Below are positions 1 through 43,817 of a DNA stretch of 43,817 bases, piece after piece. Positions within the stretch are counted from its first letter, which is position 1; every line of letters begins with the position of its first letter. Both the position numbers and the translations under genes were made by a program. Source of the stretch: a virus. Location: positions 1 through 43,817 of the IMG/VR virus record IMGVR_UViG_3300021963_000234. One strand, 5' to 3'. Below the pieces are notes generated by a model. That model had not been told where the DNA came from and searched no databases. It saw nothing but the letters and a program-made list of their open reading frames with translations.

Positions 1-412
1 GCGCCCCCACCCGATCCAGATCCGCCGGCGAGAGCGAGGCCGGACCCCCGCCCACCCACGCTACCATAGCCCCCTGCAACGCATCCCACCGCAACGCCCA
101 GGTCACCGCCTCCACGCGCACGATGGCCACTGCCACACCCCCGGCCCGACCCACATCGACCAGCCCGCGCAACTGATGCGGCTTGACCATCTTGAGGGGA
201 AACCTGGGTTCTGACGTAACCTCCTTCGCCTCCACCAGCACCGCCCGCCCATCCGGCGTCGTGCCCGAGAAATCCGCGTCCGCCTTGCCTAATCTGGCAG
301 CGGCATGGAGACGGCCAATCCTGGGCGCGCCGTCAACCTTGGAAAGCTCGGCGTGGTACGCGCGGAGTTCAGCTTCAAGGCGCTTGCCGTTGGCGTAGAA
401 TTTCTGTTTCAT
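1..412 (-). CDS. RecU-like Holliday junction resolvase, 3' end cut by window edge
   Basis: About 137 residues are visible, starting with MKQKFYANGK; the gene is open to the window edge, so its C-terminus is missing. The core fits the RecU/PD-(D/E)XK endonuclease fold: an acidic residue in a DFSG segment (about 47-50), an EAK motif (61-63) after a beta strand, and an FPL...HQL segment (71-81) typical of RecU. Family role: cutting Holliday junctions made during phage recombination and replication, which fits the ERF annealing protein in the opposite arm. The ATG overlaps the stop codon of the upstream adenine methylase (ATGA), so the two are translationally coupled. A plain PD-(D/E)XK nuclease of another family is the alternative. 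Confidence 0.72.
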   Translation of the reverse strand, partial: MKQKFYANGKRLEAELRAYHAELSKVDGAPRIGRLHAAARLGKADADFSGTTPDGRAVLVEAKEVTSEPRFPLKMVKPHQLRGLVDVGRAGGVAVAIVRVEAVTWALRWDALQGAMVAWVGGGPASLSPADLDRVGA

Positions 413-1404
413 GCGAACAACCCCACTTGCAGCGGTGGAACATGCGAACTCTTGCGGTTCAACGTCAAGTATTCAGATTGTTGACGGGAAAAAGTCCTTT
501 TCGCTCCAACCCGCGCATGGTCAATCCGAACCACATCCCACCCCGGCAAATCCAACGGTTCCGCCTCGCACACCGCAACCACCGCGCCCCGGTCGCTCCA
601 CCCCTGCACGAGCCGAAGCACCGTCGCCCGGTCGCAGTCGCCGTGGGGATAGCCGCTGGTATTTTGGTAAGGTGGATCCGCCAGAATCACCCACCCCGTC
701 AGGTCATCGGGAAGGGCCATATCCTCAGCCCGCCCCTGCCAACAGGCGAGAGGGGGGAAGGTGGGGAGGGCGTCAATGCGCCTCGCCACACCATCTGTAT
801 CCGGCCTTGTTGCCACCCCCACCCCCGCAAAACAGGAGGCATGATCGCCCTGACGGTAGGCCAACGACCCCGCCACCACCCACCTCGCCACCTCCCCCAC
901 ATCCACCGGCCCCATCCACCGCCCACCCGCCACCGGCAACAACCCAGGCCACCCCTCGGCTTTGAGCCGGTCCCACAGGGCGCGGGGTTCTTCGTTGGCC
1001 CACGAGCGGATGATGTTGGCGACGGCGGGGGCGCCCGGCCCGCCTGTCCTGTCCACAGCCACAGCCACAGCCCGCGTATCTTGTCGGCGTTCACCGGGCA
1101 ATACGCGCCCTTCTCCTGCCATGCCTTGCACATAAGCCCATGCGCCCATCTGGACCCACCCCGCCACCTCTCGCGCACTCACCCCCGTAGCCCCCCCGAG
1201 GCAAGCATGAACCGCCGCCCACGGACCCACATCCCCGAGCACCACCCCCGCCGCGCCTTGACCGGGCCGCAACCCGAGACAGGCGAGGATGGTGTCCGAA
1301 AATCCTGCTTTGCTGCCCATATAACTTATAGGCGGCTTGCCATAGCGGGACAGTAGCCGGTAGGTGACGGCAGCAGAACCGGCGAAGGGTTCGCAGAAAA
1401 TCAC
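409..1404 (-). CDS. DNA N6-adenine methyltransferase, Dam/D12-like with altered motif order
   Basis: A 331-residue protein with a GTG start that overlaps the upstream stop (GTGA) and has a purine-rich GGGGGGAG Shine-Dalgarno sequence. The S-adenosylmethionine-binding motif EPFAGSAAV is at residues 5-13 and the catalytic DPPY at 243-246, so it should transfer a methyl group to adenine N6 in DNA. In ordinary D12 enzymes a Y-x-G-x-K segment comes first and PFAG follows; here SYMGSK (27-32) comes after PFAG, so the N-terminus is rearranged. The middle region (about 75-200) matches nothing I recognise and may hold target recognition. The likely role is protection of phage DNA from host restriction. 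Confidence 0.82.
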   Translation of the reverse strand: MIFCEPFAGSAAVTYRLLSRYGKPPISYMGSKAGFSDTILACLGLRPGQGAAGVVLGDVGPWAAVHACLGGATGVSAREVAGWVQMGAWAYVQGMAGEGRVLPGERRQDTRAVAVAVDRTGGPGAPAVANIIRSWANEEPRALWDRLKAEGWPGLLPVAGGRWMGPVDVGEVARWVVAGSLAYRQGDHASCFAGVGVATRPDTDGVARRIDALPTFPPLACWQGRAEDMALPDDLTGWVILADPPYQNTSGYPHGDCDRATVLRLVQGWSDRGAVVAVCEAEPLDLPGWDVVRIDHARVGAKRTFSRQQSEYLTLNRKSSHVPPLQVGLFA

Positions 1405-1835
1405 GCTCCCCCCTCAAAGTCTGCTTCGATTTCCCACCCGTAGTGTCTCAGCGCAGGTACAGCCCAGCACCTGTGGCAGCGGCCAGCCTGCGCCTCGCTG
1501 AGTTTGCAGGTACAAATAAGGGTGTGTGTGTCCGCCAAGATAACTTCGCGCTGCGTAATGAGCGACCACCCCCGCAGCACCCCAGGCGATAACCATCCGC
1601 GCTCCCCAGCGTCGTACAACTGCCGCCGGTACCCTCTCCGATACCGCTCTATGAGGTCGTGCTTGATTTCGCCCATCTTGCGAGCACCTACCACTTCCCA
1701 GAGTAGCGATTGCAACTCTTCGTCGGGTACCAGGATGGGCACAGTCAAGCAGTTCTCACGGACTGCCCACACAGGCGGGACAACCATCATAAACGCGGCG
1801 TATTCCTTGCGTATTGCCCGGTTGCCTACCTTCAC
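1401..1835 (-). CDS. Conserved-looking small protein with Cys-rich C-terminus
   Basis: 144 residues from a GTG that overlaps the upstream TGA and follows a GGGAGGGGGG stretch. A longer reading frame extends upstream, but that part is low-complexity Gly/Ala shadow of the neighbouring gene, so I start here (VKVGNRAIRKEY). The C-terminus carries CTCK...CHRC, a possible zinc-binding knuckle; the middle is charged and helical (EIKHDLIERYRRGYRRQL). No family recognised. It lies between a small HTH protein and the adenine methylase in a coupled leftward operon. Confidence 0.6.
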   Translation of the reverse strand: MKVGNRAIRKEYAAFMMVVPPVWAVRENCLTVPILVPDEELQSLLWEVVGARKMGEIKHDLIERYRRGYRRQLYDAGERGWLSPGVLRGWSLITQREVILADTHTLICTCKLSEAQAGRCHRCWAVPALRHYGWEIEADFEGGA

Positions 1836-2131
1836 GCTCCCCCCTCCCACTTCCGCACATGGTACCGCACCGACGACACCGGACGCCCCAACAGCCGCGC
1901 CACCTCCCCCAACGAAGCCCCCGCCTGACGCAACGCCACCGCCCGCGCCACCTCCCCCGTCCGCCACTCGCCCCGGAGCGCGGTGTGGACGCAGATGCGC
2001 CGCACAGCCCCGTAGGGCCGCCACGAGCCACCGGGACCGGGTACCCCTGGCTCTACGTCCATCCAAGAGCCATCGACGGCTACAACGCGCCCCAGGCCGT
2101 TTGGGAGGGTGGCGATGTCACCGGGCTTCAT
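1832..2131 (-). CDS. Small DNA-binding protein, KOW/SH3-like start and C-terminal HTH
   Basis: 99 residues, starting with MKPGDIATLP; the ATG overlaps the upstream stop (ATGA). The first ~35 residues (GDIATLPNGLGRVVAVDG) look like a small beta-barrel of the SH3/KOW kind. Residues about 70-95 form a helix-turn-helix (GASLGEVARLLGRPVSSVRY) of the resolvase/sigma-like type. It is the second gene of the leftward operon that begins at the divergent control region, so a regulatory role is plausible. Exact function unknown. Confidence 0.6.
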   Translation of the reverse strand: MKPGDIATLPNGLGRVVAVDGSWMDVEPGVPGPGGSWRPYGAVRRICVHTALRGEWRTGEVARAVALRQAGASLGEVARLLGRPVSSVRYHVRKWEGGA

Positions 2132-2364
2132 GCCCCACCCCGCATCGCCCGATACCACGCTTCCCACCCCGCCTCCAACGCCTCCCCCTCCAGCCGCAGC
2201 GCCGCCAGGAAGCCAGCCCAGGTGGCGCGCTTCGGGGTGCAGACGCCCCGCAACCAGAAATCTATCGTCTGCCTGCACAGCCCTGTGGCAGCGGCCAGCT
2301 CGGTTGGGGTGGAGCCGACGCCCAGGCTGAGAATCCAGGCGCGGATAGGGTTGGGGGTGCTCAT
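2128..2364 (-). CDS. Small HTH regulator, Cro/repressor-like
   Basis: 78 residues, starting with MSTPNPIRAW, preceded on its strand by an AGGGAGG Shine-Dalgarno sequence; an ATG further upstream at 2412 has none and was rejected. Residues about 15-45 (STPTELAAATGLCRQTIDFW) form an XRE-type helix-turn-helix in which LCRQTIDFWLRG fits the recognition helix. It is the first leftward gene and faces the first rightward early gene across about 127 bp, the usual position of a Cro- or CI-type switch protein. I see no C-terminal cleavage or oligomerisation domain. It is a candidate, unproven, for the protein binding the four repeated operators. Confidence 0.65.
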   Translation of the reverse strand: MSTPNPIRAWILSLGVGSTPTELAAATGLCRQTIDFWLRGVCTPKRATWAGFLAALRLEGEALEAGWEAWYRAMRGGA

Positions 2365-2491
2365 GCGCCTCCCTACCCCACCCCACCCCATCGCGCTAAC
2401 CCCCCTTGCCATTTTGTATCCGACTTCACAAATCTGCTAACGTCCCTTGCGCGCTTGCCGAGATGGCATAGAGAGACACCACGGAGGCACG
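2365..2491. promoter_or_regulatory. Divergent intergenic control region
   Basis: 127 bp between the leftward HTH gene and the first rightward gene. Its middle is the least G+C-rich DNA for several kilobases (about 2410-2445). On the minus strand a weak TTAGCA / TACAAA pair with 16-bp spacing could be a promoter. On the plus strand CATAGA near 2470 may be a -10 hexamer but lacks a good -35. The operator palindrome found at four other sites is absent. Promoter positions are inferred and weak. Confidence 0.4.
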
Positions 2492-2653
2492 ATGACCGAA
2501 GAACGACTCGCCGAACTGCAACGCGACCCACGGGTGGCCGCCCGCTTGACCGGCGCCCCCATCAGCGCACTCACCGCCCTCACCCTGCACTATGCCGGGG
2601 TGTATGGGCTGCTGACCGAGGCAGAACGCGCCACCTACCTGAGTGCCCTATGA
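2492..2653 (+). CDS. Small unknown early protein
   Basis: 53 residues (MTEERLAELQRDPRVAARLT). The start is set by a GGAGG Shine-Dalgarno sequence six bases upstream. It is mostly helical, with no motif I recognise. It is the first gene of the rightward early operon, and its stop overlaps the next start (ATGA). Confidence 0.6.
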   Translation: MTEERLAELQRDPRVAARLTGAPISALTALTLHYAGVYGLLTEAERATYLSAL

Positions 2654-2862
2654 GACGCCGCAAGACCCGCCGCGTGAGCATCGCGCAATTCCTCGCCGCT
2701 GGCGACATGGTCGACGCCATCCCGCTCGATGACCTCGAAACCGTGTCCCCCGAGAACCACGCCCGCGCCATCTGCGCCGTCACCGGCTACCCGGCCCCCG
2801 ACCAGATTTTACCACTCATCGAACTCCGCGTTCGGAACGAGATTCGCCATGCTGTCGAGTGA
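2650..2862 (+). CDS. Small basic unknown protein
   Basis: 70 residues beginning MRRRKTRRVSIAQFLAAGDM, with a strongly basic first ten residues followed by a helical acidic body. No family recognised. Its ATG overlaps the preceding stop and its end overlaps the next ATG, so it is embedded in a coupled operon. Confidence 0.55.
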   Translation: MRRRKTRRVSIAQFLAAGDMVDAIPLDDLETVSPENHARAICAVTGYPAPDQILPLIELRVRNEIRHAVE

Positions 2863-3082
2863 CCACAACCGCCTGCTCCGCGACACCCTCGGCGACCCCC
2901 TGACACTGGTCCGCGCCAACACTACCCGCTACGCTGTGTTGGGTCTTTGCTTTGCCGCCCTCGCTGTGTTGTACCCAGAGGTTTGGGCGTTCTTCGCGCT
3001 CTTTGTGCTGTCTGCGTTTCTGTTTCTTGCTTCATTCTCACTGTATGTATTGGAGGTTTACCATGTCAGAAATCGTCGCTAA
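2849..3082 (+). CDS. Small two-pass membrane protein
   Basis: 77 residues. After a soluble N-terminus (MLSSDHNRLLRDTLGDPLTL) come two hydrophobic segments, about 28-44 (YAVLGLCFAALAVLY) and 48-70 (WAFFALFVLSAFLFLASFSL), ending in a basic VRNRR tail. It should sit in the host inner membrane. Early phage membrane proteins of this size often act in superinfection exclusion or host takeover, but nothing here identifies this one. It overlaps both neighbours. Confidence 0.58.
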   Translation: MLSSDHNRLLRDTLGDPLTLVRANTTRYAVLGLCFAALAVLYPEVWAFFALFVLSAFLFLASFSLYVLEVYHVRNRR

Positions 3083-3692
3083 TCCCGCCTTCGCCGCCGC
3101 CGCCGCCGCGTTCCACCACCTGAGCAATCCGCCCAAGACCTCCAAGGTCAACGCGGGCGCCAAGTCTTACTGGTTCGCCCCGCTCCCCGAGATCCTTGAC
3201 GCGGTACGCCCCATCCTGGGCGCGCATGGGCTGTTTGTGCGGTTCCAGACCACGCCGCATGAGAATAACGTCCTTGTCACCTGTGAGATTGTCCACGCTT
3301 CCGGGGTGGTCGTGAGCGCGGCGTCGCTCGTCTCGGCAGGCGGTACCAATATGCAGGTAGTCGGCAGCGGCCTGACCTATGCGCGCCGCTACACCCTGAC
3401 CGCCGCCCTTGGCATCGCCGCCGATGACGATGACGACGGCGAAGCAACGACCCGGCCTGCCCCGAAGCCCGCCGCACCCTCACGCCCCGAGACACCCCCC
3501 GCTCACCTTGCCCGCTTTCTGGAGTGGTGTGGAACCAAGGGGATTGAACCTGCTGATGTGGATGCGTGGCTGGCCAAATCTGGGAAGCCGTCTCTTGGCG
3601 ATATGGATGCCGCGACCATCGAGAAGATGAAAGCCGCGCTTCTTACGCCCGACCTCGCCAACATCCTTAAGTGGCTTACGCGGAACGCCTGA
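3063..3692 (+). CDS. ERF-family single-strand annealing protein
   Basis: 209 residues. The N-terminal domain (about 10-125) carries the ERF signature: KTSKVNAGAKSYWFAPLPEI, a VRPILGAHGL segment, then GLTYARRYTLTAALGIAADD ending in an acidic DDDDDG run. ERF proteins anneal complementary single-stranded DNA during phage recombination and genome circularisation. A Pro-rich linker (about 130-150) joins a helical C-terminal region of unclear role. It starts inside the end of the membrane-protein gene with a GGAGG-type Shine-Dalgarno sequence. The RecU-like resolvase at the left edge would act downstream of it. Confidence 0.9.
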   Translation: MSEIVANPAFAAAAAAFHHLSNPPKTSKVNAGAKSYWFAPLPEILDAVRPILGAHGLFVRFQTTPHENNVLVTCEIVHASGVVVSAASLVSAGGTNMQVVGSGLTYARRYTLTAALGIAADDDDDGEATTRPAPKPAAPSRPETPPAHLARFLEWCGTKGIEPADVDAWLAKSGKPSLGDMDAATIEKMKAALLTPDLANILKWLTRNA

Positions 3693-4075
3693 TGCCTACC
3701 CCCATCGACCTCCTCCCCCTCATCCGTCGCCTGCACGACGCCGCCTCGCCGCGTGGCTACGTCGGCAGCGACCGCCCCGCCCTCCCCGTCGAGGTCGAGG
3801 CGACGCTTGCCACTGCCCTCGTCGAGTCCCCCCACCTCGCCCCCCACCTCGCCGAGTATGCCGCCGCCCAAGCGGGATACTACCACCAACAGGCGGCAGA
3901 GTGGCAGCGGCTTGCGGCTGGGTCGGAGCGGGTAGCCCAGATCGCCCGCGCCGTGTCCCCGATCCCCGACGCCGCCACGGTGGAGGCAGACCTCGCCCGG
4001 TCCTTCGCTGACCTCGATGCGCTTGCGGGGGACGCGCCCCCGGAGATTCCCGATGCAACCGACCTTCCATTCTGA
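3692..4075 (+). CDS. Helical unknown protein after ERF
   Basis: 127 residues (MPTPIDLLPLIRRLHDAASP), Ala-rich and helical, with a likely coiled region at about 60-110 (QQAAEWQRLAAGSERVAQIA). The ATG overlaps the ERF stop (TGATG). No recognised domain. Its position directly after ERF suggests, but does not show, a recombination accessory. Confidence 0.55.
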   Translation: MPTPIDLLPLIRRLHDAASPRGYVGSDRPALPVEVEATLATALVESPHLAPHLAEYAAAQAGYYHQQAAEWQRLAAGSERVAQIARAVSPIPDAATVEADLARSFADLDALAGDAPPEIPDATDLPF

Positions 4076-4082
4076 GATTCCC

Positions 4083-4361
4083 ATGACCCCTAAAAAACGC
4101 CGCCTCGAAGTCCTAATCCCCGTGACCGCCTATTGTGCAGTCGAGGTCGAGGTCGACCTGACCGACACAGAGATAGCCGAGGCCCGCAAAGGGCACGGCG
4201 AAGGCTGGAAGAAGGCGACGGACGCCGCTATGGACAGCGAGGATCTGACCTACCGGAATGTGGGCGGGTTCGAGTTCCGCCCCGTCTTACTGGAGGGCAA
4301 TATCTGGCACGGCGGAATGCGCCGGGCCAAGGTTGAATATCGCGGTGACGCAGATGAGTGA
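4083..4361 (+). CDS. Small acidic unknown protein
   Basis: 92 residues from MTPKKRRLEV, with predicted beta strands (EVLIPVTAYCAVEVEVDLTD) followed by a charged helix. An alternative ATG at 4053 has a better GGAG Shine-Dalgarno sequence seven bases upstream and would add ten residues, overlapping the previous gene, so the start is uncertain. No family recognised. Confidence 0.52.
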   Translation: MTPKKRRLEVLIPVTAYCAVEVEVDLTDTEIAEARKGHGEGWKKATDAAMDSEDLTYRNVGGFEFRPVLLEGNIWHGGMRRAKVEYRGDADE

Positions 4362-4740
4362 CCATCCCACCCCCACCCAGATCCTCGAAGCCCGGCGCGC
4401 CGTTGACCAGGCGCTCGCCGCCCGGCCTGCCCCCAAGGCCGCGCCGGCCCCCAAGGTCGAGGCTCCTGCGCCGGTTGTCGCCCCGGTTGTTGATGTGGCC
4501 GCACTCCCTGCCCTGCGCGGGTCGGAGAAGCAGGTTGCTTGGGCCGCGCAAATCCGCTTGCAGGTTGCAGATTGGCTCGCCGGTCAAGCCGACACTACTG
4601 CGATCTGGGTGGCCCGGGTATGGAGTCGGATCTCGATCCAGACCGATAGCCGGTTCTGGATCGACAACTTCCGGTCGATTCGTTGGGGCGCCCCCCGCGC
4701 TGATGTGTGGCGGTCGTTCGGCCCCTGGATCGGGGCATGA
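4354..4740 (+). CDS. Unknown protein with Ala/Pro linker
   Basis: 128 residues. The N-terminal half is an Ala/Pro/Lys-rich linker (PAPKAAPAPKVEAPAPVVAP, about 28-52); the C-terminal half (LRGSEKQVAWAAQIRLQVAD onward) is a compact helical domain rich in Trp and Arg. LRGSEKQVxWA segments occur in many phage hypothetical proteins. Function not assigned. It is coupled to both neighbours by overlaps. Confidence 0.58.
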   Translation: MSDHPTPTQILEARRAVDQALAARPAPKAAPAPKVEAPAPVVAPVVDVAALPALRGSEKQVAWAAQIRLQVADWLAGQADTTAIWVARVWSRISIQTDSRFWIDNFRSIRWGAPRADVWRSFGPWIGA

Positions 4741-5000
4741 GCCACCACCCCACCTACACCACCCCCACCCGCAAGTGGTTCGCCGCTGCCACCACACCCC
4801 ACGGCGGCTACAACGCCGTAGCCGCCCGCCTGGAGGCCGCCGGGCTACCCCGCCCCTCCCAGGGTACCCCCGAGTACCGGGACGCCGTATTGGCCGCCCT
4901 GGAGGCTGGGAGGGCACCGGAGACGGATGCGGCTGTAGCGGCAGCGGCAGACCCGGATCGGGCGCTTCGTGACCTCGCGTGGCAGATGGGGGCGGTCTAA
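4737..5000 (+). CDS. Small unknown protein
   Basis: 87 residues (MSHHPTYTTPTRKWFAAATT), helical and Ala-rich toward the C-terminus. The ATG overlaps the upstream stop. It is the last gene of the first rightward unit; the promoter/operator at 5025 begins 24 bases after its stop. No domain recognised. Confidence 0.52.
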   Translation: MSHHPTYTTPTRKWFAAATTPHGGYNAVAARLEAAGLPRPSQGTPEYRDAVLAALEAGRAPETDAAVAAAADPDRALRDLAWQMGAV

Positions 5001-5024
5001 AATTCTTCTATGAATTGTGCGTGT

Positions 5025-5059
5025 GTAGGCTTGACGGTGAGCCTACAGCGGGGCATATT
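5025..5059 (+). promoter_or_regulatory. Early promoter with palindromic operator, copy 1
   Basis: A -35 box TTGACG (5031-5036), a 17-bp spacer and a -10 box CATATT (5054-5059) form a good sigma70-type promoter. A perfect palindrome GTAGGCT-N8-AGCCTAC (5025-5031 and 5040-5046) covers the -35 box and part of the spacer, so a dimer bound there should block or alter RNA polymerase binding. It reads into the gene at 5082, which has a GGAG ribosome site. Three further copies occur downstream. Confidence 0.8.
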
Positions 5060-5081
5060 GATTGTACCAACGGAGAACACA

Positions 5082-5336
5082 ATGATTCACGACATCCGCA
5101 ACACCTTCGATGCCCTCTGGATTTCCCGCCCCCGCGAAGTCAAGATCCGCAAGCAGGTTGCTTACGATCGGTTCCTTGAAGGCGCCCTCAACACCGCTGA
5201 CTTCGGCACCCCGTCTGACAGCGCGGTTCGCAACTACGCTGACCACAACGCTAAAAACTGGTGGCTGCACATGGGCATCCTGACTGGCCAAATGCTGGGT
5301 AAAGCCCCACAGAAAGCAGTTGGGCGGTGGGCGTGA
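5082..5336 (+). CDS. Small unknown protein, first gene of promoter-1 unit
   Basis: 84 residues (MIHDIRNTFDALWISRPREV), basic, with an aromatic C-terminal part (NAKNWWLHMGILTGQML). The start is fixed by GGAG eight bases upstream and by the promoter 23 bases before the ATG. No family recognised. It overlaps the next gene (GTGA). Confidence 0.6.
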   Translation: MIHDIRNTFDALWISRPREVKIRKQVAYDRFLEGALNTADFGTPSDSAVRNYADHNAKNWWLHMGILTGQMLGKAPQKAVGRWA

Positions 5337-5608
5337 AAGTCTCCACCGTCGCCGAAGCTCACCGGCGAAACCACGCCGGCGAATCCCTCGCCGTCATCGC
5401 CGAGAGTCTCGGCCTGACGCGCGGCGCCCTTCACTGCTCCCTGACGCGCTACCGCCGCGCCTACGGTCTGGAGGCCCCGCCCCGCGACCACCAAGACCCC
5501 GCCCCCGCCGAGGCCCCGCTCTACCATCTGGTAGTCGGGCGCATCGAATACCACGACCCCAAAGCCGCCGTTCGGGCGGCAGAACTGGACAGGAGAAGCA
5601 CGATATGA
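5333..5608 (+). CDS. Small HTH protein
   Basis: 91 residues from a GTG that overlaps the upstream TGA; another in-frame GTG lies six bases earlier. Residues about 5-45 (AEAHRRNHAGESLAVIAESL, then GLTRGALHCSLTRYRR) form a helix-turn-helix like those in transposase/homeodomain-like small regulators. It is probably a DNA-binding regulator; the target is unknown. Confidence 0.58.
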   Translation: MKVSTVAEAHRRNHAGESLAVIAESLGLTRGALHCSLTRYRRAYGLEAPPRDHQDPAPAEAPLYHLVVGRIEYHDPKAAVRAAELDRRSTI

Positions 5609-6588
5609 CCGCCCCCAACGGAAACGCCTTCGCAGCCGCCCTCCCCCTCTGCGACGGCTGCGACCTTCCCCTCCAAGGCCCCCGCCGTGCGTACGGGCCG
5701 CTGACGTTCCATCCCAGTTGCTGGCGTTCCAGCATCTACGCCCAGGAGTCACGATGCCCCGCACCCCGCCCTATCTCGCCCCCCGCCCCCGCTACATCGA
5801 CCCCGACGCCACCGAGCAAGCCCGCCGCCTCACCGAGTCGATCCCCTGGCCCGGTGGCCTCGGACGCCTTGCCGCTGCTCTCCCCCAAGCCAACCCCGAC
5901 TCCGAAACCCGCGTTGGTCGCGAACTCGAAGCCGATCCCGACGCCCCCCGTTGCCACGGCCCCCGCGCCGACACCTGCACCCAGGCCCCCACCGGCCCCT
6001 GCCTCCCCCGCGTGTGCCCCGGCTGCCTGTCCAGCGACACCGCCGAAACCTATCACCACCACTGCCACGACAAAGCCGCCCAAACCCCCTCGACCTGCGC
6101 CCGCCCCCAAGCCACCGAAGCCGCCCAAGCCTGTCAAGCCCAAACGGACCCGTACTGAGAACGCCCGCATTGGCTCCCAGACCCACAGCGCCAAAGCCCA
6201 GGCCCGGCTTGAGCGTGACCGCGCCCGCATCCTGGGCTGGCTCGCCAAAGGCCCCTGCCAGGCAGGCGAGTTGACCCGCCGCCTCGGTTGCCACCCGACC
6301 CGATTCCGGGCCGTCACCCGCCCGCTGATTGACGCCGGGCTGATCGTCCGCGCCCGCTACTTCTACCGCCTCCCCGACCAGCGCGTCGAGCCTCGCGCCC
6401 CGGCTGGATGGGGCGTGGTGGCAGCGGCACTCGCCGAGCGCCCCCACAACGCACACGAGCTGGCGACGCTGACCGGGCGTTCGTTGCGGGTGATGCGGGT
6501 GTGGTTGTACCGGGCGGAAGCGGTGGGGCGGCTGGAAAGGGTGGGGGATACCTGGATTTTGACAACCAACGGAGTCTCTAATGGCTGA
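5605..6588 (+). CDS. Zinc-knuckle / Pro-rich / winged-helix protein
   Basis: 327 residues in three parts. Residues 1-45 hold CDGC...FHPSCW, a four-ligand zinc knuckle (CxxC, HxxxC). Residues about 60-190 are a long Pro/Ala/Lys/Thr linker ending in (PKPPKPP) repeats and a basic KPKRTRT. Residues about 200-325 contain two winged-helix-like segments (ILGWLAKGPCQAGELTRRLG and ALAERPHNAHELATLTGRSL), which suggest nucleic-acid binding. The ATG overlaps the previous stop and has AGGAG upstream. The linker region also carries a complete ORF in another frame (5754-6158). Function unknown; a phage transcription regulator is possible. Confidence 0.6.
   Translation: MTAPNGNAFAAALPLCDGCDLPLQGPRRAYGPLTFHPSCWRSSIYAQESRCPAPRPISPPAPATSTPTPPSKPAASPSRSPGPVASDALPLLSPKPTPTPKPALVANSKPIPTPPVATAPAPTPAPRPPPAPASPACAPAACPATPPKPITTTATTKPPKPPRPAPAPKPPKPPKPVKPKRTRTENARIGSQTHSAKAQARLERDRARILGWLAKGPCQAGELTRRLGCHPTRFRAVTRPLIDAGLIVRARYFYRLPDQRVEPRAPAGWGVVAAALAERPHNAHELATLTGRSLRVMRVWLYRAEAVGRLERVGDTWILTTNGVSNG
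5754..6158 (+). CDS. Possible nested, out-of-frame Cys-rich protein
   Basis: 134 residues wholly inside the linker of the 5605-6588 gene, one frame over. It has its own AGGAG Shine-Dalgarno sequence (5744-5748) before ATG and a non-repetitive composition (PDATEQARRLTESIPWPGGL). A Cys/His cluster follows (CHGPRADTC, CLPRVCPGCL, HHHCHD) that could bind zinc. Third codon positions are strongly G/C in this frame too. It could be a real overprinted gene, the true frame of a region with an assembly error, or chance in high-GC DNA. Confidence 0.33.
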   Translation: MPRTPPYLAPRPRYIDPDATEQARRLTESIPWPGGLGRLAAALPQANPDSETRVGRELEADPDAPRCHGPRADTCTQAPTGPCLPRVCPGCLSSDTAETYHHHCHDKAAQTPSTCARPQATEAAQACQAQTDPY

Positions 6589-7957
6589 CGGCACCCTCTT
6601 TGGCAACCTCTCGACTACCCGCGTCATCGACCTGTTCTGCGGTGCCGGCGGCACATCCCTTGGCGTCGAGATGGGCCTTGGCGTCCCTCCGGTCGCAGCG
6701 GTCAACCACTGGCCATACGCGATCCAGATCCACGCCCGAAACCACCCCGAAACCTTGCACTTCGCCGAGGATGTATTCGAGGTTGAGCCTTGGGTAGCGG
6801 CTCGTGGGCTATCGATTGACCTTCTCGTTGGCTCCCCCGATTGCACCCATTTCAGCGTTGCCAAGGGTGGCGCGCCTCGTTCAGCCGGTAGACGAGCTTT
6901 GGCCGATGTGTTTGTGAAGTGGGCGCGTCAGGTTCGGCCCCGCGTCATCATCCTGGAGAACGTCCGCGAATTCCTGACGTGGGGGCCGCTGGATGAGGCG
7001 GGGCAACCGGTCAAGAGCCAGTCCGGGGAGTACTTCCAGGCATGGGCCAACGAGCTTCGCCAGCTCGGCTACGTCGTGGAGTGGCGCCTTCTTCGGGCTT
7101 GCGACTACGGCGCCCCGACCTCTCGGCTCCGGTTGTTCGTTGTGGCGCGCTGCGACGGCATGCCGATCCGCTGGCCTGCCCCTACCCACGGCCCCGGCCT
7201 GATCCCCCACCACACGGCGGCTGAGTGCATCGACTGGAGCATTCCCTGTCCCAGCATCTTCGACCGCAAACGCCCTCTGGCAGAGGCGACATTACGCAGG
7301 ATTGCCCAAGGGATTCAGAAGTACGTCATCGACAGCGCCAGCCCCTTCCTGCTCTGCCTGACGCATGGGGGCCGTCTGGAGCCGCTGACTGAGCCGATGC
7401 AGACAGTGGCAGCGGCACATCGAGGAGAAAAGGCACTGGTACAAGTCGGGTATGGCGAGCGCGCAGGTCAGAAGCCCCGCGCCCTGGACTTGCAGCGACC
7501 GTTGGGTACGGTGGTGTCTGGAGCGTCGAAACATGGCTTGGTGGCCGCATACCTCCAACGCCAGTTTGGAACTGCCACTGGCACAGACCTCAACGAGCCA
7601 TTCCCGACCGTCATGGCCTCCGGTGGCGGCGGAAAGAGCGCGGTTGTGGCTGCTTTCCTGGCTAAGTACTATGGGGCGGAAGGTCAGAACGCCCCGGTAG
7701 ACCGCCCCCTCGATACCGCCACATGCAAAGCCCGCTTTGGGCTGGTGACGGTCCAAATCGACGGGGAGCCTTACGCCATCGTGGACGTTGGAATGAGGAT
7801 GCTGGAACCCCGCGAACTCGCGAGAGCGCAGGGGTTTCCTGACAGCTACATCCTGGAAGGCACGAAAGCCGACCAGATCGCCGCCATCGGGAACGCTGTT
7901 GTTCCGCAGGTGATGGCAGCTTTGACCCGTGAAAATTTGGGGGCGCATCGTGGCTAA
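6581..7957 (+). CDS. DNA C5-cytosine methyltransferase
   Basis: 458 residues. Cofactor motif DLFCGAGGTSLG is at 17-28 and the catalytic loop SPDCTHFSVAKGG at 85-97, in which the usual PPCQ is PDCT and the catalytic Cys88 is kept. ENV (126-128) and a C-terminal QGFPDSY / IGNAVVPQV pair (motifs IX-X region) are also present. It should methylate cytosine C5 in phage DNA. The PDCTHFS variant is a known phage/plasmid branch. The target-recognition region between motifs VIII and IX (about 240-400) is long. The start overlaps the upstream gene and follows GGAG. With the adenine methylase at 409 the phage encodes two base-modification activities. Confidence 0.92.
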   Translation: MADGTLFGNLSTTRVIDLFCGAGGTSLGVEMGLGVPPVAAVNHWPYAIQIHARNHPETLHFAEDVFEVEPWVAARGLSIDLLVGSPDCTHFSVAKGGAPRSAGRRALADVFVKWARQVRPRVIILENVREFLTWGPLDEAGQPVKSQSGEYFQAWANELRQLGYVVEWRLLRACDYGAPTSRLRLFVVARCDGMPIRWPAPTHGPGLIPHHTAAECIDWSIPCPSIFDRKRPLAEATLRRIAQGIQKYVIDSASPFLLCLTHGGRLEPLTEPMQTVAAAHRGEKALVQVGYGERAGQKPRALDLQRPLGTVVSGASKHGLVAAYLQRQFGTATGTDLNEPFPTVMASGGGGKSAVVAAFLAKYYGAEGQNAPVDRPLDTATCKARFGLVTVQIDGEPYAIVDVGMRMLEPRELARAQGFPDSYILEGTKADQIAAIGNAVVPQVMAALTRENLGAHRG

Positions 7958-8720
7958 AAAAGAAAAACCCCCTAAGCTGCCACCCGCGAAGGGCGGCCCA
8001 ACCCAGTTCTACACAGGCTTCGATGTTTACCACATGCAGGCCACACATTCTGCACTCTTAAACCCGGTTGTCGGGCGTGAGGATGTGATCGCCTTTTTGG
8101 GCCTGGACCCCAAAGCAAAAGGGCGTTGGTGGCACGCCGTTTCCGATGGTTGGCCATGCGTTGTCCTCGGTCTGAACAAGGTGCTGCATAAAGAGGACGC
8201 GGACATTCTGTGGCTTCTGGAGCGCATCCAGGAAGACAAGGAGAAAATACCTGGGATAGTGGTTGTTTATCACCACGCGGAAGCAAGCCTCTTTCCGTAC
8301 CTTCAAGAGCAAGTGCCGGGCTTTGAGTGGAGTTTTATCGAACTCCACCAAGGGCGCGAGGAGGGCGTTTTAGGAACGCCCACATTTGAGGCCAGAGTTG
8401 TAAATAATACCCTTCACATCGACAACTTCCGATTTTCAACACACCTGTTATTGCCAGAAGCAAAGCGGGTTGTTGAGGAGTGCCAGGATTGGCGCTCCCT
8501 GGTACAGATGATTCTGTTTGATTTACGGTGGGACGGGAAAGTGTTCAAGCCGACCGCTTACGATATTCCTGAGGGAGATAGCCTTGTACTTGGTAAATAT
8601 CCACTCCCAGGGCACACAACCAACCTCCGGCTGAAGCTCGTAGATATACGGGGCCGTGAGTGGTATTTTACTGTCAAAAATGCGCCGTTGACCCGCTCTA
8701 ACCTTGGAGATTCAAGATGA
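7950..8720 (+). CDS. Unknown 256-residue protein of lower G+C
   Basis: Starts at a GTG overlapping the methylase stop (an earlier in-frame GTG at 7929 is possible). The N-terminus is Lys-rich (VAKKEKPPKLPPAKGG), followed by an alpha/beta region (WPCVVLGLNKVLHKEDADIL, GIVVVYHHAEASLF) and a beta-rich C-terminus (NLRLKLVDIRGREWYFTVKN). I do not recognise the fold. Codon use differs from the neighbours: A/T-ending codons are common, as in the AATAATACC stretch near 8403, which suggests recent acquisition. Its position right after the C5 methylase makes a role in modification or counter-defence possible but unproven. Confidence 0.62.
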   Translation: MAKKEKPPKLPPAKGGPTQFYTGFDVYHMQATHSALLNPVVGREDVIAFLGLDPKAKGRWWHAVSDGWPCVVLGLNKVLHKEDADILWLLERIQEDKEKIPGIVVVYHHAEASLFPYLQEQVPGFEWSFIELHQGREEGVLGTPTFEARVVNNTLHIDNFRFSTHLLLPEAKRVVEECQDWRSLVQMILFDLRWDGKVFKPTAYDIPEGDSLVLGKYPLPGHTTNLRLKLVDIRGREWYFTVKNAPLTRSNLGDSR

Positions 8721-9142
8721 CTGAAACCGAACTCGAAACCGCCCGCAAACTCGCCAAGCACCCCCGCTTTCGCTGGATGCCGGGGATGCGCGCCGTCCCT
8801 GTAAATGGAACTGCAACCTACCGGATCATCGTAGCCGAGAAGGCAGAGATCGGCGCAACTGAGGAAGGCTGGGAAGGCAAGACCTGGGGACTTGGGTACG
8901 ACGAACCTACGGACATGGCAGGCTTCGTCCCCGACCTCAACGACCCCGCCACCATTGGGGCGCTGTTGGGGCTGGTGCGGGAAGTCTGGCAGGATGGGGG
9001 CGCGTATCTGCGCCCGTGGCTGAACTTACCGCCCTACGAGAATTGCTGGGCCGTTTGCGCCCACGGCTGCGCCCTCGCGCCCGGCAAAGGTCAAGGCGGC
9101 GCCCTACTTCGGGCGTTGGAACTGGCGAAGGTGTCGCCATGA
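8717..9142 (+). CDS. Phage hypothetical protein (KHPRFRWMPGM type)
   Basis: 141 residues opening MTETELETARKLAKHPRFRW. The ARKLAxHPRFxWxPGM opening is common in phage hypothetical proteins of unknown function. It has a mixed alpha/beta body with DPATIGALLGLVREVW and a C-terminal CWAVCAHGCALAPGK. The ATG overlaps the upstream stop and has GGAG eight bases upstream. No function assigned. Confidence 0.62.
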   Translation: MTETELETARKLAKHPRFRWMPGMRAVPVNGTATYRIIVAEKAEIGATEEGWEGKTWGLGYDEPTDMAGFVPDLNDPATIGALLGLVREVWQDGGAYLRPWLNLPPYENCWAVCAHGCALAPGKGQGGALLRALELAKVSP

Positions 9143-9627
9143 ACGCGCTCATGCCCGAAGTGAAACTCCACCTCTACCTGCAAGGCGACCAGTACCTCGC
9201 CACCACCCCGCCCGGCGTCTTCCCCGAGATCACCCACACCGCCCACCTCGACGCCGGCGACGAATGGGGCAACCTCGCCCACGGCTGGCATTGGAACTTC
9301 CGGGGCGAGTGCGCCCGGTGGATACTCGCCGTTCTGGAGGTCTACGCCAACGTCGCGATGCCGCGTTGCGCCGACCTTTCCCGTCTGGAAATCGTCTGTT
9401 GCGGGATGACCCAACGCCACCAACGGATGATCTGCGGCGGCGACTGGACCGGCACCGACCTCGCCGCCCACGTTGACCGCCTGCGCTCCCTCCCTGGGAC
9501 GCTCGCAAGCCGCCCCATTGGCAAGAACGAGGCGCCCATCCTGGCAGAACGCGGACACCGCGCCCACGGGTTGCGGGTGGTGAGCGATGCGTTTCTCTCG
9601 ACGGGGCTGATGGGGGTGGGGCTATGA
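9139..9627 (+). CDS. Unknown early protein
   Basis: 162 residues (MNALMPEVKLHLYLQGDQYL). Residues about 30-60 (HTAHLDAGDEWGNLAHGWHW) are His/Trp/Asp-rich, and a CRWILAVLEVYANV-like helix follows. No recognised domain. The ATG overlaps the previous stop; the end overlaps the next ATG. Confidence 0.57.
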   Translation: MNALMPEVKLHLYLQGDQYLATTPPGVFPEITHTAHLDAGDEWGNLAHGWHWNFRGECARWILAVLEVYANVAMPRCADLSRLEIVCCGMTQRHQRMICGGDWTGTDLAAHVDRLRSLPGTLASRPIGKNEAPILAERGHRAHGLRVVSDAFLSTGLMGVGL

Positions 9628-9875
9628 CCGCCTACCAACGCGGCTACCGAGATGCCGCTCTGTCGCTGGCGAGGCAGTTTGATGCGGTGATTCGCGAGGA
9701 AGAAACGCTGCTACAACGCTGCCAGGAAGAGGCCGCCACTGCTCACCCAGAGAACGCGGCGTCCCTTGCCACCATGACCCGCAACGCCCTCCACCGCCAA
9801 CGGGCGGTCCAGTGGTGCCACCTCCTTGCCCTCGCTGCGGCCGAGGCCCTGCCTGACGACCCGGAGGCGCCGTGA
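9624..9875 (+). CDS. YQRG-RD small protein, paralogue A
   Basis: 83 residues opening MTAYQRGYRDAALSLARQFD and ending AEALPDDPEAP. Helical throughout, probably a two- or three-helix bundle. It is a clear paralogue of the gene at 13159, sharing the opening YQRGxRD and the whole ending, and the DNA of the last ~30 bases is nearly identical. Function unknown. It is coupled to both neighbours. Confidence 0.6.
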   Translation: MTAYQRGYRDAALSLARQFDAVIREEETLLQRCQEEAATAHPENAASLATMTRNALHRQRAVQWCHLLALAAAEALPDDPEAP

Positions 9876-10330
9876 TCGTCCCTCTCTCCCACGTCGCCGA
9901 ACGAATCCAACTGGCCCGCCAATACCGGGGGCTGACACAAGGCGCCCTGGCCGAGCAACTCGTCCGCACCCTGCTCGCCGGCGCCGGTGCCACCCTCCCA
10001 CAGCATGCACCTGAGCCCCGCCCCAATGGCCCGCTGGACGTTGGCGGGGAGCGGTCGGGCTGGTCGGCAAGCTGGCCCGAGAAGGCCGAGGCCAGAACCG
10101 CCCAGGAAGCCGCCCAGCAGCCCCAGGAAGGGGCGTCACCCGCTGTAGACCTGCCTCGCTTCGTCCGGCTGACAAAGCGCGTCAGAGAGGCGCAGAGGGC
10201 GTATTTCAAGACCCGAGACGCCACCGTGTTGGCGCAGTCAAAGGCGCTGGAGGGCAAGCTCGATCAGTGGATCGATCTGCTTGCCCCAGAAAATAAAAAA
10301 CAATCAAGTTTATTCAAGGATAAAACATGA
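9872..10330 (+). CDS. HTH-like N-terminus with helical C-terminus
   Basis: 152 residues from a GTG overlapping the previous stop. Residues 5-32 (SHVAERIQLARQYRGLTQGA, LAEQLV) begin like an XRE-type HTH, but no typical recognition helix follows; the protein passes into a Pro/Ala/Glu linker. Residues about 95-150 (RFVRLTKRVREAQRAYFKTR, LEGKLDQWIDLL) are a charged helical hairpin. It may be a small regulator or a partner of the ParB-like protein that follows immediately. Confidence 0.52.
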   Translation: MIVPLSHVAERIQLARQYRGLTQGALAEQLVRTLLAGAGATLPQHAPEPRPNGPLDVGGERSGWSASWPEKAEARTAQEAAQQPQEGASPAVDLPRFVRLTKRVREAQRAYFKTRDATVLAQSKALEGKLDQWIDLLAPENKKQSSLFKDKT

Positions 10331-11991
10331 GCGGACTCTTTACCCCAGGCCACATCAAGCACCTCGATCTCAACCTGATCGTTGCCGACCCCGCGCTCCA
10401 GATGCGCGTAAACCGCAATATCGACGCCCTTGATTCGTATGTCGATGCGATTGCGGACGGCAAAGAATTGCCGCCGGTGATGACCTTTTTCGACGGCACA
10501 AGCTACTGGCTTGCCGACGGGTTCCACCGCTTGGAGGCGCATAAGCGACTCTCCAAAGCGACAATCCGGGCCGAGGTCCGGCCTGGCACCCGCGACAATG
10601 CGTTTTTGTTCGCCCTCTCGGCCAACGCAGAAAATGGGCTTCAACGCACCAACGCCGACAAACGGAAGGCGGTTCTGGCCGCGCTGGCCGATCCCAAAAT
10701 CGGGCGCGAGTCGGATCGGCAGATCGCGGCCCATTGTCGGGTGTCGCATACGTTTGTTCAGAATGTTCGGGCCGATATGACCGGTGGCGTACAATCGCCG
10801 GTCACTGTTCGCGTCCCCGAACAAACCGCCCTCCCGCCCGCACCTCCGGCGATCGGCTGGCCTGACGACGAAAAGGGGCGGATCCGCTGGGTTTCGGAAT
10901 GCGAGGATACTGAAATCTTGAGTCGGGCCTTGATGCAAAAACACAGCCCAGACCTGACGTTCGCGCTGGAAAAACAGCGGGGCTGGTTGGAGTCTCTGTC
11001 CCGGCTTGAATCAGCCGAGATCCTCAAGAGCTTTGAAAAGCTGGTCGGATACAACTACCCCCGTGAGCGCGACGTTGTTCGCGAAACGATCGTTTGCCGC
11101 CGTCTCGCGGCCCTGGCAACGTTGCCAGTCCCGTTTCCGCCTGATCAGATCGGGACCGAGATCGGGCATCTTGAGGAGGCGATTGACGCCTGCGATGCGA
11201 AGTGGAGTGTTGACGATTTTCGGCTTCTGCTGGAGATTTATGCGGTATCGCTCATTTCGCGTCGGTCGGGTCGGGATGCCCAGATTTCGCTCCTCAAACT
11301 CCCACTCCCAGAGAAATTGCATGGGATCGTCCAGGCCAAACTCAACAGCCTGGAGGCTAAGCGAGAGGAGGCTGCTGAGCCCGCCCAGCGCCGCCCGTTG
11401 TACCTGATCCAGACCGCTGACCTGGGCGCGGCGCTGACCGCTCTGGAGTTCGACAAGTCCAACATTGACGAGGTGGCGTCTGCGTTTTGCAACTGTAGCC
11501 CCCATATCGACACCGAGCGGGCCGCCCTGTACACCGGCTGGTTGGCGGCGGCGGGGGTCGAGTTTGAGACCTGTCCCTGGCCTGCTTGTGCGGGTCAGGA
11601 GGTCGTACAGGGTCGGTATTGCCCGCGTTGCCGGATGCGTTCGGAGGATGCAAAGAAACGCTGGGTCAATCACAAAAACACGGTGTTGTTGAATCTGGTC
11701 GGGATCGACGACTTCGCAAAAACCATCTGGTCGCTGCTGGAAGACTTGGAAAACGTCGGGGACAACGACGAGGTTTGTCCGGTCTGCAATACCGAGTATG
11801 ATCGCGGCACCCGCCGCCACACCAGCACCTGTCCAGTCCCCAAAGCCTCTCTCTGGATTGACCCGCTTGCCCGAGTGCTTTCCGGCAAGCTGGCCTTCCC
11901 CGACGCCGAACTGGAGGCCGATCTTCCTGACGAGGAGGATGGGGATCCCGAGGAAGATCCGGAGCTGACCGGGGGGGGTGAGCTTGATTGA
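10327..11991 (+). CDS. ParB/Srx-fold protein with Cys-rich C-terminus
   Basis: 554 residues. The N-terminal ParB/Srx domain is marked by LPPVMTFFDGTSYWLADGFH and the HR/EAHKRL that follows (about 48-75). A ParB-type HTH comes next (NADKRKAVLAALADPKIGRE then SDRQIAAHCRVSHTFVQNVR, about 107-150). The long C-terminal part is unfamiliar and holds two Cys clusters, CPWPACAGQ...YCPRCRMR (about 425-450) and CPVCNTEY...HTSTCP (about 495-515), with an acidic tail. ParB-like domains in phages act as DNA-binding proteins, CTP switches or nucleases; which applies here is not visible. AAGGATAAAAC precedes the ATG. Confidence 0.72.
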   Translation: MSGLFTPGHIKHLDLNLIVADPALQMRVNRNIDALDSYVDAIADGKELPPVMTFFDGTSYWLADGFHRLEAHKRLSKATIRAEVRPGTRDNAFLFALSANAENGLQRTNADKRKAVLAALADPKIGRESDRQIAAHCRVSHTFVQNVRADMTGGVQSPVTVRVPEQTALPPAPPAIGWPDDEKGRIRWVSECEDTEILSRALMQKHSPDLTFALEKQRGWLESLSRLESAEILKSFEKLVGYNYPRERDVVRETIVCRRLAALATLPVPFPPDQIGTEIGHLEEAIDACDAKWSVDDFRLLLEIYAVSLISRRSGRDAQISLLKLPLPEKLHGIVQAKLNSLEAKREEAAEPAQRRPLYLIQTADLGAALTALEFDKSNIDEVASAFCNCSPHIDTERAALYTGWLAAAGVEFETCPWPACAGQEVVQGRYCPRCRMRSEDAKKRWVNHKNTVLLNLVGIDDFAKTIWSLLEDLENVGDNDEVCPVCNTEYDRGTRRHTSTCPVPKASLWIDPLARVLSGKLAFPDAELEADLPDEEDGDPEEDPELTGGGELD

Positions 11992-13162
11992 ATGTGCCGC
12001 TAAAAACTGTGGGATCCTCGCAACCTCCCAGGTGCGGATCCTCGATCCCCGGGGCCGCCCCAGCTACCCGGTCTGGGTCTGTATAGATCACCGGGCCGAG
12101 CTGCACAAGGCGGGGATTCTGTTTGAGAATTCCCCGTTTCGTGCCTCCAATCTCGTTTCCCGTTCACTGATTGGGCGGGAGAAATTCAACATGTTTACAG
12201 CCAACATAAAGGAGCCAGAAATGGCGAAATTCATGAAACTCAATCCCAATGCCAAGCCTGACAATTGCCGGATCTTCGGGTGTCGCAAGGAGCGCGATTC
12301 CGAGGGTCTCTGCGCCCAGCACTACGATCAGGCCGTTCGCGAGGGCCGCCTGTCCGAGCTGGCCCTGCCCCCACTCCAGATCCCATCCCCCGCAGCGACC
12401 ACTGACGCCCAGGCCGAGCTGGCCGCGCTGCGCCAACGGGACCAGGATCAGCAGGCGGTGATTCGCGGGCTCCAGGGCGACCTGGACGATCGCAAACGTC
12501 AACTCCAGGAGGTGGCGGCGGCCCTCGCCTGCCACCCCGATCAGGAGTCTCGACTGGAGGCGATCCGTGGGATGGCAGAACAGCGGAGTCGGGATCTGGA
12601 CGGGATTCGGAGCCTGAGCCGAGAACTGGAGATCGCTCGGGCCGAACTCCGGACGAGAGAGGTAGAGGCCGACTGTTACGCAACTTTTGTGCGCGGAATT
12701 AACTCTGCGCTGGGACTGGATATCGAGCGCGAATTTGCGCTGTCTGCCCAGGATGAGCGGATCGATGCAATCCGCGAACTGTTCGATAAAATCGAATCGT
12801 TGAAGCGGGAAAAGTTCCGACTGGAACAAACCAGTCGGGAGGGGGATGCGAGACTGAATCAAGAGCTGGAAACGGCCTGGGCCAGAATTGCCACCCTCGA
12901 AGGCCAGTCCGAAGACGATGCGATGGAGATCCGGATGCTGCGCGGGAACCTCAAAATCTGCCTTTCCCCCGCCGATCTGGAGCGTCGCCAGTGCCTTCTC
13001 GACGAGGCGACACATGTTCGGGCGGCCCTCGAAAAAGAGGGCGCCACTCTGATTCTCGACGGCGCCACCCTATTGCTCTCCCCGTTGCGGGAGGCGCTGG
13101 CCGGGTACGCGGACCGACTGGAGACCGAGGCGCTGACGGTTCGGTTTGGGGGTGGCCAGTGA
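11978..13162 (+). CDS. Cys-rich coiled-coil protein, partner of the ParB-like gene
   Basis: 394 residues from a GTG that overlaps the end of the ParB-like gene. An N-terminal Cys pair (CAAKNC then WVCIDHRAEL, about 5-42) is followed by a second motif (CRIFGCRK...GLCAQHY, about 97-118), both zinc-finger-like. A long coiled coil runs from about 140 to 335 (LRQRDQDQQAVIRGLQGDLD and similar). An internal ATG at 12221 has a much stronger AAGGAG site than the GTG, so a shorter form of about 313 residues may also be made or be the main product. Function unknown; the pairing with a ParB-like Cys-rich protein suggests a complex. Confidence 0.6.
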   Translation: MSLIECAAKNCGILATSQVRILDPRGRPSYPVWVCIDHRAELHKAGILFENSPFRASNLVSRSLIGREKFNMFTANIKEPEMAKFMKLNPNAKPDNCRIFGCRKERDSEGLCAQHYDQAVREGRLSELALPPLQIPSPAATTDAQAELAALRQRDQDQQAVIRGLQGDLDDRKRQLQEVAAALACHPDQESRLEAIRGMAEQRSRDLDGIRSLSRELEIARAELRTREVEADCYATFVRGINSALGLDIEREFALSAQDERIDAIRELFDKIESLKREKFRLEQTSREGDARLNQELETAWARIATLEGQSEDDAMEIRMLRGNLKICLSPADLERRQCLLDEATHVRAALEKEGATLILDGATLLLSPLREALAGYADRLETEALTVRFGGGQ

Positions 13163-13422
13163 CCCCCTACCAACGCGGAAACCGAGACGGCCTGTTGTCG
13201 CTGGCGAAGCAACTGGAGGCACTGTCCCAAAAAGATAGGATCGCCGCCTATGATTTTCAAGAGATTGCCCGGGTCGCCGAGGCGCGAGGCAATCTCGTGG
13301 CGCTGGACTCTGCGCGCCGTTTATGGCGACTGGCGTTGGAGCGCTTTGATACCGCCCAACAATGTCACCGCCTTGCCCTCTCTGTGGCCGAGGCCCTGCC
13401 TGACGACCCGGAGGCGCCATGA
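13159..13422 (+). CDS. YQRG-RD small protein, paralogue B
   Basis: 87 residues from a GTG overlapping the preceding stop: MTPYQRGNRDGLLSLAKQLE at the start and AEALPDDPEAP at the end. It is a paralogue of the gene at 9624, the middle having diverged and the two ends conserved. Helical, no known domain. The block between the two copies holds the ParB-like and coiled-coil genes, so an ancestral duplication may have bracketed this module. Confidence 0.6.
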   Translation: MTPYQRGNRDGLLSLAKQLEALSQKDRIAAYDFQEIARVAEARGNLVALDSARRLWRLALERFDTAQQCHRLALSVAEALPDDPEAP

Positions 13423-13739
13423 GCGGCCCTGCCACCTGCGGTTGTTGCGGGCGCCGCACCCGCTACCTCTGCGACTATTGCGGTTGCACGCTGGCAACTC
13501 CAGAGTGTGACTGTTGCGAGATTCACGCCCCGTCACGGGTGACGCCTGAGGTTGTTGCCGCCCTGGTTGACCTCGCCCGCAACGCCCACCCCACCGCCCT
13601 GATTGCCGACGTTCCCCGCTGCCCATGCGGCGCGCTCGCCGTGGTGCCTGGGCATTGTCGGGACTGTTGGGCGGGGGAACTGGCGACGGCGAGGCGAGAG
13701 CGGCTGATAGGTAGGATGGCAGCGGCAAACAGAGGATAG
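13419..13739 (+). CDS. Small multi-zinc-ribbon protein
   Basis: 106 residues with about 13 Cys. The first 35 residues hold CGCCGRRTRYLCDYCGC and CDCCEIH; near 68-85 comes CPCGALAVVPGHCRDC. These CxxC pairs should form two or three zinc ribbons, binding nucleic acid or protein. The ATG overlaps the previous stop. It is the last gene before promoter copy 2, whose operator begins inside the stop region. Confidence 0.6.
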   Translation: MSGPATCGCCGRRTRYLCDYCGCTLATPECDCCEIHAPSRVTPEVVAALVDLARNAHPTALIADVPRCPCGALAVVPGHCRDCWAGELATARRERLIGRMAAANRG

Positions 13740-13770
13740 GCTTGCCAACGAGCCTACCGCGCAATACAGG
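13736..13770 (+). promoter_or_regulatory. Promoter with palindromic operator, copy 2 (weaker)
   Basis: ATAGGCT-N8-AGCCTAC (13736-13742, 13751-13757) is the same operator with one changed end base. The -35 is TTGCCA (13742-13747), the spacer 17 bp and the -10 TACAGG (13765-13770). Geometry matches the other three copies, but both hexamers are poorer, so it is probably weaker or needs an activator. It drives the HTH gene at 13786, which has GGAG before its ATG. Confidence 0.65.
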
Positions 13771-13785
13771 CCCATAGGAGATCCC

Positions 13786-14067
13786 ATGCCACGCACCCGC
13801 AACCTACCCGCCCCCGACAAGGGAGCCGCTGCCACCACAGCCCTGATTCGCCACATCCTTGCCACCACCACCCCCGACCTGGCAGAGCTCCGCGCTCGCG
13901 TCCAGATCCGCAACGACCTCCCCACAGGCTGGGCGGCTGACCTCGCCCGGCACCTCGGGCTGTCCCGCAGCCAGGCGAACGAGCTGCGTCGGTTCGCACG
14001 GGGGGAGCGTTCGGTTCCGAGGGCGGGGGCGTTGGCTTGGTTGTTCGCCGGGAATGGCGAATGTTGA
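13786..14067 (+). CDS. HTH regulator under operator copy 2
   Basis: 93 residues. The C-terminal half (WAADLARHLGLSRSQANELR then RFARGERSVPRAGALAWLF) is a clear XRE-type helix-turn-helix, with SRSQANELRRFARGE fitting the recognition helix and the following turn. The N-terminus (about 1-45) is helical. GGAG lies six bases before the ATG. A single HTH gene under its own copy of the operator, between two other copies, makes it a good candidate for the autoregulated protein that binds all four operators. That is inferred from position only. Confidence 0.68.
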   Translation: MPRTRNLPAPDKGAAATTALIRHILATTTPDLAELRARVQIRNDLPTGWAADLARHLGLSRSQANELRRFARGERSVPRAGALAWLFAGNGEC

Positions 14068-14080
14068 AAATGTTGCGTGT

Positions 14081-14115
14081 GTAGGCTTGACGGTGAGCCT
14101 ACACCAGAGCATATT
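14081..14115 (+). promoter_or_regulatory. Early promoter with palindromic operator, copy 3
   Basis: GTAGGCT-N8-AGCCTAC (14081-14087, 14096-14102) overlaps TTGACG (14087-14092); the spacer is 17 bp and the -10 CATATT (14110-14115). The block is nearly base-for-base the same as copy 1, including the TGCGTGT bases just upstream. It drives the gene at 14162 and, by read-through, the ribozyme and the genes at 14541 and 14875. Confidence 0.8.
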
Positions 14116-14125
14116 GATGTCACCA

Positions 14126-14147
14126 AGGGCGACGACAACAACGCCCT
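14126..14147 (+). promoter_or_regulatory. 5'-leader hairpin, copy A
   Basis: AGGGCG, a ten-base loop ACGACAACAA, then CGCCCT: a perfect 6-bp stem that would lie about five bases from the expected transcript start. The same 22 bases with flanking CACCA and GG recur at 15266. It may protect the 5' end of the mRNA or act as a binding site. It is absent from promoter copies 1 and 2. Confidence 0.65.
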
Positions 14148-14161
14148 GGACGGAGCAACCC

Positions 14162-14389
14162 ATGAACGCCAACACCACCCTGACCCTCGCCAACCTCGTC
14201 ACCGGCGACACCTTCACCGGCGACCTCGACGACTGCGCGCACACCCTCTGCCTCTGGGCGCAGGACGGCGGCTGTCCCACGCTGTTCGGGCAGAGCGCGC
14301 TCACCTTGGACGGCAAGCGCCTCTCGGCTCGCAAGGTCGAGGCGCTGACCGACACCAGCGACGCGCGCGAGTTTCTGGCCTCCCTGTGA
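14162..14389 (+). CDS. Small unknown protein, MNAN family copy 1
   Basis: 75 residues (MNANTTLTLANLVTGDTFTG), mixed alpha/beta. GGAG lies seven bases upstream of the ATG in a leader that also carries the hairpin. A second gene with the same leader and the same MNAN opening is at 15304; the bodies are not clearly related. No domain recognised. The hammerhead ribozyme region follows its stop. Confidence 0.58.
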   Translation: MNANTTLTLANLVTGDTFTGDLDDCAHTLCLWAQDGGCPTLFGQSALTLDGKRLSARKVEALTDTSDAREFLASL

Positions 14390-14431
14390 TGCGCGGCTGG
14401 TGCGGGTGGCCTCGGTCGCTACCCGCGTGAC

Positions 14432-14466
14432 GGCGCCTGACCCCTGGCACCTGCCGGGGTGGCGCC
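14432..14466 (+). repeat. Strong hairpin directly upstream of the ribozyme
   Basis: GGCGCC (14432-14437) pairs with GGCGCC (14461-14466), enclosing CCCC/GGGG and GGC/GCC steps around an ACCT loop. It ends two bases before the hammerhead begins. There is no T-run, so it is not an ordinary terminator. It may insulate or modulate ribozyme folding, or protect the upstream RNA end after cleavage. Confidence 0.55.
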
Positions 14467-14468
14467 TC

Positions 14469-21575: not shown

Positions 21576-22369
21576 TATGCCTCCACCAGCGACGCCGCCA
21601 CTTGCCGCGCCGTTGCCGTCCAGCCGCCCGAGAGTGCCGCTTGCAATGGTGTTGTTCGCACATCCTCAGCCTCCACCGTGCGCGTGCCCTCGGGAATAAC
21701 GTCACCGGTCAGGGTGAGGCGGGGGAGTTCTGAGAACGCCACGGTAGACGCCGCGAAAGCCGCTGCCATGTCTGCGGTGACGACGCACGGCAGAAACACA
21801 AGGTCGTCGAAATCCTGGTTACCGCTGGACCCGGAATCCCCAAGCGTCAGGGTAGACCCACTGAAGGCGATCCAAGTGATTGACCCAACATAGGCGGCGC
21901 CGTCCTGATATTGGGTGCCGTCCGAGCAGAGTACCCAATGGCGCCAAACACCCAGGTTTTTCCGCCACACCATCACCGTCCAGTTGGTAGCCGCCCCCGG
22001 AACCCAGGTCACCTGACCCCCCGCCGCAATCCGCACCCCCGCCCCGAACTTGCCACTGCCCAGAGAGGAGCCTGTACCGGATGCCTTGCCCAGCCCCTTG
22101 CTTGACCACTGCCAGTTATTGCCGTTGGTATCGTCGAAACTCCACGACTGCCCAATCACATCCCCGCCTTGCAACAGGCACCGCAACGGCTCTGCGTCGG
22201 CAGCGGCAAGCGGGGGAGTTGTCAGGTCGATGGTGCGTTTCAGCGCGATCGTGGTGGTCACAAGTGTCCCGTCCCATGCCCGCGCCGTGTCCCCGATGGC
22301 CTGCACGCCCTCGTCAGCCTGCCCATCGGCAACAGGTACCTCAAAGTTGTTGGCCTTCAACCACGCCAT
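21575..22369 (-). CDS. Distal-tail-like protein with concanavalin-like insert
   Basis: 264 residues (MAWLKANNFEVPVADGQADE). The N-terminal ~65 residues look like a distal-tail/tail-tube-like fold (RAWDGTLVTTTIALKRTIDL). The central part (FDDTNGNNWQWSSKGLGKAS onward, to about 190) resembles a LamG/concanavalin domain. The C-terminal part returns to tail-type sequence. Its location immediately after the tape measure is the usual place for a distal tail protein. Confidence 0.62.
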   Translation of the reverse strand: MAWLKANNFEVPVADGQADEGVQAIGDTARAWDGTLVTTTIALKRTIDLTTPPLAAADAEPLRCLLQGGDVIGQSWSFDDTNGNNWQWSSKGLGKASGTGSSLGSGKFGAGVRIAAGGQVTWVPGAATNWTVMVWRKNLGVWRHWVLCSDGTQYQDGAAYVGSITWIAFSGSTLTLGDSGSSGNQDFDDLVFLPCVVTADMAAAFAASTVAFSELPRLTLTGDVIPEGTRTVEAEDVRTTPLQAALSGGWTATARQVAASLVEA

Positions 22370-25300
22370 TATCGCCTCCCTACTGAGAAGCCGTTGCGGC
22401 TCGCAATTGTGGACCCGGTTCGCTGAAAGTTCCGTTTCGCGGCCACTCGTTCCAGTTGATTCATAAACGTCTCGGGGTCGTCAGCGGAGACATACACATC
22501 CCCGGTGATGACGATGGCAGCCCCGCGACCTCCCCCGCCCCCGAACTCGCTCAGCCGGTCAAGCGGGATCACCGCCTCCGGGCCGCGCTCCCCGACCAGG
22601 GCCAGGGTAGGACCGAGGGTGACACCGCCCGATGCCATCGCGGGGATTTGGAGGTCGGCAATCATGGACGAACCCCAACGCCCCTCACTCATCGCTGCGA
22701 ATCGGGCAAGCGCCACCTTGTAGCCGCTCGGCACGTTGACGAGCGCGGCGTTCATGGCGTTCAAGCTCTCAGTTGTCTCCTGCACGGTGACGTTCTGCTC
22801 AGCCTGTGCCATCGCCGCGTCATAGGTCATGTTGGACAGGTCGTTGAGGGCGGCACTGGTTGCGTCAGTATCCGCCTTCATCCCCTCCATTTTGGCGATG
22901 ACCTCATCCAAGCCGCCGAAGATTTTGGACAGGCCGCCCAACACCCAGATCAGGGCGTCGAGGATGCCGTTCCAAATCTGCTGTATCCCCAACATCGCTA
23001 CCATGATGACCTGCGCCACGCCCTTCAAGAGCAGGAACAACCCCTCAAAGACCAGTGACAGAATCCCCATCACCCCTTCGAGTGGTGCCAAGATGACACT
23101 CAATAAATCAGCAAACGTCCCTACCACGACACCCAACACAATCAACAGTGGCGCAATCCCAGCGAATATATCTGACACAAACTCAAACAGTGGCGCCAAG
23201 CCGTTGACCAGTTGCGCAACCAGAAGAAGCATGTTTCCGACTACCAGATGAACGCCTACCAACAGTTGCCCGAACGCATCCGAAATCTGACCAAACACAT
23301 CGTCCAGCGTCTTGCTTATGTTGGCCATCGTTTCGCTGCTGACTAACAGTTCCACCAACACCGCAATCAAGGCGCCCCACACGCCCCCGGACTGGAACCC
23401 GCTGACGGCGCTGTTGATTGTCTCCTGTAGTTTGCCCAGCCCGCCCAGAAGCTTGTCGGTCATCGCAGCCCGGAACGCCTTCATGGCGTCGATAGCGTCC
23501 TTCTCCGCCTCAATCCGGTCTTTCGTTGCCTTGTCCAGTTCTTCGGTGCGGGCGGTAAATTCCTCCACCGTCATCCCGAAGGCGGCGGCGGTGTCTGCCA
23601 GGGGGTCATACTCAACGGCTTTGGTAGGTTTGGGCAGGAGCTCTTCGATGCGGTTGCTCAGTTCATCGCCGGTCATCCCGAAGGCGGCGGCGGTGTCAGA
23701 GAACGGGTCGTATTCCTTGACCTTGGCGGCTTTCTCGGTCTTTGCCTTGGATGCCTTGCCCTGCGCGCCGCTCAGCACCCCGACCAGCCCATCAAGAGCG
23801 TTGGCGTAGTCTGTGGTTGAGGTCGCGGCGGCGTCGGTGATCATCGAGAACTCGGCTACCGACCCGGCGGCTGCGTTCGCCTCGGCTTCCATGTTGATGG
23901 TGCCGCCCGCGATGTCATACATCAGGTTGTTCGCGAAGGAACTCATTTCGCTTCGGATGTCCGCGCCCGCTGATTTGAGTGTGCCAGCAATCCCGCCCAT
24001 ACCCGGCGTCACATCCAGTAGCCCGGCGAGTGCGTCAGCCACCGACGCGACCAACCCGCCTACGATCTGTCCAACGGCGGCAGCAGTCGCAACCATGGTC
24101 CAGATGATCCCCATGGTCATCTTCTCAAATGCGGTCCCGGCGTCGTAACTGCCCGTCACCAGCCCAAGAAGTCCGTCTGCAAACTCGCCAATCGCCGCAA
24201 CCATGGGGAGAAACGCGCTCGCAAGCATGGTCACATAGTCGAGGGCTACGGCCAGTCCGTCGCCAACGAACATCACAACCTTCTTTGTGACCCACCCCAC
24301 CGCCTCACCCACCGCCGCCCACTTCTCGGCCCCAAAGTCGGTTCCGGTGATGGTTTCGATGAATTGCAGCACCAGATCGGTCAACTGTAGCAGGCCAACG
24401 CCCAAATACGAGAAGTCCGCGTACATCTCCATCCACCCCACCCGAAAGCCGCCCAGGAACGCCTCAAACACCGCGCCCAGGTAGTCCGCTGCGGGGCCGA
24501 GTACGCCCATCATCGTGGTGGCGAGGCGCTTCACGGTATCCATCGCGCCCTCACCGTCGAGGCTGAACGCGCCCCACACATCGCCTGCAATCGCCTGTAG
24601 AGCCGATAGGGCGGCGATCAGAGGCAGAACCACCTCCGGGCTTAGGGCAGTGGCCAACATCGGCCCATAGGGCGCGAGGGCCGCAATTGCCGCTGCCACA
24701 CCAGAGGCCAGGGCTGCAACCCCGCCCACCATCGCCGGGAGGGTAGCCCCAAGCACCCCGAAGCCGAGAACCGCCTTCTGGGTCGCGGCGTCTAAGGCGT
24801 TGAACCACGCGATTGCCTTGCTCCCCGCCGTCACCACCTCACCCAGCCCGGAAATCAACGGACCCACGGCGGCGATGACGTTACCGACAAACGCGGTGAC
24901 CTCGGGAATCGCCTGCTTCAGCGGCTCGATCATGGGCTTCGCGGCGTCAGCGAGGCCGATGCTCACCCGGTCCTTGAGGGTGCTGACCAGGCCGATCAGG
25001 GTGGTGGACTGGCGCTCCATCATGCCCCCGACCTCGTTGGCGGTGGTGTGCATGAACGCCTTGAGGAAGGTGGCGCTGTCCACTTCTCGCGCTTCCACCA
25101 TTGCAATCACTTCAGGGACAGTCTTGCCAAGCTCTTTGGCAAGCAGCCCGAAGCCGGAGATCCCCACCTCGGTAAGCTGGTTGATCTCCTGCGTTGCAAC
25201 GCGAGTCTTGGCGTTCATCTGGCCTAATGCGGTGATGACGCGGTTGACTTCGGCTGCACCGCCGCCCATCGCAGACACCCGGTCCCCGATGGCAGAGAGC

Positions 25301-25656
25301 AGGGGGAGGGTGTGCTCGGCTTCGATGCCCATGGCCATGAGGCGGCGGGCGCCCTGGGCTACGTCCTCAAACTGGAACGGGGTGCGGGCGGCGAAGTCCT
25401 GCATGGACCGGATGAAATCGTCAGCGGCGCCACCAGAGCCAAGCAGGGTGGTAAAGCCCATCTGCAATTGCTCAAGTTGGGCCGCGAACCTCAACCCTTC
25501 CGCTGTGGCAGCGGCAAACAGACCGGCGATGGCGGCGCCGGCTGCGGCGGAGGCGGTGGTGAGGCCAGAGAGCGCGGAAGTGACCTTATCGACGCCCTTG
25601 GAGAACTCGGTAGAGTCGAGCTTGATTTTTGCCCAGAGTGTACCGAGTTCAGCCAT
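22369..25656 (-). CDS. Tape measure protein
   Basis: 1095 residues, the longest gene, directly after the tail chaperone. The N-terminus has the tape-measure domain (TLWAKIKLDSTEFSKGVDKV, FTTLLGSGGAADDFIRSMQD, ARRLMAMGIEAEH). Hydrophobic helices run through about 290-360 and 780-880, and duplicated DPF/LADTAAAFGM units lie near 655 and 690. It sets tail length and probably helps DNA cross the membrane. The start is ATG at 25656 with AGGAGG upstream; a GTG one codon earlier is less likely. Confidence 0.93.
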   Translation of the reverse strand: MAELGTLWAKIKLDSTEFSKGVDKVTSALSGLTTASAAAGAAIAGLFAAATAEGLRFAAQLEQLQMGFTTLLGSGGAADDFIRSMQDFAARTPFQFEDVAQGARRLMAMGIEAEHTLPLLSAIGDRVSAMGGGAAEVNRVITALGQMNAKTRVATQEINQLTEVGISGFGLLAKELGKTVPEVIAMVEAREVDSATFLKAFMHTTANEVGGMMERQSTTLIGLVSTLKDRVSIGLADAAKPMIEPLKQAIPEVTAFVGNVIAAVGPLISGLGEVVTAGSKAIAWFNALDAATQKAVLGFGVLGATLPAMVGGVAALASGVAAAIAALAPYGPMLATALSPEVVLPLIAALSALQAIAGDVWGAFSLDGEGAMDTVKRLATTMMGVLGPAADYLGAVFEAFLGGFRVGWMEMYADFSYLGVGLLQLTDLVLQFIETITGTDFGAEKWAAVGEAVGWVTKKVVMFVGDGLAVALDYVTMLASAFLPMVAAIGEFADGLLGLVTGSYDAGTAFEKMTMGIIWTMVATAAAVGQIVGGLVASVADALAGLLDVTPGMGGIAGTLKSAGADIRSEMSSFANNLMYDIAGGTINMEAEANAAAGSVAEFSMITDAAATSTTDYANALDGLVGVLSGAQGKASKAKTEKAAKVKEYDPFSDTAAAFGMTGDELSNRIEELLPKPTKAVEYDPLADTAAAFGMTVEEFTARTEELDKATKDRIEAEKDAIDAMKAFRAAMTDKLLGGLGKLQETINSAVSGFQSGGVWGALIAVLVELLVSSETMANISKTLDDVFGQISDAFGQLLVGVHLVVGNMLLLVAQLVNGLAPLFEFVSDIFAGIAPLLIVLGVVVGTFADLLSVILAPLEGVMGILSLVFEGLFLLLKGVAQVIMVAMLGIQQIWNGILDALIWVLGGLSKIFGGLDEVIAKMEGMKADTDATSAALNDLSNMTYDAAMAQAEQNVTVQETTESLNAMNAALVNVPSGYKVALARFAAMSEGRWGSSMIADLQIPAMASGGVTLGPTLALVGERGPEAVIPLDRLSEFGGGGGRGAAIVITGDVYVSADDPETFMNQLERVAAKRNFQRTGSTIASRNGFSVGRR

Positions 25657-26158
25657 CACCGCCTCCTGCCCTTAGATTTCGCTTCTTGACGCGCCTTTTT
25701 CTCGGCTTCGTCGCGCTCTTTGAAGTACTGCGCCCACTCACCGGCCTCATCGACAGTAAGCCTCTCGGCTATCTCGTCCATGGTGCCGATCTTGAGTTCC
25801 AACGCTATCCGGCAGAGGAGGGCGCGGCTACCGTCCCAGTGTCGGAGGGGGCGGGCTTTTTTGCCGAGAGGACCGGGGACATAGCCTCGGTCAAGGCGCC
25901 GAAGTCGGCAGGCTCCATCTGCATGAGGCCGTCTTTGTCTGCCATCGTAAAGACGGCCTTCTGGGTGTCCGGGTCCACGGTGAGAAGGATAAGGAGAAGC
26001 ACGCCTTTTCCGATGTTGTCGGGCTGCTTCTCTGCTGCCTGCATGTCGGCGAGGGTGGGGGCGCGAAACCCATAGCGGCAGGTGGTTTCGCCGAGTTTGA
26101 TCTCGGCAATATGCGGGGGCGGCTTGGGCTTGCCCAAGAGGGCGGAACGAAGGTCCAT
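25656..26158 (-). CDS. Tail assembly chaperone, frameshifted long form (G-T type)
   Basis: The short form runs 26158 to 25805 (117 residues, ending PSDTGTVAAPSSAG). A slippery A-AAA-AAG lies at 25862-25856. A -1 slip there gives 101 residues plus 66 new ones (beginning ARPLRHWDGSRALLCRIALE), including the typical GTMDEIAERLTVDEAGEWAQ segment and a basic KSKGRRR end. The long form stops at 25656, overlapping the tape-measure ATG. This is the conserved siphovirus scheme in which the rare fusion binds the tape measure and the common form coats it. Coordinates cover the shifted product. Confidence 0.85.
25856..25862 (-). other. Programmed -1 ribosomal frameshift site
   Basis: Read on the minus strand this is A AAA AAG in the zero frame of the chaperone gene (GCA AAA AAG codons). 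It fits the X-XXY-YYZ slippery rule and sits near the end of the short form, as in lambda G-T and relatives. The frame entered stays open for 66 residues and ends exactly at the tape-measure start. Confidence 0.85.
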
Positions 26159-26182
26159 GGTGTCTCCTTGAGGTTGATGCTG

Positions 26183-26842
26183 CTATGCGGTCGTGGCCAC
26201 AGTGACCACGGTGCCGTCCGCAGCGGTGACGGCAACTGAGAGGAAAGACGGCGTTGTTTGTACCAGACCGTCAACGGCACTGCTGCTGGATGCGTTGAGC
26301 ATCTTCGCGAACGCCCGGTAACGGTAGCCAGCGCCTGCCCCGGTGGGGTCGATTTCCAGCAACACGGTGGTGTCGTTGGTAAAGACGCCTTCCAGGGTGC
26401 GGGTGCCTGCACCGGAATCCTGGTCGGTATTGAGCAGGGTGTAGCTCTCAATGTCGCAAGAGAGCGTCTTCAAACCCTGGATACGGGTGCGCCATTGGGA
26501 GCCGAATACCGAGGTGTCGAGTTCGGCAGCTTCAAGCGTGATGTTGGCGCTGTAGCACTCGGCAATCGTCAGCAGAGGCAGGTATGAGCCGTCAGCGGTG
26601 ATGGGTCCGGTCTTGGAACCGGTAAAAACCACGGTTCCGGTGAGGTAATCGACGCTGGAAACGTCCCCACTTGAGATGGGGGTGCCGTTGTCGTACCAGT
26701 CGGGCGTCACGGAGGGGTCCAGAACCTGCTTGCTGGTGTCGCTGATCTGCCAGGTCGTGGTTGCCCCGGTCGTCGCAGTACCCGTGAAAGCCGTGGATGT
26801 GCCTTGGATTTTGACGGTGGTGTTGTATGCGGCGGTGGGCAT
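26183..26842 (-). CDS. Tail tube protein paralogue 2 (larger)
   Basis: 219 residues (MPTAAYNTTVKIQGTSTAFT). Beta-rich, with an ELDTSVFGSQWRTRIQGLKT segment (about 108-127) shared almost exactly with the next upstream gene. A unique N-terminal ~70 residues (TWQISDTSKQVLDPSVTPDW, TGTVVFTGSKTGPITADGSY) is typical of phage tail-tube or Ig-decorated tube proteins. It probably forms or decorates the tail tube. Its gene ends 24 bp before the chaperone. Confidence 0.75.
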   Translation of the reverse strand: MPTAAYNTTVKIQGTSTAFTGTATTGATTTWQISDTSKQVLDPSVTPDWYDNGTPISSGDVSSVDYLTGTVVFTGSKTGPITADGSYLPLLTIAECYSANITLEAAELDTSVFGSQWRTRIQGLKTLSCDIESYTLLNTDQDSGAGTRTLEGVFTNDTTVLLEIDPTGAGAGYRYRAFAKMLNASSSSAVDGLVQTTPSFLSVAVTAADGTVVTVATTA

Positions 26843-26850
26843 TGGTGACC

Positions 26851-27249
26851 TTAGGGAAGGAAGGTGGGGGCGGCTACCGAGCTGAGGTTGCAGCTAAACG
26901 AGGCGAGGCCATCGACCGCAGAACCAGGGCTGTAGCTCATGACCTTGACGGCGCATTTGTAGCCGTTGGTGCCATCAAACAGGACTTTGATGTAGCCGGT
27001 GGCGCCAGAGGTGAACAGGGTCTTGAGCGCAGTCTGGGCGGTATCGCTCGGCTCGTAATCGCCATCAATGGTGAAAGAACCGGACTTCAAGCCCTGGATA
27101 CGGGTGCGCCATTGGGTGTCGCTGAAGTCGGTGGTATCCAACTCGTCGGCGGTCAGGTCGCCGGAGAAGTTCTTGATACCGTCGATGGCGTTGTAGCTTG
27201 AGTCATCCGTCGAAAAGCTGACGGCGGTTGAATAACCTGCGTTTGGCAT
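26851..27249 (-). CDS. Tail tube protein paralogue 1
   Basis: 132 residues (MPNAGYSTAVSFSTDDSSYN), beta-rich, with ELDTTDFSDTQWRTRIQGLK (about 36-55), the pattern of lambda-like major tail tube proteins. The C-terminal AVKVMSYSPGSAVDGLASFS resembles the end of paralogue 2. Whether both are co-assembled or one has a special role cannot be told from sequence. Confidence 0.78.
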   Translation of the reverse strand: MPNAGYSTAVSFSTDDSSYNAIDGIKNFSGDLTADELDTTDFSDTQWRTRIQGLKSGSFTIDGDYEPSDTAQTALKTLFTSGATGYIKVLFDGTNGYKCAVKVMSYSPGSAVDGLASFSCNLSSVAAPTFLP

Positions 27250-27252
27250 GGC

Positions 27253-27663
27253 TTATCCCTTGAAGCGGAGTGAGAGGTTGATGGTGTACTTGGGCCGCGC
27301 TACTTCGTCCAGGCCCAGGTACAGGGGTCCAGAGTTGCGGCATCGAACGTCGATATAGCCGGAGGAGGATGCGCGCTGCAACAGGGGCCAGATCGCCCAA
27401 GCCAGGGTCCGGGTACCGTCTGGGTCTTCTGGGTTGCCGCGAACCAGGATCTGTACCGAGAAGTCTCGCAAGTCAGCGGAGTTGCCGAAATAGGGCTGCG
27501 GGGTTTCGCCGCCGTATTCCTGCACAAACACCGCCTGGGCCGGAACAAACGCATCCTGGGCCAGTTCGGCGGTGCTGAACAGGTTGGTGCCAGCGGTGAG
27601 TCCGGCTTGACCTGTTAAGAGGGCTACAATGGCAGCGGCAGGCAGGGTTGCGGGGTTAGCCAT
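27253..27663 (-). CDS. Tail terminator / minor capsid-type protein
   Basis: 136 residues (MANPATLPAAAIVALLTGQA). The ILVRGNPEDPDGTRTLAWAI segment and a beta-strand-rich C-terminus (PKYTINLSLRFKG) match the small proteins that cap siphovirus tail tubes at the head end. The gene lies between the HK97 gp10-like gene and the tail-tube genes, the usual place for a terminator. It overlaps the upstream stop. Confidence 0.68.
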   Translation of the reverse strand: MANPATLPAAAIVALLTGQAGLTAGTNLFSTAELAQDAFVPAQAVFVQEYGGETPQPYFGNSADLRDFSVQILVRGNPEDPDGTRTLAWAIWPLLQRASSSGYIDVRCRNSGPLYLGLDEVARPKYTINLSLRFKG

Positions 27664-28024
27664 TGACGGCCTCCATCCCGCGTTTGATGCGTGTCACGAT
27701 GCGGCCACGGATGCGACGGGGTTGTAGGGCCGTTTCCAGGTATTTCGCCTGTCCACCGTTGGGGTGGTTGGCGTTGAGATCCTCATGGACGCGGGCTGCA
27801 TAGGGGGTGTTGTATCCGACCTCCACTGACGCCGTGCCGTTCCCGATTTCGGGGGGTGCAACGTAGCCAGTGGCGCGGAGAACGCCGGTATCGACCGGGA
27901 CAAGCGCCTTGCTCTCGGTCATGGCTTCCTGCGCCACCTCGTAGACGGCGCCGGCGATGACGCGGGGGAGGGCGCCCTTGAGGCGGTCGAGGCGGGTAAC
28001 CAGCTCGCGGCTATCAAGTTGCAT
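27656..28024 (-). CDS. HK97 gp10-like head-tail joining protein
   Basis: 122 residues (MQLDSRELVTRLDRLKGALP). The family pattern KALVPVDTGVLRATGYV (about 39-55), then VGYNTPYAARVHEDLNANHP and AKYLETAL near the end, is clear. These proteins sit at the head-tail interface. It overlaps both neighbours. Confidence 0.85.
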   Translation of the reverse strand: MQLDSRELVTRLDRLKGALPRVIAGAVYEVAQEAMTESKALVPVDTGVLRATGYVAPPEIGNGTASVEVGYNTPYAARVHEDLNANHPNGGQAKYLETALQPRRIRGRIVTRIKRGMEAVNG

Positions 28025-28370
28025 TTCGACTCACCGCAATCTCGTAGTGGGAGGTCGAGCCAGAGGTCAGGCCGGGGAAAGGGCTGACATGCAGGATGGG
28101 GAGGGAGAGGGTGTTATCCGAGGTCGAATCGCCCGGAAGCCAGATGCGGTCCATCAGCTTCGGGGCGCGGTCGGTGTTGAGGAAAATCGTATGCGATACG
28201 GCGAGTTTCGTGCCATCGGCCTTGTCTATCAGGCGGTCGTGGCGCTCTACGCGGGCTGGGTAGGTAGTCTTGGTGCCGTAGGTGGCCTGGCCCGAGGCGC
28301 TACGCCCGGTGACGCTGGCGATGGTCACGGTGTCAGTGAGAAGCGACACAAGGGCAGGGTCAAGCGACAT
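28014..28370 (-). CDS. Head closure protein
   Basis: 118 residues, beta-rich (MSLDPALVSLLTDTVTIASV), with TGRSASGQATYGTKTTYPAR and GDSTSDNTLSLPILHV segments typical of SPP1 gp16/lambda FII-type stopper proteins, which seal the portal channel. Assignment rests on that pattern and on position between the connector and gp10-like genes. Confidence 0.68.
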   Translation of the reverse strand: MSLDPALVSLLTDTVTIASVTGRSASGQATYGTKTTYPARVERHDRLIDKADGTKLAVSHTIFLNTDRAPKLMDRIWLPGDSTSDNTLSLPILHVSPFPGLTSGSTSHYEIAVSRNAT

Positions 28371-28834
28371 TATCGGCCCTCCTGCTGTTCGGTACCAAGG
28401 GGGGGCGAGGTGCCAGGGTACGAATCCTGGCCTTGAAAGGTGGGCGGCTGCACAATGGACGAATCCTGGGCATAGCTCAGGTTATCCGCCACATTGACAC
28501 CGCCAAAGAAGATGCCACCACTCCGGGCGGTGCGCATCGCGCGGTATTGGGCGGCCATCGCCCGGTATTGTTCGGCTTTGGAGCCGTAATCTACCGAGGT
28601 CTGGCCGATTTTGAGGGAGTCCGCCTTCTGGGCGGCGAACCATGCGGCGATGGCGTCGCACGCCAAAGCCGCTGCTCCATAGACGTTGCTCGCGCTCTGT
28701 GCGAGGTAGAACGCGATTTGTTCGTCAGTCTGGAGGGGGTTGGTGCTCACGGTGTCCCCACACAAAGCACGCACGGCGTCACGACGCTCTGTAGCGTTCG
28801 CGGTGCCGGGCGTGTTTGTGTAGTTCCAAGCCAT
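28370..28834 (-). CDS. Head-tail connector (adaptor) protein
   Basis: 154 residues starting MAWNYTNTPGTANATERRDA; the ATG lies one base after the TAA of the upstream gene, and a longer GTG start is unlikely. Helical segments (LQTDEQIAFYLAQSASNVYG, AAALACDAIAAWFAAQKADS) followed by a loop and an acidic tail match the small adaptors that dock under the portal. The start of the next gene overlaps its stop. Confidence 0.7.
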   Translation of the reverse strand: MAWNYTNTPGTANATERRDAVRALCGDTVSTNPLQTDEQIAFYLAQSASNVYGAAALACDAIAAWFAAQKADSLKIGQTSVDYGSKAEQYRAMAAQYRAMRTARSGGIFFGGVNVADNLSYAQDSSIVQPPTFQGQDSYPGTSPPLGTEQQEGR

Positions 28835-28835
28835 G

Positions 28836-29738
28836 TTACCCGACCACATCCACGCTGAACTGCTGCCCGACCAGAACGTTGCTGGCGTGGGCGGCTGACC
28901 AGGTGACCGTCGCCGAAACCGTCAGGGCGCCGTTGGTGGCTACCGAGGCGATTGGGGCAGGGACGGCGCCCGCCGATACGGGGGTACCAGACTGTGACGC
29001 GGTGACGCGGGCAGAGGCATGGACCGTAGTCGATGCGCCCGCCGCCTCGGTCCCAGTGATGTCCGCGTCAAACACTGCGATGTCGTTGGCGATCATCGAG
29101 AGGGTTGTCGTGGTCATAATGGCGGTAGAACCGAGCTTGATCTTCAACGTCACCGTGGGGGTGGCGTTGACGCCAGTCACCCGCAGCGAGCCACGAATCC
29201 GCACCGTGGTTCCGGCTTTGATGACGTTGGCGGCCAGGGCGTGGCTGCCAATCGTCGTCTCCGTCGTGGTGTTGCTGACGGTGGTGGTGGCGGTCTTGGT
29301 ATGGACGTTTCCGCCCACGATCCGCGCATCGCCACTGGCAACGCCGTCCGTGGTGGTGAGGCGCCCGGTGAGGGCTACCGCACCCATCAGGGCGAGGTCG
29401 GAGAACGACTGGTACCATGCGTTGGTGCCACTGACGCGCGCGGAAACGAACCACTGGAACGCGCCGGGGGGGAGCGTTGCAACGGTCGAACCGCCCGAAT
29501 CCTTGACCACGAGGTTGTAGGTACTGCCCGCGTTGCGGATGACGAACCATTGGCCGTTTCCGGTGGCGGTCGTGCCCAGGTTGGGGAGAGTCACATCTCG
29601 GTTCGCCCCGGAAGGGGTCAGAATCTGAAAATGGGCACTTTCCCCATTCAGGGTGCGGTTGCCGCTCAAAGTTGCGACCCCCGCGCCGCTGCCCGCCTGG
29701 AGCCAGAGTTGCGCGGGGAGTTTGGTAATGTCTTTCAT
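28836..29738 (-). CDS. Beta-rich virion protein, probable head fibre or decoration
   Basis: 300 residues (MKDITKLPAQLWLQAGSGAG). The N-terminal ~110 residues (NRDVTLPNLGTTATGNGQWF, VVKDSGGSTVATLPPGAFQW) are the short beta repeats seen in phage fibre/spike shafts. The rest is Thr/Ala/Val-rich (TATTTVSNTTTETTIGSHAL, VTLKIKLGSTAIMTTTTLSM). It is located between the capsid and connector genes, so it is likely a head fibre rather than a tail fibre. GGAG precedes the ATG. Confidence 0.6.
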   Translation of the reverse strand: MKDITKLPAQLWLQAGSGAGVATLSGNRTLNGESAHFQILTPSGANRDVTLPNLGTTATGNGQWFVIRNAGSTYNLVVKDSGGSTVATLPPGAFQWFVSARVSGTNAWYQSFSDLALMGAVALTGRLTTTDGVASGDARIVGGNVHTKTATTTVSNTTTETTIGSHALAANVIKAGTTVRIRGSLRVTGVNATPTVTLKIKLGSTAIMTTTTLSMIANDIAVFDADITGTEAAGASTTVHASARVTASQSGTPVSAGAVPAPIASVATNGALTVSATVTWSAAHASNVLVGQQFSVDVVG

Positions 29739-29764
29739 GGGAACTCCAGTGGCTTACGCCAGAG

Positions 29765-30769
29765 TTATGCGACGCAGTTGCTGAAGAAATAGCCAGATGC
29801 GCTGTCAACGATCTTGAAGTCTTCGGCGTGCAGGATCTGGCTCCACTGCTCCATCGTGCGCTCATCAACGCCCATGCGCAGCGCGAGGCCCATGTCATTC
29901 CCGGCGAGGGTGCGCCAAGTGAACATATACCCAGCCGAGTGCTCAAGCAGCGACGGGGTGGGGGTGCGGTAGGCAAGAAGGGCATTCTTCCCGGCCGCAA
30001 ACGCCATCGAGGCAGAAGCCCCGGCGTTGGCGCTGTTGTAGACGACTTCGCCGACCCGAATCTCCTCAAGGCCAAACAGGGCCGCTACGAGACGGGGCGT
30101 GACCATGCGGGGGTCTACGTTGGAGGCAGAACCAGTGCCGATCCGCTGCAAGATGTCCGGGTGCTGCTTGAGGGCCTTCCAAACCTGGTAACCAACCCCC
30201 AGGACGTTGGGACGGCGCCCGGTGGCGTTCAGGACCGTCTCAATACCCGTCTCAATATCCCCGATAGGGTCTGAGGCAGGATCGTTCCAGGTCGTTGCAG
30301 GAGTGACGTCAGTGGCCCACTTGCCGGTAGAGAAGAAGTCGGTAATCCAGCGCAATTCCCGGTTCAAGTAGGCGGCGCGCCCGAGGGTGCGGGCCAGGAA
30401 CTGATCGCGGGCCAGAGGCACCTGGTAGTTGGCGGCCAGCTGGGCGGACATGGGGAATTCCGCCATGTAAACGTCGCAGTTGTAGGTACCACTGTGGTTC
30501 ACGCCGACGCCGATCTGGGGGATCGCGCCGGTGGGAGACTTCAGAGCAGTCTGGACGCGCATCGAGTCCGAGCGGTCGACCGTGAAGTAAACGCCGGACT
30601 GAAGATCCATAGGAACAGACGGGAACATTTCGTGCAGCCCGCCGGACTGTTGGAAATGCGCAACTACGAACTGGAGCGCGGGCTGGGCGACGTAGACATC
30701 GCCGGGCTGGGGGTTGACGCTCTTGGCAAACCCAGGGAACTGGCGGGTAATCAAGGGAATGGTGTGCAT
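29765..30769 (-). CDS. Major capsid protein
   Basis: 334 residues (MHTIPLITRQFPGFAKSVNP). The NVLGVGYQVWKALKQHPDIL stretch (about 188-207) and the nearby RMVTPRLVAALFGLEEIRVG, plus a late WSQILHAEDFKIVDSASGYF, are typical of HK97-fold major capsid proteins in the gpE-like group. It is placed after the scaffold and decoration genes. GAGG precedes the start. Confidence 0.88.
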   Translation of the reverse strand: MHTIPLITRQFPGFAKSVNPQPGDVYVAQPALQFVVAHFQQSGGLHEMFPSVPMDLQSGVYFTVDRSDSMRVQTALKSPTGAIPQIGVGVNHSGTYNCDVYMAEFPMSAQLAANYQVPLARDQFLARTLGRAAYLNRELRWITDFFSTGKWATDVTPATTWNDPASDPIGDIETGIETVLNATGRRPNVLGVGYQVWKALKQHPDILQRIGTGSASNVDPRMVTPRLVAALFGLEEIRVGEVVYNSANAGASASMAFAAGKNALLAYRTPTPSLLEHSAGYMFTWRTLAGNDMGLALRMGVDERTMEQWSQILHAEDFKIVDSASGYFFSNCVA

Positions 30770-30777
30770 TTGTTACC

Positions 30778-31149
30778 TCACGCCATGGTGTGGGGTTGGA
30801 GAAGGATATTGGCCTGATTGCCAGAGGTAGCGGCAGACAGCGCGCGCCCGATGGCTTTGTCGCCTGAGGAGGCCGCAACAGCCCGGCCCGAGGAGTCGAT
30901 CTTGACCGCATCCCCGACCGCCACGGTGCCACCACAGACCACCGGGCAAACGCCGGAGATCATGATTTCCGTGGCCTGACCGGCTACACTCGGGGTGTTG
31001 CCGATAACGCCAACGAAGGTGGAGCCAGCCGCTGCCACGATTGCATTTCCGCTGCTGTTGCAGTCAGCAACGTAGTATTGCTTGGTTGAAAGGTCGGTAT
31101 TTGCGGGAAGGGTGATGGTGACCACCCCAACATGGTTCGGATTAGCCAT
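30778..31149 (-). CDS. Capsid decoration-like protein (DUF2190-like)
   Basis: 123 residues (MANPNHVGVVTITLPANTDL). The CPVVCGGTVAVGDAVKIDSS segment and the IGRALSAATSGNQANILL ending match the small beta-barrel proteins located next to capsid genes that stud the head surface. Its start overlaps the scaffold stop. Confidence 0.78.
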   Translation of the reverse strand: MANPNHVGVVTITLPANTDLSTKQYYVADCNSSGNAIVAAAGSTFVGVIGNTPSVAGQATEIMISGVCPVVCGGTVAVGDAVKIDSSGRAVAASSGDKAIGRALSAATSGNQANILLQPHTMA

Positions 31150-31693
31150 TGGCTACCTCATTGTAGAGAGAGGGGTTGGCCTCGTAGACTTTGACGGCGG
31201 CAGTCGCGTAGGGAGTGCCCTTTGCGACTTCGGCGGCAATCAATTCGTCGAGTTTGATCTGGGCGGCGGACTTGGCAATCACCGGCTGACCGACGCCACT
31301 GACGCGCTTGGTCAGGTCTTCGGTGGCCTGGGCGGCTTTGGCCAGGGTCACCAGCTCGGCGGAGAGCGCGGTGTATGCCTCGGGGGCGGCTTTCTGCACA
31401 GCGCGCAGGTGGGGGGCGAGGGCTGGCTTGAGGGCGTTGGTCTTGCAGAACTCAACAACGGTGTCGAGTGCGGCTTTTTCTACCAGTTCTTCCTTGGCTT
31501 TGCGCAACTCGGCAAGCTCTTTCTGAACTGCCTCGTAATCAGCCTTGGATACCGTCTCGGTATTCTCAGAATCCATAGGTTTATCCTTGGGTTGGGCTTT
31601 GAGCATCGCCACCGCTGCGGGGGGATTGTCCCCGGCCTCGACGAAAGAAACTTCGCTGAGGGTCAGGTCTACAAGGCGGGTACGCGGCTTCAT
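31142..31693 (-). CDS. Scaffold-like protein
   Basis: 183 residues (MKPRTRLVDLTLSEVSFVEA). The first 30 residues (LTLSEVSFVEAGDNPPA) resemble the N-terminus of XkdF/prohead-protease proteins. A long charged coiled coil (about 42-80, KADYEAVQKELAELRKAKEE) and an Ala-rich helical rest are typical of scaffolds. No Shine-Dalgarno sequence precedes the ATG; instead GGTAGC lies eight bases upstream, as at the portal gene. An internal ATG at MDSENTET is the alternative start. Confidence 0.68.
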   Translation of the reverse strand: MKPRTRLVDLTLSEVSFVEAGDNPPAAVAMLKAQPKDKPMDSENTETVSKADYEAVQKELAELRKAKEELVEKAALDTVVEFCKTNALKPALAPHLRAVQKAAPEAYTALSAELVTLAKAAQATEDLTKRVSGVGQPVIAKSAAQIKLDELIAAEVAKGTPYATAAVKVYEANPSLYNEVANG

Positions 31694-31701
31694 GCTGCAT
31701 A

Positions 31702-31719
31702 GCTACCGGGTTTTTGGGG
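31702..31719 (-). promoter_or_regulatory. Start-site motif upstream of scaffold gene
   Basis: On the minus strand this reads CCCC-AAAAA-CCC-GGTAGC, then eight bases, then ATG. The portal gene has the same arrangement at 35502-35518. Neither gene has a Shine-Dalgarno sequence. It could be a late promoter element, a regulator site or an unusual ribosome signal. Confidence 0.42.
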
Positions 31720-31784
31720 CGGCGTGGTGGGGGTGGCCAAACAATGCGCCGCGTGGTAGCGTAGCGGTATCGCTATGGGTGTGT

Positions 31785-31961
31785 ATGAGTCGAGATCAGA
31801 GTGTGCATGTGCGGGTGTCGGAAGGGGAGGGACGGGCCATCGGGCGGGCGGCTGCGCGCAGGGGGTTGACGACGCCGGCGTTTGTGCGAGCGGCGGCTTT
31901 GGCAGAGGCAGAGCGGGTGTTGGGGGAGGTCGAGGCGGCGAAGGCGAGGGAGGGGCGGTGA
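31785..31961 (+). CDS. Small ribbon-helix-helix-like protein (plus strand)
   Basis: 58 residues (MSRDQSVHVRVSEGEGRAIG). An N-terminal strand VHVRVSE followed by two helices (GRAIGRAAARRGLTTPAFVR, AAALAEAERVLGEVEAAKAR) is the ribbon-helix-helix layout of small repressors and antitoxins. It runs against the late operon and overlaps the next plus-strand gene (GTGA). It has no clear Shine-Dalgarno sequence. It is probably the autoregulatory first gene of a two-gene moron cassette. Confidence 0.6.
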   Translation: MSRDQSVHVRVSEGEGRAIGRAAARRGLTTPAFVRAAALAEAERVLGEVEAAKAREGR

Positions 31962-32257
31962 CAGGCGCCCTTTACGGGTGCGAGCGGTGTGGGGCGGGCA
32001 TCCGCACAAAGCGACCGCTGCCACCTGAGCATCGTCCGCTTTGCCTGTCGTGCCTTCGGATGGGGTGGCGATTCTACGCCGTACTTTCGTGGGACGGCGG
32101 ATGGAGCGTGGTACACACCGCACCTGTAGAGCGCGATGGGCAGGGATGGGGGTGGCGCTTGAGCCCGAGGATAATGATACGGTGGACGGGAGCGCGGGAG
32201 GTGCGGGATCTGGGCACCTCACCGCCGTTGACACTCACCCCGCACGATGCGTTTTAG
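31958..32257 (+). CDS. Zinc-ribbon protein, second gene of plus-strand cassette
   Basis: 99 residues from a GTG overlapping the RHH stop. The N-terminus has CERCGAGIRTKRPLPPEHRP followed by LCLSCLRMGW, a four-Cys zinc ribbon. The rest (WRFYAVLSWDGGWSVVHTAP) is beta-rich. Its end overlaps the end of the convergent XkdF-like gene by four bases. Possible toxin/effector or regulator; there is no evidence to choose. Confidence 0.5.
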   Translation: MTGALYGCERCGAGIRTKRPLPPEHRPLCLSCLRMGWRFYAVLSWDGGWSVVHTAPVERDGQGWGWRLSPRIMIRWTGAREVRDLGTSPPLTLTPHDAF

Positions 32258-33423
32258 ACGGCTTCGCGGCGGGCATTTCCGCCGATGGAGAGGCACGACT
32301 TGCCGCCTTTGATGGCTTTCCAGACCTCGGCATCGTGGACCTGGAATCCGACCCACCACGCGCCGTCTGGAGCGTTTCCGGGTTTGGCGCCCATCTTTTC
32401 CAGTTTGGCGTGGTCGAGGTAGACGCTCTCGATGACCGTTGCCACCGCGCCGCCGTCGTGGTTGTTGCGCCCGATGGCTTTGCCGATACTGGCGTAGACA
32501 GCGCGCTCCAACTCGGCTGGGTCGATGGACTCGCCCGAGTGGTCTACGATGGTTTCGCCGGTGGCGGACTTCGCGACATAAGCGAAGCCGAACGCCTGCA
32601 TCTTCTCGTCTGCCTTGCTGACGACCGTGAATTGCATCTGGACCGGGGCGCCCTTCTCGGTGGTGTCAGGTTCTGCCGCTGCCAGGAGTTCGGTCAGGAC
32701 GCCGATGGCTGAACGGATGCGTTCAGCGTTGGCGGCTGACAGTACGCGGCCCGCCTTGGCCATTTCCATCTCATCCTCGGTTTCGTCCGCACCCTCGACG
32801 GTGGAAACAACGCGGACCCAGGAGCCGTCCGGGCGGCAGGTCCAGCCTGATTCCTGCATGAGCATCGACATGACGAAGCCGAACGCCTCATGCTCGATGC
32901 CAAGGCCGGCGGGCATGGGAGACGCGACCAGGTTCCACCGGGCGCAGAACTCAGCCTGCATCTCGGGGGGCATGGTCGCGGCCATTGCCGGGGTGAGGTC
33001 GGCAGGGGTGCAGGGGGTGGGGAGTTTGGGCGGCTTATAAGAGGCTTCCATCGCCTCGTGAAAGCCGTGATATCCATACGCTTTTTTCATGTTTTCCTCG
33101 TTCTCGAAATAGTTCACCACCCGGTCAGACCAGGGGATTGCAGGATCGCCACCCCAGAGCGCCCAGGCGACGCGACCGGGGGAGGGGTAGCCGGGTTCGC
33201 CGGGGCGGAAGCCCTCAGCCCTCTGGTCTACCTCGTGACGAGCGAGCCATGCGCGCATCCTCACCGCTTTGTCGCGGGTAATCGGCTCGTCGTTTAGGAG
33301 GGCGCGGGCCTCGGCTTTGGTACGGTCGCGGAGGCCATCGCCGCCGTGCCCTTCGGCTACCCAATCCAGGCCGCGCTTGAGTTCAGCCTTTACGGCTTTG
33401 GGGGCGTACAATAGCTCAGGCAT
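32254..33423 (-). CDS. XkdF-like putative prohead protease
   Basis: 389 residues. The C-terminal ~140 (QFTVVSKADEKMQAFGFAYV, TIVDHSGESIDPAELERAVY, WWVGFQVHDAEVWKAIKGGK) match the PBSX XkdF family, putative serine proteases acting on the prohead scaffold. The N-terminal ~110 residues (VEGF..GRVAWALWGGDPAIPW) match a separate small domain often fused in such phage proteins. The middle (about 165-260) links them. It overlaps the Mu-F-like gene. Confidence 0.8.
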   Translation of the reverse strand: MPELLYAPKAVKAELKRGLDWVAEGHGGDGLRDRTKAEARALLNDEPITRDKAVRMRAWLARHEVDQRAEGFRPGEPGYPSPGRVAWALWGGDPAIPWSDRVVNYFENEENMKKAYGYHGFHEAMEASYKPPKLPTPCTPADLTPAMAATMPPEMQAEFCARWNLVASPMPAGLGIEHEAFGFVMSMLMQESGWTCRPDGSWVRVVSTVEGADETEDEMEMAKAGRVLSAANAERIRSAIGVLTELLAAAEPDTTEKGAPVQMQFTVVSKADEKMQAFGFAYVAKSATGETIVDHSGESIDPAELERAVYASIGKAIGRNNHDGGAVATVIESVYLDHAKLEKMGAKPGNAPDGAWWVGFQVHDAEVWKAIKGGKSCLSIGGNARREAV

Positions 33424-34222
33424 AGGTCAAGCCCATCGCGCAACGGCAGTTCGGGTGAAGGGTGGGGGCAAGGGCGCCGGTTCGGGGGAAAGGCTCGTTG
33501 AGGGCGACCTTTACGCCGTCGAGGGGGCGGCAGATGTCGCAGGTGCGTTCGCCGGGGGCGGTGAGCCAGACTTTGCGGGCGCCGGGGCGGAGTAAGCCCT
33601 GTCGATCGGCCTCGCGCCAGCTGTCAAGGGTGCCACGGGCGTGGGCGGTGACCAGCTCGGTACGGGCGATCGTGGTGAGACGTTCGCGGAGAAGGCGGGC
33701 GGCGTAGCGGGCGATTCGGGCCTCGGCGGCGGTGCGGAGGCGGGCTGTGGTAGCTTCGGCGAGTTGTTCAGCGCGGTAGGCAAGCAGGGCGGCGGCTTGC
33801 CGGCTGTGGAGGCCGACAAAGGGGCGGATTGCGCGGGCGATCTGGTCGGCGGATAGGCCCTCGGCGGCGTAGGTGGTGAGGGCGGAGGCGAGAGCAACGC
33901 GGGTGGTCGCGGTGATCTCGGTGACAAGCGCGGCGCCGTGTCCGGCCAGGAAGGCAGCGGCGTAGGGATTGGCGAGGTCAAAGCTACCGGACAGGTCAAG
34001 GGCGTTGTACTGGGCGGCGGCTGCGGTGAGCATCGACTGGGCGGCGATGGCTTCCCATGCGGCTTGGACGGTAGCCTGAGCCTCGGGCGGGTAGAGCGTG
34101 GCGATGGCCTCGGGGGTCAGGTCATCGGGGAGGTCAGGGGGGCGCAGGTAGAGCGCAAAGACGCGGCGCAACTCCCCCTCAAGGGGGGAGAGTTCGGAGA
34201 GGCTGACTTCCCACGGGGTCAC
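33416..34222 (-). CDS. Mu gpF-like minor head protein
   Basis: 268 residues. The C-terminal ~100 residues carry the Mu-F signature: ARTELVTAHARGTLDSWREA, then TAPGERTCDICRPLDGVKVA and TLHPNCRCAMGL (zinc-type Cys/His set). The N-terminal two-thirds are helical. These proteins attach to the portal and help head assembly. Start and stop overlap both neighbours. Confidence 0.88.
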   Translation of the reverse strand: MTPWEVSLSELSPLEGELRRVFALYLRPPDLPDDLTPEAIATLYPPEAQATVQAAWEAIAAQSMLTAAAAQYNALDLSGSFDLANPYAAAFLAGHGAALVTEITATTRVALASALTTYAAEGLSADQIARAIRPFVGLHSRQAAALLAYRAEQLAEATTARLRTAAEARIARYAARLLRERLTTIARTELVTAHARGTLDSWREADRQGLLRPGARKVWLTAPGERTCDICRPLDGVKVALNEPFPRTGALAPTLHPNCRCAMGLTYA

Positions 34223-35493
34223 AGGGACTCGCCCTCGGAGGAGCGGGGCGGCAATCCGCCGAGGCGGCGGATGTGGTCCTCAAGGGCCGGGTCAGGCGTC
34301 AGAGTGCCGCTGCCAACCCCCGCTTTGAGGAGTTCGGCCAGATCCTTGAGGCTCGGCTCGTCGATGGGGCCATGTGCCAGGGTGGGGCAGAGTGCCGGGT
34401 CAAGGCCGCGAAGGGCGATGAAGGGAGCGAACAGTTGGCGCTTGACGGTGGCGCAGAGGGAGTCGAGGATGCCGGTGAGAACAAAGGCAAGGAGGGCGGT
34501 CTGGTCGCTGGAAAGGGCGAAGGAGGCGGACTTCTCTTGACCGAGTAGCAGGAACTGGGTCAAGAGGCCGGTGGCGATGCGTTGCTCGTACATGCGCACG
34601 ATTTCAACGTGATCAAACTGGCGTTGTCCGCCTGCTTTGAGGAGTTCGACTGACCAGCCGGAGGGGGTGCCGTCGCTATTGGTGGCAGAGGGGAGAACGA
34701 TGCCCTCGCGTTCGCCGCGTTGTAGGTTGGCGGTGCCCTTCTTGATGGCTTCCACGGTTGCGGTTGCGGTTGCGTCGCCTTCGGTGGCGAGGTTCCAGGT
34801 TTCGGTGGGGATGTGGGTGACGAGCATCCCGGTGGCGTCTTTTTGGACGCCTATTCCGAGTGAGGTCATGATCTGTTGCTGGTTGCGATAGTCGATGTAG
34901 ATCGTGCGTAACCACGGCCCGCCCTCTGGCCCCTGGTTGGTGGTGTCGGGCACAAAGTGCACGGCGCGGGCGGCAGGGATAATGGCAGACTGGCCAGCGC
35001 GGGTCAGTTGGTCCAGGGCGGTGACGTAGCGCCCGCCGTCATCCCACCGCCAATCGAGGCGGCTATCCTGACGGCAAAAATAGAGGCCGTCCCAGGCGAT
35101 TCCGTCGGGGGTGTTTTTGTAGACCACCTCATGCCAGGACCAGCCGAGGGGAACAGCGGTCAGCATCTCGGCTAGGACGTCAGGCCAGGGGGTGGTCATT
35201 GCATCCCATGCGGCGCGCAGCTCGTCGGCGGCGGCGATGGCCTCGGGGGTGTCGGCGGCGGGGAGGATCGACCAATGGGCGCCCCGGCTTACCTGGGTCA
35301 GAATGCGGAACGAACTGGCCGTCAGGGCGTGGTTGGCCAGCATCTCCCGGTATTTCCGGTCTGCTTTGCCGCCTTGAAGTTCGGGATGAAACTCATCCGT
35401 TCCGGGGTAGGAGCGGTTCCCGTAGACAGGGAAGCCGCCGTATCCCTGGCGTGGGGGTGGGGCGGCGTTCGGGTCGATGGGGAGTTTGGCCAT
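34219..35493 (-). CDS. Portal protein (DUF935-like)
   Basis: 424 residues (MAKLPIDPNAAPPPRQGYGG). Portal features: YREMLANHALTASSFRILTQ and GWSWHEVVYKNTPDGIAWDG, a central wing, then MYEQRIATGLLTQFLLLGQE, and a helical C-terminus (SLKDLAELLKAGVGSGTLTP). It forms the twelve-subunit DNA channel. The gene begins 31 bp after TerL, and the ATG is preceded by the GGTAGC-N8 motif instead of a Shine-Dalgarno sequence. Confidence 0.88.
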   Translation of the reverse strand: MAKLPIDPNAAPPPRQGYGGFPVYGNRSYPGTDEFHPELQGGKADRKYREMLANHALTASSFRILTQVSRGAHWSILPAADTPEAIAAADELRAAWDAMTTPWPDVLAEMLTAVPLGWSWHEVVYKNTPDGIAWDGLYFCRQDSRLDWRWDDGGRYVTALDQLTRAGQSAIIPAARAVHFVPDTTNQGPEGGPWLRTIYIDYRNQQQIMTSLGIGVQKDATGMLVTHIPTETWNLATEGDATATATVEAIKKGTANLQRGEREGIVLPSATNSDGTPSGWSVELLKAGGQRQFDHVEIVRMYEQRIATGLLTQFLLLGQEKSASFALSSDQTALLAFVLTGILDSLCATVKRQLFAPFIALRGLDPALCPTLAHGPIDEPSLKDLAELLKAGVGSGTLTPDPALEDHIRRLGGLPPRSSEGESL

Positions 35494-35501
35494 GTGTAGG
35501 G

Positions 35502-35518
35502 GCTACCGGAGTTTGGGG
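35502..35518 (-). promoter_or_regulatory. Start-site motif upstream of portal gene
   Basis: Minus-strand CCCC-AAACT-CC-GGTAGC, exactly eight bases before the portal ATG. It is the counterpart of the motif at 31702-31719. It lies in the only gap between TerL and portal. Function not shown; see the finding on the pair. Confidence 0.42.
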
Positions 35519-35524
35519 GGAATG

Positions 35525-37036
35525 TCAAGCGTTCATGCGCGCGAAGCCGTTGGGGGTGGGGGCGGACTTGGCGCGGGGTGGGAACAGTTCGTTGAGCAAG
35601 TACCCGGTCGCATCCACGCGATCCTTGATAGCCGCCTTGGGAAACGCGGCGTGCTCCCTTACAAAGTCCACGGCCCACGGCTCGCCGGGGAGGCTGTCTT
35701 CGCGGTCGTGGTGGTGCAGGGTCGTGTTGCCGCATTGGCAGGGGAGAACCACGCAGCCGGAAGCCACGAGGGGTTGCCAGCCCTGGGCACGGGCTACTTT
35801 GTCGCCTTCGGGCTGGCAAAGAACAAGGCCGGGGATTTCGGCGGTCAGCATTTCGGTGACGGGGCGGGCGGCGGCACGATCCTCGACGTACCAGCCGCGC
35901 GCCTTGGGGTAGCGGGTGCGGGCGGCGCGCATGGCCTCGATGAGTTGGGGGGCGGTCATGCGGCCCCGGACTTCGCCGCCAAGGTAGGCTTTTCCGGCGT
36001 ATAACCCGCCGTGAATGCCCGCATGGTAGGCGCCGGTCTGGTTGTCGCCAAAGGCCAGATCCCACCCCATCGCCTCGCGGGTGAAGGTAGAGGGCCATGC
36101 GCTGCGGTCGAGCCAGAGCCAGTCGCGGACGGGGAATAGCTCGCCGCCTCGGGCTTGCGGGGTCTGTCCGAGTTGGCCGGGGGCCTGGCTACCAAGGGCC
36201 GTTTCCAGGGCGGTGACGACAGGTTCAGGGAAGCGGAAGCGGTCAAGCAGGGAGCCGGGTTTGCGGCGTTCATCGCGGGGGTCTGCGTTGTGCGGGTCGT
36301 AGCGCATCGGCAGGATCAGGCGCTCGTAGCCACGTTTGAGGAGAGTGCCGGCGAGGTCGTTCTCGTGGAGGCGCTGCATGATGACCAGGATCCAGCCCTT
36401 GCGCTGGTCGTTCATGCGGGATTGCAGGGTTTGGTCGAAGATGGTTTGCGTTTCGGCCATGCGCTCGGCGATGCGTTCGGGGCTGCCAAGCGTCGCCTCT
36501 TTGGCGTCGTGGGGGTCGTCGATGATGATGCCGTCGCCACGCTTTCCGGTGATTCCCGAGGTCAGAGAGCCACAATAGCGGAAACCTCGGGCGGAGTTCT
36601 CAAAGTTCACCTTCTCGTTCTGGTCGCGGGCGAACGTCCAGGGGCGCGGGATGCGAGCAAGCAGGCGCTGGTATTCGGGGCTTTGGAGTAGGATTCGGGT
36701 GCGGCGGCTATCCCGGCTGGCAAGGTCGCCATCGTGGGACAGGAATAGCATCCGTTCGGCGGGGCGGTGGAGCCAGATCCAGGCGGGAAGAAAGACACAG
36801 GCAAGGAGGGATTTCGAGAAGCCGGGGGGAATGTTGATAACGAGTCGCCGAATTTTCCCCTCGGCAAGCTCTTGGAGGACTGTGCAGATGACCCGCATGT
36901 GCCATCCCCATTCCAGGGGGGCAGGCTCGACGACTGGCCAGAGAAGGCGAACGAACGCGGCGAAGTCTACCAGAGCGCGGCGTTCGGCTTGTTCCTGGGC
37001 AAGTTCGCAGTCTTCGATCAGCGCGGCGCGGTTCAT
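35525..37036 (-). CDS. terL: Terminase large subunit
   Basis: 503 residues. The ATPase part has a deviant Walker A, NIPPGFSKS (68-76), a Walker B GIIIDDPHD (169-177) and the RLHENDLAG coupling segment. The nuclease part has GWDLAFGD, a VEDRAAA segment and a final DRVDAT with the expected acidic residues. It packs DNA into the prohead and cuts it. Start overlaps the TerS stop (ATGA). Confidence 0.94.
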   Translation of the reverse strand: MNRAALIEDCELAQEQAERRALVDFAAFVRLLWPVVEPAPLEWGWHMRVICTVLQELAEGKIRRLVINIPPGFSKSLLACVFLPAWIWLHRPAERMLFLSHDGDLASRDSRRTRILLQSPEYQRLLARIPRPWTFARDQNEKVNFENSARGFRYCGSLTSGITGKRGDGIIIDDPHDAKEATLGSPERIAERMAETQTIFDQTLQSRMNDQRKGWILVIMQRLHENDLAGTLLKRGYERLILPMRYDPHNADPRDERRKPGSLLDRFRFPEPVVTALETALGSQAPGQLGQTPQARGGELFPVRDWLWLDRSAWPSTFTREAMGWDLAFGDNQTGAYHAGIHGGLYAGKAYLGGEVRGRMTAPQLIEAMRAARTRYPKARGWYVEDRAAARPVTEMLTAEIPGLVLCQPEGDKVARAQGWQPLVASGCVVLPCQCGNTTLHHHDREDSLPGEPWAVDFVREHAAFPKAAIKDRVDATGYLLNELFPPRAKSAPTPNGFARMNA

Positions 37037-37482
37037 TCGTCGTCGGGGCTGGGTTCCGAGGGGGGCGTGGCAGTGGCAGTCAGGGCGGCGCGGCGAGCGG
37101 CGAGTTCGTCGTCGGTCATCGTGGCAAGGTTACCAGAGATCTGGACCTGACGGGGCTGGTCCAAGCCGCCCCACTTTCCGAGTTGCGTCGCAGCTTTGAC
37201 GCGCACTTCTGGCTCAACATCGCTGTCAAGCATGGCAGTCAGTTCCTGCACAGCGCGTTGTGCGATGGGTTCGCGAATACGAGTGCGCCATGACGCTTGT
37301 TCTTCCTGGTATTCCTTCCATTTCCGCTGCCACGTTGGCCAGTTTTGCCATAGACTGACCTTGGACCGGGTAATCCCAACCTCTTTGGCAATTGCGGTGA
37401 TAGTCATGCCTTGGCAGAACAGCCCGAACGCTTTTTCCTGGTTCGGACCCCATTTGTGCCGTTTTGTCCCTGCTTGTTCCAT
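37033..37482 (-). CDS. terS: Terminase small subunit
   Basis: 149 residues from MEQAGTKRHKWGPNQEKAFG. The N-terminal HTH (GLFCQGMTITAIAKEVGITR then SKVSLWQNW) and the middle helical hairpin (REPIAQRAVQELTAMLDSDV followed by EPEVRVKAATQLGKWGG) are typical of TerS. It should recognise the packaging site. ATG starts just after the lipoprotein stop (TGAAATG). Confidence 0.86.
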   Translation of the reverse strand: MEQAGTKRHKWGPNQEKAFGLFCQGMTITAIAKEVGITRSKVSLWQNWPTWQRKWKEYQEEQASWRTRIREPIAQRAVQELTAMLDSDVEPEVRVKAATQLGKWGGLDQPRQVQISGNLATMTDDELAARRAALTATATPPSEPSPDDE

Positions 37483-37483
37483 T

Positions 37484-37741
37484 TCACATCCCCCATACCA
37501 CGCGAATGGTCCCACCGTCACACGGGACGGTCACAAAATCCCGCCCCAGCGCATACGGCACCGGCTCGCACCAATAGCCGCCGTCCGCCTCAGCGCAACG
37601 GACCAGCGTCAGAGGCTCTCCGAGGCGCTCCAGGGCGATAGAGCCAGCGGGGGGGCAGGTAGCCTCGACCAGTAGCGGCGGGGGCGCTGCGGTGTCGGTG
37701 AGGGGCAGGGAGGGGGCACAGGCGAGGAGGAGGAGGATCAT
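37484..37741 (-). CDS. Small predicted lipoprotein
   Basis: 85 residues (MILLLLACAPSLPLTDTAAP). A very short signal with an LLAC lipobox puts the mature N-terminal Cys at residue 8. It has four more Cys further on. It lies next to terminase, away from the endolysin. It could be a superinfection-exclusion lipoprotein or a small outer-membrane spanin; no partner inner spanin is seen nearby. Confidence 0.6.
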   Translation of the reverse strand: MILLLLACAPSLPLTDTAAPPPLLVEATCPPAGSIALERLGEPLTLVRCAEADGGYWCEPVPYALGRDFVTVPCDGGTIRVVWGM

Positions 37742-38016
37742 GGTATTGCTCCAAAGGTAACAAGTTGCGCTCGCTCGTGCGGTTCCGGCTCAGCCTCAAA
37801 CCTCGCCCGAAACGTCACATCATCCATCCCCTGCCACTGCCCGCACCCCCAATCGACCAGCCACCACCCTTCCCACAGCGTCACGCCCCCAACGCTCACC
37901 GAAGCGCCCATGCGAAGCGGCGGGATCCGCAACACCGCCCCAATGCGCCGGGCATCGTCGTCGGTGCCGTCCCACTGCCATGCGCGGACGGGGATGGGGC
38001 GGTGGCGGTAGTTCAT
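37738..38016 (-). CDS. Small phage protein, PVxAxQW family copy 1
   Basis: 92 residues (MNYRHRPIPVRAWQWDGTDD). The opening PVRAWQWDG and closing GMDDVTFRARFEAEPE belong to a common, uncharacterised phage family (PVEAVQW ... FEARYE). A paralogue is at 38719. Function unknown. Coupled to neighbours. Confidence 0.65.
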   Translation of the reverse strand: MNYRHRPIPVRAWQWDGTDDDARRIGAVLRIPPLRMGASVSVGGVTLWEGWWLVDWGCGQWQGMDDVTFRARFEAEPEPHERAQLVTFGAIP

Positions 38017-38399
38017 GGCGCCCACCCCGTTCCATCGCAAGGACAAGCCTCGTCAGGCCCAAGCGTCACCCACGACGCATGAACCGGGCAACGATGCGGG
38101 CGAATCGCCTCACCCCCGTACAGGACGCGGGCCATGAGGTTGCTCTTGCCCATGTCGAGCCGCAACGCGTACCAACTCTGCGACAGCCCTGGCAAATCTT
38201 CCTGTCGCCCTTCGCGGAACATCCGACGATGCCACCGAACAGCCGCCTCGCAGAACTCCCATACCTCCCCCTCCTCAGGCGCTCCCTGCCACTGCCACAA
38301 CGCCAGCATGGCCAGAATGCGCGTACCCCGCTCCCCCATGACCTCGCAACAGGCGTAGATCTGGGCGGCAAGGTCAGTGCGGGTGATGCGGCGGCTCAT
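38013..38399 (-). CDS. Unknown protein, helical with Cys-rich end
   Basis: 128 residues from MSRRITRTDLAAQIYACCEV. The body is helical (MGERGTRILAMLALWQWQGA); the end has HRCPVHASWV and EACPCDGTG, a possible zinc knuckle. Start chosen for its overlap with the previous gene; a longer frame from 38486 is a shadow. No family recognised. Confidence 0.56.
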   Translation of the reverse strand: MSRRITRTDLAAQIYACCEVMGERGTRILAMLALWQWQGAPEEGEVWEFCEAAVRWHRRMFREGRQEDLPGLSQSWYALRLDMGKSNLMARVLYGGEAIRPHRCPVHASWVTLGPDEACPCDGTGWAP

Positions 38400-38722
38400 G
38401 GCGCCCTTCCTGCATTCCGGTCGATGCCATGGCACGGCGCGCAATGCCGCGTCAAGCCCACTGCCCTGTCGCCGCAATGGACGCAATACGGCCCGTCGTA
38501 AGGCTCCAACAGCCCAACCGCCAAGTCAAGAGCGAGACTTCGCATCCGCGTGCTGGCTGCTTCCCACCCCAGACCGAGGGTGAGTTCGCTCCCACCTGGG
38601 CCGGCCTGCCCATCTCGGAAAATGCGCCACTCCCAATATGCACCCACGCACCACACCCGGGCCTCAAACGGCCCAATGCGCTTTGTCCAGACGCCATTGT
38701 TGAAGGTCCAATCTGTGTTCAT
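38396..38722 (-). CDS. Unknown protein with C-terminal zinc knuckle
   Basis: 108 residues (MNTDWTFNNGVWTKRIGPFE). The N-terminal half is beta-rich and Trp-rich; the C-terminus has YCVHCGDRAVGLTRHCAPCH, a CxxC...CxxC zinc ribbon. It overlaps its neighbours (ATGA). Function unknown. Confidence 0.56.
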   Translation of the reverse strand: MNTDWTFNNGVWTKRIGPFEARVWCVGAYWEWRIFRDGQAGPGGSELTLGLGWEAASTRMRSLALDLAVGLLEPYDGPYCVHCGDRAVGLTRHCAPCHGIDRNAGRAP

Positions 38723-38952
38723 TTCGTCACCTCAAAACGCGCCTCAAAGGCGGACGACTCGTAGACCTTGATCTCCCCCGTATCATGGAACCGAACCAGC
38801 CACTGCGCGCGCCCCAGGATCTGCCCCGCCACCTCCAACGCTCCCACCCACACCAGCGTAGCCGGCCCAAACGCGGCCTCGATGGCAGGGATGTTGTCGA
38901 TGTACTGGACCGCCGTCACGGGGACGGGGCGGAGGGTGTGGGTGGCGGTCAT
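38719..38952 (-). CDS. Small phage protein, PVxAxQW family copy 2
   Basis: 77 residues (MTATHTLRPVPVTAVQYIDN). The PVTAVQYIDN start and YESSAFEARFEVTK end match the same family as the gene at 37738. It has a hydrophobic middle (ATLVWVGALEVAGQILG). Function unknown. Confidence 0.63.
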   Translation of the reverse strand: MTATHTLRPVPVTAVQYIDNIPAIEAAFGPATLVWVGALEVAGQILGRAQWLVRFHDTGEIKVYESSAFEARFEVTK

Positions 38953-39317
38953 TTTGCCACCCTTGGCCCGTGCGCCAACCGCGCCACTGCCGACTGCAAT
39001 TCCCTGACCGTTGCCTCAAGCTTCTGGACTCGCGCCACAAGGTCAGGGTCGGACCCTGGACCCGGTGGCAGCGGCATAGCGCGGAGTTCTTGGCGGGGGT
39101 ACTGCTCCATGCTTGCCTGCAATGCCTTCAGGGTTGCCACAGCCTCTGGATCGCCTGCCTCTGCGGCAGCCTTGTATGCCTCTATAGCCGCCTCTACGGC
39201 TGCAACCGACGCTGTCAGGGTGACATCCGGGTTGGGGTTGGTGGCAACAAAGGTGCCCTGGATGCGGGTCTTGGACCCGGTGTCGCCGGATGGGGGCTTG
39301 GTTTCAGGCTGGCTCAT
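38949..39317 (-). CDS. Unknown coiled-coil protein
   Basis: 122 residues from MSQPETKPPSGDTGSKTRIQ, with GAGGG six bases upstream. Residues about 35-70 are helical and Ala-rich (AAVEAAIEAYKAAAEAGDPE); residues about 88-116 are a short coiled coil (LVARVQKLEATVRELQSAVA). A TAATG start at 39446 would add 43 residues. No family recognised. Confidence 0.55.
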   Translation of the reverse strand: MSQPETKPPSGDTGSKTRIQGTFVATNPNPDVTLTASVAAVEAAIEAYKAAAEAGDPEAVATLKALQASMEQYPRQELRAMPLPPGPGSDPDLVARVQKLEATVRELQSAVARLAHGPRVAK

Positions 39318-39445
39318 CGTTCCCTCAAAAGTTGCCGGCGGGCCGTCCCCTACGGTGCGTCGTTCGCAGAGCGCTTTTAGACCAGACGTCGAACCTGGAC
39401 CGGCTCCCCCAGCGTACCCCATCCCGCGCAAACTCGCAAGCCCCA

Positions 39446-39760
39446 TTAGCACTCTTCCCCCCTCTTTGGCTTCGGCTCCCGCTCCCTCCCCCCTCGCCAC
39501 AACGCCCCGCCCTGCCACCGATACGCCCGTCGGTCGCGTCGCAGCTCGTCGAGCAGCCGCAGCGCCCGCGCCCGGTCGCACCCCAGCAGCTCGGCGGCCT
39601 CCTCCACCCATAGCCCACCCTCCCACTGGAGGGCAGCGGCAAGCACATCGCGGTCGGTTTCGCCGCATCCAAGGGCGCGTATACCCCCGTCGAGGCAGCG
39701 GACGCCGACGAGGCGGGTATCTGGGTTGGGACCGGGCTGGATGACGATTGGAGCCTTCAT
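39446..39760 (-). CDS. Small HTH protein next to the iteron region
   Basis: 104 residues (MKAPIVIQPGPNPDTRLVGV). Residues about 45-80 (LQWEGGLWVEEAAELLGCDR, ARALRLLDELRRDRRAY) form a winged-helix/HTH, with a basic tail (GGREREPKPKRGEEC). No Shine-Dalgarno sequence is seen. It is the first gene downstream of the iteron region, so it could be the protein that binds the TGGGACAC sites. That is inference from position. Confidence 0.55.
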   Translation of the reverse strand: MKAPIVIQPGPNPDTRLVGVRCLDGGIRALGCGETDRDVLAAALQWEGGLWVEEAAELLGCDRARALRLLDELRRDRRAYRWQGGALWRGGREREPKPKRGEEC

Positions 39761-40172
39761 AGCTTGGGTTTAGCCGAGTTTGCCACTGCCCGCGTGTCCG
39801 GTTGGGACACATCTGGGACACATCCATGCTGCAACACAGCAAGTGTCCCAAAATGTGTCCCAGAATATCCAGCCTCAAACCGTTGCCATTTCACACTTGG
39901 GACACTTGGGACACTTGGGACACTTTAACAAGGTGGTATATAAAAAGTCTTACCCTCAAATAATGACGGTATGTCCGTAAGCCCATTAAGAATACGACCG
40001 CCACGCGCAAAATGTGTCCCAAGTGTCCCAGGCCTCGAAACACATAGGTTCAAGGGTGCGTATTTTTGGGACACATCTGTCCCAGCAATGTGCGGGAAGT
40101 GTCCCAAGTGTCCCAAAAGCAAAAGGCGAACCCTCTACGGATTCGCCTCTGTCAAGCGCCAAGATTTGCGAT
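39761..40172. repeat. Iteron array with AT-rich core, probable replication origin
   Basis: A 412-bp region with no gene between the HTH gene and the primase. TGGGACAC occurs on the plus strand at 39803, 39814, 39898, 39907, 39916 and 40067, the middle three forming a 9-bp-period tandem (TTGGGACAC). The inverted form GTGTCCCA occurs at 39843, 39855, 40014, 40023, 40099 and 40108. Imperfect copies add to these. An AT-rich stretch with TATATAAAAA (39924-39990) lies in the middle. Iterons plus an AT-rich unwinding zone beside the replication genes is the usual phage or plasmid origin layout. Binding sites for a transcription regulator are the alternative. Confidence 0.78.
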
Positions 40173-41576
40173 TCAGTTGCTTGCCGGGCCGATCCCCTCC
40201 CACTTTCGGCCCGCGTTGCGAGAATCGTCCTGACGGAACCCGCGATCATTCAGCGACCGGGTAAGCCACTTATGAGAACGCGGCGTCAAACCGTTGTCTT
40301 TAGCCCAGGACACATAGAGCGCGTACAGCCGCTTGTTTTCAATCGTGAGCGCAGGATCGACCGTGCAGCATTCAGCGAGGAAGTCGGCAAGAATGTCCAT
40401 CTCCTGCTTGTAGTCCTCTGTCGCCTGCATCACCGCTTCGGGTGGAGCCAGTCCGATGCGCTGCCACTCCTTCAACCCATCAAGCGCCCACTGGAGAATC
40501 CCCGGTGCTTCCTTCCGAAGTCGATCCGGTAGCGCCTTGTCCCGTTGCTCTTTGGGGATCGTCACCGTGAACGGGATCATCCGAAGCCGCCGCCAGATCC
40601 CCTCATCCGTTCCCTTGACGATAGGCTTGTGGTTGGTGAGCATCCACAACTTGAAAGCCGGGATGAAGTTGAAGAACTCCCGGTTGAGGAATCGCGCCGT
40701 GATGGGGTCGCCGCCCGTTACCAGCTTGACCAGTGCCTCATCCAGCCCGCCACCCTCACCTGTCTCTGAGCAAGTCACCAACCGCGCCCCCGCCAACGCG
40801 GCCAGGTCGTTTGGGATCGCACCCTCACGCCGTCCCACAAACGTCTCCACCGCCGTCGTGGTTGCGTAGTCTCCCAGGATGTAGCTGATGGTGTCCATGA
40901 ACGTGCTCTTGCCATTGGCTCCGCGCCCATAGGCGATAAACATGCATTGTTCCTTGATAGAGCCTGTCAAGCAGTACCCGACCGCCCGCTGAAGGAACGC
41001 CACCAATTCCTGATCACCGCCCATGATGGTATCCAGAAACGCCAGCCACTCCGGGCACCCGCCCTTGTCCGCACTCACCCGCGCCAGTTTCGTCGCATAG
41101 TCCGACCGTCGCGGCTTGTGCCGGGTCATCGCGCCCAAATCGTAGGTCTGTGACGGCGTACTGAAACTCCAAAGATCCGCATCCCACACATCCTTACGCA
41201 CCGCGATCTTCTCATGGGCAGAGGCAAGTTCCACCAACGCCCGCACACTGGATGCCGACTCGCACCGGATCGCGTGCTTCAGCATGGCTTCCCGCCGCTT
41301 TTTCTGCTTCTCCGACTCCTCGGTCAGCCCCATCGTGTCGTCAGGCTCAGGCGGCGCCATATCGCGCCACAGGTCTGCCACCTGGGTTGCCACCCGCTGC
41401 ACCTGCTTGGTGTCGTCGGTTCGCCAGTGCGACCCGCTCCAGACCATCCAGCCGGTTCCGGGCATCACCCCGCACCACCGGAGATCGGCCCCGAACGTCT
41501 CCACAAAGAGCCTCGCGTTGCCCAGGTCCGTCAGGTTCATCGTCTGGGTTACGACTGTGTTTTCTTCGGTCATCAT
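40173..41576 (-). CDS. D5/P4-type primase-helicase
   Basis: 467 residues. The N-terminal region (about 20-175) is the D5_N type domain (DLRWCGVMPGTGWMVWSGSH, SSVRALVELASAHEKIAV). The SF3-like ATPase has Walker A GRGANGKST (217-225), then LVTCSETGEGGGLDEALVKL and LWMLTNHKPIVKGTDEGIWR. It should unwind DNA at the origin. It belongs with the iteron region at its 3' side and the SF2 helicase at its 5' side, whose stop it overlaps. Confidence 0.9.
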   Translation of the reverse strand: MMTEENTVVTQTMNLTDLGNARLFVETFGADLRWCGVMPGTGWMVWSGSHWRTDDTKQVQRVATQVADLWRDMAPPEPDDTMGLTEESEKQKKRREAMLKHAIRCESASSVRALVELASAHEKIAVRKDVWDADLWSFSTPSQTYDLGAMTRHKPRRSDYATKLARVSADKGGCPEWLAFLDTIMGGDQELVAFLQRAVGYCLTGSIKEQCMFIAYGRGANGKSTFMDTISYILGDYATTTAVETFVGRREGAIPNDLAALAGARLVTCSETGEGGGLDEALVKLVTGGDPITARFLNREFFNFIPAFKLWMLTNHKPIVKGTDEGIWRRLRMIPFTVTIPKEQRDKALPDRLRKEAPGILQWALDGLKEWQRIGLAPPEAVMQATEDYKQEMDILADFLAECCTVDPALTIENKRLYALYVSWAKDNGLTPRSHKWLTRSLNDRGFRQDDSRNAGRKWEGIGPASN

Positions 41577-43341
41577 TGTACGTCCTTAAGTGCGAGTAAA
41601 AAGAATTTCAGCTCCAACAAGAGTGCGGCCTCCCCTTTGGTCAGCCCTTCCCGTCGCAGATTGAACTTCCGTAACGAGTCCAACTGCTTCTCTGTGGCTG
41701 GCTCTGTCTGCCAGCCCCGATCCAAAGCCTGTGCATCGGACTGGATGCAGACCGACGCTTCACATTCTGCAAAGGCCCCGCGCCGTAACAGCCGAGGAAT
41801 GCCGTTGCGCCCATTGGCATCCTTGCACCGCTCCCACGCTTCCCAGACCCCATCCTCAACCTTCCGAACAATGGCAGATGTGGTGTTTGTCCTGGCAATA
41901 AACGTCTTGCCTGCCTTCGTTTCGTAGGTGTACCATGCCGTCTTGCGGTCTGGAAAAAGCGACACCTCGAAGTGATTGGCGCCCAGAACCGACGGCGCAA
42001 TCAGCATCACCTTCGGCTCTGCCGCCTTGGCAATGAGAGCCAGATCCTCGGAAGGAACCCAGGAAGCAGGCCGCGTTTCCCAAGCAACCAGCGCCTCCCC
42101 CTCACACTCATCCTCTACCCATCCCCGAACTTCCTCCACGTTCCCATTTCCCCACGCTTTCTGGCGCCGGTGGCGAACAACATCATTCGGTTTGAGCTTT
42201 GCCTTGACCTTTGGCCCCCCGCTCATGTCGTGCATCGAGGCCAGACTATGCGTGTCCGAGTTCGCCACGAAGTCGATGACCAGCCCACGCTCCTTGCCCG
42301 GAAAGAGCCGCGTCACCCGCCCCACCTGTTGCGCGTATAGACCTCTGGATTCTGTGGGCCGTACCAACAGAACCGCCTCCGTCTCGGGCGCATCAAATCC
42401 CTCTGTCAGCAGCCCACAGTTGCAAAGAACCTGGATCTCCTTGCGTTTGTACGCCGCGATCTTCTCGGCCCGCTTCTTGTCATCCGCCCACACTACATCT
42501 GCCTTCACGCCCGCAGCCTGCAATGCCTCTGCCAGATGGAAGCATGGAGTACCGTCACACTGAACGCAATCGCCTGTTTTCCGCTCGCAAGTTCCAGATA
42601 CTTCTCTGCCACCACATCACACCGCTCTGGGGTATCCACCAGCTTTTCCAACTTCTCCTCATCATCCGGGTCCACCCCATCCAGATCCAGCTCCGTCTCC
42701 ACTTGGATGCCCACCACCGGACAAAGCGCCCCGTCTGTGATGGCATCGGCGAGGCTATACTCATAGACCAGCGCCTCAAAGGTCTTACCCAGTCCCTCCG
42801 TCTTGCCTTTGGGCGCTGACCGGAAAGGCGTTGCCGTGAACCCGATGTGCTTCCACTTCGGGTTGACCTCTCCTACCCGCCCATAGATCGCCCGGTAGCT
42901 CTTGGCGGTCGCATGATGTGCCTCATCCGTGACCACGAAATCAAAGTGCCCCAACGTCGGCAACCGCCTTTTGTGCAGCGACTGGACCGAGGCAAACACA
43001 CACTGAGCGTCTACCTCGTTGACCTTGCCCTTGACCTTGCCGAGCGTCAGCGCCCCGTCAATCTGACGCACGCGCCCCATCACATCGTCAATCAGCTCGT
43101 CTCGGTGGACAAGGAACAGCGTCCGCTTTCCAGCCCATGCCGCCTTGACGACCATACTGGCGATCATCGTTCCCTTCCCGGTTCCGGTTGCCGCCGAAAT
43201 CAGGATCGCCCGATGGTTGGGAAGTGCCGTCCGAATCGCTAACATCGCCTCAGTCTGCCATCGTCGCGGGGTAGCCCCGTCCGCCAGTGGCACCAAAGAC
43301 GCACTACGAGTATCCGGCTTTGCCGGTTCATTCTGCAACAT
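41573..43341 (-). pseudogene. SF2 DEAD/DEAH helicase, interrupted by a -1 frameshift
   Basis: Two frames make one helicase. The first (from ATG at 43341, with GGAGAG upstream) has Walker A ATGTGKGT (51-58), DEAH (139-142) and TATP (169-172). It leaves frame after KQAIAFSVTVLHAS and stops at 42505. The second frame continues with HLAEALQAAGVKADVVWADD, then LLTEGFDAPETEAVLLVRPT and QQVGRVTRLF (motifs V-VI). A one-base difference near 42535 restores one protein of about 589 residues. No slippery heptamer is seen, so mutation or assembly error is likelier than programmed shifting. Role: DNA unwinding in replication or recombination. Confidence 0.82.
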
Positions 43342-43358
43342 TGTCTCTCCAGGGTTTC

Positions 43359-43425
43359 GTCTCTCCCACCCCACCGCCCGGGGATCAGTCGGGCGGGCGC
43401 CGTCTCAGGGCGCGTGGGGAGAGAC
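43359..43425. repeat. Intergenic inverted repeat with nested hairpin
   Basis: GTCTCTCCCAC (43359-43369) is matched by GTGGGGAGAGAC (43414-43425), with one bulged base. Inside, CGCCCG (43375-43380) pairs with CGGGCG (43390-43395). A further direct copy, GTCTCTCC, is at 43343 and overlaps the helicase Shine-Dalgarno sequence. There is no T-run on either side. It may be an attenuator, a processing site or a protein-binding site between PrimPol and helicase. Confidence 0.55.
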
Positions 43426-43432
43426 ACGTTTG

Positions 43433-43817
43433 CTATATCACGCGCTCACCAGGAAGCAACCTTGGCCGCTCCACACCCGCATTCCAACCGTCACAAAACG
43501 CCTTCCGCGCTTCCCTCTCCCGTGCCCCCACCACCTGCGACCAGGCCGCAACCATCGCCGACTCAATCGCCGCCACATCGACGCCGGGCCGGTAGTACCC
43601 GCCCAACTTGTACGCCGACCTCAGCATCTGCCGATGCCGCCCCCCCTCTGGACAGGTCAACAGCCGATCCACCTCGCCCTTGAGCGCCCCCTCCAGATAC
43701 CGGGCCGCCCGCCCCTCCCCAAGCGGCAACAACACCACCGGCTGAACGGCCATCTTTGGCGGTTCCTTCCGCAACAACCCCAGCAACTCCGGCCCCGCCT
43801 CGGCAATCTCGCCCCCC
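43433..43817 (-). CDS. Primase-polymerase C-terminal part, 5' end cut by window edge
   Basis: The frame is open to the window edge; about 127 residues are visible. YLEGALKGEVDRLLTCPEGG then RHRQMLRSAYKLGGYYRPGV and EREARKAFCDGWNAGVERPR match the helical region that follows the catalytic domain in bifunctional DNA primase/polymerase proteins. The catalytic part lies outside the window. It is the first gene of the replication module. Confidence 0.72.
   Translation of the reverse strand, partial: GGEIAEAGPELLGLLRKEPPKMAVQPVVLLPLGEGRAARYLEGALKGEVDRLLTCPEGGRHRQMLRSAYKLGGYYRPGVDVAAIESAMVAAWSQVVGAREREARKAFCDGWNAGVERPRLLPGERVI

Follow-up and report, generated by a model that had tools for sequence, protein, structure and literature searches.

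A ParB-like protein of a widespread phage family, followed by an orphan zinc-motif region and coiled-coil frame, in the early-type gene chain of a siphophage-type virus

Judged by its sequence, the N-terminal half of a 554-residue ParB-like protein encoded by the virus studied here is a divergent member of a known and widespread phage family, PHROG 1033. Its C-terminal half, the coiled-coil protein that follows it, and two small YQRG-type paralogues are, in the collections that we searched, so far unique to this virus. With moderate confidence, we regard the 554-residue protein as an orphan phage ParB-like protein that acts as an NTP-gated DNA clamp or regulator in phage replication or early transcription. 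The window, i.e., the whole stretch of DNA that we analyzed, is one entire virus record of 43,817 bases. Its minus strand carries siphophage-type genes (terminase, portal, tape measure, and head protease). The plus-strand genes, among them the block of five that is of interest here, are called early on account of gene content and strand (Table 1). Viruses related through terminase or primase have only structural or primase genes in common with the window, and not the ParB-like region.

Table 1. Features of the window that are discussed in the text, in order of position.
Feature	Positions	Strand	Remarks
Erf annealing protein	3063-3692	+	early-type gene
Promoter-like site TTGACG-17-CATATT, overlapped by palindrome TAGGCTTG-N6-AGCCTA	5018-5060	+	proposed from consensus and repetition
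C5 methylase	6581-7957	+	early-type gene, same overlapping chain as the ParB-like gene
YQRG-type small protein, paralogue 1, 83 aa	9624-9875	+	orphan
Direct repeat, copy 1, 68 nt	9816-9883	+	90% identity with copy 2; covers the 3' end of paralogue 1 and the start of the next gene; contains GGAGG ribosome-binding site
152-aa protein	9872-10330	+	partial XRE-like start; C-terminal region matches PHROG 15937 (function unknown)
ParB-like protein, 554 aa	10327-11991	+	
Predicted ParB/KorB-type NTP-binding fold and HTH, residues 1-155	10327-10791	+	boxes around R27, DGFHR, NAxxGLxRTNADKR
Orphan C-terminal region, residues 156-554	10792-11991	+	helical, with an acidic tail; putative zinc motifs at 416-435 and 484-502
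Run of eight G (G8)	11971-11978	+	junction of ParB-like and coiled-coil frames
394-aa protein	11978-13162	+	coiled coil at about 138-324, preceded by two putative zinc motifs of the CCCH type; orphan
YQRG-type small protein, paralogue 2, 87 aa	13159-13422	+	
Direct repeat, copy 2	13363-13430	+	3547 nt from copy 1; end of paralogue 2
Cys-rich 106-aa protein	13419-13739	+	final gene of the overlapping chain
Palindrome TAGGCTTG-N6-AGCCTA, copy	13737-13756	+	directly after the overlapping chain
D5-type primase/helicase and SF2 helicase	40173-43374	-	

The designation ParB-like, which an earlier sequence-only reading of this DNA had given to the 554-residue protein, is borne out by a match to PHROG 1033, with an E value of 1e-12 at full length and of 1e-13 for residues 1-151. 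In an AlphaFold2 model, residues 4-155 form a confidently predicted ParB fold with an HTH (pLDDT mostly above 90 for residues 11-150). Structure comparison returns KorB as the closest solved fold (Z 13.0, rmsd 5.4, 146 residues), together with nucleotide-bound forms of ParB (Z 12-13 over 93 residues), Noc (Z 12.4), sulfiredoxin, and PadC; the sequence profile matches solved ParB and Spo0J, and the single sequence matches sulfiredoxin. Within an alignment of 60 family members, R27, G65, N100, G104, R107, and D111 are invariant and H67 and R68 nearly so. The pocket boxes DGFHR and NAxxGLxRTNADKR are present, the box II Arg included, and their correspondence to the ParB boxes was drawn by eye. 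All 60 aligned members match PHROG 1033 and 28 of them match PF02195, while the window sequence itself falls below detection by the Pfam family ParB_N; a linker motif present in many relatives, TKHGTxAxMNTxxIGK, is absent from the window protein. Collectively, model and sequence matches show computationally a predicted NTP-binding fold of the ParB/Srx type followed by an HTH, in the order found in ParB and KorB. As far as the N-terminal quarter of this protein is concerned, the description of the five-gene block as lacking a named function has become outdated.

Relatives of the ParB-like domain were found in at least 322 stretches of viral contigs and at least 153 stretches of bacterial genomes, in open frames that are mostly 240-600 aa long and differ in their C-terminal parts. 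Counting loci with enough flank, and helicase genes on the same strand within 3.5 kb, an SF2 (ResIII/DEAD) helicase lies downstream in 78 of 132 relatives (49 of 69 viral and 29 of 63 genome loci) and upstream of the ParB-family gene in none of 118 (0/49 viral and 0/69 genome loci). Other frequent neighbors are an AAA_24 ATPase, a DUF3799 PD-(D/E)XK nuclease-like protein, and DUF669, along with RusA-like and primase-like genes that were named by eye from their sequences. The helicase and these further neighbors place the family in phage replication/recombination clusters. ParB-fold proteins that are not accompanied by ParA abound in phages and prophages. For this family, the strong one-sided pairing with the helicase offers a direct connection, open to testing, with phage replication or recombination. 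The virus studied here departs from this arrangement: its helicase of the same type is encoded on the opposite strand (41573-43374), not adjacent to the ParB-like gene, which counts against our preferred view of the protein. In favor of that view, Erf, a C5 methylase, a D5 primase, and an SF2 helicase are encoded in the same chain or elsewhere in this phage. With the helicase elsewhere and a zinc region and coiled-coil frame in its place, this variant is a naturally occurring test case for the parts that the family requires. A planctomycete chromosome (CP087563.1) carries 12 matches to the ParB-family domain (L097, L099, L127, and others), many with a helicase downstream, and these may represent either many related prophages or an amplified family.

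Compared with PHROG 1033, annotated as "ParB-like partition protein" and sharing with the window protein the N-terminal 150 residues with their domain, HTH, and conserved boxes, the window member is set apart by its length of 554 residues, by an unmatched zinc-bearing C-terminal half, by the lack of the usual downstream helicase, and by the coiled-coil protein that follows. The ParB and Noc proteins of bacterial chromosomes resemble it in the NTP-binding fold with ParB boxes (Z 11-13), whereas the window protein has no match to their C-terminal dimer domain. The ParA-binding motif of canonical ParABS systems, (L/F/I)G(K/R)G(L/F/I), was absent when the 554-residue sequence was read through, and no ParA was found among the window proteins scanned with PHROGs and Pfam (the small ORFs were scanned in part). 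Candidates for parS-like sites would be the four palindromes described below. The DdrB-like ParB domains of polyvalent proteins likewise belong to the ParB/Srx superfamily, occur in phages, and are not associated with ParA (PMC5512222); they are found, however, among late virion genes, whereas the gene of the window protein belongs to a chain of early type, and its fold is followed by an HTH. A survey of orphan phage ParB-fold proteins reported binding of CTP, ATP, or GTP, or of nothing detectable (PMC12704722); NTP binding was not seen for 17 of the 28 proteins tested there, which weighs against our preferred view, and motifs did not predict which nucleotide is bound (PMC12704722).

KorB of plasmid RK2, the best structural match, shares with the window protein an NTP-binding domain followed by an HTH, but the identity is about 18%, and the window holds no sign of a KorA-like partner or of operator-site binding. 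The palindrome TAGGCTTG-N6-AGCCTA occurs in four perfect copies in the window (5026-5045, 13737-13756, 14082-14101, and 15222-15241), of which three (5026, 14082, and 15222) overlap TTGACG-17-CATATT promoters and have long flanks in common (65-113 nt at 75-85% identity). From its sequence, this set looks like the operators and promoters of early genes, and consensus and repetition suggest that the first site, with its promoter-like sequence at 5031-5059 ahead of the overlapping gene chain, is likely the start of the early operon that includes the ParB-like block. Since four palindromes lie at early promoters, it is attractive to view the ParB-like protein as a repressor akin to KorB, itself a plasmid ParB-type repressor, that would bind the palindromes through its HTH and silence the early promoters in concert by NTP-dependent clamping or sliding. 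We nevertheless consider this rather unlikely. The link between protein and palindrome is conjectural, and another gene (13786-14067, plus strand), located directly after one of the copies, could encode the repressor: its 93-residue product, which has no family match, contains a possible HTH suggested by eye (LARHLGLSRSQANELRRFARGE) and is a candidate for acting on the palindromes. Furthermore, the palindrome was found in none of 182 other loci, and no multi-copy palindrome common to the ParB family was detected, with nine of 173 sequences, the window included, having one.

The literature also holds proposals of DNase/NTPase activity and of anti-defense roles for ParB-fold proteins (PMC5512222; PMC12704722), so that an NTP-regulated nuclease or counter-defense protein, as put forward for polyvalent DdrB-like ParB domains and for ParB-methylase fusions, has to be weighed as well. 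In one relative (L142), a methylase-like segment (DPPWEYSN), recognized by eye, shares the reading frame of the ParB-like domain, and a C5 methylase is encoded in the same gene chain as the window protein. Yet the ParB-like protein has no match in PADLOC, its HTH and the helicase neighbor of the family are in better agreement with DNA metabolism, and the fold alone cannot tell nuclease residues; such a function is, in our view, quite unlikely.

Downstream of the HTH, residues 156-554 of the ParB-like protein yield a mostly helical model of low confidence. Both Cys clusters that had been noted in this protein are present (C416-x4-C421...C432-x2-C435 and C484-x2-C487-x10-H498-x3-C502), and the 394-residue protein likewise has the previously described architecture, a coiled coil of long helices after two Cys motifs (C6-x4-C11...C35-x2-H38 and C97-x4-C102...C112-x2-H115). 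No relative of the C-terminal half of the ParB-like protein or of the coiled-coil protein was detected among viral_contigs, phages, plasmids, and 172 loci. About 1,150 genomes from three groups, queried with this C-terminal half together with the initial ~140 residues of the coiled-coil protein, likewise yielded none. A search of solved structures by sequence with the C-terminal ParB half and the zinc part gave no credible match either. The best genome match (G418, E 7e-5) was rejected as its frame reads as an unrelated metabolic enzyme. Assignment of the coiled-coil protein as an HNH nuclease was discarded as well, since a stretch of about 30 residues with the zinc motif alone matches (E 4e-4) and there is no HNH core; the same applies to matches to SMC and LmuB, which reflect weak coiled-coil resemblance. 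A match to TIGR02642 over residues 316-436 (E 0.016) was also set aside, as other searches gave it no support. Among the relatives of the ParB-like protein, 63 of 151 have coiled-coil-like windows in their C-terminal parts, compared with about 24 for shuffled tails by this crude measure.

The junction between the two large frames deserves separate consideration. The window has just two homopolymers of 8 bases, and the G8 run located there is one of them. The ParB-like and coiled-coil frames, which differ by a single base at this point, share an overlap of 14 nt, as opposed to 4 nt at all other junctions between 8717 and 13422 (overlaps at three junctions upstream are 8-17 nt). This run and the unusually long overlap raise the possibility that the two frames encode one protein, either through slippage or because of a sequencing error. 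That a sequencing or assembly error at G8 has split a single gene would agree with the fact that the SF2 helicase of the same record is likewise divided into two overlapping frames, with an apparent frameshift near 42520, and with the frequent presence of a coiled coil within the same protein in relatives. However, the acidic tail closing the ParB-like frame and the zinc motif with which the coiled-coil frame begins are plausible natural ends, and the GTG of the latter is preceded by a GGAG, though at a distance of about 13 nt; we judge such an error to be quite improbable. Slippage at G8 would fuse the two frames into one product of about 945 aa, in which an NTP domain, an HTH, two successive zinc regions, and a coiled coil follow each other, and the domain order of the relatives resembles that of this putative product. 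It seems very unlikely to us that G8 is a programmed slippage site from which two products arise, a short, acidic-tailed ParB-like protein and a long form of about 945 aa that joins ParB, zinc, and coiled-coil parts, the latter serving as an SMC-like NTP-gated DNA bridge and slippage setting the ratio of clamp to bridge.

Our preferred view of the ParB-like protein as an NTP-gated clamp or regulator lends itself to the following model. The protein would bind an NTP (CTP or ATP), load onto a DNA site via its HTH and, as a dimer, close as a clamp or bridge on phage DNA. The zinc region and the coiled-coil protein, the latter either as a partner or as a C-terminus gained by slippage at G8, may provide dimerization and contacts to DNA or proteins, and would thereby occupy the place that the C-terminal coiled coil holds in many relatives; as both are orphans, the roles of the C-terminal 400 residues and of the coiled-coil protein are guessed from their motifs. 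The job of the assembly might lie in early phage DNA metabolism, either by loading or regulating replication/recombination enzymes, e.g., the SF2 helicase, or by regulating early transcription. The YQRG paralogues would be small early genes with an accessory part, produced by duplication, and are neighbors of this putative ParB machine. The proteins of the block may form a multi-protein complex; in view of G8, the two large ones may alternatively be a single polypeptide.

All five genes of the block sit where the sequence-only reading had placed them, and the two large ones have high coding potential. The 152-aa product, labeled HTH-like at that time, retains this label in part: its start resembles the XRE type only weakly and incompletely (residues 6-30, E 0.04), and its main match is to PHROG 15937 (residues 97-149, E 1e-10). 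The proposal of a mobile or duplicated module, in contrast, finds little support. An overlapping gene chain (5082-13739) contains all five genes and runs through the block without a compositional break, the GC3 of the block (0.67-0.75) being inside the range of its neighbors; there is no match to a mobility gene (transposase, integrase, or recombinase) within it and no second copy in any collection searched. No promoter-consensus site was found on the plus strand directly before the block, and one weak match lies inside it at 11775. The overlapping chain, the promoter-like site upstream of it, the neighbor-like GC3, and the lack of a mobility gene place the block within a long operon. The idea that its two large genes and the paralogues belong together is contradicted for the ParB part: the N-terminal ParB domain is present in hundreds of other phages and prophages that have neither the coiled-coil protein nor the YQRG paralogues. 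The coiled-coil protein for its part has no relatives that could be compared.

The genes at 9624 and 13159 are true paralogues, as had been suggested, with 48% identity, the end EALPDDPEAP in both products, and a local alignment score of 162, where 2000 shuffles reached 60 at most. The near-identity of their terminal DNA was found as well: the last 68 nt are 90% identical, extending 11 nt into the following gene, and a 29-base segment thereof has exactly two occurrences in the window and none in shuffles. Identity is about 79% over the first ~66 nt, and the middle is weakly conserved. Part of the 3' identity can be explained because the stretch coding for PDDPEAP at the same time supplies the gene that follows with its GGAGG ribosome-binding site. 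The synonymous identity exceeds what this site needs, which makes a common origin of the paralogues with a later exchange at their 3' ends likely.

With direct repeats positioned exactly at both paralogue ends, one might think of the block (9876-13422) as a cassette that was moved or inserted via recombination between them. The strongly diverged bodies of the paralogues, the 4-nt overlaps that run on across both borders, the missing mobility gene, and a composition resembling that of the neighbors all speak against this, and we hold it to be very unlikely; related phages with or without the block were not found, and no relative was near enough there to show an empty site. The repeats could permit loss of the block by recombination, and no such event was seen. 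No YQRG relatives were found in viral_contigs, nor YQRG proteins beside other members of the ParB family; a weak YQRG match in two loci (L034/L035) was rejected as a spurious reading frame.

Several other regions of the window have features of their own. A plus-strand gene for a 256-aa protein without a family match (7950-8720) has a GC of 0.52 and a GC3 of 0.56, below its neighbors, and is possibly a recent acquisition. Further upstream, a 422-aa frame without matches (5320-6588, plus strand) shows a GC2 of 0.70, and the gene content there is uncertain as the gene caller retains only 5754-6158. In the tail gene region, direct repeats (26448-26504 and 27065-27121; 32 nt at 97%) are shared by two nearby genes, and the tape-measure gene contains an internal tandem repeat of about 95 nt (23537-23631 and 23639-23733).

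Follow-up and report, generated by a model that had tools for sequence, protein, structure and literature searches.

Positions 39761-40172 of an uncultured phage record hold only short overlapping ORFs, and the block is crowded with copies of one short word. What is this block, and which protein reads it? The window, i.e. the whole stretch of DNA analyzed, comprises all 43,817 bases of IMG/VR record IMGVR_UViG_3300021963_000234, and since terminal repeats are absent from it, the genome may be incomplete. The original prediction proposed that the block is a replication origin and left two candidate initiators, a P4-type helicase and a small helix-turn-helix (HTH) protein. We analyzed the array, its gene neighborhood and its counterparts in other genomes.

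A two-way iteron array surrounds an AT-rich core

The window contains 12 copies of the word TGGGACAC, six in each direction, and every copy lies within a 313-bp span (39803-40115): at 39803, 39814, 39898, 39907, 39916 and 40067 on the plus strand, and at 39843, 39855, 40014, 40023, 40099 and 40108 on the minus strand. No copy was found elsewhere in the window; shuffling the whole record gave 2.2 copies (maximum 8), scattered along its length. The seven-base word TGGGACA has a thirteenth copy at 40078 (minus strand), so that the two-way array comprises 13 copies of TGGGACA(C) at 39803-40116. At least six sites in each direction around an AT-rich core had been predicted, and this was borne out. 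The core (39924-40012), lying between the innermost facing sites, is 58% AT versus 37% for the record, and is likely the melting site. On one side it is flanked by three plus-strand copies (39898-39923) at 39898, 39907 and 39916, exactly the strict 9-bp tandem that had been described, and on the other by two minus-strand copies 9 bp apart (40014-40030).

Counted from the center (39968) and read along the direction of the helicase gene, the left half has forward sites at -145, -136 and -114, a reverse site at -100, and forward sites at -60 and -51; the right half has reverse sites at +51, +60 and +69, forward sites at +108 and +120, and reverse sites at +153 and +164. The layout is thus mirror-like, and with its outer sites the array spreads over about 320 bases around the AT-rich stretch. 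Its first site lies 57 bp past the stop codon of the helicase gene (40173-41576). Folding of the core as a DNA hairpin was not supported (z of -0.26), an Rfam search of the region gave no matches, and no promoter-like sites were found in it. The helicase stop codon is separated from the array by one terminator-like hairpin (40122-40150, minus strand); 0.8 were expected by chance.

Gene neighborhood of the array

The genes running into the gap are on the minus strand and encode a possible primase fragment, an SF2 helicase and a D5/P4-type helicase. The original prediction had named a PrimPol, an SF2 helicase and a P4-type helicase upstream of the array. The last of these is indeed present as a 467-aa SF3 helicase (40173-41576, minus strand) with matches to Pfam D5_N, DUF5906 and Pox_D5, which we propose as initiator and replicative helicase. 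Two overlapping ORFs make up the SF2 helicase, matching adjacent portions of the family phrog_16: an N-terminal part (42505-43374, minus strand; phrog_16 271-505) and a C-terminal part (41573-42523, minus strand; phrog_16 513-659). Their overlap (42505-42523) contains a one-base frame break, either real or a sequencing error. The PrimPol shrank to a possible PrimPol-like C-terminal fragment (43433-43817, minus strand); it is truncated by the contig end, gave no Pfam match and weakly matches the PrimPol-D5 fusion of L179, a related locus described below.

The small HTH-like ORF (39446-39760, minus strand) borders the array on its other side, and beyond this ORF are the terminase genes (37033-37521 and 35525-37036), about 2.3 kb downstream of the array, followed by portal and Mu-like head genes. 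No Pfam match to a Rep_3-type initiator, the kind that accompanies iterons in RepA/TrfA-type plasmid origins, was obtained for 40173-41576 or 39446-39760. GC skew, which had been suggested as a check, showed a cumulative minimum at 25.3 kb and a slope change at ~37 kb, and the turning point expected at 40 kb was absent; because the phage genome is small and its genes are strand-biased, this result neither supports nor refutes an origin.

Elsewhere in the window, an 87-bp repeat occurs in three plus-strand copies (5007-5093, 14063-14149 and 15203-15289) and contains the near-palindrome TGTAGGCTTGACGGTGAGCCTACA, which is exact in two copies and has 3 mismatches in the third; none would be expected by chance. 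The near-palindrome overlaps a TTGACG, 17 bp, CATATT arrangement, and the repeat resembles an operator superimposed on early promoters. A ParB-like protein (10327-11991, plus strand; phrog_1033) is also encoded in the phage's early region, and an Erf-type annealing protein is encoded at 2952-3692.

The layout is kept behind related helicases while the word changes

One locus found via its array, L179, encodes a helicase 47% identical to that of the record. We used the L179 protein, and no motif, as the query for a further search, which returned eight loci with helicases 64-100% identical to L179 (L386-L393, of which L386 is the contig of L179 itself) and one distant locus. In all eight, repeats start right behind the helicase stop codon. 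The L387 contig ends inside its array; the seven full arrays are all mirror-symmetric. In L386 and L389-L393 the inner sites lie at about ±48 and ±56 bp and the outer sites at about ±100 and ±112 bp, around a core of 82-83 bp; L393 has an additional outer pair, and one outer site of L391 is missing by the strict word. L388 retains the mirror at wider spacing. The cores are 54-60% AT, versus 33-35% for the loci. The iteron word differs among these relatives (TGGGACAC, TAGGACAC, CGGACACT or GGGGACGG, with L387 and L388 mixed), and within a genome the shift affects nearly all copies together.

Words that change in concert within a fixed layout are expected for sites that are read by one trans-acting protein. 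The proteins of these relatives vary more in their C-terminal region than in the ATPase core, which fits co-change of protein and word; this co-variation rests on a few sequences, in which the residues that choose the word are not proven. From these sequence comparisons, it is well supported that the array has followed the D5 helicase through evolution, its geometry fixed and its word changing. The series L386-L393 would then be a natural experiment on the co-change of initiator and site, and could reveal which winged-helix residues choose which base.

In the record, the inner and outer pairs occupy nearly the same places as in the relatives, with some outer sites flipped, and sites are added at both ends, so that the total exceeds the eight-site layout. 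One side has an additional inner copy, which displaces the outer pair by ~9 bp.

A near-identical contig, L036, contains part of the array and encodes a product 93% identical to that of the small ORF. Only 2 of 251 bp differ between L036 and the record in the array region, both outside the sites, compared with 26 differences over 315 bp in the alignment of the small ORF; the array is thus kept far more strongly than the adjoining gene. The first ~80 bases of L036 (1-80) fold back, being reverse-complementary to a stretch further along its array; this is probably an assembly artefact arising from the inverted repeats.

Similarity to the annotated origin of phage A2 and the origin reading

In the GenBank record of Lactobacillus phage A2, a rep_origin is annotated at the 3' end of the D5 primase gene. 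Here the word is ACGGGAGG, ACGGGA(GG), and the sites lie at about -136, -118, -106 and -42 on one side and +42, +50, +106 and +118 on the other (±1 bp), around a 72-bp core of 79% AT. As in the record, where these genes are on the minus strand, the order is SF2 helicase, D5 protein and then origin, and the D5 proteins are ~41% identical over the matched part. Both arrays are mirrored, with inner pairs at about ±41 to ±60 and outer pairs at about ±100 to ±120. They differ in the word (TGGGACAC in the record) and in the flipping of some outer sites in the record, and the A2 D5 protein is larger (2.3-kb gene), with an N-terminal part ahead of the helicase. Facing inner pairs at about ±41 to ±65 were also seen in Acinetobacter phage 4316 (AGTGACGTT), TM4 (ATGACGG), Milly (TGGACAGA) and others; several other phages in the sample had no conspicuous array behind the D5 gene. 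Facing arrays are therefore common behind the D5 gene in this sample, not universal.

Because the array tracks the helicase with fixed geometry and changing word, and because this geometry matches that of the A2 rep_origin, the prediction of a replication origin is supported. We put the probability at about 0.87 that the array is the phage replication origin, with the D5/P4-type helicase as its reader and two facing hexamers melting the core. By analogy with known systems, the helicase made from the gene just upstream would bind the 9-base TGGGACACT iterons by its C-terminal winged helix. Since the sites form two sets that face each other across the AT-rich core, two hexamers could be loaded in opposite orientation and would melt the core; two forks would then start and leave, together with the primase and the SF2 helicase of the same gene cluster. 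The absence of a GC skew turn, the flipped outer sites, the D5 phages without an evident array, the small number of sequences behind the protein-word co-variation, and the fact that TGGGACA arrays behind other helicase classes do not generally share an AT-rich core count against the origin reading. If it is correct, an uncultured phage would have gained a clear origin and a named candidate initiator.

We also considered a role in copy control or incompatibility, as parts of P4 crr may have: the helicase would bind the array, and replication would start elsewhere. The number of sites and the extra, flipped outer sites go beyond the eight-site layout of the relatives, as this explanation would accommodate, and P4 has two separate cis elements. 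Nevertheless, the record, which is possibly incomplete, contains one array of TGGGACAC and no second, and the AT-rich core with facing sites and the match to the annotated A2 rep_origin also speak against this explanation. We therefore consider copy control unlikely.

The helicase as predicted initiator

A structural model of the record's helicase, built with 17 sequences, reached a pLDDT of 88.7. In residues 395-467 (40176-40394, minus strand), the proposed iteron reader, it predicts a helix, strand, helix, helix, strand, strand order (H-E-H-H-E-E), which is that of a winged helix; Pox_D5 matches residues 391-449. The closest solved structures over most of the chain were ASFV PrimPol (Z of 30.6, rmsd of 4.0, 455 residues), the SaPI5 primase-helicase (Z of 29.8, rmsd of 6.3 over 387 residues) and poxvirus D5/E5, and a sequence profile search gave the same closest relatives. 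The profile match of the C-terminal part to the RFX1 winged helix was weak and not significant (E of 0.11).

The competing idea, in which the array is the binding region of the small HTH protein (39446-39760) and this protein acts as initiator or regulator, draws on the gene's position next to the array and on the helix-turn-helix suggested for the protein earlier. However, this ORF has no Pfam or PHROG match, among all loci compared it was found only in the near-identical L036, it is missing beside the arrays of the helicase relatives, and it diverges much faster than the array, all of which make such a role very improbable. Because, among the loci compared, the small ORF accompanies no array other than that of L036, the D5/P4-type helicase itself is the most likely initiator, through its modelled C-terminal winged helix. 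Between the two candidates left by the original prediction, the choice thus falls on the helicase, with its predicted winged helix and its kinship to SaPI5, D5 and ASFV PrimPol, and away from the HTH protein.

Still less credible is that the array serves as a packaging (pac/cos) site for the terminase small subunit or as a late-gene operator. Terminase genes do lie ~2.3 kb downstream, and a terminase gene is also near the array of Acinetobacter phage 4316. On the other hand, arrays accompany helicase genes in many contigs, and a search around the arrays of the relatives compared found nothing matching TerS or TerL of the record, which is weak evidence given the short flanks; no promoter-like site was found in the region.

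TGGGACA behind other helicase classes

Two-way TGGGACA arrays were found in at least 120 stretches of viral contigs, and a triple-site pattern of the same word in at least 119 bacterial and archaeal genome stretches, where a simple base-counting estimate gives ~4 by chance. The matches listed include 232 loci with at least 4 sites within 400 bp, and in 116 of these 232 a gene of at least 240 aa ends (3') within 150 bp of the array. Representatives of these loci (61) included 16 with DUF5906, 10 with DUF927, 10 with VapE, 8 with AAA_25 and 7 with D5_N, with overlaps and some unrelated genes; because the pattern also picked up some chance or cellular loci (sparse arrays beside integrase, tRNA synthetase and other genes), these family counts hold for the 61 representatives only. 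The word is thus found behind at least five helicase classes. Triple arrays among the matches listed come from many phyla, with Methanosarcina, Bacteroidales, Victivallales and Legionella represented; several run in one direction only, and some have no large gene ending beside them.

Layouts differ among the helicase classes, and TGGGACA arrays behind classes other than D5 do not generally have an AT-rich core. Behind VapE-type genes (L181, L178 and L224) TGGGACA modules recur every 57 bp (reverse 29, forward 50 and 61, then reverse 86, forward 107 and 118, and so on), a layout that differs from the D5-class mirror. C-terminal profiles of the classes showed no convincing homology (best pair D5-VapE, probability 37%), and within 4.5 kb no shared neighbor gene was found other than the primase-helicase proteins themselves. 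A structural model of the AAA_25-class protein L285 was poor (pLDDT 49.8) and was set aside.

As controls, the shuffled word GAGTGCA gave no loci, and the reversed word ACAGGGT, intended as a chance control, gave 43 further loci, of which those with an adjacent large gene lie almost all beside one other family of replication proteins. In L291-L329, two-way ACAGGGT arrays stand behind DUF5906-type genes of 800-990 aa whose C-terminus resembles KLLTVFHV...RFRDLADIK. The word AGTGACG, from Acinetobacter phage 4316, gave 40 loci, mostly beside D5 genes. Loci in these samples were selected for their motif, so the counts say nothing about how frequently a given class employs a given word.

It is possible, if rather doubtful, that unrelated helicases (D5, VapE, DUF927, AAA_25 RepA-like and DUF5906) have come to share TGGGACA as an iteron word behind their genes because they have a hidden DNA-reading domain in common, have exchanged domains or rely on the same partner; if true, phages and islands would share an origin code across helicase classes. 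That a host DNA-binding protein reads the sites would also explain one word behind at least five classes of unrelated helicases in many phyla including Methanosarcina, but the word differs between close relatives and many other words occur in the same layout, leaving this the least credible explanation of all.

Comparison with known origin systems

The array appears to be the origin of a self-loading helicase, a type known from SaPI/PICI islands, SCCmec and P4, and this classification is by analogy. In satellite phage P4, the alpha protein combines primase and helicase in one chain, and the origin system has two separate cis elements. Alpha is a P4-type helicase whose winged-helix origin-binding domain reportedly reads short iterons. 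The protein of the record is also a P4-type helicase with a predicted winged helix; in contrast to alpha, it has 467 aa, begins at the D5_N domain and is not primase and helicase in one.

In SaPI and PICI islands, the origin sits immediately 3' of the rep helicase gene, and Rep is a D5- or DUF927-type helicase with a C-terminal DNA-binding domain (PMC6092414, PMC7581432). As with SaPI5 Rep and SaPIbov1 Rep, the candidate origin of the record lies immediately 3' of the helicase gene. The encoded protein is likewise a D5_N/DUF5906/Pox_D5 helicase with a modelled C-terminal winged helix, a likeness at the level of the fold, and the SaPI5 primase-helicase is among its closest solved relatives. The record differs in that its helicase has no fused primase and its array has its own word, TGGGACAC. 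With portal, terminase and Mu-like head genes, it is moreover a tailed phage and no satellite island, i.e., not a helper-dependent satellite of the PICI kind.

The C-terminal domain of SCCmec Cch2, on its own, binds the putative origin located behind the gene for Cch2 (PMC7581432). Cch2 is also a D5-family helicase; its system differs in having three AAGTG iterons behind the gene, a chromosomal cassette as its setting and an A-family polymerase as primase.

The PICI origin layout was described as being in "no other known bacterial replicon" (PMC6092414). Our results suggest that a layout once called unique to PICIs also occurs in ordinary tailed phages. The origin design itself was already known from phage satellites and phage A2; of further interest here are a fixed layout with a changing word among close relatives and one word shared across helicase classes.
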